Positions 1 through 64,000 of a stretch of 64,000 bases of DNA are shown piece after piece. Source of the stretch: Acutalibacter sp. 1XD8-33. Its GTDB lineage: Bacteria > Bacillota > Clostridia > Oscillospirales > Acutalibacteraceae. Location of the stretch: contig NZ_RAZF01000015.1 in NCBI RefSeq assembly GCF_003612555.1, positions 1-64,000 on the forward strand, read 5' to 3'. How positions within the stretch are numbered: the stretch's first letter is position 1; every line of letters starts with the position of its first letter. Under the pieces are notes generated by a model. That model saw only the letters and a program-made list of their open reading frames with translations. It made no database searches and had not been told where the DNA came from. The position numbers and the translations under genes are program-made.

Positions 1-76
1 TTTCTCGCCCTGATTGGGAGTCTATCTTTTTCCCTTCACCTCCGCCACAAAACTACATTTTTTCCTCGGCGTTTTT

Positions 77-730
77 TTACATTTTATCACTGGCGCTGAC
101 AATAAGCCGTTCAAGGCAGTCCGGGTATTCCTGCTTCAGCTCCGCATATTCGCTTTCAGTGAGGAAAACATTCTGGTATTTGCCATAGGGCGCGGGCGGC
201 TCTCCACTCGCTCCCATTCGTTGGCTCTCTTTTAGTTTGTTTATATTTAGTTGGTTAGGGTAAAGTTTTCTTTGTATCATAGGTAAAGTTTTCTTTGTGT
301 CTGATGTACAGTTTTCTGTAGGACTGACATCAAGATTTCTTTGTGTCATATCTAAAGAAACCTTTACTACTTCCGGCACTTTCACATAAAGGCGGTTCGG
401 CGCGGAAAATCCCCGGCGTTCCCTCTCCAAAAGCCCGGCAATGTCCAGTTCTTTTAGGGAGTTCTGTATGGTCATGGTGCTTTTATCCAGTATTTCCGCT
501 ATCTCTGCTATGGGGTAGACAATATACGTCCTGCCCTCATTGTCCTGCCAGCCGTTTTTCTGTGAGAGGGTGGAACGGTCTAACAGCAGCGCATAGAGCA
601 GCTTTGCGGTCTGTGACAAGTCCATTTTCAGCAGGAAACGGGGATAGGGCAGATACGGCGGTATGATTGTTTCGGCTGTGATGTATTCAGCTATGGTTTT
701 CACCTCCTGTCTGTGGCTTCTGTTACGCAT
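77..730 (-). CDS. RepA-type replication initiator protein of the outer element
   Basis: The N-terminal 110 residues match the replication initiator protein A family found in Clostridial integrative elements, including an ITAETIIPPYLPYPRFLL segment and a winged-helix region that would bind the element origin. The C-terminal part is low in conserved residues and stops soon after a YGKYQNVFLTESEY segment. Relatives usually continue further, so this one may be shortened. The start is odd. The only ATG (730) has no ribosome site, whereas AGGAGG lies at about 703-708 and the codon 8 bases after it is ATA (692-694), where relatives seem to begin. The gene is the last visible cistron of a minus-strand run after the relaxase. 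Confidence 0.7.
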   Translation of the reverse strand: MRNRSHRQEVKTIAEYITAETIIPPYLPYPRFLLKMDLSQTAKLLYALLLDRSTLSQKNGWQDNEGRTYIVYPIAEIAEILDKSTMTIQNSLKELDIAGLLERERRGFSAPNRLYVKVPEVVKVSLDMTQRNLDVSPTENCTSDTKKTLPMIQRKLYPNQLNINKLKESQRMGASGEPPAPYGKYQNVFLTESEYAELKQEYPDCLERLIVSASDKM

Positions 731-803
731 TTAAAACGGCTTTTCCGGGGGTAAAGGATAAATGTACCGCATACCCATTGAGCAGCAGCCGGAAAGCCTT
801 GAT

Positions 804-1190
804 TTACGGGGGTTCTGTATTTTCTAAAGCGTGACATTTCCCCCTCTGTTTCCGCTTGCGCTGTGCGGCTCTGGTTCTTTTCATGCGTCCGGCACAATCG
901 GGGCAGTATTTCCCCCGGTTGGATTTTGGGAGAAACTGACCGCCGCACTCGGTACAGCGTTTCAGTTCTGCCCGGTGGAGTAGGGCGGCTTCCAGTTTCC
1001 AGTCAAGGGGAAGCACGGCGGCAATGAACCAGCGGCAGAGAAGCGAATAGCTGATACTTTGCACACATACACAAGGCGCGCCGTTATCCAGTACAATACA
1101 GTTGCCGTTATCGTAGTTACAGCACTCATGCACAAGGCGGCGGGCGGCTCTGTGCTTTGGGTAATCCATGTAGGGGCGTTTACCGTTCAT
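804..1190 (-). CDS. Cysteine-rich VLP-domain protein
   Basis: A 128-residue protein of the Cys_rich_VLP family that accompanies relaxases in Clostridial mobilizable elements. Two cysteine clusters are visible: CCNYDNGNC near residue 23 and a zinc-ribbon-like CTECGGQF followed by KYCPDC near residues 76-97. A basic C-terminus follows (about KRTRAAQRKRKQR). It probably binds zinc and perhaps nucleic acid; the molecular role is not known. Its start overlaps the relaxase stop by 11 bases, so translation is likely coupled. A second copy of the family sits in the inner element (17705-18082). Confidence 0.8.
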   Translation of the reverse strand: MNGKRPYMDYPKHRAARRLVHECCNYDNGNCIVLDNGAPCVCVQSISYSLLCRWFIAAVLPLDWKLEAALLHRAELKRCTECGGQFLPKSNRGKYCPDCAGRMKRTRAAQRKRKQRGKCHALENTEPP

Positions 1191-2811
1191 TTTCCCGCCC
1201 CTTTCTGCGCTCTGGCTTGCGCTTTAAAATCTGCTCAATGTTGCCCTTTACGGTCTGCAATTCCTTTGTGCGTTCCCTCTTTGCCCGGTACTCGTTGTAA
1301 AGGGCGTTTTTCTCTTTGGTAAGCTGCTCAATCTCGGTCTGTAAGGTTTTGGACGCTGGCAGTTTTTGGATTCCCTGTGCCTTAAAATACCGGGTGGCAG
1401 CTTCGGTTATCATAAAATCGCTTTCGTGCTGCTCCCGGTAGTTTTTGTGGGCTTTCTCTGTTTTCTGTGCTTTCAGCCCGTCACGGGCGGGCTTGGTCTT
1501 GATGTATGCCAATAGCTGTTTCTGCAAGTCCTTTTTCTCATGCAAGGTGCTTTCCACGGTTTTCAGTTCGGCGTGGACGCTGTTCAGCTCCGCACTGGCG
1601 GCGGCAAGGGCGGCTTTCAGTTCTTCCGGGGAAGAAAAGCCGGATTCCTCATAAATACTCATGGTCGCCGCCATTTGCTTTAAGTTGTGGACAGCCGCCC
1701 AGCGGTCATATCCTATGCCCTTGCCCTCGGCTCGTTTCGCTTCCCGGTCTACCATGCGTTGTACGCTGTCATTCTTCGGGGCGTTTATGGCAACTTTATT
1801 GCGCTGTAAGCGGTCTTTTATGCTCCGTGGGTATTCCTCTTTGGGTAGGTGCTTTTCGGCGGCTCTGGCGGCGTTCTGTGCGTTTATGGTGAGTGCTTCC
1901 AATACGGCGGCACGGTCAAAATCATCACCTAACTTCCGGGCGGTGATTGGCTTCGTCCTGTCCGGCGTGAGATACGATAATCTCCCCCGGCTCTCCTTGA
2001 CGGTCACGCCCTGTTGTAGCAGTTTCCCGGAAAAATCCTCAAAGGAAACGGCAGAGGACAGGGCGGCTCGGATTGTGCGCCGTAGTTTCTCCTTGTCGGT
2101 TTCAACCTTGGTCTGTTTGGGCGGCTCTCCCGTGGCGGCTTGGGAAGCGTTCTCCTTATCCAGTGCGGCTTGTCCTTTCCGTTTCGCCCAATACTCACGC
2201 TCGGTAATGCGGTTCTTGCTCCCGTTCAGCAAGTCAATCTGATAGAGGTTTTCCCGGTGGCACATCTCCATGACTTCCGCTTTGAAGTATTCCATAGCTG
2301 CGTCCGTACAGCGGTGCTTGCAGCCCTCTCTTGTGTCGGCTGGTCTTTCCATGTACGGCAATAGTGGTACTTCCGCAATCCGTAGGGAATTGATTACGAT
2401 ATGCACATGAATGTTGCCGCTGTGGTTATGCCCGTCCGGGTGGGTGCATACCAACGCTTGATGTCCGGGGAAATGCTCTTTACAGAACTGCTCGCCCAAC
2501 GCTTGCGCCCGGTCTACGGTCAAGCCGTTGTCTGGTGCGTCACGGGGGTCAAAGCTGATAATATAATGGTGGCTCTTTACGTCCTCCCGTTTCTGATTCT
2601 TGCCATATTTCAGATTGGAACGCATACACGCTATGGCGAAATCTTCCCCGCCGCAATTCAGAGAGGAAATGAGATAGCCTGTCCTCGGAACAATCTGCCC
2701 GTTTTCATCAAGGGTGGGCTTCATGGTAAACTCGTCATGCTCAAAAGTTAGGTATTGTTCAGCCGCCCCATAATTGGCATTTTTAGAGCTGATATGTTTG
2801 AACGTTGCCAA
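1180..2811 (-). CDS. MOBP-type relaxase
   Basis: Relaxase that would nick the element oriT and carry the strand into the recipient. The N-terminal relaxase domain holds the metal-binding histidines in HPDGHNHSGNIHVHIVINS (about residues 124-142). The C-terminal 250 residues are rich in Lys/Glu/Ala and predicted helical. A TTG start at 2811 is chosen because it gives the family start (ATFKHISSKNA) and has AGGTGA about 5 bases upstream; an in-frame GTG at 2820 overlaps that ribosome site. It overlaps the end of MobC by 29 bases and is followed by the Cys-rich VLP gene, forming a mobC-relaxase-VLP operon. Confidence 0.9.
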   Translation of the reverse strand: MATFKHISSKNANYGAAEQYLTFEHDEFTMKPTLDENGQIVPRTGYLISSLNCGGEDFAIACMRSNLKYGKNQKREDVKSHHYIISFDPRDAPDNGLTVDRAQALGEQFCKEHFPGHQALVCTHPDGHNHSGNIHVHIVINSLRIAEVPLLPYMERPADTREGCKHRCTDAAMEYFKAEVMEMCHRENLYQIDLLNGSKNRITEREYWAKRKGQAALDKENASQAATGEPPKQTKVETDKEKLRRTIRAALSSAVSFEDFSGKLLQQGVTVKESRGRLSYLTPDRTKPITARKLGDDFDRAAVLEALTINAQNAARAAEKHLPKEEYPRSIKDRLQRNKVAINAPKNDSVQRMVDREAKRAEGKGIGYDRWAAVHNLKQMAATMSIYEESGFSSPEELKAALAAASAELNSVHAELKTVESTLHEKKDLQKQLLAYIKTKPARDGLKAQKTEKAHKNYREQHESDFMITEAATRYFKAQGIQKLPASKTLQTEIEQLTKEKNALYNEYRAKRERTKELQTVKGNIEQILKRKPERRKGRENER

Positions 2812-3178
2812 TGGCTTCACCTACTTTCTGCAAGACTTCAAACTTCAAGGCGGCAAGCTCGGAGAGGGCGGCTCGTACCTCTTGGGAGAGGGCGTTATAA
2901 GGTGTGCCGTACTCGTTCAGACAGCGGGCAATCTGGTTTAAGTTGCCGCCGATTTTTCCATACTCGGCGGTTAACTTCCCAACGGCAGATAACAATTCAT
3001 CATTGACCGGGGAAACAGTGATAACCGGGCGTATGCTTGACTTGGTTAGGGCTTGCCGGATATATTCAGACTGGCTCATTTTGTAGAGGGAAATGCGCTC
3101 GGAAAACTCTGTATATTCTTCCTCGGTCAAGCGTGTCTTGATTACCCGGCGGCGGTGGGGCGTATTGTACTTTTTCAT
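2783..3178 (-). CDS. mobC: MobC-type relaxosome accessory protein
   Basis: A 131-residue protein with an N-terminal ribbon-helix-helix-like region (RLTEEEYTEFSERISLYKMS) and the MobC signature GGNLNQIARCLNE in the middle. MobC proteins bind next to the nick site and help the relaxase load. The ATG at 3178 follows AAGGAGG with a good spacing; a longer reading frame to 3229 has no ribosome site. It is directly upstream of and overlaps the relaxase. The probable oriT lies just upstream at about 3240-3320. Confidence 0.88.
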   Translation of the reverse strand: MKKYNTPHRRRVIKTRLTEEEYTEFSERISLYKMSQSEYIRQALTKSSIRPVITVSPVNDELLSAVGKLTAEYGKIGGNLNQIARCLNEYGTPYNALSQEVRAALSELAALKFEVLQKVGEAIGNVQTYQL

Positions 3179-3240
3179 GGCTGTGAACCTCCTTTCTTGG
3201 GTGGATTTTTCAAGCGGCGCAAGCCGCAAAAAGGCGGGCT

Positions 3241-3441
3241 TGGGGTGGCAACCCCAACAAGATTCCCGCAGGACAAAATTGAGCGGTTAGCGAAATTTGG
3301 TACTGTGGTAGAATCTTGCTCTTAGAAAGTGGCGGCTTCCTCTGTGTGGGCTTTTGCTGATAACCCCGGCTTGCGTGGTGTGGATTGCGCCAATTTTGCG
3401 GCAGTTTTTTCTCCCGCTGTAAAGCCGGGGATAAGCAAAAC
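3241..3441. other. Candidate oriT and inverted repeats upstream of mobC
   Basis: This non-coding stretch between mobC and the next regulator contains nested inverted repeats: TGGGG/CCCCA (3241-3256), CAAGATTC (3258-3265) with GAATCTTG (3311-3318), and a longer imperfect pair (about 3350-3372 with 3422-3441) centred on CCCCGGCTT/AAGCCGGGG. The position immediately upstream of mobC and the relaxase fits an origin of transfer. The nick site cannot be assigned by eye. The 3350-3441 pair could also act as a terminator. Confidence 0.4.
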
Positions 3442-3518
3442 AGGCGTAAAAAAACAGGAAACCTTATTCCCCGATTTCCTGTTTCGTATCTTCGCCAGTA
3501 ACGGCGGTTATCTCTTTG

Positions 3519-3947
3519 TTATTCCCCGGAAACAAACTTGTAGCCTATCCCTAAAATGGTCTTTATGTAAGTGGGACTCCTGCTGTCCGGCTCTATCTTT
3601 TTCCGTAGATTACATATCACATTTGTAACGCTTGACTGGCAGCTTTCGCTCCCCATGCTCCACACGGCTTCAAAAATTTGCGCCTTTGTGAATACCCTCC
3701 CCGGACTGGCGGCAAGGTAGCAGAGTGCGCCGTATTCTAAACGGGTGAGGGAAACGTCAATCCCGTTTTTCAGTACCCGGCGTTGGTGTAGTCTGATTTC
3801 CAGTCCGGGGAAAACCAGCGCGGGGGAGTGGGGCGGCTGTATGGCTTCCAGCGGTATCATATCCGCAAGGGCGGCTATGGCTTTTTCAACTGCTTTTTCC
3901 TCGGTATCATTGAATATCAGCATGGCTATTTTCCCGACAAACCTCAC
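3519..3947 (-). CDS. OmpR-type winged-helix regulator without receiver domain
   Basis: A 142-residue protein. Residues 45-140 form an OmpR/PhoB DNA-binding domain (LTRLEYGALCYLAASPGRVFTK, then IKTILGIGYKF). The N-terminal 40 residues are too short for a phosphoacceptor receiver and show no conserved aspartate pocket, so phosphorylation control is unlikely. It probably regulates element genes. The GTG start at 3947 sits inside AGGAGGTG; an ATG at 3923 is the alternative. It lies between the sigma factor/HTH pair and the mobilization operon. Confidence 0.75.
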   Translation of the reverse strand: MRFVGKIAMLIFNDTEEKAVEKAIAALADMIPLEAIQPPHSPALVFPGLEIRLHQRRVLKNGIDVSLTRLEYGALCYLAASPGRVFTKAQIFEAVWSMGSESCQSSVTNVICNLRKKIEPDSRSPTYIKTILGIGYKFVSGE

Positions 3948-3967
3948 CTCCTGTCATGCCGCCTTTT

Positions 3968-4168
3968 TCAGTCAAAGCGGAACTGGAACAGGGCAGTGAT
4001 AAGCCGCCGTTTTATGCTGTCCTCGGTGTCTGTGTTGACGTGCCCGTTTTCAAGGGCGGCAAAGCGGATTCGTTTGCTGTAATGCCGTAAAACCTCGTCC
4101 ACGGCTTCCGGCTCGCCGTTTGTCGCCCGGACAATGGTTTCATATGGCACAAGGTTAGTATTCCCCAT
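3968..4168 (-). CDS. Small helix-turn-helix protein (HTH_16-like)
   Basis: A 66-residue protein resembling the small helix-turn-helix proteins that follow the sigma factor in Tn916- and Tn1549-like elements (YETIVRATNGEPEAVDEVLRHY). The ATG at 4168 follows GGAGGG and overlaps the end of the sigma-factor gene by 14 bases, which implies coupled translation. It probably takes part in controlling element transfer or excision genes. The family assignment rests on the sequence pattern and the position. Confidence 0.75.
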   Translation of the reverse strand: MGNTNLVPYETIVRATNGEPEAVDEVLRHYSKRIRFAALENGHVNTDTEDSIKRRLITALFQFRFD

Positions 4169-4598
4169 GTGAAAATCCCTCCATTTCTTTCTGCAACATC
4201 TGTAATGCGCTGTGAATATAATGCCACGCTGTACTTTTGCAATGTCCGTATAAATCCGCGATTTCCTGTTGTGTGTAATTCCCGAAAAAGTAAAGGTAAA
4301 TGATTTCTCTCTTTTTCTCCGGTAGGGATAACAGGGCGGCGGCAAGCTCCCCATTGGTGAGGATAATTGTCTGACCGCAGATTGTAACAGGGTATTGTTC
4401 GTAAGGTGATTTGAGAGCTTCGTCTGATGTGCTTAGGGGATAGAATTTTTCTTCTGTGAGGTATTCAAAGGATATTTCTCTTTGCCGCCGCCTGTTCCTG
4501 TCACGCCATGCATTGATAGCGGCATAGCGTATGACGACTTTGCAGAAACCATTGAAAGAATACATGATATGTTCCCTGTATGCTTCTGTGCAGTCCAT
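4155..4598 (-). CDS. Element-encoded sigma-70-like factor
   Basis: A 147-residue sigma-70 family protein. The N-terminal part (YSFNGFCKVVIRYAAINAWRD) resembles region 2. The C-terminal part has a region 4 helix-turn-helix (TQQEIADLYGHCKSTAWHYI, about residues 108-127). Proteins of this type occur in Clostridial conjugative and mobilizable elements and are thought to control element transcription. ATG at 4598 has AAAGGGGG upstream. The HTH_16-like gene follows and overlaps it. Confidence 0.82.
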   Translation of the reverse strand: MDCTEAYREHIMYSFNGFCKVVIRYAAINAWRDRNRRRQREISFEYLTEEKFYPLSTSDEALKSPYEQYPVTICGQTIILTNGELAAALLSLPEKKREIIYLYFFGNYTQQEIADLYGHCKSTAWHYIHSALQMLQKEMEGFSHGEY

Positions 4599-4705
4599 AG
4601 AAAATTCCCCCTTTCTCCCACATGGGAAACAATATTGATAAGTTCATTTATTTTGCAAGAGGCAGCTTTGTTTTAGTCGGCTGCCCCTTGTTAAACCATA
4701 ACAAT

Positions 4706-6844
4706 TTAATCAAGCAATTCATCAGATAAGACTACAACAAAATTAGTTTTCTTATCTGTTCGCGCCCGTTTCAGCCATTCCTGTTTTTCTTCCTTTGTCA
4801 TGCAATCAAGCAGAATTGTAAACCGGGCAATATTATTAGCTTCATAGTATTTCTCGGCATATTTTTTCAAATCACTTGATTGCATATAATCTGAAAGTAC
4901 GGCAAAGAAATTTGATTTATTATCCTGTTCCGATTTATCTATATACTGTAAAATTAAATCTGCGTCCATGTTCTGTACAATAGTTGAAAAGAGCGCAATT
5001 TTATCAGCGTCATATACTTTCTTGTAGTAATCTTTTTGGGTTACTTCATCTAATACTGAAAAGAGTGCAGAAAATCTAATCAAGTCCTCATTTTGAAAAT
5101 ATTTTTCTGTCAATGCTGGTATATCATCAGTTGCAACAGGCGTTATACTCATAATTAAAGGCATTTCTATTGTCGGACTAATATTTGCACTTTTCAAAGA
5201 ATAAATCAATTCTTCTATTGCCGAAACAGCTTCGCTGTCATTTATATAATCTTTTGCAGTATCAGAAAAATACACCGTCATTTTCGAGTTGTCTTTCATG
5301 ACAATTTCTGTTACTCCATAGTATTGCTGGGCTTTTGCATATACGTTCCAACCCATTTCAATAATATAGGAATTGCAGTAATATCCTTTTTGTGTATAAG
5401 TGTATTTGTATGATTCATTATTTTCAAAATCCGTATTATCCAAATTTTCATTATCCAGATACCAACCAAACCCTAAATTTTCATCATAAATATATGTATC
5501 TGTTCCGTTGTTTTTCTTCTCTGATATTGATGCCGCAGTTTCTATAACCAATCCCTTTTCTTTTTCTGTAAGATTTTTCATATATTTACACTGTTCTGTG
5601 ACATCTTCAAGAAGTGTTTCCTTATTGTCAAACGGTCCAATAGATGTCCAGCTATCTTTTCGCACCACAACAAACTTGATGCTTCCAACTGATACAGATG
5701 CCTGTGGTCTATCTTCTTCGTCCGCACCTTCACAAAAGATATAATACACTCCATTATCTGTTAAAACTTCATTCAATATTTCGCTGTCCCTCCACGTTTT
5801 CTTATCATTAGCAACAGAAGGGGCGGCGTATGCACCAGTCACAAAAAAGCAGACGCAAACAGCAACCGTAAAAATGGCAGTAATGGCAATAATCACTTTT
5901 GATTTTTTCCTAAATTTCATAATCGCACCTAACCTTTCTTTTAACTGTTCTGCTCCCTCTGTCAAAGTGACGGAAGCTAAAGAACTTTTGTAGAGATTGT
6001 TTGATTTCAAAAATGAAATTAGTATATCTCCATACTCACGCCTTGCGGTATCGTCAAGTACAGATATAACTTTTTCATCACATGACAATTCACATGATTT
6101 ATTCACTTCCTTTTCCAGCAAATATACAAAAGGATTGAACCAATGGACGCACACAACAATCTGTATCAGCCATTTATAAAACATATCCCTCTGCTTGTAG
6201 TGAATTAGCTCATGCACAAAGATATAAGATAACTCTTTATCTTCCAATTCGCCAACAGGCAAAATGATTCTTGGTCGAAAGAAACCGATCAGCATGGGGG
6301 AAGCAATCAGAGAATTACGGGATAATTCAACCCTTGTTTTTATATTCAGTTTTTCTTCACAATCAGATAGCAGATTCAAGATTTTTATATCCGATACCTC
6401 TTTATTTCCTGCTTTGATGTATTGGATAAATCCTTGATAAACTGTTACCTTACGAACAAATAAAATCAGTGCCAATGCTGACCAGATAAAAAACAGGCAG
6501 ACATATTTATTAAATGGCTCACGCATGGCAGCGGCGTTTATTTCCCGGTTTGTCTGTATCGGCTCTGCTTCGTTGTTACCCGTATCTGCGGGAACGGGTA
6601 TATTAGGGCTTGTAGGAATTTCATTCGTTATTGCTACTGTGTCGATTTTTTCAAACAGGCTTCCAACAACCGCATTATCGGGAGTAAAGGGAAGCAGAAA
6701 CCGCAAAGCAACAACTATCCAGATATAATACTGCCAACGCTTGCTGAACTTGTTTTTATACAGCGGCTTCAATCCCAAAATGAAAAGCAGTAACAGTGCG
6801 CCGGAAACAGAAAGCGACAATAATACTTTTATAAATTCATTCAT
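4706..6844 (-). CDS. BlaR1-like M56 membrane metallopeptidase / signal transducer
   Basis: A 712-residue membrane protein of peptidase family M56. Several N-terminal membrane helices (about residues 5-28, 40-52, 112-132) precede the zinc protease motif HELIHYKQRD (H211, E212, H215) and the downstream CELSCDEK. A further membrane helix lies near residues 323-349. The extracytoplasmic C-terminal 350 residues are not a recognisable penicillin-binding domain, so the sensed signal may not be a beta-lactam. By analogy with BlaR1 it would trigger cleavage of the BlaI repressor. ATG at 6844 overlaps the BlaI stop by 8 bases, giving a blaI-blaR operon. The genes are more A+T rich than their neighbours, which suggests separate acquisition. 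Confidence 0.85.
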   Translation of the reverse strand: MNEFIKVLLSLSVSGALLLLFILGLKPLYKNKFSKRWQYYIWIVVALRFLLPFTPDNAVVGSLFEKIDTVAITNEIPTSPNIPVPADTGNNEAEPIQTNREINAAAMREPFNKYVCLFFIWSALALILFVRKVTVYQGFIQYIKAGNKEVSDIKILNLLSDCEEKLNIKTRVELSRNSLIASPMLIGFFRPRIILPVGELEDKELSYIFVHELIHYKQRDMFYKWLIQIVVCVHWFNPFVYLLEKEVNKSCELSCDEKVISVLDDTARREYGDILISFLKSNNLYKSSLASVTLTEGAEQLKERLGAIMKFRKKSKVIIAITAIFTVAVCVCFFVTGAYAAPSVANDKKTWRDSEILNEVLTDNGVYYIFCEGADEEDRPQASVSVGSIKFVVVRKDSWTSIGPFDNKETLLEDVTEQCKYMKNLTEKEKGLVIETAASISEKKNNGTDTYIYDENLGFGWYLDNENLDNTDFENNESYKYTYTQKGYYCNSYIIEMGWNVYAKAQQYYGVTEIVMKDNSKMTVYFSDTAKDYINDSEAVSAIEELIYSLKSANISPTIEMPLIMSITPVATDDIPALTEKYFQNEDLIRFSALFSVLDEVTQKDYYKKVYDADKIALFSTIVQNMDADLILQYIDKSEQDNKSNFFAVLSDYMQSSDLKKYAEKYYEANNIARFTILLDCMTKEEKQEWLKRARTDKKTNFVVVLSDELLD

Positions 6845-7211
6845 TTTCTTTTCTCCAAAATGTTTCAATCTCTTTCAATTCATCTGCCGAAAGAATATCC
6901 TGCCGCAACAAGGTTGATACTAAGTTTTTCACATTCCCGCCGTAGACTTTATCAAGAAAGCTGTGGGTCTGCATGGTCTGGTATTCTGCTTCTGTTACCG
7001 TAGCCACATACTCATTCTTCCTGCCGATTTTTTTGACTTTCAAGAACTTTTTTTCGCCCAGACGGGAAAGCAGAGTGAGTACGGTGTTGTTCTTCCATTC
7101 GTTCTTGTCTTTTTCCAATTCCTCCATGATGAGGGAGTATAAAGCCGCCCCTCCATTCTTCCAGATGATTTTCATTAGTACCAGTTCGGATTCAGAAATT
7201 TGCTGTGCCAT
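6837..7211 (-). CDS. BlaI/MecI/CopY-type transcriptional repressor
   Basis: A 124-residue protein with the BlaI winged-helix fold: SESELVLMKIIWKNG at the N-terminus, a recognition helix in NNTVLTLLSRLGEKKFLKVK, and a C-terminal dimerization helix. It would repress its own operon until the M56 protease is activated. The ATG at 7211 has AAGGAGGAC upstream. Two near-identical repeats lie immediately upstream (7230-7278) and are good operator candidates. Confidence 0.9.
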   Translation of the reverse strand: MAQQISESELVLMKIIWKNGGAALYSLIMEELEKDKNEWKNNTVLTLLSRLGEKKFLKVKKIGRKNEYVATVTEAEYQTMQTHSFLDKVYGGNVKNLVSTLLRQDILSADELKEIETFWRKENE

Positions 7212-7229
7212 ATTGTCCTCCTTTTTATC

Positions 7230-7278
7230 TTAACATTTTGTAGGTATGTATTTATATTAACACTTCGTAGGTGATAAT
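7230..7278. promoter_or_regulatory. Candidate BlaI operator repeats
   Basis: Two direct repeats, 7230-7250 and 7258-7278, share TTAACA followed five bases later by GTAGGT and are 28 bases apart. They lie between the blaI start and its expected promoter. The repeated TGTAGGT-like core resembles the TGTA/TACA half-sites bound by BlaI-type repressors, so autoregulation is likely; binding is inferred. Confidence 0.45.
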
Positions 7279-7526
7279 GCAATGCCCTAAAAGAAATTTA
7301 AGAATTTATAAAAAGATAGGGGTGGGATTCCGTAGTAGTCGGCATTCGTGGTAATGTGTATAACTGGCTGTCTTTTGGAATTGTGGGTAACTCTGTTTGC
7401 AGGACGTGGGAAAGCTGCACTTTAGCTTTTCCATGTGCTGTGAACAGGGTTATCCATGATTCCATAGCCTGTTATGCACATTTCCACAATGCTCCTTTTG
7501 TTCCTCCCGGCGCGGGGCTTCTCCCG
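7279..7526. other. Gap without a recognised gene
   Basis: Between the blaI promoter region and the recombinase stop codon I see no convincing gene, RNA or strong hairpin. Short frames here overlap the recombinase in other frames and have no family resemblance. Confidence 0.5.
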
Positions 7527-8281
7527 CTAACTGACTTTCTTTTTCGGCTGGTTGCTTTTCTTTCCCTCCCGCCTTGCCCTCTGCTGGTCGGCTTTCTTCC
7601 GGCGGTATGCCACAAGCCGTTCCGTTTCCTCCGGCGTGAGGTCTGCCCCGGTCTTTTCAACCGCCATTAGCTCCTTTATGGATTTCTGCCTGGGCGGCTT
7701 CTCCGGCTCTGTGGCTTTTCGTTTCTCCCGCCATTCCTTTTGCCACTCCCGGTTGTGTGCAAGCCGCTTTTCCTCGGCTTCCTGTTCCTCCGGGGTGAGA
7801 AGCCCCGCCTTTTTCCTCGCGGTAAATTCCCGTTTCTCTGCCTTGCGTTTCTCATACCGCGCCTTTGCAAGCTCCTTTGACCGGGCTTCCTTTGCCGCCT
7901 GTTCCTCACGCTGGCGGCCTTGTTCCTCTACCTCTGCCGGGGTGACGATATATTCCGGCACTTCAAAAGCCCCGATAAAGTTCAGATAAATGTCTATCCG
8001 CTGGCGGCGGTCATTCCCCCGCCCCTCGCCCTCATGCACAACCACTTTCTCAATAAACTCATTGAGCATGGGCGTTGTAAGCTCGGAGAAGTCGGTATAG
8101 CGTTTCACAAGCTGGATAAACTGGTCTGTTTTCAGCCTGTCGGCGTTCCAGTTTTCAATCTGCCTCTGCCATTCGGCTATGGACGTTTCCAGTCCGGTCT
8201 GTTCCTCGTCATATTCATTCAGCAGCCGGGTAAAATGTTTGTCGGGTATCTTGCCCGTGGCGTTGCCCTCAGAGAGCTTTT
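7527..8281 (-). pseudogene. C-terminal half of a large serine recombinase, severed by insertion
   Basis: The frame encodes the C-terminal part of a TnpX-like large serine recombinase: the region after the zinc ribbon, then the DUF4368-type tail with a very charged end (EEQAAKEARSKELAKARYEK and similar). It has no start codon. Reading upstream, it stays open to the junction at 8275-8281, where the codons for K-L-S-E-G-N begin. The missing N-terminal half ends with K-K-L at 21116-21122, 12.84 kb away. The two halves join in frame, so one gene was split by the intervening element. Confidence 0.85.
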
Positions 8282-8300
8282 GTCAAGGGTAAATTTGTCC

Positions 8301-8352
8301 AAACAGATTTTACCCATGTAGAAAGACATATTCTACACAGGTAAATCTGTTT
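8301..8352. repeat. Imperfect inverted repeat at the left end of the inner element
   Basis: Arms 8301-8323 and 8331-8352 (AAACAGATT...GTAGAA) pair with few mismatches around a 7-base loop. The repeat lies about 20 bases inside the element boundary and about 40 bases past the radical SAM stop codon. It could be an attachment-site arm recognised by the recombinase, or the transcription terminator of the cargo operon; there is no long T run. Confidence 0.55.
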
Positions 8353-8394
8353 AAGATTATCCAAATATAAAGTATTGAGCGAATATAGCAAGAT

Positions 8395-10257
8395 TTACGG
8401 GTTTTCCATCATTCTTTTTGCATCATCCCTGGTAATACAGTAGTATCGAAGAACATTCAATACGTTATTATTATCAGTTTCATCTTGGATGTTGGTAAAA
8501 ATATTTTTTTCAATGATTGGTCTAGCAATTTCCATCTCTTCATCAGAAAGCGCCGAAAACGCAGCCCACCATTGATTAGTTAAGCCAATTCCTTCAAAGA
8601 AAAAACGATATATAATCATGGCTTCTGGCATATAAAGCAGCTTATAATATTCTTGCTCATTCGCTCCAAATGCTTTGCAAAAGAAATCATGCCCACGGCC
8701 CACCTTGCCTTTGGTAGAATTTAGGATGGCCTGAATTGTGCGGATGAATTTCCGGTTCCAATATTTCCCGATGAAGTCGCGGTTATCAAAATATTCTGGA
8801 TCTTCTATTGGATGGTATTTCATTGGGAATGAATAAATACTTGCACCTAATTCTTCACACAGATCAACGTTTAACTTAAGCCTCAAATATAGTTCAACTG
8901 GGAGGTCTTCAAAATTATAAAGAATATAATTGGAAAGGTTTGTATGTCCATTCCGAACAGCTGTGCGCACAGCATTCTCATATATATCGCGTAACTCCCA
9001 GTGGTCAAAAGCAATCCGCACAGGTCTAATGGGTATTTCCGCTAATTTTTTCATATTAGCATCAGTGATTAGTCGTGCATCAATGCCCTGATTGAAATCG
9101 ACATGACGTTGCTTGGGTTTTTTAGAGTAAACTGTTTCAAAATAAGGGCGCAGTTCCTCGTATGTACGAAGGATAGCGGCCTTTGTCGCTGTATAATCCT
9201 CTAGGAGATAATTGTCCCTCAATAAATCATAAACTGCTTGAACCTGATTACGTCCTACTTTGTTCAGTAGCAGCCGAAATTGGCGTACACACATTTTGAT
9301 ATACCCTCGATCATTATGCCCGCTACGCAAATTTTGAATTGCTATTTCATACAGATTAGGAGAGGTATATGTTGCATTGCGACCAAATCCTGCGGCGATA
9401 ATATCATCGACAATATCATTAAAACGACAAGATGCAAGAACATTATTGTCCAGCAAAAGTAAATCTCTTTTAGCTCCATAGCGTTCTTCGGCAATATGAA
9501 CTTGCTCCGACACAGGGAGAAATTCTGTGTAAACAGGCTCAAGTTTCGGTACAGCACAGAATTTACATTTATTAACACAGCCGCGTGTCATATAGGCAAA
9601 ATAAGCATCTGACGCAGGATATTGGTACTCGATTTCTTCTAATATTGAATAATCGAGCGGTAAAGTATCAATTATCAAATCACTTTCGGGGTCTAGTTCG
9701 CCAGGGGTATGCAGCGTTCCGATATGTGGTCTTATACCTGTTTCTGCTTCAACACGATCAGCAAGAATAGACGCCATAATTCCGCCTACCATTACACCGT
9801 CAGCTGTTTTACAGAGCTGTTTTGCAAAGTTGATTGTTTCAATCGTAATGTCCCAATAAAATGTAAATAATGTGGTAATCCCTACTCGGTCGTATTTTCT
9901 AAATTCCGGTTCAAAATATCGTTTGCGGTAGAAATATTGCCGATAAAACTTGAATAGTGCCTCAATAATTGGATTTTCTTCAACCTTTGGGACTCCATTC
10001 AATGAAGACTTCGTGCCTTTTTTGATATACTGGCAAATTTGAGGTTTATACTGTTCCCAAAAAACGGTATTATCGTTGGCATAAAGCTGCTCCTTCAGCA
10101 TCTCAAACGTATCATCCAGCACCAGGTCTATCAAATCGCCCTTGAAAAAAGTCACATGATCTCCCAACCTTTTGTAATAGGTTGAAAGTTTCATTAGCCC
10201 CATCGGTGGATATTTATTTTTATAGTTGGGCTCAACTAATAATATTTGACGGTTCAT
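8395..10257 (-). CDS. Radical SAM protein with B12-binding-like N-terminus (cargo operon, last gene)
   Basis: A 620-residue protein. Residues 1-50 resemble the start of cobalamin-binding-type domains of B12-dependent radical SAM enzymes (VEPNYKNKYPPMGLMKLSTY), and a GGIMAS segment follows near 158. The 4Fe-4S motif is CVNKCKFC (C227, C231, C234), the CxxxCxxC of radical SAM enzymes. The C-terminal 380 residues are unusual and not assigned. The substrate is unknown; a protein, a nucleic acid or a small molecule is possible. Its ATG overlaps the GHKL gene stop (ATGA), so the two are translationally coupled. It is the last gene of the NurA-HerA-GHKL-radical SAM operon. Confidence 0.88.
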   Translation of the reverse strand: MNRQILLVEPNYKNKYPPMGLMKLSTYYKRLGDHVTFFKGDLIDLVLDDTFEMLKEQLYANDNTVFWEQYKPQICQYIKKGTKSSLNGVPKVEENPIIEALFKFYRQYFYRKRYFEPEFRKYDRVGITTLFTFYWDITIETINFAKQLCKTADGVMVGGIMASILADRVEAETGIRPHIGTLHTPGELDPESDLIIDTLPLDYSILEEIEYQYPASDAYFAYMTRGCVNKCKFCAVPKLEPVYTEFLPVSEQVHIAEERYGAKRDLLLLDNNVLASCRFNDIVDDIIAAGFGRNATYTSPNLYEIAIQNLRSGHNDRGYIKMCVRQFRLLLNKVGRNQVQAVYDLLRDNYLLEDYTATKAAILRTYEELRPYFETVYSKKPKQRHVDFNQGIDARLITDANMKKLAEIPIRPVRIAFDHWELRDIYENAVRTAVRNGHTNLSNYILYNFEDLPVELYLRLKLNVDLCEELGASIYSFPMKYHPIEDPEYFDNRDFIGKYWNRKFIRTIQAILNSTKGKVGRGHDFFCKAFGANEQEYYKLLYMPEAMIIYRFFFEGIGLTNQWWAAFSALSDEEMEIARPIIEKNIFTNIQDETDNNNVLNVLRYYCITRDDAKRMMENP

Positions 10258-11831
10258 TTGCTCAGTTCTTCCTGTATTTTACTTATGACGATTTCCGCAG
10301 TATCATGAGGAAGGATCGCTTTTAGGATTGAATAAATTCTGCTAATCAGCTTTTGCTCTTTTCGATTATATTTGCTTAGGGATTGTGTCATGTACCCTTT
10401 CGGTTTTTCAGAACACGGTTTGCTTTGTGGGGGTGTCTCCTCGCCAGACTCATCAACTGATGGGGCATAGTCAGAGCGAAGGGCGCTGTATACCCGACCC
10501 AATACTTGGTCTGTGGCTTCTTTTTGCTCACGAGTTTCAATAGTTTTTGCGGCTCGTTCTGCGGCCTTTTTCAGTTCCTCAATTTTCTTCTCACTAGCAG
10601 CCTGATCTTCCGCGTCTATAAATCCTCCGCTTGCCATTCTTTGCTCATGCTCTTGCTGAGTAGCCTGAAGTTCGGATTGTTTTTGGAGCGCCTTTTTATA
10701 CTCGTTAGCGCGATGATAGATGGTGTAGAAAGTATCATAAAACAGAGGGCGAAGAGTTCGTTCAAAGAGGCGACAGGTATCGTTCAAATTGAAATAATCC
10801 CGGCGTGCATTGGGGATCAAATTTTTCCCCACAGCAAAAACTTCTCCAACAAAATATAAGCATCCGCGAGGCTCCTTATAAAAATCGTGAGCCGAGAAAG
10901 TGTTCTCATTGCCGATTTGGATATTGGCCTTGCGCAAACGAATACCCCGCATAGGATTTATAGCTGGGATTTGCTTTTCAAATTTACTGACCCCATACCA
11001 CATCCATGCAATAGTTTCACCATTGGTATCTTTAAAAATCTCGAATTTAACATCAGAAAGTTCATCGTATGCTTTCTTTGAGTGGTTATGGGGCTCATAA
11101 AGTTTCCTTGAATAAGGCTTAAACAGACGTTCTCCATTTATGAATACTTGATATTCGTCAATGGTAAATCCATTTTGGCGGGCAAATTCAGCAATCTTGC
11201 TTTTGAATGTAAATCCTGTGGCATAGGGAATAGGAGCAACTGCCTCCAAGTATTTTTGCACATTATCCTTATCTAAAAGTTCCGCCGAAGATTGCTCAAT
11301 ATCTATCAGCTCAACTAAGAAAAAATGTTCATCAATATCGCATACATCCTGGCTGTAGGTTGTGACCATATCAACAAGTTCGCCAGCAGAGGGATTTTGC
11401 TTTTCATCTACCAATATATCGCGAACTTGTTGTGCATCCCAAACACATACTGATGCCGTCTGTTCTCCACGCACCGAACACGAGAATTTCAGTGTTTTGC
11501 AGGAAGAAATGCCTCCTAATCGACCAATGCCACGGAAACCTTTGTCCTCCGCCCGATCCTTTTCAGAGTCGGCAATGCGGCTCATTTTACGGAGGAAGTC
11601 ATCGCAACTGATCCCTGTCCCATTATCCCGAACAGATACATACCTTTTGTTGGCGTCTATATTGATTTCTATCCGGGCCTCCTCTAGGCGGAGTAACCCC
11701 TGCTTAATTGCTTTGTCGATTGAGTCTGCTGCATTCTGAACATATTCACGGTATATGATCCGCAAATCTTCATACATTGCAGTCGTGAGGTTTTCGATAA
11801 CATTTTTTCCGATTATAGCCATAAAGCTCAT
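10254..11831 (-). CDS. GHKL (Hsp90-type) ATPase of the cargo operon
   Basis: About 525 residues. The N-terminal Bergerat ATP-binding fold shows the N box REYVQNAADS (E29, N33), the G1 motif VRDNGTGIS (D69) and the G2 motif GFRGIGRLGG (98-107), as in Hsp90, MutL and MORC proteins. The middle domain ends near residue 350 (NLIPNARRDYF). A Lys/Glu/Ala/Gln-rich coiled coil (about 375-435) and a small helical C-terminal domain follow. ATP-driven dimer closure is expected. The start at 11831 is one base after the HerA stop; ATG 11822 is an alternative with AGGATGA upstream. The stop overlaps the radical SAM start by 4 bases. It probably acts as a switch or clamp with the HerA-NurA pair (inference). 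Confidence 0.85.
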   Translation of the reverse strand: MSFMAIIGKNVIENLTTAMYEDLRIIYREYVQNAADSIDKAIKQGLLRLEEARIEINIDANKRYVSVRDNGTGISCDDFLRKMSRIADSEKDRAEDKGFRGIGRLGGISSCKTLKFSCSVRGEQTASVCVWDAQQVRDILVDEKQNPSAGELVDMVTTYSQDVCDIDEHFFLVELIDIEQSSAELLDKDNVQKYLEAVAPIPYATGFTFKSKIAEFARQNGFTIDEYQVFINGERLFKPYSRKLYEPHNHSKKAYDELSDVKFEIFKDTNGETIAWMWYGVSKFEKQIPAINPMRGIRLRKANIQIGNENTFSAHDFYKEPRGCLYFVGEVFAVGKNLIPNARRDYFNLNDTCRLFERTLRPLFYDTFYTIYHRANEYKKALQKQSELQATQQEHEQRMASGGFIDAEDQAASEKKIEELKKAAERAAKTIETREQKEATDQVLGRVYSALRSDYAPSVDESGEETPPQSKPCSEKPKGYMTQSLSKYNRKEQKLISRIYSILKAILPHDTAEIVISKIQEELSK

Positions 11832-11832
11832 C

Positions 11833-13527
11833 CTACTTTGACTTGAATTGTTTGTAAATCGGCTTTGGGAAACGGACATTAAGCAATGAGCGGAACACAG
11901 GATTTTGGATAATATACTCTCCTTGCTTAAGCCGTACCATCATACTTTTATATACAGAAGGAATAAACTTGTAATCATTTTTGGCGATTTCGATTGCGTT
12001 TGTCCGGCCATATGCAAATGTTGAGCAGTTACCTGTTACACGGGGATGGATTGCACTCTTAAATTGTTCCGCAGCAAACAGCACAACACCAAGCGAGCGG
12101 CCACGTTCAGCAATATCAAGAACTTGCCGAAGGATAGGAGATGTCTTGGGCGCGTCTGATGCTGCATATTTGTTAAGTTCATCAACAAATACGACGATTT
12201 TTGAGGGAGGCACATATTCATCGTCCGCACTGTACTGTCCAAGCTGCAAATCATAAATTGCCCGTATTGCATCACCAAACACAAAGCACTGCATATCATC
12301 GTTCAGTTTTGCGATATCTATGACATGGACTTCGTTCTTCCGTATATGCTTAAGCGCATCGCTAATCCGGGTTTCTCGATGCCCGTCTTTTATGCTATCG
12401 AACATTCCGTTTCGATAGATTGACTTTTTAACTATGCGCTCAAATTTGCGCCAGCTTTGGACGGTGATTTCCTTATCGCCGGTACTTCCGGCTTCTCCGC
12501 ACTTGTGAACCTCATTGAGGAAGTCTTGCCAGTCTTCTAAACTTCCAAAATTTCCGCGACCAGAAATAATATAGCTTAAGATAGAGTCCATGGTTTGTGT
12601 AGGATCATCCATGCTAGCGAACATCAAGTCAAGATTATCCTTGTCCATCTTGTACTCGTATTTATACATATGGGCCTTATCATGGGTGATATTATACTCA
12701 ACGGCTTCGGGGGCAAGATGGGTATTCCATGTGTTGCGAGTAGAGTATGGATAATAATAGTGAACATTGCGGAAGGGATGTGTAGTCATACCAAGGTCAC
12801 GGTATATTGCAAATGTTTCCTCCCGCTCTGCATCACTGGCAAACTCATTTGGCTCATCAATGGCAAGCAAATCGCATCCTTTGACATTGAAAATGACAAA
12901 AGCAACGTCTTCATCGTCCTGCTCACCACCGGCTGCCATACACTTGTCCTGTATTCCCTTTAAGAGGAACATGGCAAATGAGGTCTTTGCAGCCAAGCCA
13001 GAGATACCAGAAATATTGAGATGCGCTCCTTCTGGGCCAATGAGGTATCGTGAGTCAACATCCACACGCAGTTTTACACGCTCATCTTCATCTGCTCCCT
13101 GGTACATTTCAATATATCCACATGGAACAGGATTCTGGATAGAAGAGAGTCCTAATGCTTCCGAAATTTCATCTCTGTTTGCTAAACAAACAGTTTTTCC
13201 GCTTAAAACAGGAATATAAATCCCTTGGGTATTTCCCACGATCCTGGCCTTAACGTAGTTCATTCCAATCCGATGGGTGACGGGCATAGTTGATACATCA
13301 CCAAAGTCATTTGAGATATACTCGGAAAGGAAATTAGCTGTATCAGTGATATGTGATATTTCTTCAACTACACCATAGGTGACACTCGATTTAATATGTT
13401 CAACCTTAACGACATCGAACGGATTTAGTATCAACTCAGGTTTCGTCCAGAAAAAGAATTCCTCCATTGTTGAGGGATTTTTCTCTGTCGCAAGAACCTT
13501 TCCTATAACTTTTCCCATATCCACCAT
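11833..13527 (-). CDS. HerA-like hexameric translocase ATPase of the cargo operon
   Basis: A 564-residue P-loop ATPase of the HerA/FtsK superfamily. An N-terminal HerA-like beta-barrel (about 1-110) precedes the Walker A region GISGLAAKTS (174-183), in which the usual Gly before Lys is Ala. The Walker B motif is KIVVFVDEL (443-451). Downstream lies RSLGVVLFAAEQ and a candidate arginine finger in HPRVTGN. HerA ATPases pump DNA into the NurA nuclease, and the gene directly upstream codes a NurA-like protein. The start follows AGTGAGG and lies 8 bases after the NurA stop; the stop is one base before the GHKL start. Hydrolysis with the altered Walker A is expected but unproven. Confidence 0.88.
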   Translation of the reverse strand: MVDMGKVIGKVLATEKNPSTMEEFFFWTKPELILNPFDVVKVEHIKSSVTYGVVEEISHITDTANFLSEYISNDFGDVSTMPVTHRIGMNYVKARIVGNTQGIYIPVLSGKTVCLANRDEISEALGLSSIQNPVPCGYIEMYQGADEDERVKLRVDVDSRYLIGPEGAHLNISGISGLAAKTSFAMFLLKGIQDKCMAAGGEQDDEDVAFVIFNVKGCDLLAIDEPNEFASDAEREETFAIYRDLGMTTHPFRNVHYYYPYSTRNTWNTHLAPEAVEYNITHDKAHMYKYEYKMDKDNLDLMFASMDDPTQTMDSILSYIISGRGNFGSLEDWQDFLNEVHKCGEAGSTGDKEITVQSWRKFERIVKKSIYRNGMFDSIKDGHRETRISDALKHIRKNEVHVIDIAKLNDDMQCFVFGDAIRAIYDLQLGQYSADDEYVPPSKIVVFVDELNKYAASDAPKTSPILRQVLDIAERGRSLGVVLFAAEQFKSAIHPRVTGNCSTFAYGRTNAIEIAKNDYKFIPSVYKSMMVRLKQGEYIIQNPVFRSLLNVRFPKPIYKQFKSK

Positions 13528-13535
13528 GACCTCAC

Positions 13536-14696
13536 TTAGAATAAGTTCAAAAACATACTTTCGCCTAGATATTTACTTTTCACATAGCTTTCGGTTACAT
13601 ATATCGGATATAGATGATTTGCCCACCTTCGGTCAGCACCATAGCATACAGGGTTTCGCTCATTGATGATATTTGCTGTAATCATATCGACTTCTTCTGA
13701 GTCAAGGCCCTGTTCTACTTGCTCATCGCTTACGAGTATTTTTTCCAATTTTAGTACGCCATCAAAGGTGTTGTTTGTATAACGACTTTCGCGGATGCGG
13801 ACAAACCATACTGCGAATGTTACATCACCAATGACTGGCGAGTCATACATTTGAACTGGTGTCCTTGAATAAAGGGGGAGCTGGGCAATTTGAGAAGAGT
13901 TGTTGCGTCCATCCTTATCAATACAATAAGCTGGATTAAAAGATTTGGATACACCAACTACAAACTGATAATTATTTTTAAACCTCGCCAACTCTGCCTT
14001 ACTGGATATTCCATGCACCTGATATTCGAGGGAACCGTCTTTAAGCAGAAACCTTGTTGGTAGAAGATGTCCCCTTCTAACAAGCTCTGCTACCATCCGA
14101 ATTTCACGCTGGGCCATATATTTTTGTATCACAGCTATCCCTTTATTTTCTATTTTATCGCCCTGTGCAACACTTGTAGAGTAGGGTATGATTTTCGCAA
14201 ACTCAACGCCCTTTTCTCGGAGGTCTGCTCGTGCGTTTATCTTTTTGAGTAAGTATTCAAAACTTAATTCGTCATCATCCCAATCACTGGATTTTGCAAC
14301 TTTGGGAAGAGAGATAACGAGATGCCGCTCATATGCCGGGGCTTTTAATGGAAACATTTCTCCTTGTTCGCGCAGACAGCACCCAACTCCAACCTGTCCA
14401 GCAATAATAGGATAAATCTGATTTCGGTATGACATATCATCGACTTTATATGTCTTCCGCGACCCATCAAGGAAATAATGAAAGAGCGGTTCCGTACCAA
14501 CAATTTGATCGACTACTCGTTTCAGTGGAACAGTCTTTTTGTGGGTTTCTGTTTCACCATATCGTTTCCAAGTGAAGTGATATTGATGATCGTCATAATC
14601 AAAGCGAGGGACTTCAATACCGTCAAATCCATACTTATATGTCTTAAAGCTACTTCCATGGGTCTCAGAAGCGATAATATCTAGGATAGATGCCAT
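13536..14696 (-). CDS. NurA-like nuclease of the cargo operon
   Basis: A 386-residue protein. Features of the NurA fold are visible: an early acidic FLDGSR motif (D77) after a strand, a central MAQREIRMVAEL helix followed by LLKDGSLEY (D220), then VGVSKSF, and near the C-terminus HLYPIYVTESYVKS (about 361-374). In NurA these aspartates bind manganese at the active site. NurA works as a toroidal nuclease stacked on HerA, and here the HerA gene is next. The ATG at 14696 has AGAGGAGGGA upstream. It is the first gene of the four-gene operon. The assignment is from motifs and context, not an alignment. Confidence 0.75.
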   Translation of the reverse strand: MASILDIIASETHGSSFKTYKYGFDGIEVPRFDYDDHQYHFTWKRYGETETHKKTVPLKRVVDQIVGTEPLFHYFLDGSRKTYKVDDMSYRNQIYPIIAGQVGVGCCLREQGEMFPLKAPAYERHLVISLPKVAKSSDWDDDELSFEYLLKKINARADLREKGVEFAKIIPYSTSVAQGDKIENKGIAVIQKYMAQREIRMVAELVRRGHLLPTRFLLKDGSLEYQVHGISSKAELARFKNNYQFVVGVSKSFNPAYCIDKDGRNNSSQIAQLPLYSRTPVQMYDSPVIGDVTFAVWFVRIRESRYTNNTFDGVLKLEKILVSDEQVEQGLDSEEVDMITANIINERNPVCYGADRRWANHLYPIYVTESYVKSKYLGESMFLNLF

Positions 14697-14791
14697 TAGC
14701 TAGTCCCTCCTCTGCCGCTGACGTTCGAGAAGTGTAATTGCAATAAACATAGGGCTATCTTGCGCTGGGTAGCCTTACACTTGGTATAATA

Positions 14792-15337
14792 CTACAGACG
14801 CCGACATTTTTCAACAACCTCCTGCTCAATTATCCGTGTAATAGGATCAATTATATAAATATTTCTTCCAAGCTGTCTGGCATAGTGTACCGTCGCTCCA
14901 GTACCGCTACGCCGAGCGCCATTGTAAACGGCTAATAAGATGGAAGAATGATCTACCAGGTAGCGGTTCCGTTTCATCATACAGTCCCTGCTATACGCTT
15001 GCCTCACATAGATAACCTCATTGGCCTGTACTAAAATAGAACGATAGAGTTCCTGCGCTGATGCTGTCCACTTGCTCTCCTGTCCCTTGCAGGGCAGGAC
15101 ACAATGGAGCTTCAGCGCAGGATTTTTCTTTTTGAGGTCGAGAACAATTTCGCTGCACCAGAGGTCTGTCCCCTGGGCCATCCCCGACAAAAAATCCGTC
15201 ACGCCTCTATCCGCCAGTGCCTCAATCTGTGCCATCAGGACTTCCTTCAGCAAAACGCAGTCAGAGGCAGTTTCATCATACTTCCAGGGAAAACTTTTTG
15301 GCCGGTGGCCAGTAAATGCGCAGGTTGTCTCTGTCAT
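14792..15337 (-). CDS. SLOG-family (DUF1273/YpsA-like) protein
   Basis: A 181-residue SLOG-superfamily protein: CAFTGHRPKSFPW at the N-terminus, SGMAQGTDLWCSEIV near 54-68, VLPCKGQE, and NGARRSGTGATV near 142-153, which together outline a Rossmann-like nucleotide-binding pocket. SLOG proteins bind or process nucleotide ligands, some in conflict systems; YpsA-type members are also common free cargo of mobile elements. ATG 15337 has GGGAGG upstream. The gene is 95 bases upstream of the NurA-like gene on the same strand, so it may be the first cistron of the cargo operon. Confidence 0.82.
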   Translation of the reverse strand: MTETTCAFTGHRPKSFPWKYDETASDCVLLKEVLMAQIEALADRGVTDFLSGMAQGTDLWCSEIVLDLKKKNPALKLHCVLPCKGQESKWTASAQELYRSILVQANEVIYVRQAYSRDCMMKRNRYLVDHSSILLAVYNGARRSGTGATVHYARQLGRNIYIIDPITRIIEQEVVEKCRRL

Positions 15338-15464
15338 TGGAACAATCCTCCCATACAAATAGTTGCTCCGCATTATACCAAAAAATCTTGCAAATATCTA
15401 TTATCGTAGACTACCATTTTCACGTTTTCTCATACACTATCTGTTGAGAAAGCGGGGTGAGGCG
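15338..15464. promoter_or_regulatory. Divergent promoter region between the SLOG gene and the XRE regulator
   Basis: The minus strand carries a TATAAT -10 box at 15372-15377 about 35 bases upstream of the SLOG gene start. The XRE regulator is transcribed away on the plus strand. A regulator that overlaps such a promoter would be well placed to control the cargo operon. No operator repeat was identified with confidence. Confidence 0.5.
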
Positions 15465-15701
15465 GTGCAATTCGACAATAGTGCGGTTGGGAGGACGATA
15501 CGCAATCTTCGCAATAAAAAGGGTGTATCCCAAGATGTTTTGAGTGGCTTTGCGGGAATTGCCCGTACTCATCTGACGATGATTGAGAACGGGGATAAGC
15601 AGGCCAACTTTGAAACACTTTGGAAAATCGCTAATGCGCTGGATATGCGCCCCAGTGAGCTTGTTGCCCTAATTGAGGCCGAAATAGAGCAAAATAGTTG
15701 A
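15465..15701 (+). CDS. XRE-family helix-turn-helix regulator
   Basis: A 78-residue protein that is almost entirely one Cro/cI-type helix-turn-helix domain (VGRTIRNLRNKKGVSQDVLS, then ARTHLTMIENGDKQAN). A GTG start at 15465 is chosen for its preceding GGGGTGAGG; longer in-frame starts lie upstream but would extend into the promoter region. It is the only plus-strand gene in the inner element and is divergent from the SLOG-NurA-HerA-GHKL-radical SAM genes, so it may repress them. Confidence 0.8.
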   Translation: MQFDNSAVGRTIRNLRNKKGVSQDVLSGFAGIARTHLTMIENGDKQANFETLWKIANALDMRPSELVALIEAEIEQNS

Positions 15702-15793
15702 TATTATGGAACGGGGTGCGGCAGTAACGGCAAGCAATGGCTCGGTATATACCGACCCCCGCTTGTTGGTGGCTGACCGCCCCCAAGCCCCGT

Positions 15794-15822
15794 AAGGAGC
15801 GGCGCAACGCGCCGCTCCTTTT
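15794..15822. terminator. Hairpin terminator after the XRE gene
   Basis: A perfect 12-bp stem (15794-15805 with 15809-15820) around an AAC loop, followed by a short T run on the plus strand. It separates the XRE gene from the convergent relaxase operon. Confidence 0.65.
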
Positions 15823-15875
15823 AAGCCGCCTTCGGCGTCTGCTGCCCCCTTGGGGGACGGGGGAATATCGAGAGA

Positions 15876-17264
15876 TTATCGTTCTTCCTGGCGTTGTTTC
15901 TGCCGTTTTTCTTCCTCGGATAGGCTCAAAATTCTCTCGGTGTTGTGTCTGGCGGTGAGTAGTTCCATCATCTCCGCCTTAGCTTTTTTCTGGTCGGGGT
16001 ACAGCTTTCTGTTCTCCGCTGACAGAGCGGCGTACTCCTGTTTTAGAGATTGAATTGAGGGCCGTTTCTTCAGCCCCAGACTGTCAAAATACCGTTTCGC
16101 CGCCTCACAGGAAATAATGGCGCTGGCGTGTTGGGCGTAAAATTCTTCTTGCTTTTTGGGCGGCAGTCTGCGATACTGTGCGTAAATCTCGCGGGTCTTG
16201 CTGTATGTGCCGATGTGCCTTTGTAGCGCAGAGATTTCCTCCATCCTCGCGCTGTTGGCCTTGGTGCGGTCAGCGAGGTCATGGTACTTCTGAGCGGCGG
16301 CATCACAGGCTGCTTCCAAATCCGCATAGGCCAACAGGTCATGCTCCTGCAAAAAACTCAGCGTCTTTGCCATCTCTTTCAGATTGAACACACTGGCCCA
16401 CCGCTCATAGCCAGGGAAACGGGCCTGCTGCATTTTCGACTGAATGTCGATCAGCAGATTAGGTGCTACCTGTTTCTGCACCGGCGTGATGACCCGCTTG
16501 CCGGAGATGCGCTCCAGGATAGCAGCCTCGGTGTAATCCTCGCCCAGAGAGGAACAGCGAATGAATTTCTTGCCGCCTGGGATTTTGAAGGCCAGGTGCT
16601 TGCCCCGCTTGACCTCCACGCCTGCCGTTTTCAGCGCCGCCAGGAAGCTGTCAAAGTCTTTGCAGCCGGTCAGAGTGGCGTCAATCATCCGCTCCAACTG
16701 TTCCCGAACGGTGGGCGGTTTCTCACCCAGCCAGTTGCCGTAGCTGCCCCGGCTGGGCTTCGGATTTTCGATTACCGACAGACCATTTTCAAGGCAGAGA
16801 ATGTCGGAGATTTTTCGGACGGCGAACGAGGAATCCCAAAAATTATTGAACTTTCGGGAGCAATCCAATGAAGTGGAATTGAACACAATATGCGAGTGAA
16901 TATGTTCCTTGTCCACATGAGTGCAGACGATGAAAGCGTGTTTTCCCTTCGTCAGCGACATCGCCAGCTCATAGCCGATTTTGTTTGCCAACTCCGGCGT
17001 GATCTCTCCCGGCTTGAACGACTGCCGCAGATGGTAGGCAATCACGTCATGCGCTTTCTGATTGCGCCCGGTCATCGTGGCGTATTGCCGCTTTGAAAAA
17101 AGAAACTCCTGATCCACGATGGCCGGATTGCATTGGTAGGCTGACACCAGTTCACCGCCGTCCGTTTTCTCAGGATTTTTCACATAATCGGTTGTCCTGC
17201 CCAGGGCCTCGGCCACCGTCCGGCCCTTGCCTGTATGGAGGGGCATCAGGCGTGTTGTTGCCAT
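15876..17264 (-). CDS. MOBP-type relaxase of the inner element
   Basis: A 462-residue relaxase. The N-terminal domain has the histidine cluster CTHVDKEHIHSHIVFNS (H116, H121, H123, H125), and a possible nucleophile Tyr lies in the first 30 residues (TTDYVKN). The second half is helical and charged. It differs clearly from the outer element's relaxase (1180-2811). It would nick the inner element's oriT, probably near 17.7 kb, so that the excised circle can be mobilized by a co-resident conjugative element. It is preceded by MobC. Confidence 0.9.
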   Translation of the reverse strand: MATTRLMPLHTGKGRTVAEALGRTTDYVKNPEKTDGGELVSAYQCNPAIVDQEFLFSKRQYATMTGRNQKAHDVIAYHLRQSFKPGEITPELANKIGYELAMSLTKGKHAFIVCTHVDKEHIHSHIVFNSTSLDCSRKFNNFWDSSFAVRKISDILCLENGLSVIENPKPSRGSYGNWLGEKPPTVREQLERMIDATLTGCKDFDSFLAALKTAGVEVKRGKHLAFKIPGGKKFIRCSSLGEDYTEAAILERISGKRVITPVQKQVAPNLLIDIQSKMQQARFPGYERWASVFNLKEMAKTLSFLQEHDLLAYADLEAACDAAAQKYHDLADRTKANSARMEEISALQRHIGTYSKTREIYAQYRRLPPKKQEEFYAQHASAIISCEAAKRYFDSLGLKKRPSIQSLKQEYAALSAENRKLYPDQKKAKAEMMELLTARHNTERILSLSEEEKRQKQRQEER

Positions 17265-17274
17265 GCTCCGCCCC

Positions 17275-17553
17275 TCACTTCAACCGCGAGAGCTGCTCCA
17301 AAATCTCCCCGAACAGCCGGTTGGTTTCGTCTTGCTTGATGCAGATGTCGTGGGCCTCACCAGGGTAGACCGCGCCGCCGGAGTTCATCTGGCGGGCCAT
17401 TTGGTTGACATTGTTGGAGATATAGCGCAACAGCTTCGCGCACTCCGTCAGCTCTGGGATTTCCAGATTGACAACGTAGCCGTCAATCGCCATTTTACGG
17501 ATAAAGCCGCTCATATTGCGGACACCCGCCAATGCCATTTTTTGTTCGATCAA
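17275..17553 (-). CDS. mobC: MobC-type accessory protein with uncertain start
   Basis: At least 92 residues, with the MobC-like segment YISNNVNQMARQMNSGG and a ribbon-helix-helix-like N-terminus. The marked TTG start (17553) has no good ribosome site. The frame continues upstream for 19 codons of family-like sequence (ENGKQKGIYFKVSDKERD) to 17610, where AGGAGG is correctly spaced from a GTA codon rather than ATG or GTG. The real start codon may therefore have been lost or changed. The stop lies 10 bases before the relaxase start. Confidence 0.75.
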   Translation of the reverse strand: MIEQKMALAGVRNMSGFIRKMAIDGYVVNLEIPELTECAKLLRYISNNVNQMARQMNSGGAVYPGEAHDICIKQDETNRLFGEILEQLSRLK

Positions 17554-17680
17554 ATCCCGTTCTTTGTCGGAAACCTTGAAATAGATGCCTTTTTGCTTCC
17601 CATTTTCTACAGTAAAAATGCCTCCTAAAAAAATGGCGGCAGGATAAGGTAATCATATGGTCCCCTGCCCATGGCCGCTC

Positions 17681-17707
17681 TGAAAGCCCTGTGGCACAAG
17701 GCTTTCA
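17681..17707. other. Inverted repeat, candidate oriT of the inner element
   Basis: TGAAAGCC (17681-17688) pairs with GGCTTTCA (17700-17707) around an 11-base loop. It lies between the Cys-rich VLP gene and mobC. There is no T run, so an origin of transfer is more likely than a terminator, but the nick site is not known. Confidence 0.35.
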
Positions 17708-18082
17708 AGCTCCTAATTGTCCACGCTCCGCCCTGCGCCGCCGTTCGCTCTCGGCCTTTTGCTGGCGGTGAACAGCAGCGGCGCAGTCGGGACAGTATTT
17801 CCCCCGGTTGGAACCTGGACGGAACAGCGTCCCGCACTGGCAGCAGCGTTTGCTTTTGTTCTTGTAAAGCAGAGCTGTTTCCAATTCCCTGTCCAGCGGC
17901 AGGACAGCGGCCCGGAAGTATTTGCAGATTAGAGAACGGGAAATGCTTTGAACGCAGACGCATGGTTCCCAGCCGTCATCCAACAGCAGACAGTTTCCAT
18001 AGACATTGTTGCAGCACTGATGCACCAGCCCGCGAACACGCTGGAATTGCCGGTAATCAAAGTGGGGAAGGGTATTTTCCAA
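17705..18082 (-). CDS. Cysteine-rich VLP-domain protein of the inner element
   Basis: About 125 residues with the family's two cysteine clusters: HQCCNNVYGNC and later CCQCGTLFRPGSNRGKYCPDC-type zinc-ribbon cysteines. The C-terminus is basic. A TTG start at 18082 is preferred because AAAGGAT lies about 7 bases upstream and the product then matches the length of the family; longer frames run to 18193 without a ribosome site. It is a distant homologue of the protein at 804-1190 and is again close to the mobilization genes. Confidence 0.72.
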   Translation of the reverse strand: MENTLPHFDYRQFQRVRGLVHQCCNNVYGNCLLLDDGWEPCVCVQSISRSLICKYFRAAVLPLDRELETALLYKNKSKRCCQCGTLFRPGSNRGKYCPDCAAAVHRQQKAESERRRRAERGQLGA

Positions 18083-18149
18083 GCAATTATCCTTTCGTGA
18101 TTTGAATAAAAGGGAGCGGTCCGCAATCGCAGACCGCCCCTTGGCGTGA

Positions 18150-19937
18150 TTATGCACTTTCCTGTTCCTGCTGCTTTTTCCTCTCCTGCGCACGACGCCA
18201 CTTTTTACGGCCTTTGGCCCAACGCTGACGCACCTTTTCCATCTCTGCCAGTTCCTCCGGCATCAGCTCCGGGAGCGGCACGTCAAACTTGCCGATGAAT
18301 TTCAGATAGATGTCCACTTCCTGAGTGCGCTCTCCGCTGGAGCGGTCTGGCGCATGGACGAGGATTTTATCTACAAATTCGTAGATCATCGGGGTCGTCA
18401 GCACAGAGAAGTCGGTATACTTCCTTGCCAGCTCCAGAAATTGATCTACTCTGGCGGTATCCGCTTCAAAGGCATCCAGTTCAGCCTGCTCCTGGGCGAT
18501 GGCTACCTCCAATGCTTCTTGCTCCTGCTCATACTCGCCGGACAGCACCTCAAACCGCTTTTCCGAAATCTTCTCACCGGCGTATGCCTCGTAAAGTTTC
18601 CTTATGAGGCCGTCCAACTCTTTGGAGCGTTTGCAATCTTTGGCGAGTTTCCGTTTTAAGTCCTTTGCGGCCTGGGCCTGCCGAATTTCGGATGCTGCCC
18701 GGACTCTTTCGATAAACTCGGCCTCATTGGAAATGGCGTAGGTGCTGACCGTCCTGATGGTGTCCAGCAGCAGCGCCCGGATGTCCTTGGTACTGATGTA
18801 ATGCCCAAAGCACTCCTGCTTGGTGTGGCAAAATGTCAGGGCATAAGTAGAGCAATCGTAGTGGTCGTAGGGATAGAGGCCGCTCACTGGGTCTTTGCCG
18901 CGATTTTCTTTGCTGGCTTGCGCTCGGCCACGGTGGTTATACATTTTCGCCCCGCAGTCGGCACAATAGAGCAGGCCAGTCAGCGGATTAGCAACGCCGG
19001 TGGTGTCTGTGCGCCTTACTGTCTTGCGCAGCCGCTGAGCCAGTTCCCAAGTTTCCGGGTCAACGATGGTCTCATGGGTGTTCTCGATAATCATCCATTC
19101 CTCCGGTGGACGCTTGATAGCGCGTTTGTCCTTATAGGACTCCTTGTACGTCCGGAAATTGACCGTATGCCCCATATATTCCGGTTTTCCAAGAATATGC
19201 GAAATGCTTGTCCCATTCCAGTCATAGGGGCGGCTGGCATCAAAGCTGTTCCGCTGTGTCCCTTGCCCCCGCCTGCCCATGTAGACGGAAGGACACTCAA
19301 TTTTATCATCCCGCAGTATCCCGGCAATCTGGCTGGGGCCGTAGCCCTCTATGCTCAGGCGGAAAATACGCCGGACAACAGCGGCAGCTTCTTCGTCAAT
19401 CAGCCAGTGGTGCTTGTCCTCCGGGTCTTTGCGGTAGCCGAATATAGCGTGGCTGGTGGTGGGTTTGCCAGACTTGCCTCTGGCCTGATATGCTGCCTTC
19501 TGCTTCCGGCTGCAATCCCGCAAATACCACTCGCTCATGATGTTAATAAATGGGGCAAACTCCCCTGTACTCTGGTCTGCGCTGTCCACACCGTTGCCGA
19601 TAGCAATGAACCGAACACCCTTCTCGCGAAAGAGGACTTCGGTATAGAAACCAGTTTGAAGATAGTCACGGCCAATTCTGCTCATGTCTTTGGCAATGAC
19701 ACAGCCCACTTTTCCGGCCTCAATGTCCGCAATCAGCCGTTTCCAGTTGGGCCGCTCGAAGTTGCCGCCGGACCAGCCGTCATCGGTGTAGTGGATGCAG
19801 TTGGTAAAGCCGTGCTGGGCGGCGTAGCTCTCCAACTGCAATTTCTGATTGACAATCGAGTTACTGTCCCCAGCCGCCTCGTCATCACGACTAAGCCGCT
19901 CATAGAGGGCGGTAATTTTCTCCGTCTGCCTGCTCAT
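18150..19937 (-). CDS. TnpX-type large serine recombinase of the inner element
   Basis: A 595-residue large serine recombinase. The catalytic domain has the nucleophile Ser16 in TALYERLSRDD and the SRIGRDYLQTG arginine motif. A recombinase domain, a zinc ribbon (LLYCADCGAK plus later CSTY and CHTKQECFGH) and a long coiled coil follow. It would excise and integrate the 12.84-kb element at AGCTTTT. It is a relative of the gene it has disrupted (7527-8281 plus 21116-22407). The ATG overlaps the tnpW remnant stop (ATGA). Confidence 0.93.
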   Translation of the reverse strand: MSRQTEKITALYERLSRDDEAAGDSNSIVNQKLQLESYAAQHGFTNCIHYTDDGWSGGNFERPNWKRLIADIEAGKVGCVIAKDMSRIGRDYLQTGFYTEVLFREKGVRFIAIGNGVDSADQSTGEFAPFINIMSEWYLRDCSRKQKAAYQARGKSGKPTTSHAIFGYRKDPEDKHHWLIDEEAAAVVRRIFRLSIEGYGPSQIAGILRDDKIECPSVYMGRRGQGTQRNSFDASRPYDWNGTSISHILGKPEYMGHTVNFRTYKESYKDKRAIKRPPEEWMIIENTHETIVDPETWELAQRLRKTVRRTDTTGVANPLTGLLYCADCGAKMYNHRGRAQASKENRGKDPVSGLYPYDHYDCSTYALTFCHTKQECFGHYISTKDIRALLLDTIRTVSTYAISNEAEFIERVRAASEIRQAQAAKDLKRKLAKDCKRSKELDGLIRKLYEAYAGEKISEKRFEVLSGEYEQEQEALEVAIAQEQAELDAFEADTARVDQFLELARKYTDFSVLTTPMIYEFVDKILVHAPDRSSGERTQEVDIYLKFIGKFDVPLPELMPEELAEMEKVRQRWAKGRKKWRRAQERKKQQEQESA

Positions 19938-20270
19938 ACGGTACTCCCTTCAGGCTGACGGCTCATTTGTGGCAACATCATTATACCACATTCCGGGGCC
20001 ATGTCCATAGTCTCGCTGCCAATTAAACGGATAATTTTATCCTCCATGCTTTCCTGGGCGGTGTCACTGAAATGGATACGCACTTTGTATGTAGTAGACC
20101 CGATCCGCCGGTATATAACGACGGAGTTTTCCCTTTGAACTTCGCTGATAATTTCTTTCCTTTCCTGCGGTCAGGCCGCATTTCCAGCACTTCCAATCGG
20201 TACGGTTTTTTCGCGCAGGCGGGTGCTGGTTTCCCGCCAGTATGTCTACTATCGCCAATGCGATATCCAT
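19934..20270 (-). pseudogene. tnpW: TnpW remnant with frameshifts
   Basis: The 3' part translates to the conserved TnpW sequence: EIISEVQRENSVVIYRRIG, then YKVRIHFSDTA and MMLPQMSRQ. It ends with a TGA overlapping the recombinase ATG. The 5' part (KKPYRLEVLEMRPDRRK) is in another frame, because GGAAA is present twice in tandem at about 20153-20163 where relatives would have it once. A further shift separates the probable start (ATG 20270, GGGGGGAG upstream). TnpW is therefore inactive here. Confidence 0.75.
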
Positions 20271-20533
20271 CACAATGATCTCCCCCCTTTCGCTGAATGT
20301 ATTTGCGTGTGATCTGCCGTTCCTCCCAAACGTGGTTCCTGCCCCCGGCTTGCACGGCGGCGTTGTTCTCTCCATTGGCGCGCTCATGTCGTGGCGCACT
20401 TCACCTGAAGCATATCTCGTTCGGACGGTCATTCAGCTGTGGATGTGCATGAGGACTTCCCACTAAGCGTATACAAAATCCTTGTTTTATGCAGTCGAAT
20501 TTGGACGTTCATAAAAAATTTACAAATCGCCGT

Positions 20534-20566
20534 AAAAAGGACGGAACCGCCGAAGCAGTTCCGTCC
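20534..20566 (-). terminator. Rho-independent terminator downstream of tnpV
   Basis: On the minus strand GGACGGAAC (20558-20566) pairs with GTTCCGTCC (20539-20547) and is followed by five Ts. It lies 16 bases after the tnpV stop codon. Confidence 0.8.
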
Positions 20567-20581
20567 AGTCCAATTTTCTCT

Positions 20582-20941
20582 TTAGTAGGCGTACACCAAA
20601 TCGTGGAGAACGATTTCCTCCGCCCTGTGGCGGATATTGTTCATGTATCCCACCCAGGTCATGGGATCGGCGGCTTTCAGGGCCTCGGTCACACCCTCTC
20701 GCTTGGCAATCTCCTTGATGAGATATTCCATCTGTTCATTGCAGGCGGTATCGACCTCATAGAGATGCCTGAGCAGTCCCTCGGTAAGAACAAGTCTTGC
20801 CCATACGCTGGGGCGGTGTTCCTTTAAGTACCGCTCATGTTTCCGGCCATAATAGCCGATTTCGTACTTGGTGGTGTCTGACGGGGCAATGTCAGGGTAA
20901 TAGTAATCGCCAATTTTTGTGTAGGTCAGCCCTAAATCCAT
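20582..20941 (-). CDS. tnpV: TnpV, Tn4451-family accessory protein
   Basis: A 119-residue protein with the TnpV pattern: TYTKIGDYYYPDI, YGRKHERYLKEHRP, then LLRHLYEVD and a helical C-terminus. TnpV proteins are found beside TnpX in Tn4451-like elements; the function is not established. The second ATG (20941) is preferred because AGGAG lies 9 bases upstream; the first (20947) is only 3 bases from it. It is the first gene inside the right end of the element. Confidence 0.85.
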   Translation of the reverse strand: MDLGLTYTKIGDYYYPDIAPSDTTKYEIGYYGRKHERYLKEHRPSVWARLVLTEGLLRHLYEVDTACNEQMEYLIKEIAKREGVTEALKAADPMTWVGYMNNIRHRAEEIVLHDLVYAY

Positions 20942-21087
20942 AGTCATCAGCTCCTTTGTGGTGGTATGTTGAATGCAGTCGCAGAAAACGCCGAATTTTG
21001 TGGTATCACCGCCCTTCTCACAACTGCTTATGTCATTTTTGCCACAAATGAGCCGCAGCTATGTTGTATTTGGCAAGGCGGTCAGCC

Positions 21088-22407
21088 TTACCCTTTACAA
21101 CATACATCTTCATACAGCTTTTTCACAAGCCCGTCAAGTTCTTTGTGCCGCTTCTGTGCCTTATTGATTTTCTGCTTGCATTCCTTGACGGTCTTTTCTT
21201 GGTTCTGGTCGGACGCTTCCCGGACGCGCTCTGTAAACTCCTTTTCGTTGTGCCGCACATACCAGCTCACGCGCTGGATAACGGCAAGAATGGCGGCTTC
21301 AATCTTCGCTGTGGGGATATAGTGCATGGTGCAGTCATGGGTAAGCTGGCGGTAGCCGGAGCAGACAAAAGCGTCCTCTATCCATTTCCCTTGCACAAGG
21401 TTGTAGCGGTGTGTCAACTTTGAGCCGCAGTCGGCGCAGTAGAGAAGCCCGGTCAAGCGGTTAGGGGCGTTCTGCCGTTTCGGGGCGCGGCGCACGGTTT
21501 CCCGTATCTTCTGTACAGTCTGCCACGTTTCCTCGTCCACAATGGCGGGGATTGCGCCCTCAAAAACGTGCTGTTCCTCCGGCGCGGTCTTTCGGGTGCT
21601 TTTGGTCTTGTAATTCTCGCATACGGTTTTCCCTAACACCTTGCACCCTGTGTATTCCGGGCGTTTCAGTATGTAGCCGATAGTGGTAGCTGACCATGCG
21701 TAGGGGTCGGCGTACTTTGCCGCCCGGACTGGCTCGCCTGTCCGCTTCCAATGCTCGGACGGGATAGGGATTTTCTCGGCGCGGAGTGTTTTTGCTATGC
21801 TGGCTATGGTTTCCCCGGCAAGGACGCTCTGGAAGATACGGCGCACAACGGCGGCGGCTTCCTCGTCAATTATCCATTCGCCTTTTTCCTCTTTGGAAGC
21901 GCGGTAGCCGTAGCAGACGCTCCCGGAACAGCGCAAGCCCTTTTCCATTCTTGACTTGAAAACAGTCTTAATTTTGCGGCTGGTGTCGGCAACGTACCAC
22001 TCATTTATCACGTCACGGAAGATAGACATAATATCAAAGCCGTTTGCGGTGTCAAGATTGTCATTGGCGGCGATAAAACGCACATGGTACTCGTCAAAGG
22101 TGCGCTTCAAAAGCCCTACTTCAACCACATCACGCCCGATTCGACTCTGGTCTTTGATGATAACCGTTGCCACGTTCCCCGCCCGGATTTCATCCAACAT
22201 AGCGTCAAGCCCCGGACGCTTGAACGTAGTTCCCCGGATTCCATCATCTGTAAAATGCCGGATATTGGTAAACCCGTTTTTCCTTGCGTAGTCCTCTAAA
22301 ATCCGCTTTTGATTCTCGATAGATACGCTTTCCCCGGCTCGCTCGTCGTCATGGGAGAGTCTTTCGTAAAGGGCTGTGAGTTTGTCTTTCTCTGTCTGTT
22401 TCTTCAT
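21088..22407 (-). pseudogene. N-terminal half of the outer element's large serine recombinase
   Basis: The N-terminal catalytic domain is complete (Ser18 in TALYERLSHDD; QSRIGRDVVEVG), and so are the recombinase domain and zinc ribbon (LLYCADCGSKL, CSGYRQLTHDC). After HKELDGLVKKL at 21116-21122 the sequence turns into inner-element DNA and stops at 21088. The matching C-terminal half lies at 7527-8281. As it stands, the protein has lost its coiled-coil and C-terminal tail, so the outer element probably cannot excise by itself unless the inner element leaves. ATG 22407 has GGAGGTTACAC upstream. Confidence 0.85.
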
Positions 22408-22460
22408 AGTGTGTAACCTCCTTTTTTGAGAATACCTACTTCTCTCAACCCTTATTGTAG

Positions 22461-22994
22461 TTATCCTTTCGGATCAGTAACCACATACGAGCTATGGAGC
22501 TGCATCAGGTTGGGCTTGAGCCAGAACCGGGTCTTGCCGGAGCCGGAACCGCCGATGACCAGCACATTTTTGTTGCGGGCGGTCTTGGGGTCCTTGGGGC
22601 GGCTGCTCATGGTAAGGCGTTCCGTCTGGGTGAGGATTACATTGTTCTGGAATACCGGATCGACATAAGGGGCGATGTCCTGGGAATTTCCCCATCTCGC
22701 AGAACCGTACTCGATATTTGGGCGGTACTTCTTGGCGTTTTTGCCTTTCAGGTAAACAGCCAGCCGGAGCGCCGCGCCGCAGCACAGCCCGACCAGCAGG
22801 TCCAGCGGGTGATAGCTGGGCCAGAAACTTCCAAGAGCCGCCGGAAGGACGGAGATCAAAGACAATACCTTTTCCGAAGCGTCCGCGCCCTGGGCCATCC
22901 GCCACGCCTCCCCGAAGTTGGTGGAAAACAGCCCCATCAGGATATAGGGCAGGTTCAGCAAAACGAGCTTCTTGATGTTCAGGGGCTTTTTCAT
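22461..22994 (-). pseudogene. VirD4/TraG coupling protein, N-terminal fragment
   Basis: The first 177 residues of a type IV coupling ATPase: two or three N-terminal membrane segments, a SARWGNSQDIAPY segment, Walker A GGSGSGKT (about 148-155), and VVTDPKG. The frame ends four bases after the PKG codons, where the serine-recombinase element begins. The rest of the gene should lie left of position 1 if the element is intact. Loss of the coupling protein would block conjugation of this element. The ATG overlaps the pcfB stop by 4 bases. Confidence 0.88.
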
Positions 22995-23482
22995 CGTTCC
23001 AGCTCCTTTCGCTTTGTGCGGTCCACCACCGCGTTTTTCACCAGCTCCTTGAACTGGTTCAGCTTCGCCAGCACAGACGGGCGGGACGCCTTGCGGACCT
23101 TCTTCTGGGTGTACTCGGTAAACGCGGAGGTCAGCGCGTCCGCGTCGCGGGCCTTGAAAAAGACCAGGTACTTGGGCGGGGAGCAGCTGCGGTCCTTCTT
23201 TACCGCGTAATCCACGCCGTACTTCCGGGCAACCCGTTCAAACGCCTTGATGGAGGGGTCTGTGATCTCAAGATTGGACACGCCCTGGTTCTGCCCGATG
23301 AGCTGCTTCACCGTCTGCTTTCCCTGGGGCTTGACCTCCGCGCCCTTTTCCCGCTGTTTCTGCATCTTTTGCTCTTTCAGGTGCGCCAGATACTTCATAA
23401 TCGCCGCTTTGAACAGCCTGCCGGTGAACTTTGTGCCGCTGACAATGAGCGTCAGGGTTTTGCTTTCCACTTCGTCCTGCAT
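22991..23482 (-). CDS. pcfB: PcfB-family conjugation protein
   Basis: A 163-residue protein of the PcfB family (DUF3801): TGRLFKAAIMKYLAHLKEQK near residue 20, then QTVKQLIGQNQGVSNLEI and a basic C-terminal half. PcfB assists the VirD4-type coupling protein in conjugative elements of Gram-positive bacteria. It sits directly upstream of, and overlaps, the virD4 gene, as in Tn1549-like elements. Confidence 0.88.
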   Translation of the reverse strand: MQDEVESKTLTLIVSGTKFTGRLFKAAIMKYLAHLKEQKMQKQREKGAEVKPQGKQTVKQLIGQNQGVSNLEITDPSIKAFERVARKYGVDYAVKKDRSCSPPKYLVFFKARDADALTSAFTEYTQKKVRKASRPSVLAKLNQFKELVKNAVVDRTKRKELER

Positions 23483-23524
23483 GGGTGTTTCGCCTCCTCT
23501 CTATGGATTTTCTGCATGGTTTCT

Positions 23525-23836
23525 CTATCGGAGCTGGTCTTGCCGGTCATAGTGCAGGTTTCCGTTTCGGACCTTCGCATGGCTCACAATCTTGATATGC
23601 CCCTGTTCCTGGCGTTCCAGGGACTTTTTATATCCCTCCTCGGTGAGAAAGGCGCGGCTGCATTCCCCTTTCCAGCCAACAGGGGAATCAGCGGTCAGGG
23701 TATCAAAAATAATCATGTGCCGGGTGTCCTCCGCGAACCGGTTTAAGTCCATGTAACTATGGCCGGAATACTCCCGCGCCCCGGCTTTAAGCCGCATTTC
23801 CTCCATCAGCTGGCCGATGGTCTTTTGCTCAGGCAT
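23525..23836 (-). CDS. Conserved conjugative-element protein of unknown function
   Basis: A 103-residue protein without a domain I can name. It is hydrophilic and includes EDTRHMIIFDTLTADSPVGW and a LTEEGYKKSLERQEQG segment. A similar EDGYQAVLASQKRRDIKI pattern occurs in the 91-residue protein at 25529-25804, so the two may be distant paralogues. The start overlaps the stop of the upstream gene by 8 bases, so it is part of the transfer operon. Confidence 0.65.
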   Translation of the reverse strand: MPEQKTIGQLMEEMRLKAGAREYSGHSYMDLNRFAEDTRHMIIFDTLTADSPVGWKGECSRAFLTEEGYKKSLERQEQGHIKIVSHAKVRNGNLHYDRQDQLR

Positions 23837-24296
23837 GGTGTGCGCCCCCTTTCTCCCGGCCCTGGCCTTTCACCGTCAGAATCCCGTCCAGCGTGGTGGC
23901 GGTGATCCGCAGGCGTTCAGCGGTGGCAATATCGTTTTTGACCGTTTCATCGGTCGAGTGTCCGCAGACCACCAGCACATGGGAGCGGTAATCGGGGTCC
24001 CCGCAAAATTGAAGATTTTGTGGGGAGAGGAGGAGCAAGGGAGCGGACGCAGTTTTCGCCGACAGGCGGAAACGGAGTTTAGCGGACTTTGCGACGACGA
24101 AATCTCTGGCGATGTCGATTCCGTCCTTGTGTTCCTGGGGGATTTCATCCTTCAAAAACAGCGGCAGGAACAAAACAGGGCAGACCGGGGAATATCCGGT
24201 GTCATACACCTGGCGGCAGTAGCTGGCGGCGTTTGCCGCGTTTTCATGGGGGGTCTTGCTCCAGGGAGCAGTGATATACGCAAGCGGTCGTTTCAT
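23829..24296 (-). CDS. DUF4406-like (nucleoside deoxyribosyltransferase-like fold) protein with a 37-codon insertion
   Basis: A 155-residue protein. MKRPLAYITAPWSKTPHENA at the N-terminus and VLVVCGHSTDETVKNDI near the C-terminus are the two conserved parts of a DUF4406/DUF7768-like Rossmann fold. Between them, 111 bp (23990-24100) encode extra residues that break the expected IARDYRSHVLVV continuity. The insertion keeps the frame and is flanked by AATC on both sides. ATG 24296 has AAAGGAA upstream. The gene lies between the replisome-organizer-like gene and the transfer genes; the substrate is unknown. Confidence 0.7.
   Translation of the reverse strand: MKRPLAYITAPWSKTPHENAANAASYCRQVYDTGYSPVCPVLFLPLFLKDEIPQEHKDGIDIARDFVVAKSAKLRFRLSAKTASAPLLLLSPQNLQFCGDPDYRSHVLVVCGHSTDETVKNDIATAERLRITATTLDGILTVKGQGREKGGAHHA
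23990..24104. repeat. MITE-like 111-bp in-frame insertion
   Basis: The insert lies between AATC (23990-23993) and AATC (24101-24104). Its ends are imperfect inverted copies (GTCCCCGCAAA inward on one side, GTCGTCGCAAA inward on the other). Its length is a multiple of three with no stop in the gene's frame, so the host gene stays open. Confidence 0.5.
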
Positions 24297-24346
24297 AACA
24301 GATTCCTTTCTCCCGGCAGTTCCGGGCAGACAAAAACGGCCAGCTT

Positions 24347-25246
24347 TCAAAAGCCGCCGTACATATCGTGGTTGACCTGTGAGGTGTAATGGTTGCTCAT
24401 GGTGGTGGGCGCGTTGAACAGCACCGTCAAAAGGTACTGTTTCATGTTCCGTACCTCGGTGGTGTTCTTTTGCAGGCAGTCCATGACAAACTCGATGTGG
24501 GAGCTGTCCAGCTTTAGGAAGCGGGAACGCACCACCTCATGGGGGAAGTCCGCCCCGGCAATCCGGGGGGTCTTACGCTTCGCGCAGACGGTTTCCACCA
24601 GAAGCTCCACGATCTCGTCCAAGTCCTCCCGATAGGTCCCAAACCGCTGTTTGAGGCAGTCATACTCGATATTCTCCAAAATCAGCTCCCGATAACTTTC
24701 CATCTCTGTCAGTGACATCGTTTCCCTTCGCTTCGGTTCCGGTGGCTTTGCCGCCGTTCCCCGGAAGGGAAGGGAATCGGTAATTGATCCGTCAGTAATT
24801 GATTTTTGGGTATTTAATTTCTCTATACTTATTTGCGTTGGATTTTCCGTTGACGGTTTTCCCGTTGACGGATTATCCGTTGTCGGAAAACCCGACAACG
24901 GTTTTGGGGGCAACGGTTTTGGGGGCAACGGTTGGGCGGGCGGTTCCTCTGTTACCGGACGCTCATAAATCACATACTCGTTGGCGCTGAACTTGCCGCC
25001 CGCGTCGGTGGTCTGGCGGCGCTTGATGTACCCCGCCTTTTCCAGCTCATTGACTGCGGAGCGGATGGCGTCCTTGCTTTCCCGGTTGATAACAGCCAGG
25101 CCGGAAAGGGTGTAGTCCCAATCCTCCGGCAGTGAGAGCATCTGGGACAGCAGGCCCTTTGCTTTCAGGCTCAGGCTCTTGTCCCGCAGATGATAGTTGC
25201 TCATGACGGTGTATCCCTGTGTGCGTTCTACGCGAAAAACGGCCAT
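24347..25246 (-). CDS. Replisome-organizer-like helix-turn-helix protein (DUF6017-type C-terminus)
   Basis: A 299-residue protein. Residues 1-90 form a winged-helix domain (YHLRDKSLSLKAKGLLSQML, then NELEKAGYIKRRQT) typical of replication initiator/organizer proteins of conjugative elements. A Pro/Ser/Thr-rich repetitive linker follows (about 100-150). The C-terminal 130 residues (ILENIEYDCLKQRFGTYREDLDEIVELL) resemble DUF6017. It would support replication of the excised circle. ATG 25246 has AAAGGAG upstream. Confidence 0.8.
   Translation of the reverse strand: MAVFRVERTQGYTVMSNYHLRDKSLSLKAKGLLSQMLSLPEDWDYTLSGLAVINRESKDAIRSAVNELEKAGYIKRRQTTDAGGKFSANEYVIYERPVTEEPPAQPLPPKPLPPKPLSGFPTTDNPSTGKPSTENPTQISIEKLNTQKSITDGSITDSLPFRGTAAKPPEPKRRETMSLTEMESYRELILENIEYDCLKQRFGTYREDLDEIVELLVETVCAKRKTPRIAGADFPHEVVRSRFLKLDSSHIEFVMDCLQKNTTEVRNMKQYLLTVLFNAPTTMSNHYTSQVNHDMYGGF
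24848..24935. repeat. Short tandem repeats coding the Pro/Ser/Thr linker
   Basis: Units around CCGTTGACGG and GGGGGCAACGGTTTT repeat several times and encode P-x-P-S-T-G-K-P and P-L-P-P-K-type residues of the replisome-organizer linker. Such repeats can change copy number by slippage without breaking the frame only in steps of three. Confidence 0.6.
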
Positions 25247-25313
25247 TTTCTGCACTCCTTTCGTTTCCCAGGGCATGAAAAAAGCCACAATCCCGTAAAA
25301 AGAATTGCGGCGT

Positions 25314-25505
25314 TCATTTGCTGGCTGACTTCTGCCTGTACCGGTGAAAAAACGGCGGCATGGGCGGTTTGTCAAACAGGCTCTCTAACTGCGGAAACGT
25401 CAGGGTTTGAAAAATCCGGTCAATCTCAATGGTTTCCATGTTTCGCTGGGAGCGGCAGTCCTCCCGGATGGCTTCTCTGATTTCCTTAACGGTACACATA
25501 TTCAT
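25314..25505 (-). CDS. Small protein of unknown function
   Basis: A 63-residue protein (CTVKEIREAIREDCRSQRN at the N-terminus, then IDRIFQTLTFPQLESLFDKP). The start has GAGAGGAAGG upstream, and the gene is spaced like its neighbours in the parA-parB-rep run, which supports a real gene. No family was recognised. Confidence 0.55.
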   Translation of the reverse strand: MNMCTVKEIREAIREDCRSQRNMETIEIDRIFQTLTFPQLESLFDKPPMPPFFHRYRQKSASK

Positions 25506-25528
25506 TCCTTCCTCTCAATTTGTCGGGT

Positions 25529-25804
25529 TTACGGGTGGCGTTTCTTTTTGGGCTTGAAGTCCAGGATATGCCCCTCAATGACGCGGGCATACCGTTTGAT
25601 TTTGATGTCCCGGCGTTTCTGGCTGGCGAGAACGGCCTGGTAGCCGTCCTCGTCCAGAAACAGGCGCGTTTCATCGCCGGGTGCGCCGTAGGCGGTACGG
25701 GGCCGCAGGACGGAAAACTCCACCATCCAGCGGGTCTTATCCTGAAACCGTTCCACAGCCAGTATGTTGTGGCCCTTTAACTCCCTGGCAACGTGATCTC
25801 TCAT
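25529..25804 (-). CDS. Conserved conjugative-element protein of unknown function
   Basis: A 91-residue basic protein (HVARELKGHNILAVERFQDK near the N-terminus, FKPKKKRHP at the end). ATG 25804 has AAAGGAG upstream and lies 12 bases after the parB stop. It may be a distant paralogue of the 103-residue protein at 23525-23836. Function not known. Confidence 0.65.
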   Translation of the reverse strand: MRDHVARELKGHNILAVERFQDKTRWMVEFSVLRPRTAYGAPGDETRLFLDEDGYQAVLASQKRRDIKIKRYARVIEGHILDFKPKKKRHP

Positions 25805-25815
25805 AGGCGCTCCTT

Positions 25816-26745
25816 TCAGCGTTCCTGATCTCTCTGACGCTTTTTCTGCCACTGTTCCAGCAGTTTGATGATGGTTTCCTGCATCCGGGCAGGGGTGTAG
25901 CTTTTGGGAAAATACTTCCGCAGGGTGTCGGAGGTAAACGTCACCTTGTCCAGATCGCTTTTCTTTTCCTCGCCCATAATCGCCCGCATTACATCTATGG
26001 ACAGATGCCCCTCCTGACTGAATTTTTTGAGCCGCTGGGCTTGGGAAAGGGAGGGGGTGGCCTGTTCGCTGTCCATCGCGTCCAAAAGCTGGGTCTGTTC
26101 TTCTTTTTTGAGAAAGGACAGCTCATAGGCCGGGTTCAGGGCAATTTTCTTTTCGTCCACCATGTTCAGCAGTTCGGGGATTAACTCGGTCAGGCGGATG
26201 TAGCGTTGCACCTGCCTTTGACTTTCACCAGCTTGATTTGCGACAAGCTGAATAGAAGTGCTGGACTTCTCGCCAACTTGGCGAGAAGTTAAATCCGACC
26301 GTTCTCCTTGATGTTTGATGGCCTCCAATTTCATCTTGTAGGCAAAGGCCCTCTCGCTGGGGAGCAGGCTTTCCCGTTGTAAATTGCTGTCAACCATGAT
26401 AATCGTGGCGGCGTCATCGTCCAAATCCCGGACAATCACCGGCATGGTTTCTTTCTCTGCCAGTTCGCTGGCCCGATGCCGCCTGTGTCCGGCTACCAGC
26501 TCATAGCCGCCGCTGGGGTCGGGTCTGGCAATCGCCGGAACCAGAACGCCGTACTGTCGGATGCTGTCGGCGGTTTCCATCATGGCATCATCATCTTTGA
26601 CCTTGAAAGGGTGGCCCTTGAACGAGTGCAGCTCGCTTAAAGGGATTTCTACCACCTTTTCCCGCCCTGCATCGGCGCGGCTTTCCTCGGTGGAAAACAG
26701 ATCATCGACCGATGCCAGCTCTACTTTTTTCGCGCTGCTTTTCAA
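25816..26745 (-). CDS. parB: ParB/Spo0J-type partition protein
   Basis: A 309-residue ParB-family protein. The N-terminal CTP-binding-type ParB domain has ELVAGHRRHRASELAEK (about 89-105) and a helix-turn-helix that includes SQRQVQRYIRLTELIPEL. It would bind a centromere-like site and work with ParA to stabilise the excised element. The TTG start at 26745 has AAGGAGG upstream and lies inside the end of parA, so parA and parB overlap by 44 bases. Confidence 0.9.
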   Translation of the reverse strand: MKSSAKKVELASVDDLFSTEESRADAGREKVVEIPLSELHSFKGHPFKVKDDDAMMETADSIRQYGVLVPAIARPDPSGGYELVAGHRRHRASELAEKETMPVIVRDLDDDAATIIMVDSNLQRESLLPSERAFAYKMKLEAIKHQGERSDLTSRQVGEKSSTSIQLVANQAGESQRQVQRYIRLTELIPELLNMVDEKKIALNPAYELSFLKKEEQTQLLDAMDSEQATPSLSQAQRLKKFSQEGHLSIDVMRAIMGEEKKSDLDKVTFTSDTLRKYFPKSYTPARMQETIIKLLEQWQKKRQRDQER

Positions 26746-27520
26746 GTTTCAACACCTCCTTGGTCAGATTTGCGTAGCCTTCGGCTACTTTGCCTCCTGG
26801 ATCGTGGGCGAAAATGCTCCTGCCCTCCGCGCTGGTTTCCTTTGCCCGGACAGAATGGGGAATCTCTGTGCCGAATACCTTGATTTTGCTGCCGTAGGTT
26901 TCCCGCAGCAGGGCGGCAATCTCTTTGGCAAAGTTGGTGCGGTTGTCCACCATCGTCAGCAGGATACCGTCTATTTGCAGTTTCGGGTTGATCTGCCGCT
27001 TGACTTTGGCTACCGTAGAGAGCAGCTGTTCCAGCCCTTTGGCGGGCAGATACTCCGCCTGGACGGGGATTATGATCCGGTTGGCGGCGGCCAGCGCGTT
27101 GACGGTGAGCATACCCAGGGAGGGCTGGCAGTCTATGAGGATATGGGAATACTGCCCCTTTACACTGTCCAGATATTGCCGCAGAATCGTTTCCCGGCTC
27201 ATAGCGTTTACCAGCGACACCTCCATGCCGGACAGCTGAATATCCGCCGGCATCAGGTCCACACCCTCCGGGTGGCGCAGAATCCCCTCGCCGGGGCGGA
27301 CCGGCTGATCGGTCAGGATACGGCCCATCGCGTCAGAGAGGGTAAAAGGCAGCTTATCCGGCTGGGGATTGCCCAGGCTGATGGTCAGGCTCCCTTGCGG
27401 GTCCCCGTCAATGAGAAGCACTTTCTTTCCGGCCTGCGCCAGTCCTATCCCTAAGTTGGCACAGGTTGTGGTCTTGCCCACACCTCCCTTTTGGTTGGCG
27501 ATGGCGATGATTTGCGTGTT
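26702..27520 (-). CDS. parA: ParA-type partition ATPase
   Basis: A 272-residue ParA/Soj-family ATPase with the deviant Walker A NQKGGVGKTTT (about 10-20), LLIDGDPQGSLT (Walker A') and LIDCQPSLGM (Walker B). The TTG start at 27520 is chosen because GAGGTGA lies about 5 bases upstream and the product then begins like the family; a longer frame to 27610 would run through a hairpin. First gene of the conjugative element's visible operon. Confidence 0.92.
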   Translation of the reverse strand, partial: NTQIIAIANQKGGVGKTTTCANLGIGLAQAGKKVLLIDGDPQGSLTISLGNPQPDKLPFTLSDAMGRILTDQPVRPGEGILRHPEGVDLMPADIQLSGMEVSLVNAMSRETILRQYLDSVKGQYSHILIDCQPSLGMLTVNALAAANRIIIPVQAEYLPAKGLEQLLSTVAKVKRQINPKLQIDGILLTMVDNRTNFAKEIAALLRETYGSKIKVFGTEIPHSVRAKETSAEGRSIFAHDPGGKVAEGYANLTKEVLKLEKQREKSRAGIGR

Positions 27521-27547
27521 CAAGATAATCACCTCGTTTCTTGGTAT

Positions 27548-27587
27548 GAAAAAAGGGAGAATGTGACCGGAATCAACATTCTCCCTT
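27548..27587 (-). terminator. Hairpin with T run upstream of parA
   Basis: A perfect 12-bp stem (27553-27564 with 27576-27587) around an 11-base loop. On the minus strand a T run follows the stem, so it looks like a terminator that insulates parA from upstream transcription or acts as an attenuator in its leader. Confidence 0.6.
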
Positions 27588-27699
27588 AGAAACGATATGT
27601 GATTGTGCAATAATCTGTCTTTTGTGAGGTTAGCTTTTGAGAGCCATCTCGCCGCAAACCCGCATGAATACTGGATTTTTGCCTGTTTGCTTTCCCTTT

Positions 27700-28630
27700 C
27701 CCCAATAACCTGTGTTCAACGAGTGGTATGCAAAGGATATCAGCCGCAAGGTACGCAGTTCAAAAAAACTGCGCGGCGACGCCTGGCGACCCCATGTGTC
27801 CGCCGCCCTACGGCTATAAAAAAGACCCCAAGGACAAGCACCAGCTAATCGTTGACCCGGAGGCCGCTGAAACCGTCAAGAGGATTTACGAGATGTGCCT
27901 GCAAGGTACGGCCAAACTTCAAATTGTGATGTATCTGAACGACCACGGCATACCCAGCCCCACGGCTTACCGAAAGTTAAAGGGCCTGCCCTACTCCCCG
28001 GCTATATCGGACGCTCCCATGTGGGGCAACAAGATTATAACCGACATTCTCAGAAATCCTATTTACACCGGGGATTTAGTACAGGGCCGCCGCCGGGTGA
28101 AAAGCTACAAGGTACACAGCACACGGCATGGAAATCGTGCGGGCATTCAGGCATTGCGGCTGTGTGCAAGAGTTTGGCGGGGCCAAACTCTCAGAGATTG
28201 AGCGGAGACTCCTGGCCGGAGGATGAATGGGTGCGCGTGCCCGATACCCACGAGGCGATTATCCCCCATGAAACCTTTGACAAGGTGCAGGCCCTACTGG
28301 TACGCGATACCCGGACTTCCCCCAAAGGGCGCGAGGTTCACCTGTTCAGCGGTTTTCTGAAATGTGCGGACTGCGGGAAATCCATTACCCGCAGCCAGAG
28401 CGGGAAAAATATCTATTACGCCTGCTCCACTTACAAGAACCGCTCCCGGACGGCCCGCACCATGCACTCTATCAAGCACAACCGTGCAAGCATGTATGCT
28501 TGAAGGCCGCCGTCCTGTTCGCTATCCAGTATCAAGTGAACACCGCTGTTTCCTACTCGGAGCTGATTGCCTGTATCAATTCGGCCCCGCTGAAAAAAAA
28601 GTCAATCCCACCGCCTTAACGACCAGATTG
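27700..28630 (+). pseudogene. Serine recombinase remnant (middle portion, multiple frameshifts)
   Basis: Fragments of a resolvase/large serine recombinase are readable in several frames: FNEWYAKDISRKVRSSKKLRG, then PPPYGYKKDPKDKHQLIVDP, the recombinase domain (ILRNPIYTGDLVQGRR), VPDTHEAIIPHETFDKVQ, the zinc ribbon (FLKCADCGKSI ... YYACSTY), and AAVLFAIQYQVNTAVSYSEL. The catalytic N-terminus is missing, and there are at least four frame changes, including an extra T at about 27785 and a doubled TG near 27714. It ends near 28630 in fusion with unrelated coding sequence. Confidence 0.8.
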
Positions 28631-28944
28631 CCGACCGCAGCGGGGTCACCCTGCGCATCTATCACCGGCTGGTGGAACCCATGGAGCAGCGTAAGATTTT
28701 GCAGAACGCTACCCGCAAGAATAAGCTCATGCCCGGGGGCAACGATGTGAACGAGACCATCGAGGCCCAAGGGAACCTCCAGGATGTGGTGAAACTGTTG
28801 ACGAACCTGCGGAAGAATAAGGAGCCGCTTTTGCATTGTTCAGTATTTATCGAGCTCAAGGTTCGGAGCCTGGACAAGCTGAAGGAACTCCAGAGCGAAA
28901 TCAGTATGGAGGTGGAGGAACCATGCCAAATATTGCACCGCTAA
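28631..28944 (+). pseudogene. Fragment of a conjugation protein (possibly VirB4-like)
   Basis: An open frame without its own start (EPMEQRKILQNATRKNKLMP, then VNETIEAQGNLQDVVKLLTN and LLHCSVFIELKVRSLDKLKE). The sequence resembles N-terminal regions of conjugation ATPases, and the next gene is virD4, which fits a transfer module. The 5' end is fused to the recombinase remnant near 28630, so this is a deletion joint. Family assignment is tentative. Confidence 0.45.
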
Positions 28945-30117
28945 TTTTTGTGGCAACGCTCATGTTCTGTGTTCTCAGCGGAGTGACTTTACTGGCGCAC
29001 ATCTACAATCTCAACAATGTTAAGGCAAAAACCGTTGGAGATGGTCAGCATGGTACCGCGCGGTGGGCCACGAAAGCTGAGATAAAAAAGGTGTACCGCC
29101 ATGTCCCTTTTACGCCGGAGCGTTGGCGGGAGCAGGCGGCTCACCACCAGGAACCGAACATGGAAAATGGTGAGCTGCTCCCCCAGGGCATCGTGGTTGG
29201 TTGTACCGGCAGAAAAGAAACCACAGCCATGGTAGACACCGGTGATGTCCACACCATGATGATTGGCACGGCTGGCGTGGGCAAAACTGCATACTGGCTT
29301 TATCCCTGCATTGAGTATGCCTGCGCTTCTGGTATGAGTTGGTTAGGAAGGGATACCAAGGGGGACGTGGCACGGAATTATGGCGCCATTGCTGAAAAAT
29401 ACGGCTACCATGTTTCCGTGATTGATCTGCGAAACCCCACACGCTCCCATGGCAACAATCTGCTCCATCTCGTCAACAAATATATGGACGCTTACTTGGA
29501 GTGTCCCGACCAGCTTGCTTATAAAGCAAAGGCGGAAAAGTACGCGAAGATCATCGCCAAGACTATCATCATGTCCGGCATGGACGGTGCGTCCTTTGGC
29601 GACAACGCTTATTTTTACGATGCCGCCGAGGGTCTGCTGGCGGCGACGATTTTACTGGTGTCAGAGTTCTGCGAACCGCAAAAGCGGCACATTGTTCCCG
29701 TGTTCAAAATCATCCAAGAACTTCTTGCCCCCTCCCAGCAGAAAGGCCAGAACCAGTTCCAGCAGCTCATGGCTATGCTGCCAAACGACCACAAGGCCAA
29801 GTGGTTTGCGGGTGCTACGCTGAACACCTCCAAGGAATCCATGGCAAGTGTTATGGGTACGGCGTTGTCGCGCCTTAATTCATTCCTTGATTCGGAACTC
29901 GACCAAATTCTGTGCTTTGATACGGAGATAGACGCAGAGCGATTCTGCAACGAGAAGTGCGCTGTTTTCGTAATTCTGCCGGCGGAAAATTTCAACTCGT
30001 TCTTTATGATTTCGCTGATTATCCAGCAACTCTATAGAGAAATCTTGTCCATGGCGGATGAGAATGGCGGCAAGCTGAAGAACCGGGCTATCTTCTACTG
30101 CGACGAGTACGGCACGA
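28923..30117 (+). pseudogene. VirD4/TraG coupling protein, cut by a group II intron
   Basis: About 398 residues of a type IV coupling protein of a different branch from the one at 22461-22994. A membrane segment (about 4-28), HGTARWATKAEIK, Walker A GTAGVGKT (115-122) and the Walker B-type FYCDEYGT at the end are seen. ATG 28923 has GGAGGTGGAGG upstream. The frame breaks at 30118 exactly within the DEYGT codons, where a group II intron starts. The 3' exon is not found after the intron, so the gene cannot be restored by splicing here. Confidence 0.85.
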
Positions 30118-32510
30118 GTGCGACACGTTTCTAAGTGAAGAGCTTAGACACAAGAATAGCTTTATTAGAAAATTGAAAGGAGTTTCTAAAATAACTTGTA
30201 GAACTGATATCCCGATAGGTGGAATGAAGGGGTAACGCCCCCAAACGCCTACCTTGAAACTGCGACAGGCGGGGAATTGTGCAGTAAATTTCCTGTCTGA
30301 GAGCTTGCAAAGTCGGCAGAAGTATGTCCAAACAGGGCTGTCAGCCGCTGTGGAACCCGGCCTGGAGGCAGGCTGTGCAGATGATATGCCGGAGGTCTAT
30401 AAGATACCCATGGTGAGAATGTTGTTACAACTGACGAAACCCCGAATGAACGGCTCTAGACGAATGGGCGGCAGAAATGCCGCTGCCGTATAATTGCGGT
30501 GTATGCGAGGGCGAGTAAAAATGTGTACTATGAAAGCCCTTATACCATTACAGGTGATATGATAGATAACTATTGCATACAGGGCCAAAGGGCAGCCTAA
30601 ATGTATATACAGGTAGGGATATTGGAACGTGGGAAGGCCGGAGCATGGAGCGGATTGCACCGCTGTGAAATGCTGGCAGGGAATCCATAACCTGCCTTTG
30701 TCCGGTTGAGAGTGATGCCACAGTACCTGTGAAGCGGCGATAACAAGCCGTGGAGGGATAGGCATTAGTCGTATTATGTGAACAAAATAAAGTTCGATTC
30801 ATTTCATAGGTTCGAGTAAGACTAAGAAAAGCCGACTTCCGCTCGGAGGTGTCGGCTGACTATGACAACAAGCAAGAAACCGAAAAAGCAAAAACTAAGA
30901 AATGGGGAATATTATGACCTGCAAGATGTGTTTGACAAACTGTACTCAGAGAGCAAAAAGGGTAAAATTTTCACCAAAATCATGCCGCTGATACTTTCTG
31001 AAAACAATATCTGCCTTGCCTACCGCAACCTGAAAAAGAACAGCGGGAGCAAGACAGCGGGGACAGATAAAAAGACCATCAAAGACCTTGAAACATGGAA
31101 AGAGCCTGATTTAGTGCGCTATGTACGCAGACGGTTGGAGTGGTACATTTCCCAGCCGGTGCGCCGGGTGGAGATACCCAAGGACAATGGTAAAACGCGC
31201 CCACTGGGCATACCCAATATCATGGACAGGCTGATTCAGCAATGCTTTCTGCAAGTGCTGGAGCCCATATGCGAAGCGAAATTCCATGACCGCAGCCTCG
31301 GGTTCCGCCCAAACCGCAGCCAGGAAAACACGGTGGCCGTGGCCTATTCTTTGGCCCAGCGCCAAGGCTTGCATTTTGTTATAGACCTGGATATTAAAGG
31401 GTTCTTCGACAATGTGAGCCACGGTAAACTGCTCCGGCAGATGTGGGCTTTGGGTATTCGGGACAAAAAGCTGCTGTCCATTATTTCCGCTATGCTGAAA
31501 GCAGAGGTTGCGGGGATAGGTTTCCCGGAAAAGGGCACGCCCCAAGGCGGCGTCATTTCTCCGTTGCTCTCCAATATCGTACTAAACGAACTGGATTGTG
31601 TGGATAATACTTCAGCTTCGCTGAAGTATACAGCCAATGGGAAACCATGCCTATGCGCAGAAATTATACCCATATCCGCAACGATAACGGTGTAGAGGAC
31701 AAGGGGATACCATGTTTTAAGGGAAAAGGCCAATTTGAAAGAGTGCTACGGCCTGCGCTATGCGGACGATTTCCGTATCTTCTGCCGGAAAAGACAGGAT
31801 GCGGAAAAGCTGTTCATTGCCACGCAGAAATGGCTAAAAGAGAGGCTGGGGCTGAATATCAGCCCGGAGAAATCACAAATTGTCAATTTGAAACGACACT
31901 ATTGAGAGTTTCTCGGCTTCAAAATAAAGGTCTGCAAAAAAAGCGAAAAGAACGGCAAGCCTAAGTACACAGTGGTGTCCCATGTTTTGGATAAGCGCAA
32001 AGAGAAAATCAAAAAGCGCGCCGCTGAAATGGCGGAAAAAATCAAGTTCCCTGCGGATAAGTTTAAAGAACACAAATTCATAATGGACTATAACTCTTAT
32101 GTGATGGGAGTCCATAATTATTATCGCATAGCGACCCATGTAAGTCAAGATTTTACGGAAATCGGCTTTCCGGTCAAACGGACTATGAAATGCAGATTAG
32201 GTCAGAGACTAAAGCGTGAGGGGAATACATTACCCCCATTTGTTCAGCAAATGTATGGTAAGAGCAGACAGCTCCGCTATATCAGAGGGTTGTTCGTCCT
32301 GCCGGTATCCTATGTCCAGACAAGGCCGCCGAAGCACAGGCCCCGGGATTGGTGCGTGTATACACCAGAGGGCCGGGCGGCAGTCCATAAAGCGTTGGAG
32401 AAAGTCAACATTCCCATTTTGCATTATCTGATGGAACATCCCGTAAGAAACGAGAGCATTGAGTACAACGATAACCGTCTGGTGCTCTATTGCGCTCTCT
32501 CGGTGGCAGG
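30118..32510 (+). mobile_element. Group II intron, 3' end lost
   Basis: The 5' end GTGCGACACG (30118) fits the GUGYG start of bacterial group II introns and lies within a conserved virD4 motif. About 740 bases of structured non-coding sequence (domains I-III) precede the maturase gene in domain IV. The maturase loses homology inside its HNH endonuclease domain near 32505, and no domain V/VI or 3' exon follows. The intron is therefore a dead remnant. Confidence 0.8.
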
Positions 32511-32553
32511 TGCCTCCTGTCATGGTGGCAGGTGTAGGGAACTTACCACTTGA
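30862..32553 (+). pseudogene. ltrA: Group II intron reverse transcriptase/maturase, broken
   Basis: The LtrA-type reverse transcriptase is readable from ATG 30862: IPKDNGKTRPLGIPNIMDRL, FRPNRSQENTV, DLDIKGFFDNVSH, GTPQGGVISPLLSN and, after frame changes, LRYADDFRIFC with the catalytic YADD. Breaks seen: a 23-base perfect hairpin inserted at 31607-31629, an extra G in GGGG near 31703-31706, and an in-frame TGA at about 31900. The maturase part (YNSYVMGVHNYYRIATHVS) follows. The HNH domain is cut off after RLVLYCAL near 32505. The protein cannot be made in one piece. Confidence 0.85.
31607..31629. repeat. 23-bp perfect hairpin insertion in the maturase gene
   Basis: Arms of 10 bases (ATACTTCAGC and its complement) surround a TTC loop. 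Deleting exactly these 23 bases restores the frame from ELDCVD to NSQWETMPMRR, the expected maturase sequence. Confidence 0.7.
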
Positions 32554-32625
32554 AAAGAGATTACTACAGAAAAGAAAAACCTTCTTTGATTGGCAAAATA
32601 ATTCGGCAAACTGCGCCCTCACAGC

Positions 32626-33261
32626 TTATTCCATGTCCAATTCCCCATCCCGCATAACCAAGTCGATCATCCGGGAATCCAACTTTAGCTTTTCCAACTC
32701 CTTCGCATCGGCATAGCAGATTTCAGGTGTGGTCTCCATCCCCAGCAACGTGCGTCCGATCACCGCCGCTGACAGGGACGCTCCCAGCACAGAACTGTGC
32801 TCGCCATCGGCAAAGTAAAGCTCCCCGTCCGGGTGGGCGTTAGCCACCTGCCACCAGATTCGTCCCACCGGGCAGACCGCCGCGCTGATCTTCTCAGCCA
32901 GCACCTCATATGCCTCGCTCATGATGGTCTGGCCTGCCGGATTATTCTTCTCGCTCCAGGTCATATACAAAAAGATTTTTGTGCCCTTCGGAGTGAGCGC
33001 GGCCATTTTCTCCCCGGCTTCCAGCAGGGAATCTTTGCCGGGGAACGGGTGGGCGTTGTGCTGCAAAACCACAGCGTCATACCCGCCGCACATAAGGTTA
33101 AAATAGGTCTGGGACTGGCCCAGGTGCCAATCCAAGCCCATGCCGGGGTGAGTGAGCATCACCGGCTCGATGGGCTTGCTTTGGCCTTCACAGAACGCCT
33201 TGACCCTCAATGGAACATAGTGGACAAAGGTGTGGCTGTTGCCGATAAATAATACTTTCAT
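32626..33261 (-). CDS. SGNH/GDSL-type hydrolase
   Basis: A 211-residue protein with the SGNH block I motif FIGNSHT (Ser9), a Gly in block II, an Asn in VVLQHNAHP, and the C-terminal DGEHSS (Asp/His) for the catalytic triad. No signal peptide, so it is cytoplasmic. Substrate unknown; esters of sugars or lipids are typical for the fold. ATG 33261 has AGGAGC upstream. A MerR-type promoter with a 19-base spacer lies at 33304-33334. Confidence 0.78.
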   Translation of the reverse strand: MKVLFIGNSHTFVHYVPLRVKAFCEGQSKPIEPVMLTHPGMGLDWHLGQSQTYFNLMCGGYDAVVLQHNAHPFPGKDSLLEAGEKMAALTPKGTKIFLYMTWSEKNNPAGQTIMSEAYEVLAEKISAAVCPVGRIWWQVANAHPDGELYFADGEHSSVLGASLSAAVIGRTLLGMETTPEICYADAKELEKLKLDSRMIDLVMRDGELDME

Positions 33262-33303
33262 AAGCGGCTCCTTTATTTGATAAAATTGGTGGTTCCGCTT
33301 TGC

Positions 33304-33334
33304 ATCATAGCATATGAAGCGCGCTCCATGTCAA
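33304..33334 (-). promoter_or_regulatory. MerR-type promoter of the SGNH hydrolase gene
   Basis: Minus strand: -35 TTGACA (33329-33334), 19-base spacer, -10 TATGAT (33304-33309). The spacer holds a near-palindrome GGAGCGCGCTTC. Long spacers with a central dyad are typical of MerR-activated promoters. Confidence 0.6.
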
Positions 33335-33392
33335 GGCTTTTTTTCAAAAAATATATGCTTTTAGAGCATATCATCCTATACAAACAAAGTAT

Positions 33393-33421
33393 TTGATTAT
33401 CTTGATTCCCGCTGATATAAT
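33393..33421 (+). promoter_or_regulatory. Promoter of the RibD-like gene
   Basis: -35 TTGATT (33393-33398), 17-base spacer, -10 TATAAT (33416-33421), 33 bases upstream of the start codon. Confidence 0.65.
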
Positions 33422-33453
33422 GGGGAAAACAGAGGGATGAAAGGACGGATACC

Positions 33454-33945
33454 ATGACCAGACCCTACACTATTTGCTATTTGAACGTCAGCGCGAAATG
33501 CCATATAGACGGCGGCATCGTCAGCCCTACCCTTGAAGTGCGGGGCCGGGGCGTGCATGGCATCATCCATGTGCTTACCGAGGACATCTCCAATCACTAT
33601 TTGGAGTACCTGCGGGAGCAAGGCATCTCCTACATTTTCTGCGGGAAGGAAAAACTCGACCCTGTGCTGATGATGGAAAAACTCTACAGCAAATTCGGCA
33701 TCAAGAAAGCCATTATCTCCGGGGGCGCTTATGCCGACTGGACGCTCTTATCACACGGCCTGATTGATGAAATCAAGACTATGCTGGTGCCTGTGGTGGA
33801 CGGCGACCCACACTCCAACACTCTGTTTAAGAGGTTCGAGAGGGATGAATCCCAGCCTGTGGCGCTGTCCCTGGTGGATGTGGAGAGAGTAGAGGGCGAT
33901 GGCCTGATGATCACCTACAAGCCCAAGAATGTGCGTGAAAATTAA
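33454..33945 (+). CDS. Dihydrofolate reductase/RibD C-terminal-like protein, internally shortened
   Basis: A 163-residue protein. The start (MTRPYTICYLNVSA) and the second half (VLTEDISNHYLEYLREQGIS, IISGGAYADWTLLSHGLIDE) match the RibD_C/dihydrofolate-reductase-like family of NADPH-dependent reductases. About 50-60 residues that should carry the first half of the cofactor site seem to be missing between residues 16 and 35, where CHIDGGIVSPTLEVRGRGVHG is atypical. The deletion keeps the frame, but activity is doubtful. It begins a plus-strand run with the racemase-like and MFS genes. Confidence 0.72.
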   Translation: MTRPYTICYLNVSAKCHIDGGIVSPTLEVRGRGVHGIIHVLTEDISNHYLEYLREQGISYIFCGKEKLDPVLMMEKLYSKFGIKKAIISGGAYADWTLLSHGLIDEIKTMLVPVVDGDPHSNTLFKRFERDESQPVALSLVDVERVEGDGLMITYKPKNVREN

Positions 33946-33957
33946 GGAGGAAGCATT

Positions 33958-34610
33958 ATGAAAATTGGCATCATACAGACAGCCCCCAACAACTGCGCGG
34001 CGCTGGATAAAATTGCGGCACGGTATCCCGGTTTGGACATCGTCCACTATGTAGACGGTTGCCCTGGGCGCACTTCGAGGCGGCGGGTAATGTGGTTAAC
34101 GACAAGGTAAACGATATCTTGGCGGCAGATTTTAATAAGCTGATTGACGCGGGGTGCGGGAGCATCGGCCTGCTCTGTAACCAAATCAAAGGCGGTGTCG
34201 AGAAGGTGCAGGAGAGCGTGGCGCCGCCCATATTGGTTTACGATGATGTGCTGGCCCGGCGCGCCGTGGCGGTCACTCCAGAGGGTGGCAAAATTGCGGT
34301 GGCGGCCATGAACACAGCTGCCCTCGGCCCCACCAAGCTGGCGGTAGAATTTGCCGCCCGGCAGGCAGGAAAGAACATAGAAGTTGAACCCATCTGCGTG
34401 GAAACCGCCAAAAACTGCCTGGCGGAAACCGGCAGCACCGAGCTGGCAGACCAAGATTTCGAACGCTGGCTGCGGGCGAACCAGCAGAAATACAGCGCCT
34501 TCGTGCTGCCCCAGGTGCCGCTGACCCGGCTCATGTCCCGTCTGCGGGACATGGAAACGCCTGTATTTGACAGCATGGAGCCGTTTGTGGACGAATTGGC
34601 AAAGATGTAA
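33958..34610 (+). pseudogene. Aspartate/glutamate racemase-like gene with a frameshift
   Basis: ATG 33958 follows AAGGAGGAAGC. The first 33 codons read like an Asp/Glu/hydantoin racemase family start (GIIQTAPNNCAALDKIAARY). The frame shifts by one base at about 34055-34062, after which WAHFEAAGNVVNDKVNDILA, GCGSIGLLCNQI and a C-terminal FVLPQVPLTRLMSRL follow. The two cysteines expected at the active site lie on different sides of the break or are missing. A frameshifted remnant unless translated by slippage. Confidence 0.7.
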
Positions 34611-34630
34611 AACGATTTGGGAGGGGTATT

Positions 34631-35838
34631 ATGTTTGCAAAAATGTTTTCCCGACGCTTGTGGAACCGGGACTTTATCCTAGTGCTGCTGGTCTGCTCCA
34701 TCGCGTCCTACACCAACAGCATCTTTATTTCACTGCTGCCGGTCTATGTGCTGTACTTGGGCGGCACCAACGCCCTCACCGGCATGATGATGACCGGCCT
34801 GACCCTGCTGGGTATGGTCACCCGTGTCATTGTCGCGCCGCTGATCGACCGGATAGGCCGCAAGAAGCTGCTGGTCATCGGCAGTGGGCTCTACGCCCTG
34901 AACGCCCTGGCCTTCTGTTTCACCAAGGACTTGAACGTCCTGTTCGCCCTGCGGGTGCTCCACGGCTTCACCCAGGGCATCTTCTTCCCGGTGCCGCCCA
35001 CCATGGTAGCCGACATCTCCCCGGAGGACTTACTGGTGGACGCCATGGGCTTCTTCGGCATCAGCAGCTCTCTGGTGTTCGCGGTGACACCTACCATCGG
35101 CCTTGCCATCTACAACAACCTTGGCCCGGAGGCCATGTTCTGGTCAGCGGTGATTATGGGGCTTATCTCCTTTGCCCTGTCCCTGCCTATCAAAGAACAC
35201 TACCAGCGGCCTGCCCAGCCAGAGAAGAACGAACCCAGGCCAAAGACAGGCTTACGAAGACAGGCTTACGGCTGGACAAGGTATTCCTGACTCTGGTACT
35301 GCTGCCCTCCATGATAAGCCTGTTCATCTACGTGGGCAACGCCGCTGTCATGAGCTTCCTCACCCCCTGCGGCCTGGAGCGTGACATTGCGCAGATAAGC
35401 CTATACTTCCTGGTCAACAACCTTGCTGTCATCGTCTCCCGTTTGACGGTAGGCCGGGTGATTGCTTATGTGCCCAAGCGCACCTGCATCCTGTTCGGCA
35501 TTATCCTGTGCGGGCTGGGCACAGGGCTGATTGCCATTGCCTACAACCTGGCGCTGATGATGCTCTCCGCCGTGCTGGTGGGCGTGGGCATCACGGCGGT
35601 GACCCAGCTTTTGCAGGTGGAGGTCATGCTGGCCGTGCCCAGCGAGCGCCGGGGGCTTGCCAGTACCGCCTTTATGCTCATGGGCGACATCGGCAACGGC
35701 GCGGGCGCGGCAATCTGGGGCGCTGTCTCCGCTGGGGCGGGGTATGTGCTGACCTACGCGCTGGCGGGGGTGTCCACTCTGATGGGGTTGCCTGTTCCAC
35801 AGAGCGTATTGGAAAAAGCGCAAGTAAATTCAAAATAA
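34631..35838 (+). pseudogene. MFS transporter gene broken by a 14-bp tandem duplication
   Basis: A 12-helix major facilitator. ATG 34631 has GGGAGGGG upstream. The first half has the MFS signature LIDRIGRKKLLVIGSG, and the second half (from LDKVFLTLVLLPSM to the end) has six more helices. In between, AAGACAGGCTTACG occurs twice in tandem at about 35244-35271 and shifts the frame. Removing one copy gives a continuous PKTGLRLDKVFLTLV. Probably an efflux-type transporter; now inactive. Confidence 0.85.
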
Positions 35839-35845
35839 TAACACG

Positions 35846-35875
35846 AAAGCCGGTAGGATGCTCCTACCGGCTTTT
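35846..35875. terminator. Hairpin terminator between MFS and aldo/keto reductase genes
   Basis: A stem of 13 bp (35846-35858 with 35862-35874) around a TGC loop. The ends are A-rich on one side and T-rich on the other, so it may work in both directions between convergent genes. Confidence 0.8.
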
Positions 35876-35911
35876 CCATATCAATACATCCTCAAAACTT
35901 GTAAGCAAACT

Positions 35912-37033
35912 TTATCTGTCAAAATGCGCGGAAACTTCCTTCAGCTTCTCAATGATAGGCAAATGCTGGGGGCACATCTCCTCGCACTGGCCGCACCCAA
36001 TACAATCCTTTGCCGCGCCGAAACTCTTTGTCAGATTGGCATAGTTGGTGAAGTTCACCGTCCAGCCCTTCTCCTCCAGGTGCTCCCGCATATCCTCGTT
36101 ATAGAGGGAGAAATACTGGGGGATGCAAATCTTTTGGGGGCATCCCTCGGTGCAGTAGGAGCAGCCGGTGCAGGGCACAGCAATCTGGCCGTTGATGATC
36201 TCCCCGGCCCTCATCACCATGGCCTTCTCCTCATCAGTGAGGGGCTGGAAGTCCTCCATAAAGCTGAGATTGTCCTCCATCTGCGCAAGGCTGCTCATGC
36301 CGGAGAGCACCATCTTCACCCCCGGCAGGCTGGCGGCAAACCGGATGGCCCAGGAGGCCGGGGACAGGCTGGGGTCGTGGGCCCTGAACAGCGCCTCCAC
36401 CTCTGCGGGCACCTTCGCCAGGGTGCCGCCTTTCACAGGCTCCATGACCGTCACCCACTTGCCGTGCTTCACCGCTACGTCGTAGCAGGCTTTGGACTGT
36501 ATCCACTGGCTGTCCCAGTCCAGGTAGTTAATTTGTAGCTGGACGAACTCAATAAAGGGGTACTTGGTGAGGATCTCGTCCAGCAGTTCGGCGGTGGCGT
36601 GGAAAGAGATGCCCGCCGTTTTCACCAGGCCCGCCGCTTTCTTTTCTTTCAGCCAGTTGAAACAGTCGAACTGCTCATACTTGGGGTAACTGCCCGCCTC
36701 GATGCCGTGAAGCATATAGTAGTCGAAATACTCCACGCCGGTCTTGCGGAGCTGCTCGTTGAACACAGCGTCTCTGTCCTCCAGGGAGTTGAAGAAGCCG
36801 TTATGCAGCTTGCTTGCCAGGGTGAATTTGTCCCTGGGATAGCGGCTGGTGAGCACTTCCTTGACGGTGGGCTCGCTCTGGAACCCGCAGTACATCCAGG
36901 CGGTATCGAAGTAAGTAAATCCCTTTTCGATGAACAGGTCTACCATCTTCTTGACCTGCTCCACGTCGATTGCGCCCGCGTTTGCGGGGTCGGTGGTGGG
37001 CAGGCGCATGAGGCCGAAGCCAAAGTTTTTCAT
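35912..37033 (-). CDS. Ferredoxin-type aldo/keto reductase
   Basis: A 373-residue protein. An aldo/keto reductase TIM barrel occupies residues 1-280 (GFTYFDTAWMY with catalytic Asp/Tyr, LASKLH with Lys, DYYMLHGI with His). Two 4Fe-4S clusters follow: CTGCSYCTEGCP and CIGCGQCEEMCP. Such fused enzymes are common in anaerobic Clostridia, where electrons come from or go to ferredoxin; the substrate is unknown. A MerR-type promoter lies just upstream (37063-37093). Confidence 0.9.
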   Translation of the reverse strand: MKNFGFGLMRLPTTDPANAGAIDVEQVKKMVDLFIEKGFTYFDTAWMYCGFQSEPTVKEVLTSRYPRDKFTLASKLHNGFFNSLEDRDAVFNEQLRKTGVEYFDYYMLHGIEAGSYPKYEQFDCFNWLKEKKAAGLVKTAGISFHATAELLDEILTKYPFIEFVQLQINYLDWDSQWIQSKACYDVAVKHGKWVTVMEPVKGGTLAKVPAEVEALFRAHDPSLSPASWAIRFAASLPGVKMVLSGMSSLAQMEDNLSFMEDFQPLTDEEKAMVMRAGEIINGQIAVPCTGCSYCTEGCPQKICIPQYFSLYNEDMREHLEEKGWTVNFTNYANLTKSFGAAKDCIGCGQCEEMCPQHLPIIEKLKEVSAHFDR

Positions 37034-37062
37034 AGTGTGTACTTCCTTTCCAAATTTTCTCC

Positions 37063-37093
37063 ATTATACAAATTAGAGCCTACTCCATGTCAA
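37063..37093 (-). promoter_or_regulatory. MerR-type promoter of the aldo/keto reductase gene
   Basis: Minus strand: -35 TTGACA (37088-37093), 19-base spacer containing GGAGTAGGCTC, -10 TATAAT (37063-37068). The same geometry and TTGACATGGAG core as the promoter at 33304-33334, which suggests a shared MerR-family activator not coded in this window. Confidence 0.65.
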
Positions 37094-37096
37094 GCC

Positions 37097-38191
37097 CTAT
37101 TTCCCAAAATATCCGGCAATTTCCTCCATCCTCGCCTCCTGCTTCACATGGAAGGGGCACCGGCTCTCGCAGTGGCCGCACTTCAAGCAGTCGCCAGCGT
37201 GGAGGGGCAGCTTCTCATAGTGGCCTTTTGCCAGCTCGTCCCCAGCCAGAGCCAGGTCGTAATATTTGTTGATAAGCCCCACATTCAGCCCCTTGGGACA
37301 GGGCTGGCAATGGTTGCAGTAGACACAGATGCCCTCGGCGCTCTTGGGCGTGAACTCGCCAATAACGGAGTAGTCCCGCTCCTCGGGGGTTGAATCCACA
37401 TAATGCAGGGCAGTCTGCAAATCCTCCAGACTGCGTACACCCGGCAGCACGGTCAGCACGGCGGGACGGTCAAGGGCATACTGGATGCACTGGGTATGGG
37501 TGAGTGTCCGCCCAAAGAGAGAAGTCTTTTCGTCCAGCAGTTGGCCCCCAGCAAAGGGTTTCATGACGGAAATGCCCACGCCAGACTTCTCGCAATCCCG
37601 ATAAAGCTCCAGTCGCTCGGCGACCTCGCCCTTTGCATACTCCCCTTTCTGGTAGTCATAGGCCGGATTGATACTGAACATAAACAGGTCAACGAGGCCC
37701 GTGTCCAGCAGGCGGCGGGCGATTCTCGGCTCGTGGGAGGAGAAGCCCAGGTGCCGTATCTTCCCCTCTACCTTCAAGGACTTCATATACTCCCACACCC
37801 CGCCGGGAGCCAGGGCCTTGTCCAAGTCCTCGTGGGTGTCGATGCAGTGGAGATAGCCGAAGTCGGTGTAGTCCGTGCCGATGGTTTCAAAGTTCCAAGC
37901 AATCTGCTCTTTGATTTTCTGTAAGTCCTGCGTCCAGCCGTACTTGCCATTGCCGTACACCGCGCCGAAATGCATTTGGGTCAGCACCTTGTCCCTGCGC
38001 CCGGCGAAGGCTTTGGCGAAAGCGTAGAATGGCGGCTGATACGATGGGGCCAAATCAAAGAAATTGATACCGCTGTCAATGGCAGCGCTGACGATCTCCG
38101 CCGCCTTGTCGATGTCCTCGGGCAGGCTGCCGCCGCCCAGGCCGATGACGCTGATCTGTTCCTCCCCGTGGGGCAGTTTTCTGTATTCCAT
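37097..38191 (-). CDS. Second ferredoxin-type aldo/keto reductase
   Basis: A 364-residue protein with an aldo/keto reductase barrel (INFFDLAPSYQ, GYLHCIDTHEDLDKAL, GFSSHEPRIARRLLDTG) and two C-terminal Fe-S clusters (CVYCNHCQPCPKG; CLKCGHCESRCPF). It resembles the protein at 35912-37033 in architecture but is clearly diverged in sequence. ATG 38191 has AGGAGGAC upstream and follows the flavodoxin fragment by 12 bases, so the flavodoxin gene was probably its operon partner. Confidence 0.9.
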   Translation of the reverse strand: MEYRKLPHGEEQISVIGLGGGSLPEDIDKAAEIVSAAIDSGINFFDLAPSYQPPFYAFAKAFAGRRDKVLTQMHFGAVYGNGKYGWTQDLQKIKEQIAWNFETIGTDYTDFGYLHCIDTHEDLDKALAPGGVWEYMKSLKVEGKIRHLGFSSHEPRIARRLLDTGLVDLFMFSINPAYDYQKGEYAKGEVAERLELYRDCEKSGVGISVMKPFAGGQLLDEKTSLFGRTLTHTQCIQYALDRPAVLTVLPGVRSLEDLQTALHYVDSTPEERDYSVIGEFTPKSAEGICVYCNHCQPCPKGLNVGLINKYYDLALAGDELAKGHYEKLPLHAGDCLKCGHCESRCPFHVKQEARMEEIAGYFGK

Positions 38192-38203
38192 GCAAAGTCC
38201 TCC

Positions 38204-38462
38204 TTATTGCAATTTCTGTCCGGCCTCGCGCAGCTCCGCCAGCTTTTCCTCGGATTTATTCTCCTTGCCGTAGGCGGTGAAAATGCCCATGTCCTCCAGA
38301 TGCAGATAGTTGAGGAAAGACTGCTGGTACTCGTAGAACGCCCCGCAGTATACATGGTTGCTGCCGGAACTGAGGATCAGCGCCGCCTTTTTGAGATTTT
38401 TGGGCTTATCCAGCGCGTAAATGCGGTTGATGGCGCACTGTAACTGTCCGGTGAAACTGTGG
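38204..38462 (-). pseudogene. Flavodoxin/FMN-reductase-like gene, 5' part lost at a MITE
   Basis: The minus-strand frame reads FTGQLQCAINRIYALDKPKN, AALILSSGSNHVYCGAFYEY and LEDMGIFTAYGKENKSEE, then stops at 38204. This is the C-terminal part of an NADPH-dependent FMN reductase/flavodoxin-family protein. The N-terminal flavin-binding part is absent; the frame meets the MITE at 38463. It probably supplied electrons to the adjacent aldo/keto reductases. Confidence 0.72.
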
Positions 38463-38573
38463 TATAGTTAACGCAGTTCAAAAGAGACATTCTGCCTCTT
38501 TTGAACCAGGCGACAAAGCCGCCCAGCTTGAAAATCGGTATGTACTGATTTTAAAGTGCGTTTACTACTATAA
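38463..38573. repeat. MITE copy 1
   Basis: About 110 bp. The ends are inverted (TATAGTTAACGCA at the left, TGCGTTTACTACTATA at the right). Inside are two hairpins: TTCAAAAGAG/CTCTTTTGAA and an A/T-rich pair around CGGTA/TACTG. It matches copy 2 (43220-43323, opposite strand) over its whole length with moderate identity. It truncates the flavodoxin-like gene. Confidence 0.75.
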
Positions 38574-38657
38574 AACCATTCTATCACCAGAGAGGGAATA
38601 AATCAAATGCCTATGCGCTATACCATGGTATACTCAGAAAGCATATATCCGTTTTAC

Positions 38658-39581
38658 CTACTGTATGCTCTTCTTCACAAAATCCAGCGACAAGCGGATA
38701 GCCCGCTCCTCGTCTGCGCCGGAAAAGCCGTGCCCCGCACCCTCGATCTCCACCAGCTCCGCCGAGGGGAACACCTCCACCGCCCGGCGGGAATACTCGA
38801 TGGGCACCAACTGGTCGGCGGTGCCGTGGATGAGCAGCGCCGGGCCGGGGTAATTCTTTATCACATCGTAGATGTCAAAGGACATGGCGTCCTCGGCATA
38901 GATACGCCCCAGCAGCAGGCCCATGATCTCCTCGGTCTCCGGGATCTCCCGGCCCTCCATGCGCTTTTTCGCGTCGTCCTGCAAAACATAGGCCGGGAAA
39001 ATAGCCACCAGCCCCCGCACCTTCTCCGGCTGGGTGCCCGCCACATAGGAGGCCACAAAGCCGCCTTGGCTTTGACCGGCGAGGAAGATGTTTTGGCTGT
39101 CGATCTGCTCCATAGCCGTGAGGCCCCCCAGCACCACCGCCATGTCAGCCGCCTCGGTGAGTACGGACATTTCCGTGGTTTCGCCATCGCTCTGGATGTC
39201 ATTGCCCCCGCCGATGAAATCGAAAATATAGGCGGCAATACCATTCTGGGCAAAAACCTCCGCATAGGGCCGGTTATGGGCGCACTGCCCGCCAAAGCCG
39301 TGGGCCATAATAACTGCCGGGAATGGCCCCTCGCCTGCTGGCAGGTACAGCTCACCATAGATTTTCTTGTCATCGCGCTTAAAAGTCAAAATTTCCATTT
39401 TGCACTCTCCTTCAATTTGTGTTTTCTCTGGCTCGGCTGATTCGATCATTCCAGGTGTTTCCATGGAGGAAACAGGCTCTTGCCGGGACTCCGGCTGGGA
39501 TTCAAGCGGGGCCTTTTGCGCGGCACAACCGCTTAAACTGAACAGGCAGAGCGAAACCAGCACAGCAAAAACCCGCCTCAT
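38658..39581 (-). CDS. Alpha/beta-hydrolase lipoprotein
   Basis: A 307-residue protein. A lipoprotein signal peptide (VFAVLVSLCLFSLSGC, lipobox LSGC) suggests attachment outside the membrane. A Ser/Glu-rich linker precedes an alpha/beta-hydrolase fold with HGFGG (oxyanion), GQSQGG (nucleophile Ser), a late Asp in HGTADQLVP and His in GAGHGF. It could be an esterase or dienelactone-hydrolase-like enzyme. ATG 39581 overlaps the LysR stop by 4 bases. Confidence 0.85.
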   Translation of the reverse strand: MRRVFAVLVSLCLFSLSGCAAQKAPLESQPESRQEPVSSMETPGMIESAEPEKTQIEGECKMEILTFKRDDKKIYGELYLPAGEGPFPAVIMAHGFGGQCAHNRPYAEVFAQNGIAAYIFDFIGGGNDIQSDGETTEMSVLTEAADMAVVLGGLTAMEQIDSQNIFLAGQSQGGFVASYVAGTQPEKVRGLVAIFPAYVLQDDAKKRMEGREIPETEEIMGLLLGRIYAEDAMSFDIYDVIKNYPGPALLIHGTADQLVPIEYSRRAVEVFPSAELVEIEGAGHGFSGADEERAIRLSLDFVKKSIQ

Positions 39582-40456
39582 TCCTCCAGCTCCCGCAGCT
39601 TCACCAAAAACTTCTCCGCCGCTTTCGTGAACACCTGATACTTCTTCCACAGCATGAACATAGGCGAGTCGTTTTGCCGGGAGAGGGGCCGGAAACACAG
39701 CTTGCTGTCGCCGCTGGTGTTGATGATCTTGTCAAAAGACAGCGCATAACCCATGCCCTCCTCCACCATCAAGGAACCGTTATAGAGCAAGTTGAAGGTG
39801 CCCACCACGTTCAGTTTTTTCTGGTCGCGGCCCAGCCACTCTTTGGTGTCCTGGTCGCACATGGCCTGACGGGAGAGGATCAGGGGCTTGTCCCACAGCT
39901 GCTTGGGATCGATACTTTCCTGCCCGGCGAGGGGGTCGTCCCGGCGCATGAGCACGCCATAGTGCTCCGGGCAGGGTATCTGGATATACTCGTATTTAAT
40001 TTTGTCAAAATCCCCGAACACCACGCCGAAGTCGATGAGCCCGCCGTCCAGCTGCTCAATGACCGAGCACTTGTCCCCGCTGACCACATGGAAATGCACC
40101 CCCGACCATTCCTCCCGCAGGGCCTGTATAGCCCGCACCAGCACCCGCAGGCCGTCCGTCTCCCCGGCCCCCACAGTGATGTCCCCGGAAACAGGCTCCT
40201 CCGCCAAAGCGATCTCGTCCTCGGCCTTCTTCACCAGCTCCATGATTTCCTCGGCGCGCTTGCGCAAAATCATGCCCTCCTCGGTGAGGGTAATGCTCCG
40301 GCTGCCCCGAATGAAAAGCTGCTTGCCCAGCTCCGCCTCCATGTCTCGTATCTGCCGGGAGAGGGTGGGCTGGGACAGGTTCAGGGATTCCGCCGCCCGC
40401 AGGATATTCTGCTCCCTGGTCACGGCGAGAAAGTATTGCAAAACGCGAAGTTCCAT
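39578..40456 (-). CDS. LysR-type transcriptional regulator
   Basis: A 292-residue LysR protein. The N-terminal winged helix-turn-helix (RVLQYFLAVTREQNILRAAE, SQPTLSRQIRDMEAELG) is followed by a substrate-binding domain. It is the first gene of an operon with the lipoprotein hydrolase (ATGA overlap), so unlike most LysR genes it is not divergent from its partner. The 5' leader contains a hairpin (CGAACCG 40516-40522 with CGGTTCG 40528-40534). Confidence 0.9.
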   Translation of the reverse strand: MELRVLQYFLAVTREQNILRAAESLNLSQPTLSRQIRDMEAELGKQLFIRGSRSITLTEEGMILRKRAEEIMELVKKAEDEIALAEEPVSGDITVGAGETDGLRVLVRAIQALREEWSGVHFHVVSGDKCSVIEQLDGGLIDFGVVFGDFDKIKYEYIQIPCPEHYGVLMRRDDPLAGQESIDPKQLWDKPLILSRQAMCDQDTKEWLGRDQKKLNVVGTFNLLYNGSLMVEEGMGYALSFDKIINTSGDSKLCFRPLSRQNDSPMFMLWKKYQVFTKAAEKFLVKLRELEE

Positions 40457-40566
40457 TGAGGTTTCCTCCCTTAAATTGATTCATAAGAGTTTTTCCCGAA
40501 CTTTTCGGAGAAAAGCGAACCGTTTCACGGTTCGAGGAAAAACTTGGAATGCATACCCCGTGTGCA

Positions 40567-40655
40567 TTTTATCATAGCAGAAAGTGCTATACCTGTCAAG
40601 CATACCGTGATACAGCATCAAAGCATTTGCTTTTCCGGTTTCAGCGGATTATAAT
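40567..40655. promoter_or_regulatory. Back-to-back promoters of the LysR operon and the DUF3737 operon
   Basis: Minus strand: TTGACA and TATGAT with a 17-base spacer (about 40571-40599) drive the LysR gene. Plus strand: TTGCTT (40627-40632), 17-base spacer, TATAAT (40650-40655) drive the small protein gene at 40683. They diverge from a 30-base region that could hold a shared operator. Confidence 0.6.
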
Positions 40656-40682
40656 AGGCCCATTAAGCAAGGGGGTGGCAAA

Positions 40683-40913
40683 ATGGGAGCCTATCAGACG
40701 AGAGAAGCCATTGAGCAGAACCTGCGGGACGCGGGCTGCGAGGAAAAGTGCATCCGGGAATTTATGCAAGACCTGGAGCAGGACAGGATGCAGGCCGGCC
40801 TGCGCCTTTTGAACCAGCACCGCCGGTTGCTGCTGGACGCTATGCACCGGGAACAGAAGCGTATCGACTGCCTGGATTATCTGCTCTATCAAATCAGGAA
40901 AAACAATATTTGA
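40683..40913 (+). CDS. Small conserved protein upstream of DUF3737
   Basis: A 76-residue helical protein (EAIEQNLRDAGCEEKCIREF, then a basic DAMHREQKRIDCLDYLLYQI). ATG 40683 has AGGGGGTGG upstream. It resembles small helical proteins found beside DUF3737 genes in gut Clostridia, but I cannot name a family. It is 21 bases upstream of the DUF3737 gene and probably cotranscribed. Confidence 0.7.
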   Translation: MGAYQTREAIEQNLRDAGCEEKCIREFMQDLEQDRMQAGLRLLNQHRRLLLDAMHREQKRIDCLDYLLYQIRKNNI

Positions 40914-40934
40914 CGCAGAAAGGAAGATATCATC

Positions 40935-41789
40935 ATGAAGCAAATCATTGAAAACAAGACCTTTGACGAGGAACGCGCCCTCTATAACAGCGACGGCTTG
41001 CTGCTGAAAAACTGCCGCTTCGACGGCCCAGCCGACGGCGAAAGCGCCCTGAAGGAGAGCCGCAATGTGGAGATGGAAAACTGCTTCTTCAATCTGCGCT
41101 ATCCCTTCTGGCATGACGATGGTGTAAAAATCACCGAGGCGGAAATGACCGAGATGTGCCGCGCCGCAATCTGGTACTCCCGGAACATGGAAATTGCCCA
41201 CAGCAAGCTCCACGGCATCAAAGCTCTGCGGGAGTGCGCCAACATCAAAATGCGTGGCTGCGACGTGATTTCCCCGGAGTTCGGCTGGTCTGTCCACGGC
41301 ATGGAAATGCTGGACACCACTGTGCAAGGCGAGTATTTCATGATGCGCTCCGACGATCTGCACTTTGACAACGTGACCCTCAAAGGCAAATACTCTTTCC
41401 AGTACATCGAAAATTCAGAGTTCGACAACTGCAATTTTGACACAAAAGACGCCTTCTGGCACGCAAAAAATATCACTGTAAGGGGCAGTACGGTCAAGGG
41501 CGAGTACCTGGCCTGGTACAGCGAAAACATCACGTTTATCAACTGCAAGATCATCGGCACCCAGCCCCTGTGCTACTGCAAGGGCCTCAAACTCATTGAC
41601 TGTGAAATGATCGACACCGATCTGAGCTTTGAGAAGTCGGAGGTGGAAGCCACCCTGACCGCGCCCATCGTCAGCATCAAGAACCCGCTCTCCGGGCATA
41701 TCTATGTACCCTGTGTGGATGAGATCATCCGGGACGATAAAGATTCTCAGGGCGAGATCATCGTGCAGTGCCAATGCCACTGCGCCTGA
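40935..41789 (+). CDS. DUF3737-family right-handed beta-helix protein
   Basis: A 284-residue protein with the DUF3737 pattern: short repeats of about 20 residues with Asn/Cys ladders (FDNCNFDTKDAFWHAKNITV, TFINCKIIGTQPLCYCKGLK), as in pentapeptide-like or pectate-lyase-like beta helices. Function not established. ATG 40935 has AAAGGAAG upstream. The next gene begins one base after its stop. Confidence 0.88.
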   Translation: MKQIIENKTFDEERALYNSDGLLLKNCRFDGPADGESALKESRNVEMENCFFNLRYPFWHDDGVKITEAEMTEMCRAAIWYSRNMEIAHSKLHGIKALRECANIKMRGCDVISPEFGWSVHGMEMLDTTVQGEYFMMRSDDLHFDNVTLKGKYSFQYIENSEFDNCNFDTKDAFWHAKNITVRGSTVKGEYLAWYSENITFINCKIIGTQPLCYCKGLKLIDCEMIDTDLSFEKSEVEATLTAPIVSIKNPLSGHIYVPCVDEIIRDDKDSQGEIIVQCQCHCA

Positions 41790-41790
41790 C

Positions 41791-42411
41791 ATGGGCTACC
41801 TGTTTCGCGGCATTTTGATTGGCCTGCTGTTCGGCGTGCCTGCCGGGGCCGTGGGAGCTATGACAGCCCAGCGGGCATATAGCAGCGGTCTGCGGTCCGG
41901 GCTGCTGACTGGGCTTGGCTCCTCGGTGGCGGATTGCTTATATGCCTGTGTGGGAACATTCGGACTTTCGCTTATTTCCGACTTTTTGTTGGCCCATCAG
42001 ACCATCATCAACCTACTGGGCGGAGCGCTTATCCTGGCGATGGGATTGGGGTTGCTGTTAAAGACAAACAGCGCAAACGCCCCTAAAGCCCAGAGCCCTC
42101 AAGGGGTAAAGCTGTTCCTGTCCTCTTTCGCGGTGGGCATCACGAACCCAGCGGCAATTCTGACCTTCCTGTTCGCGTTCTCCTGGTTTGGATTGGGGGA
42201 AGGGATGGGGGCGATGGACGGAACATTTCTGGTAACCGGCGTGTTTATCGGCACTTATCTCTGGTGGTTCACCTTGTCAGCGGGAGTTGTTGCGATAAAA
42301 AAGAAAATGGAGAAGTATAGCTTGCGGACGATAGAGAAGTGTTTTGGTGGTGTGCTGCTGGGATTCAGCCTGGTGATATTTGTCCGCATATTTATAGGTA
42401 TATTCCACTAG
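41791..42411 (+). CDS. LysE-family translocator
   Basis: A 206-residue membrane protein with about six hydrophobic helices. It has the LysE-type N-terminus (GVPAGAVGAMTAQRAYSSGL) and the conserved AVGITNPAAILTF motif in the middle. LysE-family proteins export amino acids or related compounds. It follows DUF3737 by one base and is probably translated by coupling. Confidence 0.85.
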   Translation: MGYLFRGILIGLLFGVPAGAVGAMTAQRAYSSGLRSGLLTGLGSSVADCLYACVGTFGLSLISDFLLAHQTIINLLGGALILAMGLGLLLKTNSANAPKAQSPQGVKLFLSSFAVGITNPAAILTFLFAFSWFGLGEGMGAMDGTFLVTGVFIGTYLWWFTLSAGVVAIKKKMEKYSLRTIEKCFGGVLLGFSLVIFVRIFIGIFH

Positions 42412-42429
42412 CAGGAAAGGAGAAATCAC

Positions 42430-42757
42430 ATGAAAAGACATATACAAAAGTTCTCAGCGCTCTTTTGAGTTTTACAATACTGTGTAGCTTGGGGCAGACC
42501 GCATTTGCCATAAGTTTCACCGATGTTAGCTCCTCTGCCTGGTACGCCCAGGCGGTTGGATATGTTTCAAAAACGGCTTGATGTCGGGCACCGGCGGCGG
42601 GAAATTCTCCCCCGGCACGCCCATAACCCGCGCCATGCTGGCAACCGTCCTGCACCGGATGGACAACTCTCCTGCTCCGAGCAGCTCTCACGGCTTTTCG
42701 GATGTGCCCCAGGGCGCCTACTACGAACAGGCTGTAGCCTGGGCGTTGAGGAATGGG
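42430..42757 (+). pseudogene. S-layer homology protein, 5' part with frameshifts
   Basis: ATG 42430 follows AAAGGAG. After a one-base loss in the A run of the first codons, the frame reads a signal peptide (KVLSALLSFTILCSLGQTAFA) and an SLH domain (FTDVSSSAWYAQAVGYVSKT). A second shift follows, then FSPGTPITRAMLATVLHRMD and SDVPQGAYYEQAVAWALRNG. Homology stops at about 42757 in the middle of the second SLH repeat. The sequence expected next begins at about 50985, so the gene appears split. SLH proteins bind cell-wall polymers. Confidence 0.78.
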
Positions 42758-42933
42758 ATCAAAGGAACGGCTGCACGGCCTGGATCTCAGCATGGTCTAT
42801 GTGGGCGATTTGCAAAAGAACACAGACGAATATCACGGTTACAGCATGACCGACGCGGATCATATGAAACGCATACTCCAGGCTGTGCCAGTAACACCCA
42901 GCAAATCCGCTTTTCTGGACGTGGGCTGCGGTC

Positions 42934-42950
42934 GAGTTGATTCTCAACTC
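42934..42950. repeat. 17-bp perfect hairpin insertion in the methyltransferase gene
   Basis: GAGTTGA, loop TTC, TCAACTC. Deleting exactly these bases turns the sequence into the expected GCGRGMCMKV in one frame. Same design (perfect arms, TTC loop) as the hairpin at 31607-31629. Confidence 0.75.
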
Positions 42951-43219
42951 GCGGTATGTGCATGAAGGTTGCCGCAGAATTGGGATATGCCAAAATGGAT
43001 GGCCTGGATTTGGACGAACGCCTATTGAACATAGCTCGGAAGAATATGCGCAAATTGCAGCTTAATGTGGGATGCATCCATGCTAACGCCGCAGACTTTG
43101 ACGGCTATGCCGCCGTGTTCTACTTTTACAATCCGTTTGGAAAGCCAGTATTCGAGAAGGTGATACAACGGCTTATCGAAAGTCAGAATAAGCGCGACCG
43201 GGATATTTGGGCCGTGTAC

Positions 43220-43323
43220 TATAGTAAACGCACTATAAAACCGGTAGATACCGGTTTTATAGTTGGGCTGCTACGCCGCCTGGTTCAAAAGAGGTAAAGC
43301 CTCTTTTGAACTGCGTTAACTAT
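43220..43323. repeat. MITE copy 2
   Basis: About 104 bp in opposite orientation to copy 1. The ends are TATAGTAAACGCA and TGCGTTAACTA. It contains a long perfect hairpin (ACTATAAAACCGGTA paired across a GA loop) and GTTCAAAAGAGG/CCTCTTTTGAAC. It separates two parts of the methyltransferase gene. Confidence 0.78.
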
Positions 43324-43444
43324 TACATCCGGTTTTTGGGGAGCTTTTCCAGCAAGCTGGGTTTGTCCAGGAAAAAGAGATCCATGATCACACGCGGGAT
43401 ACTGTTGCCAGAATCTACAAACTTTCGGAGAAGGGAGAATCAGA

Positions 43445-44530
43445 ATACGAGTTTTACGATTATTCCTCTTGATACCATTGCTTCTAGGGCTTGCCGCCTG
43501 TTCCGCAAATGTAAGCAGACCCCCGCAATCTGCAAACAGTTTAGTCCCCACTGATTCCGGCGATTCTGCGGCAGCGGAACCCATCACTGTACCCACCCTT
43601 GAAGTCACACAGTTGGAGGACGGCCTCTCCGCCATCCGTTTTGAGGGCGATTCCGGATTTGACCAGTTTCTCGCCCAAGGCGGGGCCGCATCCGACGGCG
43701 GGGTTGCACAGTACCTCACCTCGCTGGTAAAGGAAAACATCTCCCTGGGCGACCTGCTCTTTGGGTGCAGTACGATTTCTGTTCAGAATACCGAGGGCGG
43801 CTATCTCTTTGGCCGCAACTTCGATTGGGAACCCTGCAATGCCATGATCGTCCAATCCGCTCCGGAGAGCGGGTACAAATCCGTCTCCACCGTCAACACG
43901 GATTTTATTGGCATGAGCGGCGTGGACTTATCCCAACTTCCAGATAAATTTCAGGCTCTTATCTGCCTCTATGCACCCCTGGACGGCATGAACGAAAAGG
44001 GTCTGGCGGTGTCCGTAAATATGATCCAGGACAGCGCCACCATCGACCAAAACACCGGCAAGCCTGGTCTGACTACCACCACCGCCATCCGCCTGCTGCT
44101 GGACAGAGCCGCTACCGTGAATGAAGCCCTCGACCTGCTTGCTCAGTACGATATGCACGCCTCCATGGGCTACATGATGCATTTTGCGATTGCCGACAAC
44201 ACGGGCCGGAGCGTTGTGGTGGAGTGGGTGAACAACGAAATGGTTGTGGTGGAAACGCCTATCGTCACCAACTTTTACATGGCAGAGGGAAAGAAGAACG
44301 GCATTGGTACAGCTCAATCCCATGAGAGATATGACATACTGATAGACACGCTCTCTAACCATAAAACTATGAATCAAGAAGAAGTCCGGGACGCGCTGGA
44401 CAGTGTCAGCAAGGACAATTTTGGTGAGTTTGAGTCCACCGAGTGGAGCGTGGTCTTTGACCTGGAAAATTTGACCGCCCGGTACTATCATCGGGAAAAT
44501 CATGCTGAAAACTATACTTTTCAGCTATAT
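43445..44530 (+). CDS. Choloylglycine-hydrolase-like linear amide hydrolase (lipoprotein)
   Basis: About 350 residues of an Ntn-type C-N hydrolase. A lipoprotein signal (LFLLIPLLLGLAAC) precedes a linker. The probable nucleophile Cys is in LFGCSTIS, and GRNFDWEP gives the conserved Arg/Asp; NEKGLAVSVNM and AIRLLLDRAATVNEALDLL also fit. No ATG precedes the signal: AAGGGAG is spaced 7 bases from an ATA codon at 43445, while a TTG at 43469 would remove the charged start of the signal. The homology ends near 44530, where the frame runs on into the next gene. Probably an extracellular amidase; expression uncertain. Confidence 0.7.
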
Positions 44531-45909
44531 TATAAGCTTTCATATATCGAACAGATTGAAATTATTGCTGGAACTCGCAAGGCTCAAACGCCACGAGCGC
44601 ATGAGCCCGGTCCGAATGAAGAAATATCAGACGAAGAAGCTGCGGAAAATGCTGGTTTACGCTTTCCGGCACTCCAGCTATTATCACCGGGCTTTTGTAA
44701 GGGCTGGCATCGACGAGAGCAATATCCGCACCGCGCCTCTGACCACGCTCCCTGTGATGGATAAGCAAATACTCCTGCACAACTTCGACCAGCTTATCAC
44801 CGTACCCGACCTGACCCAAGACGAGCTTCGCCACTTTGACGCCGAAACCGCCGCCGACAGAAGCGCTTACAAGGGTAAGTACCATGTGGTTCACTCCTCC
44901 GGCAGCACCGGCAGGCCCGGCTATTTCGTGTACGACGAGACCGCTTGGCGCACCATGCTTTTTGGCATCATCCGGGTGGCACTGTGGGGAATGTCTATGA
45001 AAGAGATCGTGAAGCTGCTGGGGGCTGGGCCACGCATCGCCTATATTGCCGCCACCGATGGGCGATACGGTAGGGCTATGGCGGTTGGAGACGGCATTGA
45101 CGGCGTAGGGGCCGCTCAGATCCACCTGGACATCAAGCAGCCCTTGGAGCAGTGGGTGGCGGAGCTGAACAAGTTCAAGCCCAACATCATCATCGGCTAT
45201 CCGTCGGCAGTCAAGATTTTAGGCGAGCTGGTGGAGCAGGGCCGGGTGAAGCTGTCCGTCATGCGGGTAATCTCCTGCGGGGAACCTCTGGGCGCGGGTC
45301 TGCGACGGTACTTGGAAAAAGTGCTGGGCGGGGCGGTCATCAATGTGTACGGCGCCAGCGAGTCCCTGGCTCTGGGGGGTGGACGACGGCAGCGGTATGC
45401 TCCTGTTCGATGACCTGAACGTGGTGGAGGCAATAGACGGCGAAATGTACCTGACCAGCCTCTATAACTTCGCACAACCCCTCATCCGCTACAAAATTTC
45501 CGATTCTTTGACCTTGGCGCAACCGACGAAAGAAAGCCCCTTCACCCGCGCCGTCGGGCTCCTGGGCCGCTGCGAGGATATGCTCTGGTTTGAAGATGGC
45601 TTCGGTCATCGGGATTTCCTTCACCCCCTCGCCATAGAGGGCTTCTGCGGGGAGGGCCTGCGGGATTATCAGTTCCAGCAGACCTGCAGGGACAGCTTCG
45701 TCATGATAGCGGAGAAAACCTCTCAGGGGACAGAAAGCGTGATTCAAGCGGAACTAACCGCGCAAATGCGGGGGATTCTGGAAGAAAAGGGGCTGGGATA
45801 TGTTCGGTTCCAGGTGACGTTTGTGGAGGAGATCCTCCCCGACCCGCGCACCGGCAAGAAACAGCTTATCGTGAAAAATGACGCAGGAAGGTGGCGGGCT
45901 GCGGGATGA
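44502..45909 (+). pseudogene. PaaK-like adenylate-forming enzyme with a frameshift
   Basis: A phenylacetate-CoA-ligase-like protein: KLRKMLVYAFRHSSYYHRAF at the N-terminus, the P-loop-like VHSSGSTGRPGYF, IIIGYPSAVKILGELVEQG, SCGEPLGAGLRRYLEK and VYGASESLALG. At about 45375-45380 a run of six G shifts the frame (five would keep it), after which VDDGSGMLLFDDLN, PLIRYKISDSLTL and the C-terminal domain follow to 45909. The 5' end overlaps the amide hydrolase, so that junction may also be a deletion. Enzymes of this type activate aryl or acyl acids. Confidence 0.8.
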
Positions 45910-46645
45910 AGGAAATGATACTCAGGGGCAAAAACCTGACAAAAAGTATGGCGAAACTCCTGTTTTGCAGGACATAGACGTGGACATCTACGCCGGAGAT
46001 TTTACTGTAATCATGGGTTCCTCCGGCGCGGGAAAATCCACCCTGCTGTACTGTTTAAGCGGCATGGACAGCCTGACCGGAGGCGAAGTATTTTTCAAGA
46101 ATCAGCCCATTACCGGCCTGAGAGAGAGGAAAATGGCCGCGCTCCGGGCTAAAGAGTTCGGCTTTGTGTTCCAGCAGACTCACCTGGTGAGCAACCTGTC
46201 CCTCTTTGAGAACGTGGCTGTTGCCGGGTATGCGGGAAAATCTGCTGACGTGAACGCCCTCGCCCATGCCCTGCTGGAACAGATGAATGTTGCCAGCGCC
46301 AAAAACCGCCTGCCCAACCAGGTCTCTGGCGGCGAGGCCCAGCGGGCCGCTATCGCCCGGGCCATGATAAACAAGCCCGCCCTACTCTTTGCGGACGAGC
46401 CCACCGGCGCGCTTAACAAATCAAACAGTCAAGAGGTCATGAACCTGCTGACCGGGCTGAACGCCCAGGGGCAGAGCATCCTCATGGTCACCCACGACCT
46501 GCGGGCAGCGCTGCGGGGGAACCGGCTGCTCTACCTGGAGGACGGAAAAATCCTGGATGAACTGGGCCTGCCCACCTACCGTGCAGAAGATGAAAAAGAG
46601 CGGGAAACAAAGATTAGCCGTTGGCTTTCAGAGTTGGGGTGGTGA
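45906..46645 (+). pseudogene. ABC transporter ATPase (LolD/MacB type) with an early frameshift
   Basis: ATG 45906 overlaps the PaaK-like stop (ATGA). The first 14 codons (KEMILRGKNLTK) and the rest of the protein (YGETPVLQDIDVDIYAGDF) are in different frames, because an A run near 45952 is one base short. The main body has Walker A GSSGAGKST, signature VSGGEAQR and Walker B LLFADEPTGAL, as in FtsX-linked exporters. The permease gene follows. Inactive unless slippage on the A run restores the frame. Confidence 0.82.
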
Positions 46646-46700
46646 AGAGTTCAAGCGCTGGCGCGTTTGAACTCTTCAATTTTTCATTGCATGAAAAATT
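46644..46700. repeat. Double hairpin between ABC ATPase and permease genes
   Basis: GAAGAGTTCAA (46644-46654) pairs with TTGAACTCTTC (46667-46677). AATTTTTCAT (46678-46687) pairs with ATGAAAAATT (46691-46700). The two-hairpin layout is like that of the MITEs here, but the ends do not match, so it may be a terminator/attenuator or another small element. Confidence 0.5.
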
Positions 46701-46719
46701 TTATTAGGGGAGGATTTAA

Positions 46720-49062
46720 ATGGAAAAACGCATTTTGATACGCGCCGGGCTGAAACGCCACTGGGGTGCGCTTTTGGGCATATTTCTGCTGATTACACTC
46801 ACCGCTACCGTTACCGGCACGGTGCTGACCCTGTGGGCCAACGCCGCCCATGAAGAAACCGGACTGACCCAGGCAGGCTTTGGTGCGTTGACAGCCTGGG
46901 TGTCCGGCGAAGCCGATACGGAAAGCCTGTCGACAGAAATAACCAATCTTGACGAGATAGGCAAGGTAGAAACCCAACTGTTGGTGTTCACCAATTACAC
47001 CGCCCTGGGGCAGGAGTCTGACAGCGAGGGACAGCTCATTCTCTACGAACCGGAGCGGGAGCGCTACCGCTTTTTCGCTGATGATTTGTCCGGTTATCAA
47101 CCCGCGCCCGAAAATATCCGACCTGGGGAAGTGTACGTTTCCCCCTCGCTGTTGTCAACGTTCGGGCTGAGTATCGGTGACGAGATCACTTTTCCCATCG
47201 CCCGCTCCGGGCGGGATATGGCGCTGACAGTGGCGGGCTTTTATGAAGACCCGGTGATGGGTAGCAGCATGATCGGCATGAAAGGTTTTCTTGTCTGCGA
47301 GAGCGACTACCGCGCCGCACTGAATACCATCGAAAGTTCGGGTATTGACGCGCTTGCCCGGAATGGAGCCATGCTCCACATTTTCCCTTCGGCTGACCTG
47401 CTTGCCACCGAGTTGAGCGCCATCCTGAACGAGCGCACCGGCCTTGCAGATTTCACGGAGTTCTCCCACAGCCGGAAGGCGATTTCCGGGTTCATGCTGG
47501 TGCTGCAAAACGCCTTTTCCGCGCTGTTTTTGGCATTTGCGGTTGTACTTCTCATCGCAGTATTGGTTATAGCAGGGCACAGCATTTCCGCCACCATACG
47601 CGTCGAATACAAGAACATGGGCATCCTCAAGACGATTGGCCTCACCACCGCTGACCTACGCATGGTGCTGCTGGTGCAGTATGGCATAGCAATTCTTGTA
47701 GGCTTGGTACTTGGCCTACTGCTGACTGTCCCCATAAGCTCTGTTGTCAGCGCGGCGACCCTGACCACCACCGGATTGCGTATTCCGACCGTTCTCCCTA
47801 TAGGGCTGTTTGCTCTCTGCTTTAGTGATATCATCCTCTTGCTGGGCGGATTCATCTACTGGCGGGCTGGGAAAATCGGCACAATTAGCCCCATGAGGGT
47901 TATTCGCGGCGAGATGGAAGCGGCAAGCCTAGGCAGCAGCCCAGCCGTGCAAATCACTGAAAAAACGCTCCCTCTGCGCCTGGCCATGCGACAGCTTTTG
48001 ACCGGACGCAGGATGTATCTGGGCACACTGGCCGTGGCAGTCCTGCTGTCCTTTTTCGCCGCCATGATCGGCTGCATGGGCGCCTGGCTCGGCCCGGACG
48101 GCAAGGGTATGATGGACGCTTTCAACCCCGCCGACCACGATATCGGGGTGCAGATGTTTGGCGAATCCTCTATAAAACAGGCGGCGGAAATTGTTCGCTA
48201 ATACAGCAATATCACCGACACCTACCTGCTGGCCATGCCCAGCGTCAGCGTCAACGGCGTGGACTACACCGCCAACGCCATCTCGGAGCCGGGGCGCTTT
48301 CATATTTTGCAGGGCCGTACCTGCATGGGCGATAACGAAATCGTTCTGACCGAGTTTGTGGCAAGCGACCTGGGTGTGGCTATTGGCGATACGGTTACCG
48401 TCCGGGGCGACCTGTCAAACGACGAATACACCGTCAGCGGCATCTATTCCTGCGCCAACGACATGGGCGCCAACGTAGGCTTAAGTCAATCAGGATACCT
48501 GAAAATTGGCCGGGACGACCCGCGCATCTGGTGCTGGCACTACTTCCTCGGTGACCCCAGCCAAAAAGCTGCCATCACCCAGGCGCTGGAAGAAAGGTTC
48601 GGCGGGGACGTCCATGTCCACGAAAATACCTGGCCCGGACTGTTCGGCATCATCGCGGCTATGCGGGCACTGGTGGCGGCAATGTACGTTACCACGGCGG
48701 TGTTTATTCTGGTGGTCACGGTACTGACCGGCAGCCGTGTTCTGTCGGCAGAACAGCGGGACATCGCCATCTATAAAGCCATTGGCTTTGCCGATTCTGT
48801 CCAGCGGCTGACCTTTGCCCTGCGCTTTGGGGTAACCGCCCTCCTTGGCTCGACGATGGGTGTTGTCCTTTCAGGGTTACTGACCACCCCCATTGTTTCC
48901 ACAGTAATGAAGCTGGCGGGCATCAGCAATTTTGCCTCCGGCGTGAGCTTTAGGGGCACCCTGCTGCCGGTTCTGGCCGTTACCCTGCTGTTCGCCGGGT
49001 TTGCTTGGCTGGCGGCGGGGAAAATCAGGCGGGTTGCTTTGACAAGTCTTATAAGCGAATAA
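46720..49062 (+). pseudogene. FtsX-type ABC permease with an internal stop codon
   Basis: About 780 codons in one frame. Four blocks of membrane helices with an FtsX domain in each half (near 47520-47860 and 48680-49000) flank extracellular regions, as in MacB/BceB-like exporters. A TAA at 48199-48201 interrupts the frame between AAEIVR and YSNITDTYLL. A single C-to-T change in CAA would explain it. ATG 46720 has GGGGAGG upstream. With the ATPase gene also broken, the exporter is not functional as read. Confidence 0.85.
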
Positions 49063-49085
49063 TTTATTTGGAAAGGAAAACCAAC

Positions 49086-50075
49086 ATGAAAAAAGTTCTT
49101 CTCTTTATTTGCCTGATCCTCTGCACTCTGGTGCTGGCGGGCTGTTCACAGACAGAAAACAGGCGTTCCGCTCCTGTTTCAACTACGACTCCGGCCTCCT
49201 CCATAGCAGACAGCCAGCCGCAGACCAGCGCTGAATCTGTCCCGGAGGCAGAAAGCGCCACAAGCCTCACCGTCAATTTTGGCGACCAGGGCGCTCCCTT
49301 CACCCTGCACCTATATGACAATGACACAGCCGCAGCCATTGCCCGGCACGTGGGTACTGCCGACTGGCGGCTGCCCATCTACCACTACGATGACTACGAA
49401 AATTGGGAGGTCATGCAGTATTACGACATCCCCAGCCGGTATGAGATTCCCTCGAACCCGGAGAACGTCACCAGTGAAAGGGCCGGTGAGGTCTATTACT
49501 CCGAGCCCAACCGCATTGTGCTGTTTTATGGTGACGCGCAGGTGAGCGGAGAGTATACTCCGGTGGGCTATTTTGACGCGACAGAGGATTTCGTCAGCGC
49601 GGTGGAGAATAACCCGGTGCTGGAGGGCTGGGGGAATAAAATCGTGCGTATCGCACCCGGTTCGAATGAGCCAGAGATATCCCAAACATCCGTGATTACA
49701 ACAGAAGAACAGGAGGAAAGCAACATGATAAACCTGCAAATCGAAGAGCATAACTTGACAGCGGAGCTTGCGGACAACACCTCCGCCCAGGCTTTTGCGG
49801 AGCTGCTCCAGGAGGGGCCTGTCACCGTGCAGATGCACGACTATGGAAATTTTGAGAAGATTGGCCCGCTGCCAACCAGCCTGCCGGAAAGTAATGAGCA
49901 GATCACCACCGAGCCGGGGGACATCATTCTGTATCAGGGCAACTCTGTCACCGTGTACTATGATGTGAACACCTGGAATTTTACCCAGCTGGGGAAGGTG
50001 CAGGGTGTTACCCAGCAGGAGCTCAAGGATATTTTGGGCGAGGGGGACGTCGAGATCACATTTTCAGTAGGATAG
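49086..50075 (+). CDS. Lipoprotein with two cyclophilin-like domains
   Basis: A 329-residue protein. Signal peptide and lipobox LAGC (KVLLFICLILCTLVLAGC). Two copies of a cyclophilin-like domain follow: NFGDQGAPFTLHLYDNDTAA (about 62-190) and QIEEHNLTAELADNTSAQAF (about 215-329), each ending with a Gly-rich strand region (VVIRIAPGS-like and EGDVEITFS). Domains of this type in Clostridia often accompany redox proteins; ligand unknown. ATG 49086 has GGAAAGG upstream and follows the ABC permease. Confidence 0.8.
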   Translation: MKKVLLFICLILCTLVLAGCSQTENRRSAPVSTTTPASSIADSQPQTSAESVPEAESATSLTVNFGDQGAPFTLHLYDNDTAAAIARHVGTADWRLPIYHYDDYENWEVMQYYDIPSRYEIPSNPENVTSERAGEVYYSEPNRIVLFYGDAQVSGEYTPVGYFDATEDFVSAVENNPVLEGWGNKIVRIAPGSNEPEISQTSVITTEEQEESNMINLQIEEHNLTAELADNTSAQAFAELLQEGPVTVQMHDYGNFEKIGPLPTSLPESNEQITTEPGDIILYQGNSVTVYYDVNTWNFTQLGKVQGVTQQELKDILGEGDVEITFSVG

Positions 50076-50128
50076 AGAATTTATATAATCTTAAAAGCAT
50101 GAACTTATTAGCAAAGGAGCCAAGCATC

Positions 50129-50685
50129 ATGAAATCCATCACCAAAAACATCGTCCTGTCTGCCATGTTCCTGGCAATCGGTCTGATCCTCCCCTTTTTC
50201 ACCGTCCAGATCCCCCAGATAGGCCAAATGCTCCTGCCTATGCACATCCCCGTCCTGCTGTGCGGGTTTGTGTGCGGCTGGCAGAGCGGGGCCATAGTGG
50301 GCTTTGTGCTGCCGCTGCTGCGGTCAGCCATATTCGGTATGCCGGTATTCTTCCCCTCCGCCACCGGCATGGCCTTCGAGCTGATGACCTACGGCCTGGT
50401 GGCCGGGCTGCTCTACTCCCTCTCCAAATGGAAGTGTCTACTGGCGCTGTACCGCAGCCTGGTTATTGCCATGCTTGCCCGGGCGCGTGGTGTGGGGCCT
50501 CGTGCAGACCATCCAGCTGGGGTTTCTCGGTGCATATGTTCCTCGCTGGGGCATTTATTAACGCCATTCCCGGCATTATCGCCCAGCTTATGCTGATCCC
50601 GATAATCATGCTTGCCTTGGGCCGCACGGGGCTGGTGCCTTTCAAGGTGAAACGGGGTCTACGAAATGGAAAAGCTGAAAACTGA
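50129..50685 (+). pseudogene. ECF transporter S component, two frameshifts
   Basis: ATG 50129 has AAAGGAGCC upstream. The first 115 residues are a clear ECF substrate-binding membrane protein (VLSAMFLAIGLILPFFTVQI, PMHIPVLLCGFVCGW, LRSAIFGMPVFFP). A C too many near 50479-50483 shifts the frame (then GRVVWGLVQTIQLGF). A second change near 50530 leads to MFLAGAFINAIPGIIAQLML and the end at 50685. The vitamin or metal substrate is unknown. Confidence 0.8.
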
Positions 50686-50985
50686 CGTGTATTCTGCCGC
50701 CGAAAGGCCTCGTGCGTTTATTCAAGTGCCCCCAAAACAGCCCGTGCTATTAGCAATCGATGGGAGGTGCGGCTCGGGAAATACCACTCTCGCAAGAGTG
50801 CTTCAGGAGAAAACGGGCGCGGCAGTGGTACATATGGACGACTTCTTCCTCCGGCCCGAGCAGAGGACACCGGAACGCTTTGCCGAGCCGGGTGGAAATG
50901 TCGACCGGGAGCGTGTATTGGAGGAAGTCCTGTTGCCCCTAAAGGAGAACTGCCCGGTGGTGTACAGGCCCTATGACACACACAG
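50666..50985 (+). pseudogene. Uridine-kinase-like P-loop kinase, 3' part lost, altered Walker A
   Basis: About 105 residues from ATG 50666. The P-loop reads GRCGSGNTTLA, in which the catalytic Lys is Asn. AVVHMDDFFLRPEQRTPERF and GNVDRERVLEEVLLPL match small nucleoside kinases. Homology stops after VYRPYDTH and turns into an SLH domain at about 50985. Lys loss and truncation make it inactive. Confidence 0.7.
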
Positions 50986-51435
50986 CCCGCCATGCTGGCG
51001 GCGGTGCTGTACCGCTCGGCAGGAAGTCCAAAGGTAGACGGCCTGGCAGATTTCTCCGATGTTCCCGCTAGTGCCTACTACAACAGCGCCGCGAGATGGG
51101 CCAGTAATAACGGCTATATAAGTGGTTATGGCAGCCGGGTGTTTGGTTCCGATGACCCGGTAACCAGGGAACAGATCGTTGCCATTTTGTGTCGGTATGA
51201 AGGCCGCCCGGCAGCGACCGCGCCCGATTTTGCCGATGAATCCAGCATCAGCACTTATGCGGGCACCGCCGTCGATTGGGCCAGGGCCAACAGCATCATC
51301 AGTGGCGTGGGCAACAACCGTTTTGACCCCAAAGGCACAGCGACCCGCGCCCAGGTGGCGGCCATCCTCCATAACTATCTGTCCACCCCCATCTGGCCCA
51401 CCACGCAGTGGATGGTGATGGTGTCGATTTTGTGA
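50985..51435 (+). pseudogene. S-layer homology protein, 3' part
   Basis: Begins mid-repeat with MLAAVLYRSAGSP. Two further SLH repeats follow (ADFSDVPASAYYNSAARWAS, VTREQIVAILCRYEG, TRAQVAAILHNYL), then the stop at 51433. It has no start or signal of its own. It continues the SLH protein whose 5' part ends at 42757, with about a dozen residues missing between them. Confidence 0.72.
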
Positions 51436-51489
51436 TTCCTAGGGCTGTTTCGGTTGGGGCTGACCAGCCGCTTGCAGCTTAAAGCGCTG

Positions 51490-51783
51490 TTACTCATGAT
51501 GTGCTTCTCCTTCCTGCAAAAAATCATGTTTCTTCAGCAGTTCCTTGTAGTTCTCCCGGATGTTCTCAATGGCCATCACGGCCTTGTTGTTAGGATAATC
51601 TGGGTGATCCTCGCAGAACCGCTCATAGGCGTCGATTTCGGCCAGCGCCTCGCCGTTGATGGCCTTGCCGATCCACCGAGAGATGGTCGACCAGGGGTTC
51701 ACCTGGATAGGGGCTATCTGGATGAGCGTCAGCAGAAGGAAGATCCCGCCGCCGGAACAGGCCAGGAACTTCTCCAAAGTCAT
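51490..51783 (-). CDS. Phage lysis-module protein (holin-adjacent)
   Basis: A 97-residue protein with one N-terminal membrane segment (CSGGGIFLLLTLIQIAPI) followed by VNPWSTISRWIGKAINGE, a pattern seen in proteins next to holins in Clostridial prophages. The C-terminus is charged. ATG 51783 has GAGAGGTGAAAGCC upstream. It is the last gene of the phage remnant that extends to 53231; no endolysin follows. Confidence 0.7.
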   Translation of the reverse strand: MTLEKFLACSGGGIFLLLTLIQIAPIQVNPWSTISRWIGKAINGEALAEIDAYERFCEDHPDYPNNKAVMAIENIRENYKELLKKHDFLQEGEAHHE

Positions 51784-51827
51784 TGGCTTTCACCTCTCAT
51801 GAAAAATGAAAGCCCCGGCCTTGCCAC

Positions 51828-51902
51828 TTGACAAAGTCGGAGCATATGATATAAAGCAGACCGCCGGGAGACTTCCGCAGAGGAAGAAAGCTGGCGGTCT
51901 GC
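51828..51902 (+). ncRNA. Candidate small RNA (promoter plus hairpin)
   Basis: TTGACA (51828-51833), 16-base spacer, TATAAA (51850-51855), followed directly by a hairpin with a perfect 10-bp stem (51856-51865 with 51893-51902). No open frame. It is on the strand opposite the phage genes. Confidence 0.4.
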
Positions 51903-51914
51903 TGGAGTTTATCA

Positions 51915-52045
51915 TTGACAAACTCCATAGATTGGGGTATAATACAGGCAAAGAGGGCGCTGTTGCATGGCGGTTAGCTCTTACCTTTCAGCTAATAAAG
52001 TTAGCCGTCCGGGGCCTAGCCGGGCGGCTAACACGCTTTTGGGGC
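51915..52045 (+). ncRNA. Candidate antisense RNA (type I antitoxin)
   Basis: A strong promoter, TTGACA (51915-51920), 17-base spacer, TATAAT (51938-51943). The predicted transcript (from about 51950) runs into the hairpin at 52000-52032, which is followed by CGCTTTT. It would overlap the 3' end of the small hydrophobic peptide gene on the other strand, the layout of convergent type I antitoxins. Confidence 0.5.
52000..52032. terminator. Shared hairpin at the 3' ends of peptide mRNA and antisense RNA
   Basis: GTTAGCCG (52000-52007) pairs with CGGCTAAC (52025-52032), with extra GC pairs inside. T-rich bases follow on both strands, so it can end both convergent transcripts. It overlaps the peptide's stop codon. 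Confidence 0.65.
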
Positions 52046-52111
52046 TAAGTACATGATTACCACAAGGGCAATCAGTAAGCACACTGCAAACCGCAGCAGC
52101 TTTCGTCCCAT
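52028..52111 (-). CDS. 27-residue hydrophobic peptide, candidate type I toxin
   Basis: The peptide starts MGRKLLRF, followed by a single hydrophobic helix (AVCLLIALVVIMYL) and ends APKAC. A basic N-terminus plus one short membrane helix is typical of type I toxins. AGGGAGGTGAGG lies 6 bases upstream of ATG, a very strong ribosome site. A promoter at 52263-52290 gives a leader of about 145 bases, and a terminator overlaps the stop. It lies in a phage lysis remnant, so a holin-like role is the alternative. Confidence 0.6.
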   Translation of the reverse strand: MGRKLLRFAVCLLIALVVIMYLAPKAC

Positions 52112-52164
52112 AAAGCCTCACCTCCCTTCGTGTTCACTCAGAGAGATGAATCACCCCCTTTCCC

Positions 52165-52290
52165 GAGGTATGTACCTCTTTGGGGATGAGCTAACCGCCC
52201 GAGTTGGGATCTCCAACTCGTATGCAACAACGTCCTCCGCCTCCAAAAATGGGGGTGTTTTTATTATACCATTCTGGGAAATTTTGTCAA
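52165..52290 (-). promoter_or_regulatory. Promoter and structured leader of the hydrophobic peptide gene
   Basis: Minus strand: TTGACA (52285-52290), 16-base spacer, TATAAT (52263-52268). The leader holds a hairpin GAGTTGG/CCAACTC (52201-52219) and GAGGTA/TACCTC (52166-52178). Long structured leaders are usual in type I toxin mRNAs, where they delay translation. Confidence 0.6.
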
Positions 52291-52296
52291 TCCTTG

Positions 52297-52401
52297 TCAG
52301 GCATCCACCTCAAGGTCGGAGAGGATCTCCCGGACCCGCTCCCGGACCTGCTCCCGGATTTTCTTGTCCTTGATGATCAGGGTCGCATAGACCGCCGCCA
52401 T
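52297..52401 (-). CDS. CD1375-family phage protein
   Basis: A 34-residue protein (AAVYATLIIKDKKIREQVRE at the N-terminus, ILSDLEVDA at the end), matching the short CD1375-type proteins found near tail-fibre genes in Clostridial phages. Function unknown. The ATG overlaps the stop of the upstream gene (TAATG). Confidence 0.75.
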   Translation of the reverse strand: MAAVYATLIIKDKKIREQVRERVREILSDLEVDA

Positions 52402-52577
52402 TATCCCTCACCTCCCAGCATGGCCTCGTACACGTCGCAGAGGGCCAGCTGGGTGTCCTCCAGCTGAGCCTCCAGGCTGGCCAGTTTTGCCCGCAGGGCC
52501 TGGTTCTTCGCCTCCAGCTCCGTACGGGTCTTGGGCCTGCTTTCTGTGCTCCCCCTCTGAAACCGGTTCAATCCCAT
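52401..52577 (-). CDS. Small coiled-coil phage protein
   Basis: A 58-residue protein; residues 18-52 form a heptad-rich coiled coil (TELEAKNQALRAKLASLEAQ). The position between the tail-fibre gene and the CD1375-type gene fits a tail accessory protein. Start and stop both overlap the neighbours (TAATG), so the three genes are translationally coupled. ATG has AGGAGGG upstream. Confidence 0.7.
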   Translation of the reverse strand: MGLNRFQRGSTESRPKTRTELEAKNQALRAKLASLEAQLEDTQLALCDVYEAMLGGEG

Positions 52578-53231
52578 TACTGAAACCCTCCTTGTATGGA
52601 TGTGATGTACCCGCCCTGGCCGCTCTCCCCTCGGGAGACGTTCACCCGGAAGCTGAACGCGAAGCCGTTCTGGGCGGTTTCGTTTTCAAAAACATAGTTG
52701 AGTCCGCTTTTCATCTCTGCGATGCAGTCCTCCCAGACAGGGGTGGCTGTCATGGGCCCGGACCCGGTAGGCCACGGTCTCCCAGCCCTTGGTGATGGTA
52801 TCCGTAAAGCTCAGCTCCGGGCCGCTATATACCTCCGCCCAGGCGCCGCTGTCCACCTGGCGCTCCAGGCTGTAGCCCTCCAGGTTCCCGTCCGGATCCG
52901 TGCTGCCCCCCCAAGATATAGAGACAGGCTTCCCGCCGTAGACCGTGGAGGGCACCGTGATGCTGGACGGGACAGTAGGCGGCTGGTTGGTGGTGACCTC
53001 CCCGCTATTGGAGACCATGAGCGCGGACGGGAGGATGAAGGTCGGGCGGATACCAAGTTCAGCATCGTAACTTTCATCGTCTGCGCCATTTTTAACTCCA
53101 ATATACCAAACTTGGTTTCTCACCCCTGTAGAGGCAAAAGGGCTCCGAGTCCACCATTTTGTGGGAACGCCGTTTAAACAAGCTACTGTGTACGCTGTGT
53201 TCAGAAGGAGCTGGAAGCCTTTGGCTGCCAA
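52577..53231 (-). pseudogene. Phage tail protein fusion remnant (Fn3 domain)
   Basis: Residues at the start (GVRNQVWYIGVKNGADDESY) belong to a tail-associated domain. A fibronectin type III-like domain follows (VPSTVYGGKPVSISWGGSTD, LERQVDSGAWAEVYSGPEL, VAYRVRA). After YRVRA the frame changes at about 52752 and joins the C-terminus of another tail protein (TATPVWEDCIAEMKSGLNYV to YITSIQGGFQ, stop at 52577). So two tail genes are joined by a deletion. The 5' end of the first is also missing or starts at an unlikely codon. Confidence 0.65.
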
Positions 53232-53317
53232 GTAACGGGGATTGACTGCAAGGCAGAGGATAAGCGCGGCAAAACGGCAGCTTCCAAAAAGAAAATTTCC
53301 CGGCAGGAGCGGTGACC

Positions 53318-53590
53318 ATGGAGCTGCCTAAGCGCATCGCCTCGGTCAGCTTTGACAAGGACTCGCTGGCCACCATTTTGTTAGCAAAAAAGCATGGTGA
53401 GCCGCTGGACGAGGCAGTCTACTGCGAAGTGATGTTCTACAAGGGTATCTCCGGCGAAGTGCCTGAACATCGGGACTTCATCTACGACACCGCCATCCCC
53501 GTCCTGGAACGGATGGGGATAAAGATCATCGTCCTCCGCTCGGAAAAGACTTGTGTGGACCTGTTCACCGGGCGGGTGACCCGCTGTGCA
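53318..53590 (+). pseudogene. PAPS-reductase/ATP-pyrophosphatase-like fragment
   Basis: About 90 residues from ATG 53318 (CAGGAGCGGTG upstream). IASVSFDKDSLATILLAKKH resembles the SGGKDS-type P-loop, with FDKDS in place of GGKDS; VYCEVMFYKGISGEVPEHRD follows. The homology ends at about 53590 and the frame runs into a membrane protein. An upstream frame (to 53315) ending in a basic segment may be the 3' end of a phage gene. Confidence 0.55.
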
Positions 53591-53608
53591 AAGCGGCGCA
53601 CATCGCTG

Positions 53609-53958
53609 ATGACGGACGTGTTTCTGCTGCTCTCCGGCATATTGGCCGGGGCGCTGGTTCTCACGGTTTTGCTGTCCTTGCTCCGTGCGCCGGATTTCTA
53701 CCGGATGGCTCTAGAGGCGGTTCTGATTGCCGCCTGCGCCCACCGGCTGCAAGGGGCCGAGCTGAGAATGGGCCTGTTTGTCGGCATCTTTTGCGAGATT
53801 GGCGTCTGTTCAATAATTCCGTTGCCACCAATATGCTGCATGTCGTTTCTTCAACGGGCGCAGACGAATTACAAATTGTCCGGATCATGGCTGCGCAGCT
53901 TGTTTCCTTCGCTTTTGTGTTGGTGATTTATCATCACAAGAACAGAAAAGCAGATTGA
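53609..53958 (+). pseudogene. Membrane-protein fragments, possibly a GHKL histidine kinase N-terminus
   Basis: From ATG 53609: FLLLSGILAGALVLTVLLSL, then ALEAVLIAACAHRLQGAELR and MGLFVGIFCEIG, four hydrophobic segments like the sensor part of some Clostridial GHKL kinases. At about 53815 the frame shifts and continues as ATNMLHVVSSTGADELQIVR with a final membrane helix, which looks like a different protein. A deletion joint is likely. Confidence 0.45.
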
Positions 53959-54110
53959 TAAAACCAATTGATCGGGGCACTTTCCTTTGTGGGTAGAGCC
54001 CCTTTTCGCGGTCAAAAACCTGCCGTTTACGGATATTCCCGCACAGTACTCGGTTTTCTGCTATGATGCAGATACATCAAAGGAAGCACTGCTTCAAGGA
54101 GGAAACTGTT

Positions 54111-54284
54111 ATGCGTCATGTCTATATTCGTGGCATCCTGGCTCTGATCTGGCTGGCGGCGGTCGTCAGCGGTGTGTCCGGCAATCTGGAGTGGGCCGGG
54201 CTCTACGTCTTGATGGGGGCGGCCTTCGGGTATTCCGCCTGGGTCTCCTGGAAAAAGGCAAAGAACGATAAGCGGGGGAGTTGA
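54111..54284 (+). CDS. Small membrane protein upstream of an ABC gene
   Basis: A 57-residue protein with two hydrophobic segments (ILALIWLAAVVSGVSG, AGLYVLMGAAFGYSAWVSW) and a basic tail. ATG 54111 has AAGGAGGAAAC upstream. It is 2 bases ahead of the ABC ATPase remnant, so it probably belonged to that transporter operon. No family recognised. Confidence 0.6.
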   Translation: MRHVYIRGILALIWLAAVVSGVSGNLEWAGLYVLMGAAFGYSAWVSWKKAKNDKRGS

Positions 54285-54286
54285 CC

Positions 54287-54738
54287 GTGGGCGAAAACAT
54301 CCTGGAGCTGCAAAACCTCAGCGCCTGATACAGCGAGGGAAAGAATGTGCTGTCGGATTTCTCCCTCCAGCTGCACCCCCATGAGGTGGTGGGACTGATT
54401 GGCCTGAACGGGGCCGGAAAGACCACCTTTCTGAAAACCCTGTCCGGTCTCCATGAGGGCTTCCGCTGTGACGGCATCCGCCTGAACGGCCAGACGGTCA
54501 GCTTCCGGGACAAGGGCTTCAAGCTGCGGCGGTACACCGTCTTTGCCGAGGACAACTCCTTCCAATATTTCACCTTTCGGGAGTACCTGTCCTATGTGGC
54601 GGCAGCGCACAAAAAAGATTTGCCAGATGTTGCTAAACTGGTGCGGGGCCTTCACTTCGAGGACTACTCCAATCCGCATCCTTCTGTCCTGCGACCCGGC
54701 GCTGGAGCGGGCGGTTCGGTTTCTGCCAGGACAGGGTA
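54287..54738 (+). pseudogene. ABC transporter ATPase, internal stop and 3' loss
   Basis: GTG 54287. An in-frame TGA at 54326-54328 sits between LQNLSA and YSEGKNVLSDF, where TGG (Trp) would be expected. Walker A GLNGAGKTT follows, then DGIRLNGQTVSFRDKG and a Q-loop region. Homology ends after GLHFEDYS at about 54664, before the signature motif. It is joined to a permease C-terminus. Confidence 0.75.
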
Positions 54739-55019
54739 AGGCGTTCTGCCTCCCCTACTGCCTGTTCATCTTTGTTTGCAATCTGGCTGCTAGTATTATT
54801 TTCCTGTGCAGCTGGCAAATTCAGGTTGGTGGAGTTATTCCCCTCCATGTTATGACAGCGGTCTCCTTTGCCCTGTTGAGCGCAATCGGCTCCGTCCTGC
54901 TGGAGTGGTACTGCCCCATCCGGGGATGGAAGATTGAGAGCGACCTCTGGCACCACCTGCGGAAATATATTGTGCCCGCTGTCATGCTCCTGCTGGTCGG
55001 GCTGGTGGGTATGTTCTGA
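54665..55019 (+). pseudogene. ABC permease C-terminal fragment
   Basis: No start codon. It reads CDPALERAVRFLPGQGKAFC, then about three membrane helices (FIFVCNLAASIIFLCSWQI, TAVSFALLSAIGSVLLEWYC, YIVPAVMLLLVGLVGMF). It is fused to the truncated ATPase at about 54664, so a deletion removed the end of one gene and the beginning of the other. Confidence 0.7.
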
Positions 55020-55026
55020 AACAATT

Positions 55027-55067
55027 TTCTGCCTGGGCGGATAGGATCGCTCGGGCAGAATTTTTTT
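55027..55067 (+). terminator. Terminator before the response regulator gene
   Basis: TTCTGCC (55027-55033) pairs with GGCAGAA (55054-55060), with partial pairing inside. Seven Ts follow (55061-55067). Confidence 0.8.
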
Positions 55068-55085
55068 CAAAAAAACAGGCTGCTG

Positions 55086-55116
55086 TAACATTTCGCGGAC
55101 ATTTATCTGTTATACT
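55086..55116 (+). promoter_or_regulatory. Promoter with direct repeats upstream of the response regulator gene
   Basis: TAACATTT (55086-55093) and GGACATTT (55097-55104) are direct repeats 11 bases apart. A -10 box TATACT (55111-55116) follows 6 bases later. The same arrangement occurs at 56893-56923. OmpR-type regulators bind direct repeats with this period and often replace a -35 box. Confidence 0.65.
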
Positions 55117-55143
55117 GCCTTTATCACCAAAGGAGGCTGGGCC

Positions 55144-55833
55144 ATGAAAGGGATACTGATTGTCGAGGACGACGCTCTTTTGAATAAAACTTTAGCCTAC
55201 AACTTGATTTCCGATAGATGGGATGTCACATCGGCCCTGAACGCCAAGACTGCCGCCGATCTGCTGGCCGGGAGGTCATATGACCTGGTGCTGCTGGACA
55301 TTAATCTGCCGGATGGCAACGGCTATGACCTGTGCAGACTAATCAAGCCGGAACATCCCAGCACTGTGGTGATTTTCCTCACCGCCAACGACCAGGAGAG
55401 CGACCAGCTCCGGGGCTATGAGGCGGGGGCGGTGGACTATATCACCAAGCCCTTCTCCATCGAGGCCCTGCAGCGGAAGATCCGCGCCATGTTCGCCATG
55501 CTGGAGCACCACAAACCGGCAAAGGATCTCTACGACGACGGCAGGCTGTTTCTGGACTTCTCGGAGCAGTCCGCCACCCTGAACGGAAAACCGCTCACCC
55601 TCTCTCCCATGGAGTACAAAATGCTGTACCTGTTCTGCAAAAATCCACGCCAGGTCCTGACCCGGCAGCGGCTCCTGGGGCGTCTGTGGGACGTGGACGA
55701 GAAATTTGTGGACGAGCACACCCTGACCACCTCCATCAGCCGTATCCGGGGCAAGATCGAGGCGGAGGGCGATACCTATATCAAGACCATCTACGGCATC
55801 GGCTATCAGTGGACAGGGGGTGAGCGGAAATGA
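55144..55833 (+). CDS. OmpR-family response regulator (BceR-like)
   Basis: A 229-residue response regulator. Receiver domain 1-115 (EDD at the N-terminus, phospho-acceptor D52 in LDINLPDG, T in FLTAND, K in ITKPF). Winged-helix domain 130-225 (LTLSPMEYKMLYLFCKNPRQ, IKTIYGIGYQW). It should be phosphorylated by the kinase encoded next, whose start overlaps its stop by 4 bases, and probably activates this operon and the ABC operon (shared repeats). Confidence 0.93.
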   Translation: MKGILIVEDDALLNKTLAYNLISDRWDVTSALNAKTAADLLAGRSYDLVLLDINLPDGNGYDLCRLIKPEHPSTVVIFLTANDQESDQLRGYEAGAVDYITKPFSIEALQRKIRAMFAMLEHHKPAKDLYDDGRLFLDFSEQSATLNGKPLTLSPMEYKMLYLFCKNPRQVLTRQRLLGRLWDVDEKFVDEHTLTTSISRIRGKIEAEGDTYIKTIYGIGYQWTGGERK

Positions 55834-56855
55834 GGCGCATTTCAGTCAAGACCATGTTCCTGCTGGTGGAAGTTGGCGCGGCTATCTCCATGCTGGCCCT
55901 TTCCTTCCTCCTCTCCAACCTGACGGGCCAGGGGTGGGTGCTGCTGGCCGGTGCGCTGTTGACGGCCTGCGCGCTGGTTTGGCTGTTCCTGCTGACGCTG
56001 TTTTTCGCCAAACGGCTGTCCCAATTTACCAACGACCTGTGCCGGACCATGGACAGTATGATCAGCGGCGGCCAGGAGCCGGCCAGAGCCGAAGACCGTG
56101 AGACCATCTTCGCCCGCATCAGCTACCGCCTCTCCCGGTTATATAACATTCTTCAAGAAAACCGGCGCAAGGTGGACGAGGAGCGGCGGGAGCTGCAAAC
56201 TTTGGTGTCGGACATTTCCCATCAGGTAAAAACGCCGGTGGCAAATCTGAAAATGGTGACGGACACCCTGCTGGCAAAGCCTGTCACGGAGCAGGAGCGG
56301 CGGGACTTTCTACAGGGCATCCGCAGCCAGACGGACAAGCTGGAATTTCTGGTGCAGTCCATGGGGAAAGCCTCCCGTCTGGAGACCGGGGCGGTCACCC
56401 TGGAAAAGAAGGACGTGCCGCTGCTGGACACGCTGGCCCAGGCCATGAGCGGCATCGTCTACGGCGCGGAGCAAAAGGGCATCTCTGTGGAGGTACAGTG
56501 CCCTGACGACCTGCGGGTTTCCCACGACAGCAAGTGGACGGCGGAGGCCCTGTTCAATCTGCTGGACAATGCGGTAAAGTACACCCCGGCGGGCGGGAAG
56601 ATCAGCGTATCCGTGGAGCAGTGGGAGATGTACGTCAAGCTGGATGTGGCCGACACCGGCAAGGGCATCCCGGAGAGCCAGCAAGCCGCCATCTTCCGGC
56701 GTTTTTACCGGGCGGAGGAGGTCCACGACCAGCCGGGGGTAGGCATCGGGCTGTATCTGGCCCGGGAGATCGTCACCCGACAGGGCGGCTATATCAAGGT
56801 GACCTCGAAGCCCGGCCGGGGGTCTACCTTTTCCGTGTTCCTGCCCCGACGATAA
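55830..56855 (+). CDS. Sensor histidine kinase (BceS-like)
   Basis: A 341-residue kinase. Two membrane helices in the first 60 residues with almost no extracellular loop, then a cytoplasmic HAMP-like linker. H box VSDISHQVKTPVANL, N box LFNLLDNAVKY, G1 DTGKGIP and G2 GVGIGLYLAREI are present. Intramembrane-sensing kinases of this shape take their signal from a BceAB-type ABC transporter, which lies downstream (57042-60106). Confidence 0.92.
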   Translation: MRRISVKTMFLLVEVGAAISMLALSFLLSNLTGQGWVLLAGALLTACALVWLFLLTLFFAKRLSQFTNDLCRTMDSMISGGQEPARAEDRETIFARISYRLSRLYNILQENRRKVDEERRELQTLVSDISHQVKTPVANLKMVTDTLLAKPVTEQERRDFLQGIRSQTDKLEFLVQSMGKASRLETGAVTLEKKDVPLLDTLAQAMSGIVYGAEQKGISVEVQCPDDLRVSHDSKWTAEALFNLLDNAVKYTPAGGKISVSVEQWEMYVKLDVADTGKGIPESQQAAIFRRFYRAEEVHDQPGVGIGLYLAREIVTRQGGYIKVTSKPGRGSTFSVFLPRR

Positions 56856-56892
56856 ACTGTTCACAAAAAATTCACATTTAAAACTCCAATTC

Positions 56893-56923
56893 GGACATTT
56901 CTGTGACATTTGGATTTTACAAT
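56893..56923 (+). promoter_or_regulatory. Promoter with direct repeats upstream of the ABC transporter operon
   Basis: GGACATTT (56893-56900) and TGACATTT (56904-56911), 11 bases apart, then -10 TACAAT (56918-56923) after 6 bases. Identical in geometry to the promoter at 55086-55116. Confidence 0.65.
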
Positions 56924-56943
56924 CGCTCTGCAACAGGCGAAAA

Positions 56944-57010
56944 TGTCCGCAGAAATAGCGTGTTTCCCCTGCCTCCGGCAGGGGAAACACAGATAAAATC
57001 TCTGCGGGAC
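56944..57010 (+). promoter_or_regulatory. Structured leader of the ABC transporter operon
   Basis: A perfect hairpin with a 14-bp stem (56960-56973 with 56977-56990) and TCC loop, enclosed by a second pairing GTCCGCAGA (56945-56953) with TCTGCGGGAC (57000-57009). It lies between the promoter and the ATPase start. No T run follows the inner stem, so it is more likely an mRNA-stabilising or regulatory leader than a terminator. Confidence 0.5.
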
Positions 57011-57041
57011 GGGCAAACAGCCGTGAAAGGAGCAGACAAAA

Positions 57042-57707
57042 ATGAACGTATTACAGACCATCGACCTGAAAAAGCAGTATGGCAGTGAGCCGAACATCAC
57101 CCGCGCCCTGGATGGGGTCAACCTCTCGGTGGAGCAGGGGGAGTTTGTGGCCGTGGTGGGGACCTCCGGCAGCGGCAAGTCCACCCTGCTGAATATGATG
57201 GGTGGCCTCGATACCCCCACCTCCGGCAGCGTCATCGTCCGGGGGGACGAGCTGGCGAATAAGAACGACGAGGAGCTGACCATCTTCCGCCGCCGCAACA
57301 TCGGCTTCATCTTCCAGAATTACAATCTGGTGCCCATTCTCAACGTCTATGAGAACATCGTCCTACCGGTAGAGCTGGACGGGGACACGGTGGACCAGAG
57401 GTTCATGCACGAAATCACACACATGCTGGCCCTAGAGGATAAACTGCAAAATATGCCCAATAACCTCTCCGGCGGACAGCAGCAGCGGGTGGCTATCGCC
57501 CGCGCCCTGATTACCAAACCCGCTATCGTCCTGGCCGACGAACCCACCGGCAACCTGGACAGCAAGACCAGCGCCGATGTGCTGGGCCTGCTCAAGCGCA
57601 CCAGCACGCAGTTCAACCAGACCATTGTGATGATTACCCACAACAACGAGATTGCCCAGCTGGCCGGCCGTATTGTGCGGATCGAAGACGGCAGGATCGT
57701 AGACTGA
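57042..57707 (+). CDS. ABC transporter ATPase (BceA-like)
   Basis: A 221-residue ATPase of the MacB/BceA group. Walker [10 protein letters not shown] (40-48), Q loop FIFQNYNLV, signature LSGGQQQR, Walker [14 protein letters not shown] and switch His in MITHNN. It pairs with the FtsX permease that begins 15 bases after its stop. Transporters of this type remove or sense cell-wall-active peptide antibiotics. ATG 57042 has AAAGGAGC upstream. Confidence 0.93.
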
Positions 57708-57721
57708 GGGGGTGGCAAATT

Positions 57722-60106
57722 ATGACTTGGCCTTTTGAAAATGACACCAGCGCGGTGGAGAAAAAGCTGGCTCGCCGCAGCATCAAAGCCGACAAGCGCC
57801 GGAGTGCCTTTGTTATCCTCACCATCGCCTTGGCCGTCTCCCTCATGGGAACCCTCTGCTTTCTCTACTCCGCCCAGCAGCTGAAAACCCTGGACGGTAT
57901 CCTGGGACAGTATCAGGCCGGATGCGGCGGACTGACCCGGGAAGAGGTTGCCCGGCTGGTGGGCGCCGGGAAATTTGAAAAATGGGGCTGCACCGTGGAG
58001 GCGGGGACCGCCCGCCATGAGGACAGCGTTTTGCAGATCAGCTATGTCAGCCCGGAGATGATCGACCTGATGGGCTACGGCGCGATTACCGGGACCTATC
58101 CCCAGGAGAAGAACGAGCTGTGTGTGGAACGTGCCTTTTTCCGTTATTTTGGCCTGCCGGAAGAGGTGGGTCAGACGGTGGCCCTGGACCTAGGGGACGG
58201 TCAGAAGTCCTATACCGTTACGGGCATCCTGGAGGCGGAGAACGGCAGACGGATTTTCACGGTCTGGATTCCAGAGGCCGCAGTAGACGCGGAGAGTCCC
58301 TATGAACTGCGGTTCCGCTTTGCCGGGAGCAAGGGCGTGGAGCCGGACCAGCTTCAGACGGACATTGATCAGTTCTTTGCGGAAATGGGTATTCCAGAGG
58401 AGCAGACCTTTTACAGCTCCAGCTATTTTGGCATGGTGGACCTCTACCTTGGAAACGGGATGGAGGTCTATGCCGCGGCGCTCCTAATCGCCGCCGTCTG
58501 CGCCATCGTGATCTATAATATCTTCTACATCTCCGTCATGGGCAAAATGCGGGAGTACGGGCGATTGAAGGTGCTGGGGACCACGCCCAGGCAGCTGGGG
58601 CGGGTGGTCAAGCGGGAGCGGCGCTTCCTGACCGCCATCGCCATCCCACTAGGGTTGATTTGCGCAGCAGGTATCGTGCTGATTGCAGTCCCCGGCTACT
58701 GGTCCTGGGGGGACAATCTCCGGTCTGCGGTGGTCGTTTCCCTCCTGACCTATGGCACCGTCCTGATTGCCACCAGAAAACCTATGGCAATGGCAGGGAA
58801 AGTCTCCGCCATTGAGGCCATCCGCGCCACCGCCTGTTCCCGGCAGCAGGGCCCCAGCGTCTCCAGGCAGCTCCACCGCCGCCTGACCATGCCCCGTCTG
58901 GCCTGGATGAATTTCTCCCGGAACCGGAAAAAAGCGTTTGTCACCACCCTCTCCCTGGGCCTGACCGGGATTCTGCTGCTCTGCGTTTCCGCCTACGCAA
59001 ACTCGGTGGATGTAAAAGAAATGGCCCAGTCCCAATTTGGGGACCGGAGCCAGTATCTGCTGCAATATGAGGACTTCGCGGGCCGGGAATTTGTGGAGAT
59101 GCAGAAGGAGAACCCCCTGGGACAGACTCTGCGGGAGGGGCTGGCCGCCCTGCCCGGCGTAGATCATGTCACGGCCTACAGCCTGACCTGCGTGGAGATC
59201 CCCGCCATCAGCGCCATTCCGGGCAACAGCGAACATGAGCCGTTTGTTGTCAGGGGTATTTCCCAGGAGGATATGGCGGAAATGTACGCAGGCAACGGGG
59301 TCCTGGAAGGAACAGCGGACTATCAGCAGCTGCTGGACGGAGACGGCATCCTGGTCTGCCCCGCCGGCAGCGCGCTGAACGAGATTTACCGGACCAGCTA
59401 TCAGGTTGGAGATACTGTGACCCTCTCCTGCTACAACGGACAATCCAAGACCTATACCGTCATGGGCATCGTGCAGGATGTCCAGATCGGCAGCTCGACT
59501 CATTTCTTCATTCTGCCCGAGGCGGAGCTGTCCGTCCTCTATCCTGAGATTTCGGACTTCACCGGCTATGTGAATCTCCACACGGAGCGGGACAGCGGCC
59601 AGCTGCGTCGGGCGGTGTTCAGCGCCGTGTCCGACCAGCGGGTGGCGGTCTCCGGCCTGGATGACCTGGCCGTCGAGCTGGAGCGCGGCCTGCGGGGAGA
59701 GCTGGCCCGGGACTACGGCATCCTGGTCTTTATCTTTGCATTTTCCCTGATTAACCTTGCCAACACCCTGATTACCAACCTCCTCACCCGCCAGCAGGAG
59801 TTCGGCGTGTTCCAGTCCGTGGGCATGAGCGACCGGCAGCTGTCCAACATGCTGTCTTTCGAGTGCCTGTACTATGTGGGGATCACGCTGCTGGTCACCC
59901 TGACCCTGGGGACGGTGTGCAGTCTGGCCGTGTGCCGGGTATTCGACCGGATTGGGATGTTCGGAACGCTCACCTACCACTTCCCGGCGCTACAGGTGTT
60001 GCTGTTTGGGGCCGCCCTGCTTCTGGTGCAGGGCGTGTTCTCCGCCTGTGCGGTCCGCTATACCAGAAGTCTCTCTCTGGTGGAGCGGATCAAGGCGGCA
60101 GACTGA
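57722..60106 (+). CDS. FtsX-type ABC permease (BceB-like)
   Basis: A 794-residue membrane protein. An N-terminal helix ([20 protein letters not shown]), a large extracellular domain, three helices with an FtsX domain (about 250-370), a helix near 420, a second extracellular region, and three C-terminal helices (about 665-790). Unlike classic BceB it has two FtsX domains with two large loops, closer to the YxdM/SalY-like size class. With the ATPase and the two-component pair it forms a peptide-antibiotic sensing and resistance module. Intact throughout. Confidence 0.9.
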
Positions 60107-60147
60107 CCCAGCCTGGAATGAACCGATGACCGGCAAAGGAGGTATGC

Positions 60148-60210
60148 TATTAAGTAATCTTCTTGCCGCTCGTATTTGCCGCCCAGTTCCTCAAAAAACG
60201 TCTTTGCCAT
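60148..60210 (-). pseudogene. tnpV: TnpV stub (first codons only)
   Basis: ATG at 60210 has GGAGGTAACATACA upstream on the minus strand. The first 21 codons read MAKTFFEELGGKYERQEDYLI, the typical start of a TnpV protein, and then the sequence turns into that downstream of the ABC permease. It marks the cut end of a lost Tn4451-like element. Confidence 0.65.
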
Positions 60211-60238
60211 TGTATGTTACCTCCACATTCATTTTTGA

Positions 60239-61108
60239 ATGTCCGCAAAATCCGTCCTACTCAGTTACCCATGGGACATTGACCGGGCAAAACTCACCTT
60301 GCAACAGCTTTATGATCTCTGGACGGAAAAGAAGGCCCCCAAGCTGGGCAAGGCCAATCAGGACAGTTTACGGGCTGCATTCAAGCATTGTTCAGCCCTA
60401 TTGAATCGGCCCTATAAAGAAATCAAAGCGTTTGAAATGCAAGATACCATAGATGGTTGTGGGCGGGGCTACTCCACGCAGGGGGCCATAAAAAATCTAT
60501 GGACACACCTTGACAAATTTGCTCTGGAACTGGATATAATCACCCGCCAATATTCCGATCTGCTCACCAGCACAGCGGCCCCGCCTACATCCCGGACGGT
60601 GTTCACACCTGGGGAAGTGGAAACGCTATGGCAACACGCCGGGGAACCGTGGGTTGACACGGTGCTGATTTTCGTATACAGTGGGTGGCGTATCTCTGAA
60701 CTGCTGGCACTCACCCCGGAAGATGTTGACCTTCAGGCGGGGACGATGAAGGGCGGCACGAAAACCAAGGCCGGGAAGGGGCGCATTGTCCCGATTCACT
60801 CCAAAATCAGGCCCCTTGTGGAAGCCCGTCTTGCTAAAGCTGGCCCCCGGCTGATTTGCTATGAGGGGGACCATGTGCCGGTGAGTACATACCGCCTTTT
60901 CTGGCGGGAAATTATGAAGCGGCTGAATATGTCCCACGTTCCCCATGAATGCCGCCACACCTTTGAAACCCGCCTGGACAGTGCCGGGGGAAACCGCCGT
61001 TGCATTGATTTACTTATGGGCCACGTTTCCAAGGATACCGGCAACAGGGTTTACAATCATAAGACGCTGGCAGAACTTCAAGCAACGGTTGAACTTCTCA
61101 CGATCTAA
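60239..61108 (+). CDS. Tyrosine recombinase/integrase, N-terminal domain missing
   Basis: A 289-residue integrase. The core-binding domain (about 15-110, TLQQLYDLWTEKKAPKLG, STQGAIKNLW) and the catalytic domain are present with R151 (SGWRISELL), K near 175, HECRH (H236, R239), GHVSKD (H262) and nucleophile Y272. Relatives of this type start with an extra arm-binding (AP2-like) domain that is absent, because the gene meets the TnpV stub just upstream. It may be a left-over from an integrated element; activity without the arm domain is doubtful. Confidence 0.82.
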   Translation: MSAKSVLLSYPWDIDRAKLTLQQLYDLWTEKKAPKLGKANQDSLRAAFKHCSALLNRPYKEIKAFEMQDTIDGCGRGYSTQGAIKNLWTHLDKFALELDIITRQYSDLLTSTAAPPTSRTVFTPGEVETLWQHAGEPWVDTVLIFVYSGWRISELLALTPEDVDLQAGTMKGGTKTKAGKGRIVPIHSKIRPLVEARLAKAGPRLICYEGDHVPVSTYRLFWREIMKRLNMSHVPHECRHTFETRLDSAGGNRRCIDLLMGHVSKDTGNRVYNHKTLAELQATVELLTI

Positions 61109-61145
61109 GGGTTGAACTGTAACACATTTGCAACACGGCCTCCGG

Positions 61146-61170
61146 AAACCCTTGAAATATCAGGGTTTTT
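61146..61170 (+). terminator. Terminator after the integrase gene
   Basis: AAACCCT (61146-61152) pairs with AGGGTTT (61162-61168), followed by a T run to 61170. Confidence 0.7.
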
Positions 61171-61317
61171 CGGGGGCTTGTTCATAGGGTATAATAAGGA
61201 CAAGTCGGAGAATCCCAGTAATATCTAGGGGAATCGGATTTGTCTTTATTCTTTTTCCAAGAAAAAAAGGCTCCCCATTAACGCCCTATAGAATTCCGAT
61301 GATGATGCATTCAGGAT

Positions 61318-61991
61318 TTGAGAGCTATCCAGCGGGAGCACCGGGACACAGCATCACTCTTGGACGACCGGGCGTTCCGGGCAAAAATCAGTCTGTACCA
61401 GGGCATGGCGGTGAACTTTCCGTATACAGTGTTCGGGACCGTGCTGGGGATGAGGTATGCCACTGCCTGGTTTATCTCCCTGGCGGTCTACTACCTGGTG
61501 CTGGGCGCTCTGCAGGCATAATCTGGCCGTTCGTTACCGAAAACGACCCGGTGGTGTGGACACACTCGCCTATGAGTGGCGCTGCTATCAGACCACAGGC
61601 TGGCTGCAGATTTTGCTGAATATTCCCATGAGTGGTATGGTGGTGCTGATGGTGCGGACAAATTCCGGCTTTGTCTACCCGGGACTTGTCATTTATCCTT
61701 CGGCGATGTATACTTTGTTATATGATGGCTCAGTCTGTGGTGAACCTCCATCGCTTTCGGAAGATGGGCAGCCCCATCCTGCTGGCGGGAAAGGCCGTCA
61801 GCTTTATCTCAGCGGCTATGTCTCTGCTGGGCTTACAGACCGCCATGATCAGCCAATTCGGAGAAAATAGCAGCGGCTTTCGGCGGCAGATGAATGCAGT
61901 CACTGGCGCTGGCGTCTGTGCACTGGTGGTTGCGGCGGTCTATATGATTCTCCACAGCCGCCGCAGGACACAAGAGGAGCCGGGCCAATGA
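61318..61991 (+). pseudogene. Integral membrane protein, several frameshifts
   Basis: Readable parts: AFRAKISLYQGMAVNFPYTV with FISLAVYYLVLGALQ, then (another frame) YEWRCYQTTGWLQILLNIPM and YPGLVIYPSAMYT, then (third frame) MAQSVVNLHRFRKMGSPILL, SFISAAMSLLGLQTAMISQF and a last helix. Together about 220 residues with six hydrophobic segments. The family was not recognised. A regulator-like pseudogene follows. Confidence 0.65.
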
Positions 61992-62434
61992 CCGCTCAGA
62001 GAGCAGATATTTCAGCACAGCGGTAAAGCTGGATGAGGCATTTATCGACCTGCTGGCTGAGAAGGACTTCCAGTACATCACGGTCAAGGAGATATCCAGC
62101 GGGCCGAGGTGCACCGCTCTACCTTTTGCCCTACCTTGCTTTCATTCGGGACAGCAAAAGGGTGCTCTGGGCCTCCGTGGAGCAGTCCGCCGTGCTGAGG
62201 CTGCAAAGCCACTGTGAGGGGATGTTCCGCCAGGTGTTTGCCCCCATCCTGGAGCGCTTTCAAGTGCCGGAAAGGGACAGGCACTACACCATGACCTTCT
62301 ACCTCCACGGCATTACCGCACTGGTGATGGAATGGCTGAAAAATGACTGCCGGGAGAGTATAGAGGAGATTGCAGACATCATTATGCGGAATATAGCCAG
62401 GCCGGAGGTTCCGCAAACAAAAAAGAGAGGTTGA
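61989..62434 (+). pseudogene. TetR-like regulator, frameshifted and internally deleted
   Basis: Start region: RSESRYFSTAVKLDEAFIDL and FQYITVKEI, then (after frame changes) RAEVHRSTF, the TetR helix-turn-helix. A deletion joins this to YLLPYLAFIRDSKRVLWASV, and the C-terminal ligand domain follows (PILERFQVPERDRHYTMTFY, GITALVMEWLKNDC). It probably regulated the neighbouring membrane-protein gene. Confidence 0.7.
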
Positions 62435-62435
62435 C

Positions 62436-62600
62436 ATGACAAAGCTACGTTCCGGGCAGTCGTTTCTGTACTGCGGCGTCGGGTATGACAACACGGTGAT
62501 TGAGATAAGCAATAGCCAATCCCATTCTGTCTGCGGGGGTGGCTTAGAGATTCACTATAAAAGGGGGCTTTTCAATGGAATACACAATGGGTATTGATGT
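62436..62600 (+). CDS. Short reading frame before the xylulokinase gene, doubtful
   Basis: ATG 62436 with AGAGAGGTT upstream starts a 54-residue frame (TKLRSGQSFLYCGVGYDNTV). It overlaps the start of the kinase gene in another frame. No family was recognised; it may be a fragment of a decayed gene. Confidence 0.25.
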
Positions 62601-64000
62601 AGGGACATCCTCCGTCAAGGCGGCGCTATTGGAGCGTTCAGGCAGGCTGGCAGGCGCTGTCAGCAAGAAATATGAGATCTTTATTCCCACTCTGGGCTGG
62701 GCGGAGCAGGACCCGGAAGAATGGTGGGAAGCTGCCAAGTCCGCCGTAGCGGAAGTCCTACGTGTCTGCGGCGTGTCCGGCGGGCAGGTCAAAGGGATCG
62801 GCTTTTCCGGGCAGATGCATGGGTTGGTAGCGCTGGATAAGGACGAGAAGCCTGTCTGCCCTGCGATCATATGGATGGACCAGCGTTCTGGGAAGGAGAG
62901 CGCGGAGCTCCAAAAGATCGTGGAAGAAAATGGGCTTGGCGGAACACTGATGAACCGCCCTATCCCTGGTTCCTTGATCTGTTCCCTGTTATGGTTGAAA
63001 CGGCATGAGCCTGCGTTGTTTGAAGAGATTCGCTGGGCCATGCTGCCGAAGGATTACCTGCGGTACCGGCTGTGCGGGGAGATCTTTACCGACGAGACAG
63101 ACGCCTCCGCGTCCCTGGCGTTTTCCGTGGCGGAAAGGCGCTGGTGCGGCGAGCTGCGGGATAAGCTGGGCATTGACCCGGCCATTTTCCCTTCTGTTGG
63201 GAAGCCTTGGGACGTGTGCGGGAAGGTCTCATCTCTTGCGGCGGCGGAGACCGGCCTTTTGCAGGGCACACCGCTTACGGCCGGCGGGGCAGATTCCGCC
63301 ATGCAGTTAGTAGGCAACGGCGTGATTTTTCCAGGGTCTTACGCCTGTAATATCGGCACAGGGGCGCAGATCCTGACGGTGACAGACCGCCCGATGTACG
63401 ATGAAGCTCTGCGCTCCCAGACCTTTTGCCACGCCGCAGAAAGCTCCTGGTATCTGCAATGCGGCACCCTCAATGGCGGCAGCGCTTTAAATTGGCTGAA
63501 GGGCCAGGCCCTGCAAAACCAGGCTGATTTTGAGACGTTTCTCAAGTCCGCTGCATCCGTTCCCGCGGGCTCGGAGGGACTGATCTTCCTTCCTTACCTG
63601 GCCGGGGAGCGGAATCCCTATCTGAACCCGGACGCGAAGGGAATCTTCTTTGGGCTGGCCATGAAGCACGGGCAAGGGCATCTCATCCGCGCGGTGATGG
63701 AGGGGGTTGCCTATAATCTGTATGAATGTATGGAGATCATGAAAGGGCTTGGTCTGCCGGTTTCCCGGCTCATCGCCTCCGGAGGCGGCGCGAAAGGCCA
63801 GCTCTGGCGGCAGATTTTGGCGGATATGTTCGGCGTGCCGGTCTATACCACGGAAACCACAGAGGAGGCCTGCACCGGAGCAGCCATGATGGCGGCGGTG
63901 GGGCTGGGGTGGTATAAAGACACGGCCCAGGCTGTGGAGGAAACCGTCAAGCTGGCTGAACAGGCAACAGTGCCGGTCCCAGACCACACGGCGCTTTACG
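62575..64000 (+). CDS. xylB: Xylulokinase (continues past the right edge)
   Basis: At least 475 residues of a FGGY-family carbohydrate kinase. N-terminal ATPase motif GIDVGTSSVKAALLE, GFSGQMHGLVALD typical of xylulokinases, the substrate Asp in GGADSAMQL, GTGAQILTV, and the C-terminal LIASGGGAKGQLWRQILADM. It phosphorylates D-xylulose to xylulose 5-phosphate for the pentose phosphate pathway. ATG 62575 has AAGGGGGC upstream. The frame is open to the window edge. Confidence 0.92.
   Translation, partial: MEYTMGIDVGTSSVKAALLERSGRLAGAVSKKYEIFIPTLGWAEQDPEEWWEAAKSAVAEVLRVCGVSGGQVKGIGFSGQMHGLVALDKDEKPVCPAIIWMDQRSGKESAELQKIVEENGLGGTLMNRPIPGSLICSLLWLKRHEPALFEEIRWAMLPKDYLRYRLCGEIFTDETDASASLAFSVAERRWCGELRDKLGIDPAIFPSVGKPWDVCGKVSSLAAAETGLLQGTPLTAGGADSAMQLVGNGVIFPGSYACNIGTGAQILTVTDRPMYDEALRSQTFCHAAESSWYLQCGTLNGGSALNWLKGQALQNQADFETFLKSAASVPAGSEGLIFLPYLAGERNPYLNPDAKGIFFGLAMKHGQGHLIRAVMEGVAYNLYECMEIMKGLGLPVSRLIASGGGAKGQLWRQILADMFGVPVYTTETTEEACTGAAMMAAVGLGWYKDTAQAVEETVKLAEQATVPVPDHTALY

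What the first reader, a model, noticed from the sequence alone, without database searches (positions are those of the whole stretch)
8395..14696. Four-gene operon NurA-like nuclease, HerA-like ATPase, GHKL ATPase, radical SAM protein: candidate undescribed defence or DNA-processing system
Seen: four minus-strand genes with gaps of 8 bases, 1 base and a 4-base overlap. Motifs: FLDGSR and LLKDGSLEY (NurA-like); Walker A/B of HerA type; N, G1 and G2 boxes of GHKL; CxxxCxxC with a B12-binding-like N-terminus. Known: HerA-NurA is a DNA-translocating nuclease found in repair and in several anti-phage systems; GHKL ATPases act as ATP-driven clamps. Inference: the GHKL protein may gate or recruit the nuclease and the radical SAM enzyme may modify a target or make a protective mark. 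I do not know of a described system with these four components.
Basis: partly seen in the sequence, partly recalled or inferred. Interest (0 to 1): 0.92.

Follow-up and report, generated by a model that had tools for sequence, protein, structure and literature searches.

The report
Radical-SAM restriction operon with HerA-NurA
A four-gene operon on a mobile element looks like a bacterial restriction system in which a DNA-shredding motor is paired with a radical-SAM enzyme and its ATPase partner in the place where related systems carry DNA methyltransferases, which would be a new way of telling own DNA from foreign DNA.

Summary
The four genes are real, intact and one operon. Among 80 relatives returned for the radical SAM protein, 66 carry all four in the same order (64 of the 66 with enough upstream sequence), in 12 phyla by record title. 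NurA and HerA are confirmed, active-site residues are invariant, and no PADLOC system or paper seen describes the set. The surprise is the partnering. Sister HerA-NurA pairs carry DNA-methyltransferase-like genes instead (9 of 9 sister loci, 0 of 66 four-gene loci), like the Tth111II restriction locus of Thermus. The radical SAM gene, often with the GHKL gene, also recurs beside PbeA-PbeC-PbeD, DISARM DrmA-DrmB, and an SNF2/ParB-like cassette with DndB/DpdB-like genes. In 398 genomes of the phylum 8 of 8 radical SAM hits lie in HerA-NurA or Pbe operons, and all 6 GHKL genomes are among them. Best reading: a restriction-modification-like defence with radical SAM plus GHKL as exchangeable modification module. 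GHKL partners the radical SAM enzyme rather than the nuclease. Substrate and chemistry are inferred, not shown.

The parts
13536..14696 (-). NurA-like nuclease, 386 aa
   Evidence: 7f6d_G D. radiodurans NurA, Foldseek E 4.6e-13, TM 0.53/0.61; sequence profile hit to NurA not significant, E 0.069
11833..13527 (-). HerA-like DNA-translocating ATPase, 564 aa
   Evidence: 7f6d_B D. radiodurans HerA, profile E 8.1e-51
10254..11831 (-). GHKL (HSP90/MutL-type) ATPase, 525 aa from the inner start (ORF opens at 11879)
   Evidence: HATPase_c_3 9.5e-12; HtpG 2ior 4e-11 over the ATPase domain only
8395..10257 (-). Radical SAM protein with cobalamin-binding-like N-terminal domain, 620 aa; proposed modification enzyme
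   Evidence: phrog_9298 9.7e-40; TsrM, MgmA, MiaB, AprD4 folds
8283..21108 (.). Mobilisable element that carries the operon; approximate ends inferred from the resident serine-recombinase gene that it interrupts
   Evidence: matches to the two ends of a second recombinase at 7959-8282 and 21109-22407; one search found no flanking repeat above chance
15876..17264 (-). MobA/VirD2-type relaxase of the element
   Evidence: PF03432 2e-33
18150..19937 (-). Large serine recombinase of the element
   Evidence: PF07508, PF00239, PF14287

Best explanation
The operon is a restriction-modification-like DNA defence carried as cargo of a mobilisable element. HerA hexamers feed double-stranded DNA into a NurA dimer that degrades it (inferred from characterised HerA-NurA). 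The radical SAM protein, driven or clamped by its GHKL ATPase partner, modifies a target so that resident DNA is spared; the likeliest target is a DNA base, and the fold suggests C-methylation or methylthiolation (inferred). Radical SAM-GHKL is an exchangeable modification module that stands where sister HerA-NurA systems carry DNA methyltransferases, and that other restriction machines (Pbe/CxC-DndE, DISARM DrmAB, SNF2/ParB-like) also use, often with a DndB/DpdB-like DGQHR protein. Shown: gene order, conservation, folds, module swapping. Not shown: activity, substrate, chemistry, protection from phage or plasmid.
For: Four genes in one order in 66 of 80 relatives, 64 of 66 with at least 4600 upstream bases, 12 phyla. 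Sister HerA-NurA pairs: the 8 other HerA genomes of the phylum sample and 1 viral contig have k2 (9 of 9) and k3 (7 of 9) genes with methyltransferase-like motifs in the intact copies; one k2 matches adenine DNA methyltransferases in the PDB (3.3e-6) and plasmid genes annotated N-6 DNA methylase over 90% of its length (14 of the 15 rows listed of 79 records). The same order, with similar sizes, is published for Thermus: type IIG enzyme Tth111II 1106 aa, NurA-like 377 aa, TdtA, N4-N6 methylase 410 aa (PMC5365140 passages). k2/k3-like genes: 0 of 66 four-gene loci, 9 of 9 sister loci; two further methyltransferase queries also 0 of 66. The two HerA groups are parted by one branch, support 98/97. 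The radical SAM gene follows PbeA-PbeC-PbeD in 4 genomes, in none of which DndC was found (0 of 8 genomes); it follows DrmA-DrmB in L101. rSAM-GHKL lies beside an SNF2/ParB-like cassette in 8 viral contigs and after DGQHR genes on 5 of 5 plasmids opened, of 12 matched. In 398 phylum genomes 8 of 8 radical SAM hits lie in such operons; all 6 GHKL genomes are among the 8 (hypergeometric 5e-12). Precedent for a DndDE-type core recruiting other modification enzymes: PMC10853773 (passages incl. abstract). Radical SAM genes without GHKL in phages fit orphan protective modification.
Against: No activity data; no modified base is known for these hosts. Radical SAM enzymes act on proteins, RNA and small molecules far more often than on DNA (recalled), and the best structural matches (TsrM, MgmA, MiaB, AprD4) are not DNA enzymes (TM-scores about 0.3-0.5). 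GHKL was not found in 2 of the 4 Pbe genomes (G643, G743) nor beside mid-length radical SAM genes such as L103, L105, L109, L110, L112, L222, L225, so the radical SAM enzyme does not always need it. One GHKL beside a Pbe locus (G789) has an in-frame stop. A mirror-tree test on 62 loci did not separate a NurA-HerA block from a GHKL-rSAM block (partial correlations 0.46 and 0.43, but 0.44 for NurA-GHKL). Methyltransferases of other kinds near four-gene loci are not excluded (only eight queries and a crude motif test without positive control). k3 matched RNA/DNA methyltransferases only weakly (2.3e-4). The DndC control rang in 4 of 14 control genomes and in none over the cut-off, so that negative is weak. 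In Thermus the sister-type operon acts in DNA donation. If k2 is a type IIG enzyme like Tth111II, the sister loci carry their own endonuclease, so HerA-NurA need not be their restriction part.
Confidence: 0.6

Rival explanations
1. Sensor-effector defence without self-marking: GHKL (HSP90/MutL-like) senses an invader and licenses HerA-NurA, and the radical SAM enzyme makes or matures a small molecule or a protein part (as viperins make a nucleotide), so there is no mark on host DNA.
For: GHKL ATPases are conformational switches (recalled); all four genes are tightly packed; radical SAM enzymes usually act on molecules other than DNA (recalled); structural neighbours are small-molecule, protein and RNA enzymes.
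Against: The radical SAM-GHKL pair takes the place of methyltransferase genes, the radical SAM gene is joined to Pbe and DISARM cores where the literature reports other modification enzymes for CxC/DndE cores (PMC10853773), and occurs with DGQHR/DpdB-like genes of DNA-modification systems. GHKL follows the radical SAM gene, not the nuclease.
Confidence: 0.15
2. DNA donation or maintenance function for the mobile element: HerA-NurA pumps and trims DNA during transfer, as proposed for TdtA and the NurA-like protein of ICEth1 in Thermus thermophilus, and the other two genes assist or regulate.
For: In the window the operon lies in an element with relaxase and recombinase. ICEth1 carries Tth111II, a NurA-like nuclease, the FtsK-HerA family ATPase TdtA and a methylase; TdtA is needed for DNA donation, and the NurA-like nuclease and Tth111II for its full efficiency (PMC5365140 passages); its order and protein sizes match sister loci L306-L310.
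Against: The flanking mobile genes differ between relatives while the four genes stay fixed; the largest recombinase, integrase and relaxase clusters are near only 10, 9 and 5 of 80 loci. The radical SAM-GHKL pair occurs beside restriction cores without HerA-NurA.
Confidence: 0.15
3. DNA repair: HerA-NurA resects ends as proposed in archaea and Deinococcus, and the radical SAM enzyme reverses a lesion, like spore photoproduct lyase.
For: HerA and NurA match the D. radiodurans complex; a radical SAM DNA-repair enzyme, spore photoproduct lyase, exists (recalled).
Against: Sporadic distribution: the NurA-like gene was found in 1 of 148 near relatives (the own genome) and 6 of 394 genomes of the order, own included; mobile-element and AbiE toxin-antitoxin neighbours. 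T. kodakarensis HerA-NurA cuts both strands and does not leave the overhangs needed for recombination (PMC12977600 passages). Spore photoproduct lyase is not among the matches listed.
Confidence: 0.07

Closest known systems
HerA-NurA of Deinococcus radiodurans (PDB 7f6d) and archaea
   Same: HerA homologous by profile, NurA by fold; adjacent genes; invariant putative active-site residues.
   Different: Here nearly always with GHKL and radical SAM genes, sporadic, often with mobile genes nearby; archaeal complexes are reported in end resection, which PMC12977600 questions (passages).
ICEth1 tdtA operon of Thermus thermophilus (Tth111II - NurA-like - TdtA - N4-N6 methylase)
   Same: FtsK-HerA family ATPase and NurA-like nuclease in a four-gene operon on a mobile element, with restriction-modification genes (PMC5365140 passages). 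Sister loci L306-L310 have the same order and similar sizes.
   Different: Type IIG enzyme and methylase in place of GHKL-rSAM; 'radical SAM' does not occur in its text. Homology of TdtA and Tth111II to the sister genes was not tested by sequence.
PbeABCD / CxC ABC-ATPase-DndE systems
   Same: In L206, L207, L208 and L210 the same radical SAM family follows PbeA-PbeC-PbeD; the literature reports cytosine methylases as modification genes of such cores (PMC10853773 passages).
   Different: No Pbe or Dnd protein match among the window's four proteins; the passages of PMC10853773 seen mention radical SAM only for DndC.
DISARM (DrmA, DrmB)
   Same: L101: DrmA (2.8e-161), DrmB (1e-52), a NERD-helicase, then rSAM-GHKL.
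   Different: No Drm match among the window's four proteins; known DISARM modification genes are methyltransferases (recalled).
Cobalamin-dependent radical SAM enzymes and methylthiotransferases (TsrM, MgmA, MiaB/RimO)
   Same: Fold and CxxxCxxC cluster.
   Different: No close sequence relative with a solved structure; DNA-defence context.
SIR2-HerA and DUF4297-HerA defence
   Same: HerA-type ATPase coupled to an effector; weak PADLOC HerA matches (5e-4).
   Different: Different effector, two components, no radical SAM or GHKL (recalled).

Membership tests
HerA-NurA translocase-nuclease | HerA-family ATPase with Walker A and B | tested here: met
   Profile match to 7f6d_B E 8.1e-51; K181, D449-E450 in 70 of 70 relatives
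HerA-NurA translocase-nuclease | NurA fold with the metal-binding aspartate | tested here: met
   AlphaFold2 pLDDT 88.8; only Foldseek match at E<=1e-3 is D. radiodurans NurA; D77 in 71 of 71. That D77 equals the catalytic aspartate is by motif, recalled
HerA-NurA translocase-nuclease | ATP-driven DNA degradation by the complex | not testable with these tools
   needs protein
Restriction-modification system (by function) | A DNA-degrading component | tested here: met
   Predicted only: NurA-HerA with conserved putative active sites
Restriction-modification system (by function) | A cognate DNA-modifying component | tested here: inconclusive
   Radical SAM-GHKL stands in place of methyltransferase genes and beside Pbe and DISARM cores; modification itself not observed
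Restriction-modification system (by function) | Restriction of unmarked DNA and protection of marked DNA | not testable with these tools
   needs phage or plasmid challenge
DISARM, Dnd, Pbe, Dpd | Signature genes (DrmA/DrmB, DndCDE, PbeA/PbeC, Dpd proteins) | tested here: not met
   No PADLOC match of these kinds to the window's four proteins at E<=1; DndC not found in the window's genome at E<=1e-5 (weak control)
MADS | Eight mad genes | tested here: not met
   Only a weak mad8 match of HerA, E 9.4e-7; no mad match for the other three proteins
Cobalamin-type radical SAM superfamily | CxxxCxxC cluster motif | tested here: met
   83 of 83 relatives; PF04055 E 3.9e-4, below its gathering score
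Cobalamin-type radical SAM superfamily | Cobalamin-binding-like N-terminal domain | tested here: inconclusive
   Model matches TsrM and MgmA, with modest TM-scores; cobalamin binding not testable
GHKL ATPases | N, G1 and G2 boxes | tested here: met
   HATPase_c_3 9.5e-12; boxes invariant in 73 of 73
HSP90 proper | HSP90 middle and C-terminal domains | tested here: not met
   The 60 PDB matches shown cover only about positions 6-89 of 520; HtpG model 36 bits against a cut-off of 371

The most novel reading that the evidence does not exclude
A B12-type radical SAM enzyme with a GHKL ATPase clamp is an exchangeable DNA-modification module: it writes a carbon-centred mark (C-methyl or methylthio base) that no described restriction system uses, is shared by at least four unrelated restriction machines (HerA-NurA, Pbe/CxC-DndE, DISARM DrmAB, SNF2/ParB-like), and phages carry solo copies to disguise their genomes.
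Probability: 0.4. Interest if true: 0.95.

Novelty: new variant of a known kind. Interest (0 to 1): 0.86.

Why it matters
If right, radical SAM chemistry is a further route, beside methyltransferases, phosphorothioation and 7-deazaguanines, by which bacteria mark their own DNA, and one that several known restriction machines can plug into. It gives a concrete hypothesis for an unexplained phage gene family (phrog_9298 radical SAM proteins), makes Pbe- and DISARM-type loci that carry this gene interpretable, and the mark would be directly findable by mass spectrometry. It also predicts that DNA of bacteria with these loci, among them gut Clostridia and Bacteroidota, carries an unseen modification.

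Tried and rejected
Close-relative searches with the NurA protein found little: 0 plasmids, 2 phage records, none confirmed in viral contigs, only the own genome among 148 near relatives; relatives appeared in 6 of 394 genomes of the order, own included, and with the radical SAM alignment. Pfam and NCBIfam do not name this NurA or HerA. Mirror-tree correlation as a test of two modules was inconclusive. A flanking attachment repeat was sought and not found above chance. The upstream SLOG gene (14792-15373) was considered as a fifth component and dropped because what stands upstream differs between relatives. VIA-align structural comparison was unavailable. GHKL as nuclease gate was considered and judged less likely.

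The 398-genome samples are not ranked by similarity but cover one phylum and use score limits. 5 of 12 plasmid records and 3 of the 14 further phage records were opened. Neighbour families were named from one representative each, not from every member.

Literature: of 10 searches several listed only part of their hits (25 of 133, 25 of 27, 30 of 320, 20 of 27, 15 of 29, 20 of 695, 12 of 37). The two most direct ones were complete: three of HerA, NurA, GHKL, radical SAM gave 1 paper (listing only, unrelated by title and abstract start); radical SAM with GHKL gave 1 unrelated paper. The library holds few subscription papers. Passages only, no whole text, were seen of PMC10853773, PMC4158269, PMC7159879, PMC3226654, PMC12839542, PMC12044746, PMC12977600 and PMC5365140.
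Full report
Observation. The four minus-strand genes are present as described: NurA-like 13536-14696, HerA-like 11833-13527, GHKL 10254-11879 (or from 11831), radical SAM 8395-10257. The stated gaps and motifs hold. The window is contig 10, bases 1-64000, of a 3.6-Mb genome given as 99.98% complete.

What the proteins are. Pfam and NCBIfam see the GHKL domain and, weakly, the radical SAM domain; PADLOC gives a weak mad8 match (9.4e-7) and weak HerA matches (5e-4) for gene 2 and MzaB (0.0036) for gene 3. With profiles from relatives, HerA matches D. radiodurans HerA (PDB 7f6d_B, E 8e-51); for NurA the only hit up to E 5 is 7f6d_H, NurA, at a non-significant 0.069. The AlphaFold2 model of NurA (pLDDT 88.8) decides: the only Foldseek match with E<=1e-3 is 7f6d_G, D. 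radiodurans NurA, 4.6e-13. GHKL matches HtpG-type proteins over the ATPase domain only. The radical SAM model (pLDDT 90.5) is closest to the cobalamin radical SAM enzymes TsrM and MgmA, then MiaB and AprD4. Putative active-site residues are invariant: NurA D77 and D220 in 71 of 71; HerA K181, D449, E450 in 70 of 70; GHKL boxes in 73 of 73; three cysteines in 83 of 83 (relatives below a length limit left out; L009 and L045 are one contig counted twice).

The operon is a unit. The one genome-contig scan, with a radical SAM alignment, found 457 relatives and returned the best 80. Of these 80, 66 carry NurA, HerA, GHKL and radical SAM in this order and strand; of the 66 with at least 4600 bases upstream of the radical SAM gene it is 64, the exceptions being L061 and L084; the other 12 incomplete loci are cut by contig ends. 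Most gaps lie between -4 and 24 bases; in a few loci a gene is in two frames (GHKL in L045, L064, L067, L072; HerA in L073), and L069, L078, L090 and L070 have inserted ORFs. By record title the loci belong to 12 phyla (77 of 80 labelled). A HerA tree of 67 rows forces at least 5 changes of the Bacillota label, which suggests transfer but is no proof. More distant relatives in the order, G470 and G299, keep all four at 31-54% identity over long stretches (HerA of G299 in two pieces).

Setting. In the window the operon lies in an element of about 12.8 kb with its own relaxase and large serine recombinase that interrupts a second recombinase gene, whose parts lie at 7959-8282 and 21109-22407. 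Elsewhere neighbours include recombinases, integrases and relaxases (largest clusters in 10, 9 and 5 of 80 loci), an AbiEii-type gene just upstream in 5 loci (L036, L039, L052, L063, L071), an HTH gene just upstream in 5 (L033, L034, L040, L050, L057) and a Schlafen/AlbA_2-HATPase gene downstream in 4 (L020, L021, L066, L068); clusters by BLAST, one representative each named by Pfam. The NurA-like gene is rare: 1 of 148 near relatives (the own genome) and 6 of 394 genomes of the order, own included.

The radical SAM-GHKL pair travels without HerA-NurA. In viral contigs 406 relatives of the radical SAM protein were found and 80 returned. Of these 80, 14 have a strong GHKL neighbour: 3 are four-gene loci (L094, L095, L111; a fourth, L177, came from the HerA scan) and 11 have radical SAM then GHKL and no NurA or HerA in the stretch. 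Of those 11, 8 lie beside a cassette ParB-like, small gene, SNF2 helicase, ParB-like (L096, L097, L099, L100, L102, L104, L106, L108; the small gene was not detected in L106), 1 follows DrmA (2.8e-161), DrmB (1e-52) and a NERD-helicase (L101), and 2 have no recognised partner (L098, a 7-kb contig, and L107). A scan with GHKL found 18 loci on 17 viral contigs: on 15 the radical SAM gene stands next to a GHKL gene, L286 is cut at its contig end, L276 has none in 19 kb, and the DISARM contig has a further GHKL copy away from the radical SAM gene (L278). On plasmids 12 records matched; the 5 opened all have DGQHR gene, radical SAM, GHKL in a row, with a PIN-like/ATPase pair and/or the SNF2 cassette nearby, one of them (L182) also near a CD-NTase gene. 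DGQHR is the DndB/DpdB-type domain (L108: TIGR03187 4.3e-39, DpdB 1.9e-17; L090 and L103: DpdB 4.7e-15 and 2.4e-24).

A sample not ranked by similarity. In 398 genomes of the window's phylum the radical SAM profile hit 8 at E<=1e-10. Besides the own genome these are 3 four-gene loci (L204, L205, L209) and 4 in which the radical SAM gene follows PbeA-PbeC-PbeD: L207 and L208 with GHKL, L206 and L210 without. Evidence: PADLOC PbeA 3.4e-243 and PbeC 5.6e-226 in L207, PbeA 5.1e-235 in L210; phmmer with L207 proteins in L206 (PbeA 2.8e-213, PbeC 1.9e-131), L208 (1.3e-247, 3.1e-158) and L210 (PbeC 2.8e-37); TIGR04062 for the small protein in all four (6.6e-12, 1.2e-4, 6.2e-5, 1.9e-7, all below its curated cut-off). 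DndC was found in 0 of 8 genomes at E<=1e-5, but the control rang in only 4 of 14 known genomes and in none over the cut-off. GHKL hit 6 of the same 398 genomes at E<=1e-20, all among the 8 radical SAM genomes and adjacent to that gene (the copy in G789 has one in-frame stop); chance 5e-12 if genomes were independent.

The swap. HerA hit 12 of the 398 at E<=1e-10: the 4 four-gene genomes and 8 others. All 8 others are NurA-HerA pairs with a large gene k2 (1083-1111 aa; in pieces in the fragment L311) and, in 6, also k3 (409-431 aa; 311 in L311), both with a short methyltransferase-like motif in the intact copies; viral contig L178 is the same (1127 and 411 aa). One k2 matches adenine-specific DNA methyltransferases in the PDB (3.3e-6) and plasmid genes annotated N-6 DNA methylase over 90% of its length at about 30% identity (14 of 15 rows listed, 79 records matched); one k3 matches RNA/DNA methyltransferases weakly (2.3e-4). 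The order and sizes in L306-L310 match the published Tth111II operon of Thermus: type IIG enzyme 1106 aa, NurA-like 377 aa, TdtA, N4-N6 methylase 410 aa (PMC5365140 passages), which I take as the best identification of k2 and k3, untested by sequence. k2/k3-like genes occur in 9 of 9 sister loci, 0 of 66 four-gene genome loci, 0 of 4 viral four-gene loci and 0 of 18 radical SAM loci of the other architectures; two more methyltransferase queries and a crude motif test (no positive control) also gave 0 of 66. In a HerA tree of 32 chosen rows the four-gene group (23) and the methyltransferase group (8; the L311 fragment left out) are parted by one branch, support 98/97. So within one HerA-NurA lineage, methyltransferase genes and the GHKL-radical SAM pair stand in for each other.

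Phages. Radical SAM genes of this family without a strong GHKL neighbour make up 66 of the 80 viral loci returned, and 16 phage records match the Marinitoga virus protein, two of which are that virus itself and the four-gene record MT836743. Marinitoga camini virus 1 has NurA, HerA and a short radical SAM gene. Of three other phages opened, two Bacteroides phages carry it near DNA methyltransferase and PAPS-reductase-like genes and one archaeal virus among genes without such names.

Interpretation. A restriction-modification-like system is the reading that fits best: HerA-NurA as DNA-degrading module (T. kodakarensis HerA-NurA needs HerA's ATP hydrolysis to cut dsDNA and cuts both strands; PMC12977600 passages) and radical SAM-GHKL as exchangeable modification module. 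Work on CxC/DndE systems already proposes that such cores recruit other modifications and reports cytosine methylases there (PMC10853773 passages incl. abstract). Seen here: genes, folds, conservation, context, swap. Inferred: that the modified molecule is DNA, the chemistry, the self-protection logic, and that GHKL acts as an ATP-dependent clamp or loader of the radical SAM enzyme. Against: some mid-length radical SAM genes have no GHKL, the mirror-tree test on 62 loci was inconclusive, and the sister-type operon in Thermus acts in DNA donation.

Novelty. No paper seen combines these parts (searches and their limits are in Tried and rejected), and no PADLOC 2.0 system (2023) matches the set. 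The nearest described relative is the ICEth1 operon of Thermus, which looks like the methyltransferase sister type and also supplies the main mobile-element rival. I rate it a new variant of a known kind (restriction-modification logic), with a categorically new modification chemistry as the bold reading.

Noticed in passing
window 7959-8282 and 21109-22407: A second large serine recombinase gene (44-46% identical to the element's own) is interrupted by the element that carries the operon: a nested insertion.
   Followed up: partly
L061:9914-14167, also L035, L046, L052, L062, L069: A second GHKL gene follows the radical SAM gene with a roughly 220-270 aa gene between; in L061 it stands there without NurA and HerA.
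   Followed up: partly
L179-L182: Alphaproteobacterial plasmids pair a PIN-like protein with its own ATP-binding (in L181 HATPase_c_3) protein near the DGQHR-rSAM-GHKL genes: perhaps another effector module.
   Followed up: partly
L304:1927-3537 and L305:15005-16525: A very distant radical SAM-like protein (profile E 6e-6, 6e-8) lies near methyltransferase-type HerA-NurA pairs.
   Followed up: no
L003 (Marinitoga camini virus 1): A phage with NurA, HerA and a short radical SAM gene on the other strand, without a GHKL hit in the stretch.
   Followed up: partly
L002 (MT836743.1): A record labelled bacteriophage carries the whole four-gene operon plus a Schlafen-type gene; it may be a fragment of a mobile element, not a phage.
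   Followed up: no
L205:7259-13321: A 2020-aa protein without any PADLOC match at E<=0.001 stands upstream of NurA in one four-gene locus.
   Followed up: no
L207:532-4002: A 1156-aa protein with a sigma-70 region 4-like segment (weak MzaA-like match) opens the Pbe-rSAM-GHKL gene row.
   Followed up: no
window 14792-15373: A YpsA/SLOG-family gene directly upstream of the operon (PF06908 1.4e-27), next to a divergent HTH-like ORF at 15363-15701 (HTH by eye, no call).
   Followed up: partly
L084:7132-11806: A lone radical SAM relative after a ClpB-like gene, without the other three.
   Followed up: no
L090:7130-8437 and L078:6257-7630: Two four-gene loci have extra genes between HerA and GHKL: a DndB/DpdB-like one in L090, an AAA_15-type ATPase in L078.
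   Followed up: partly
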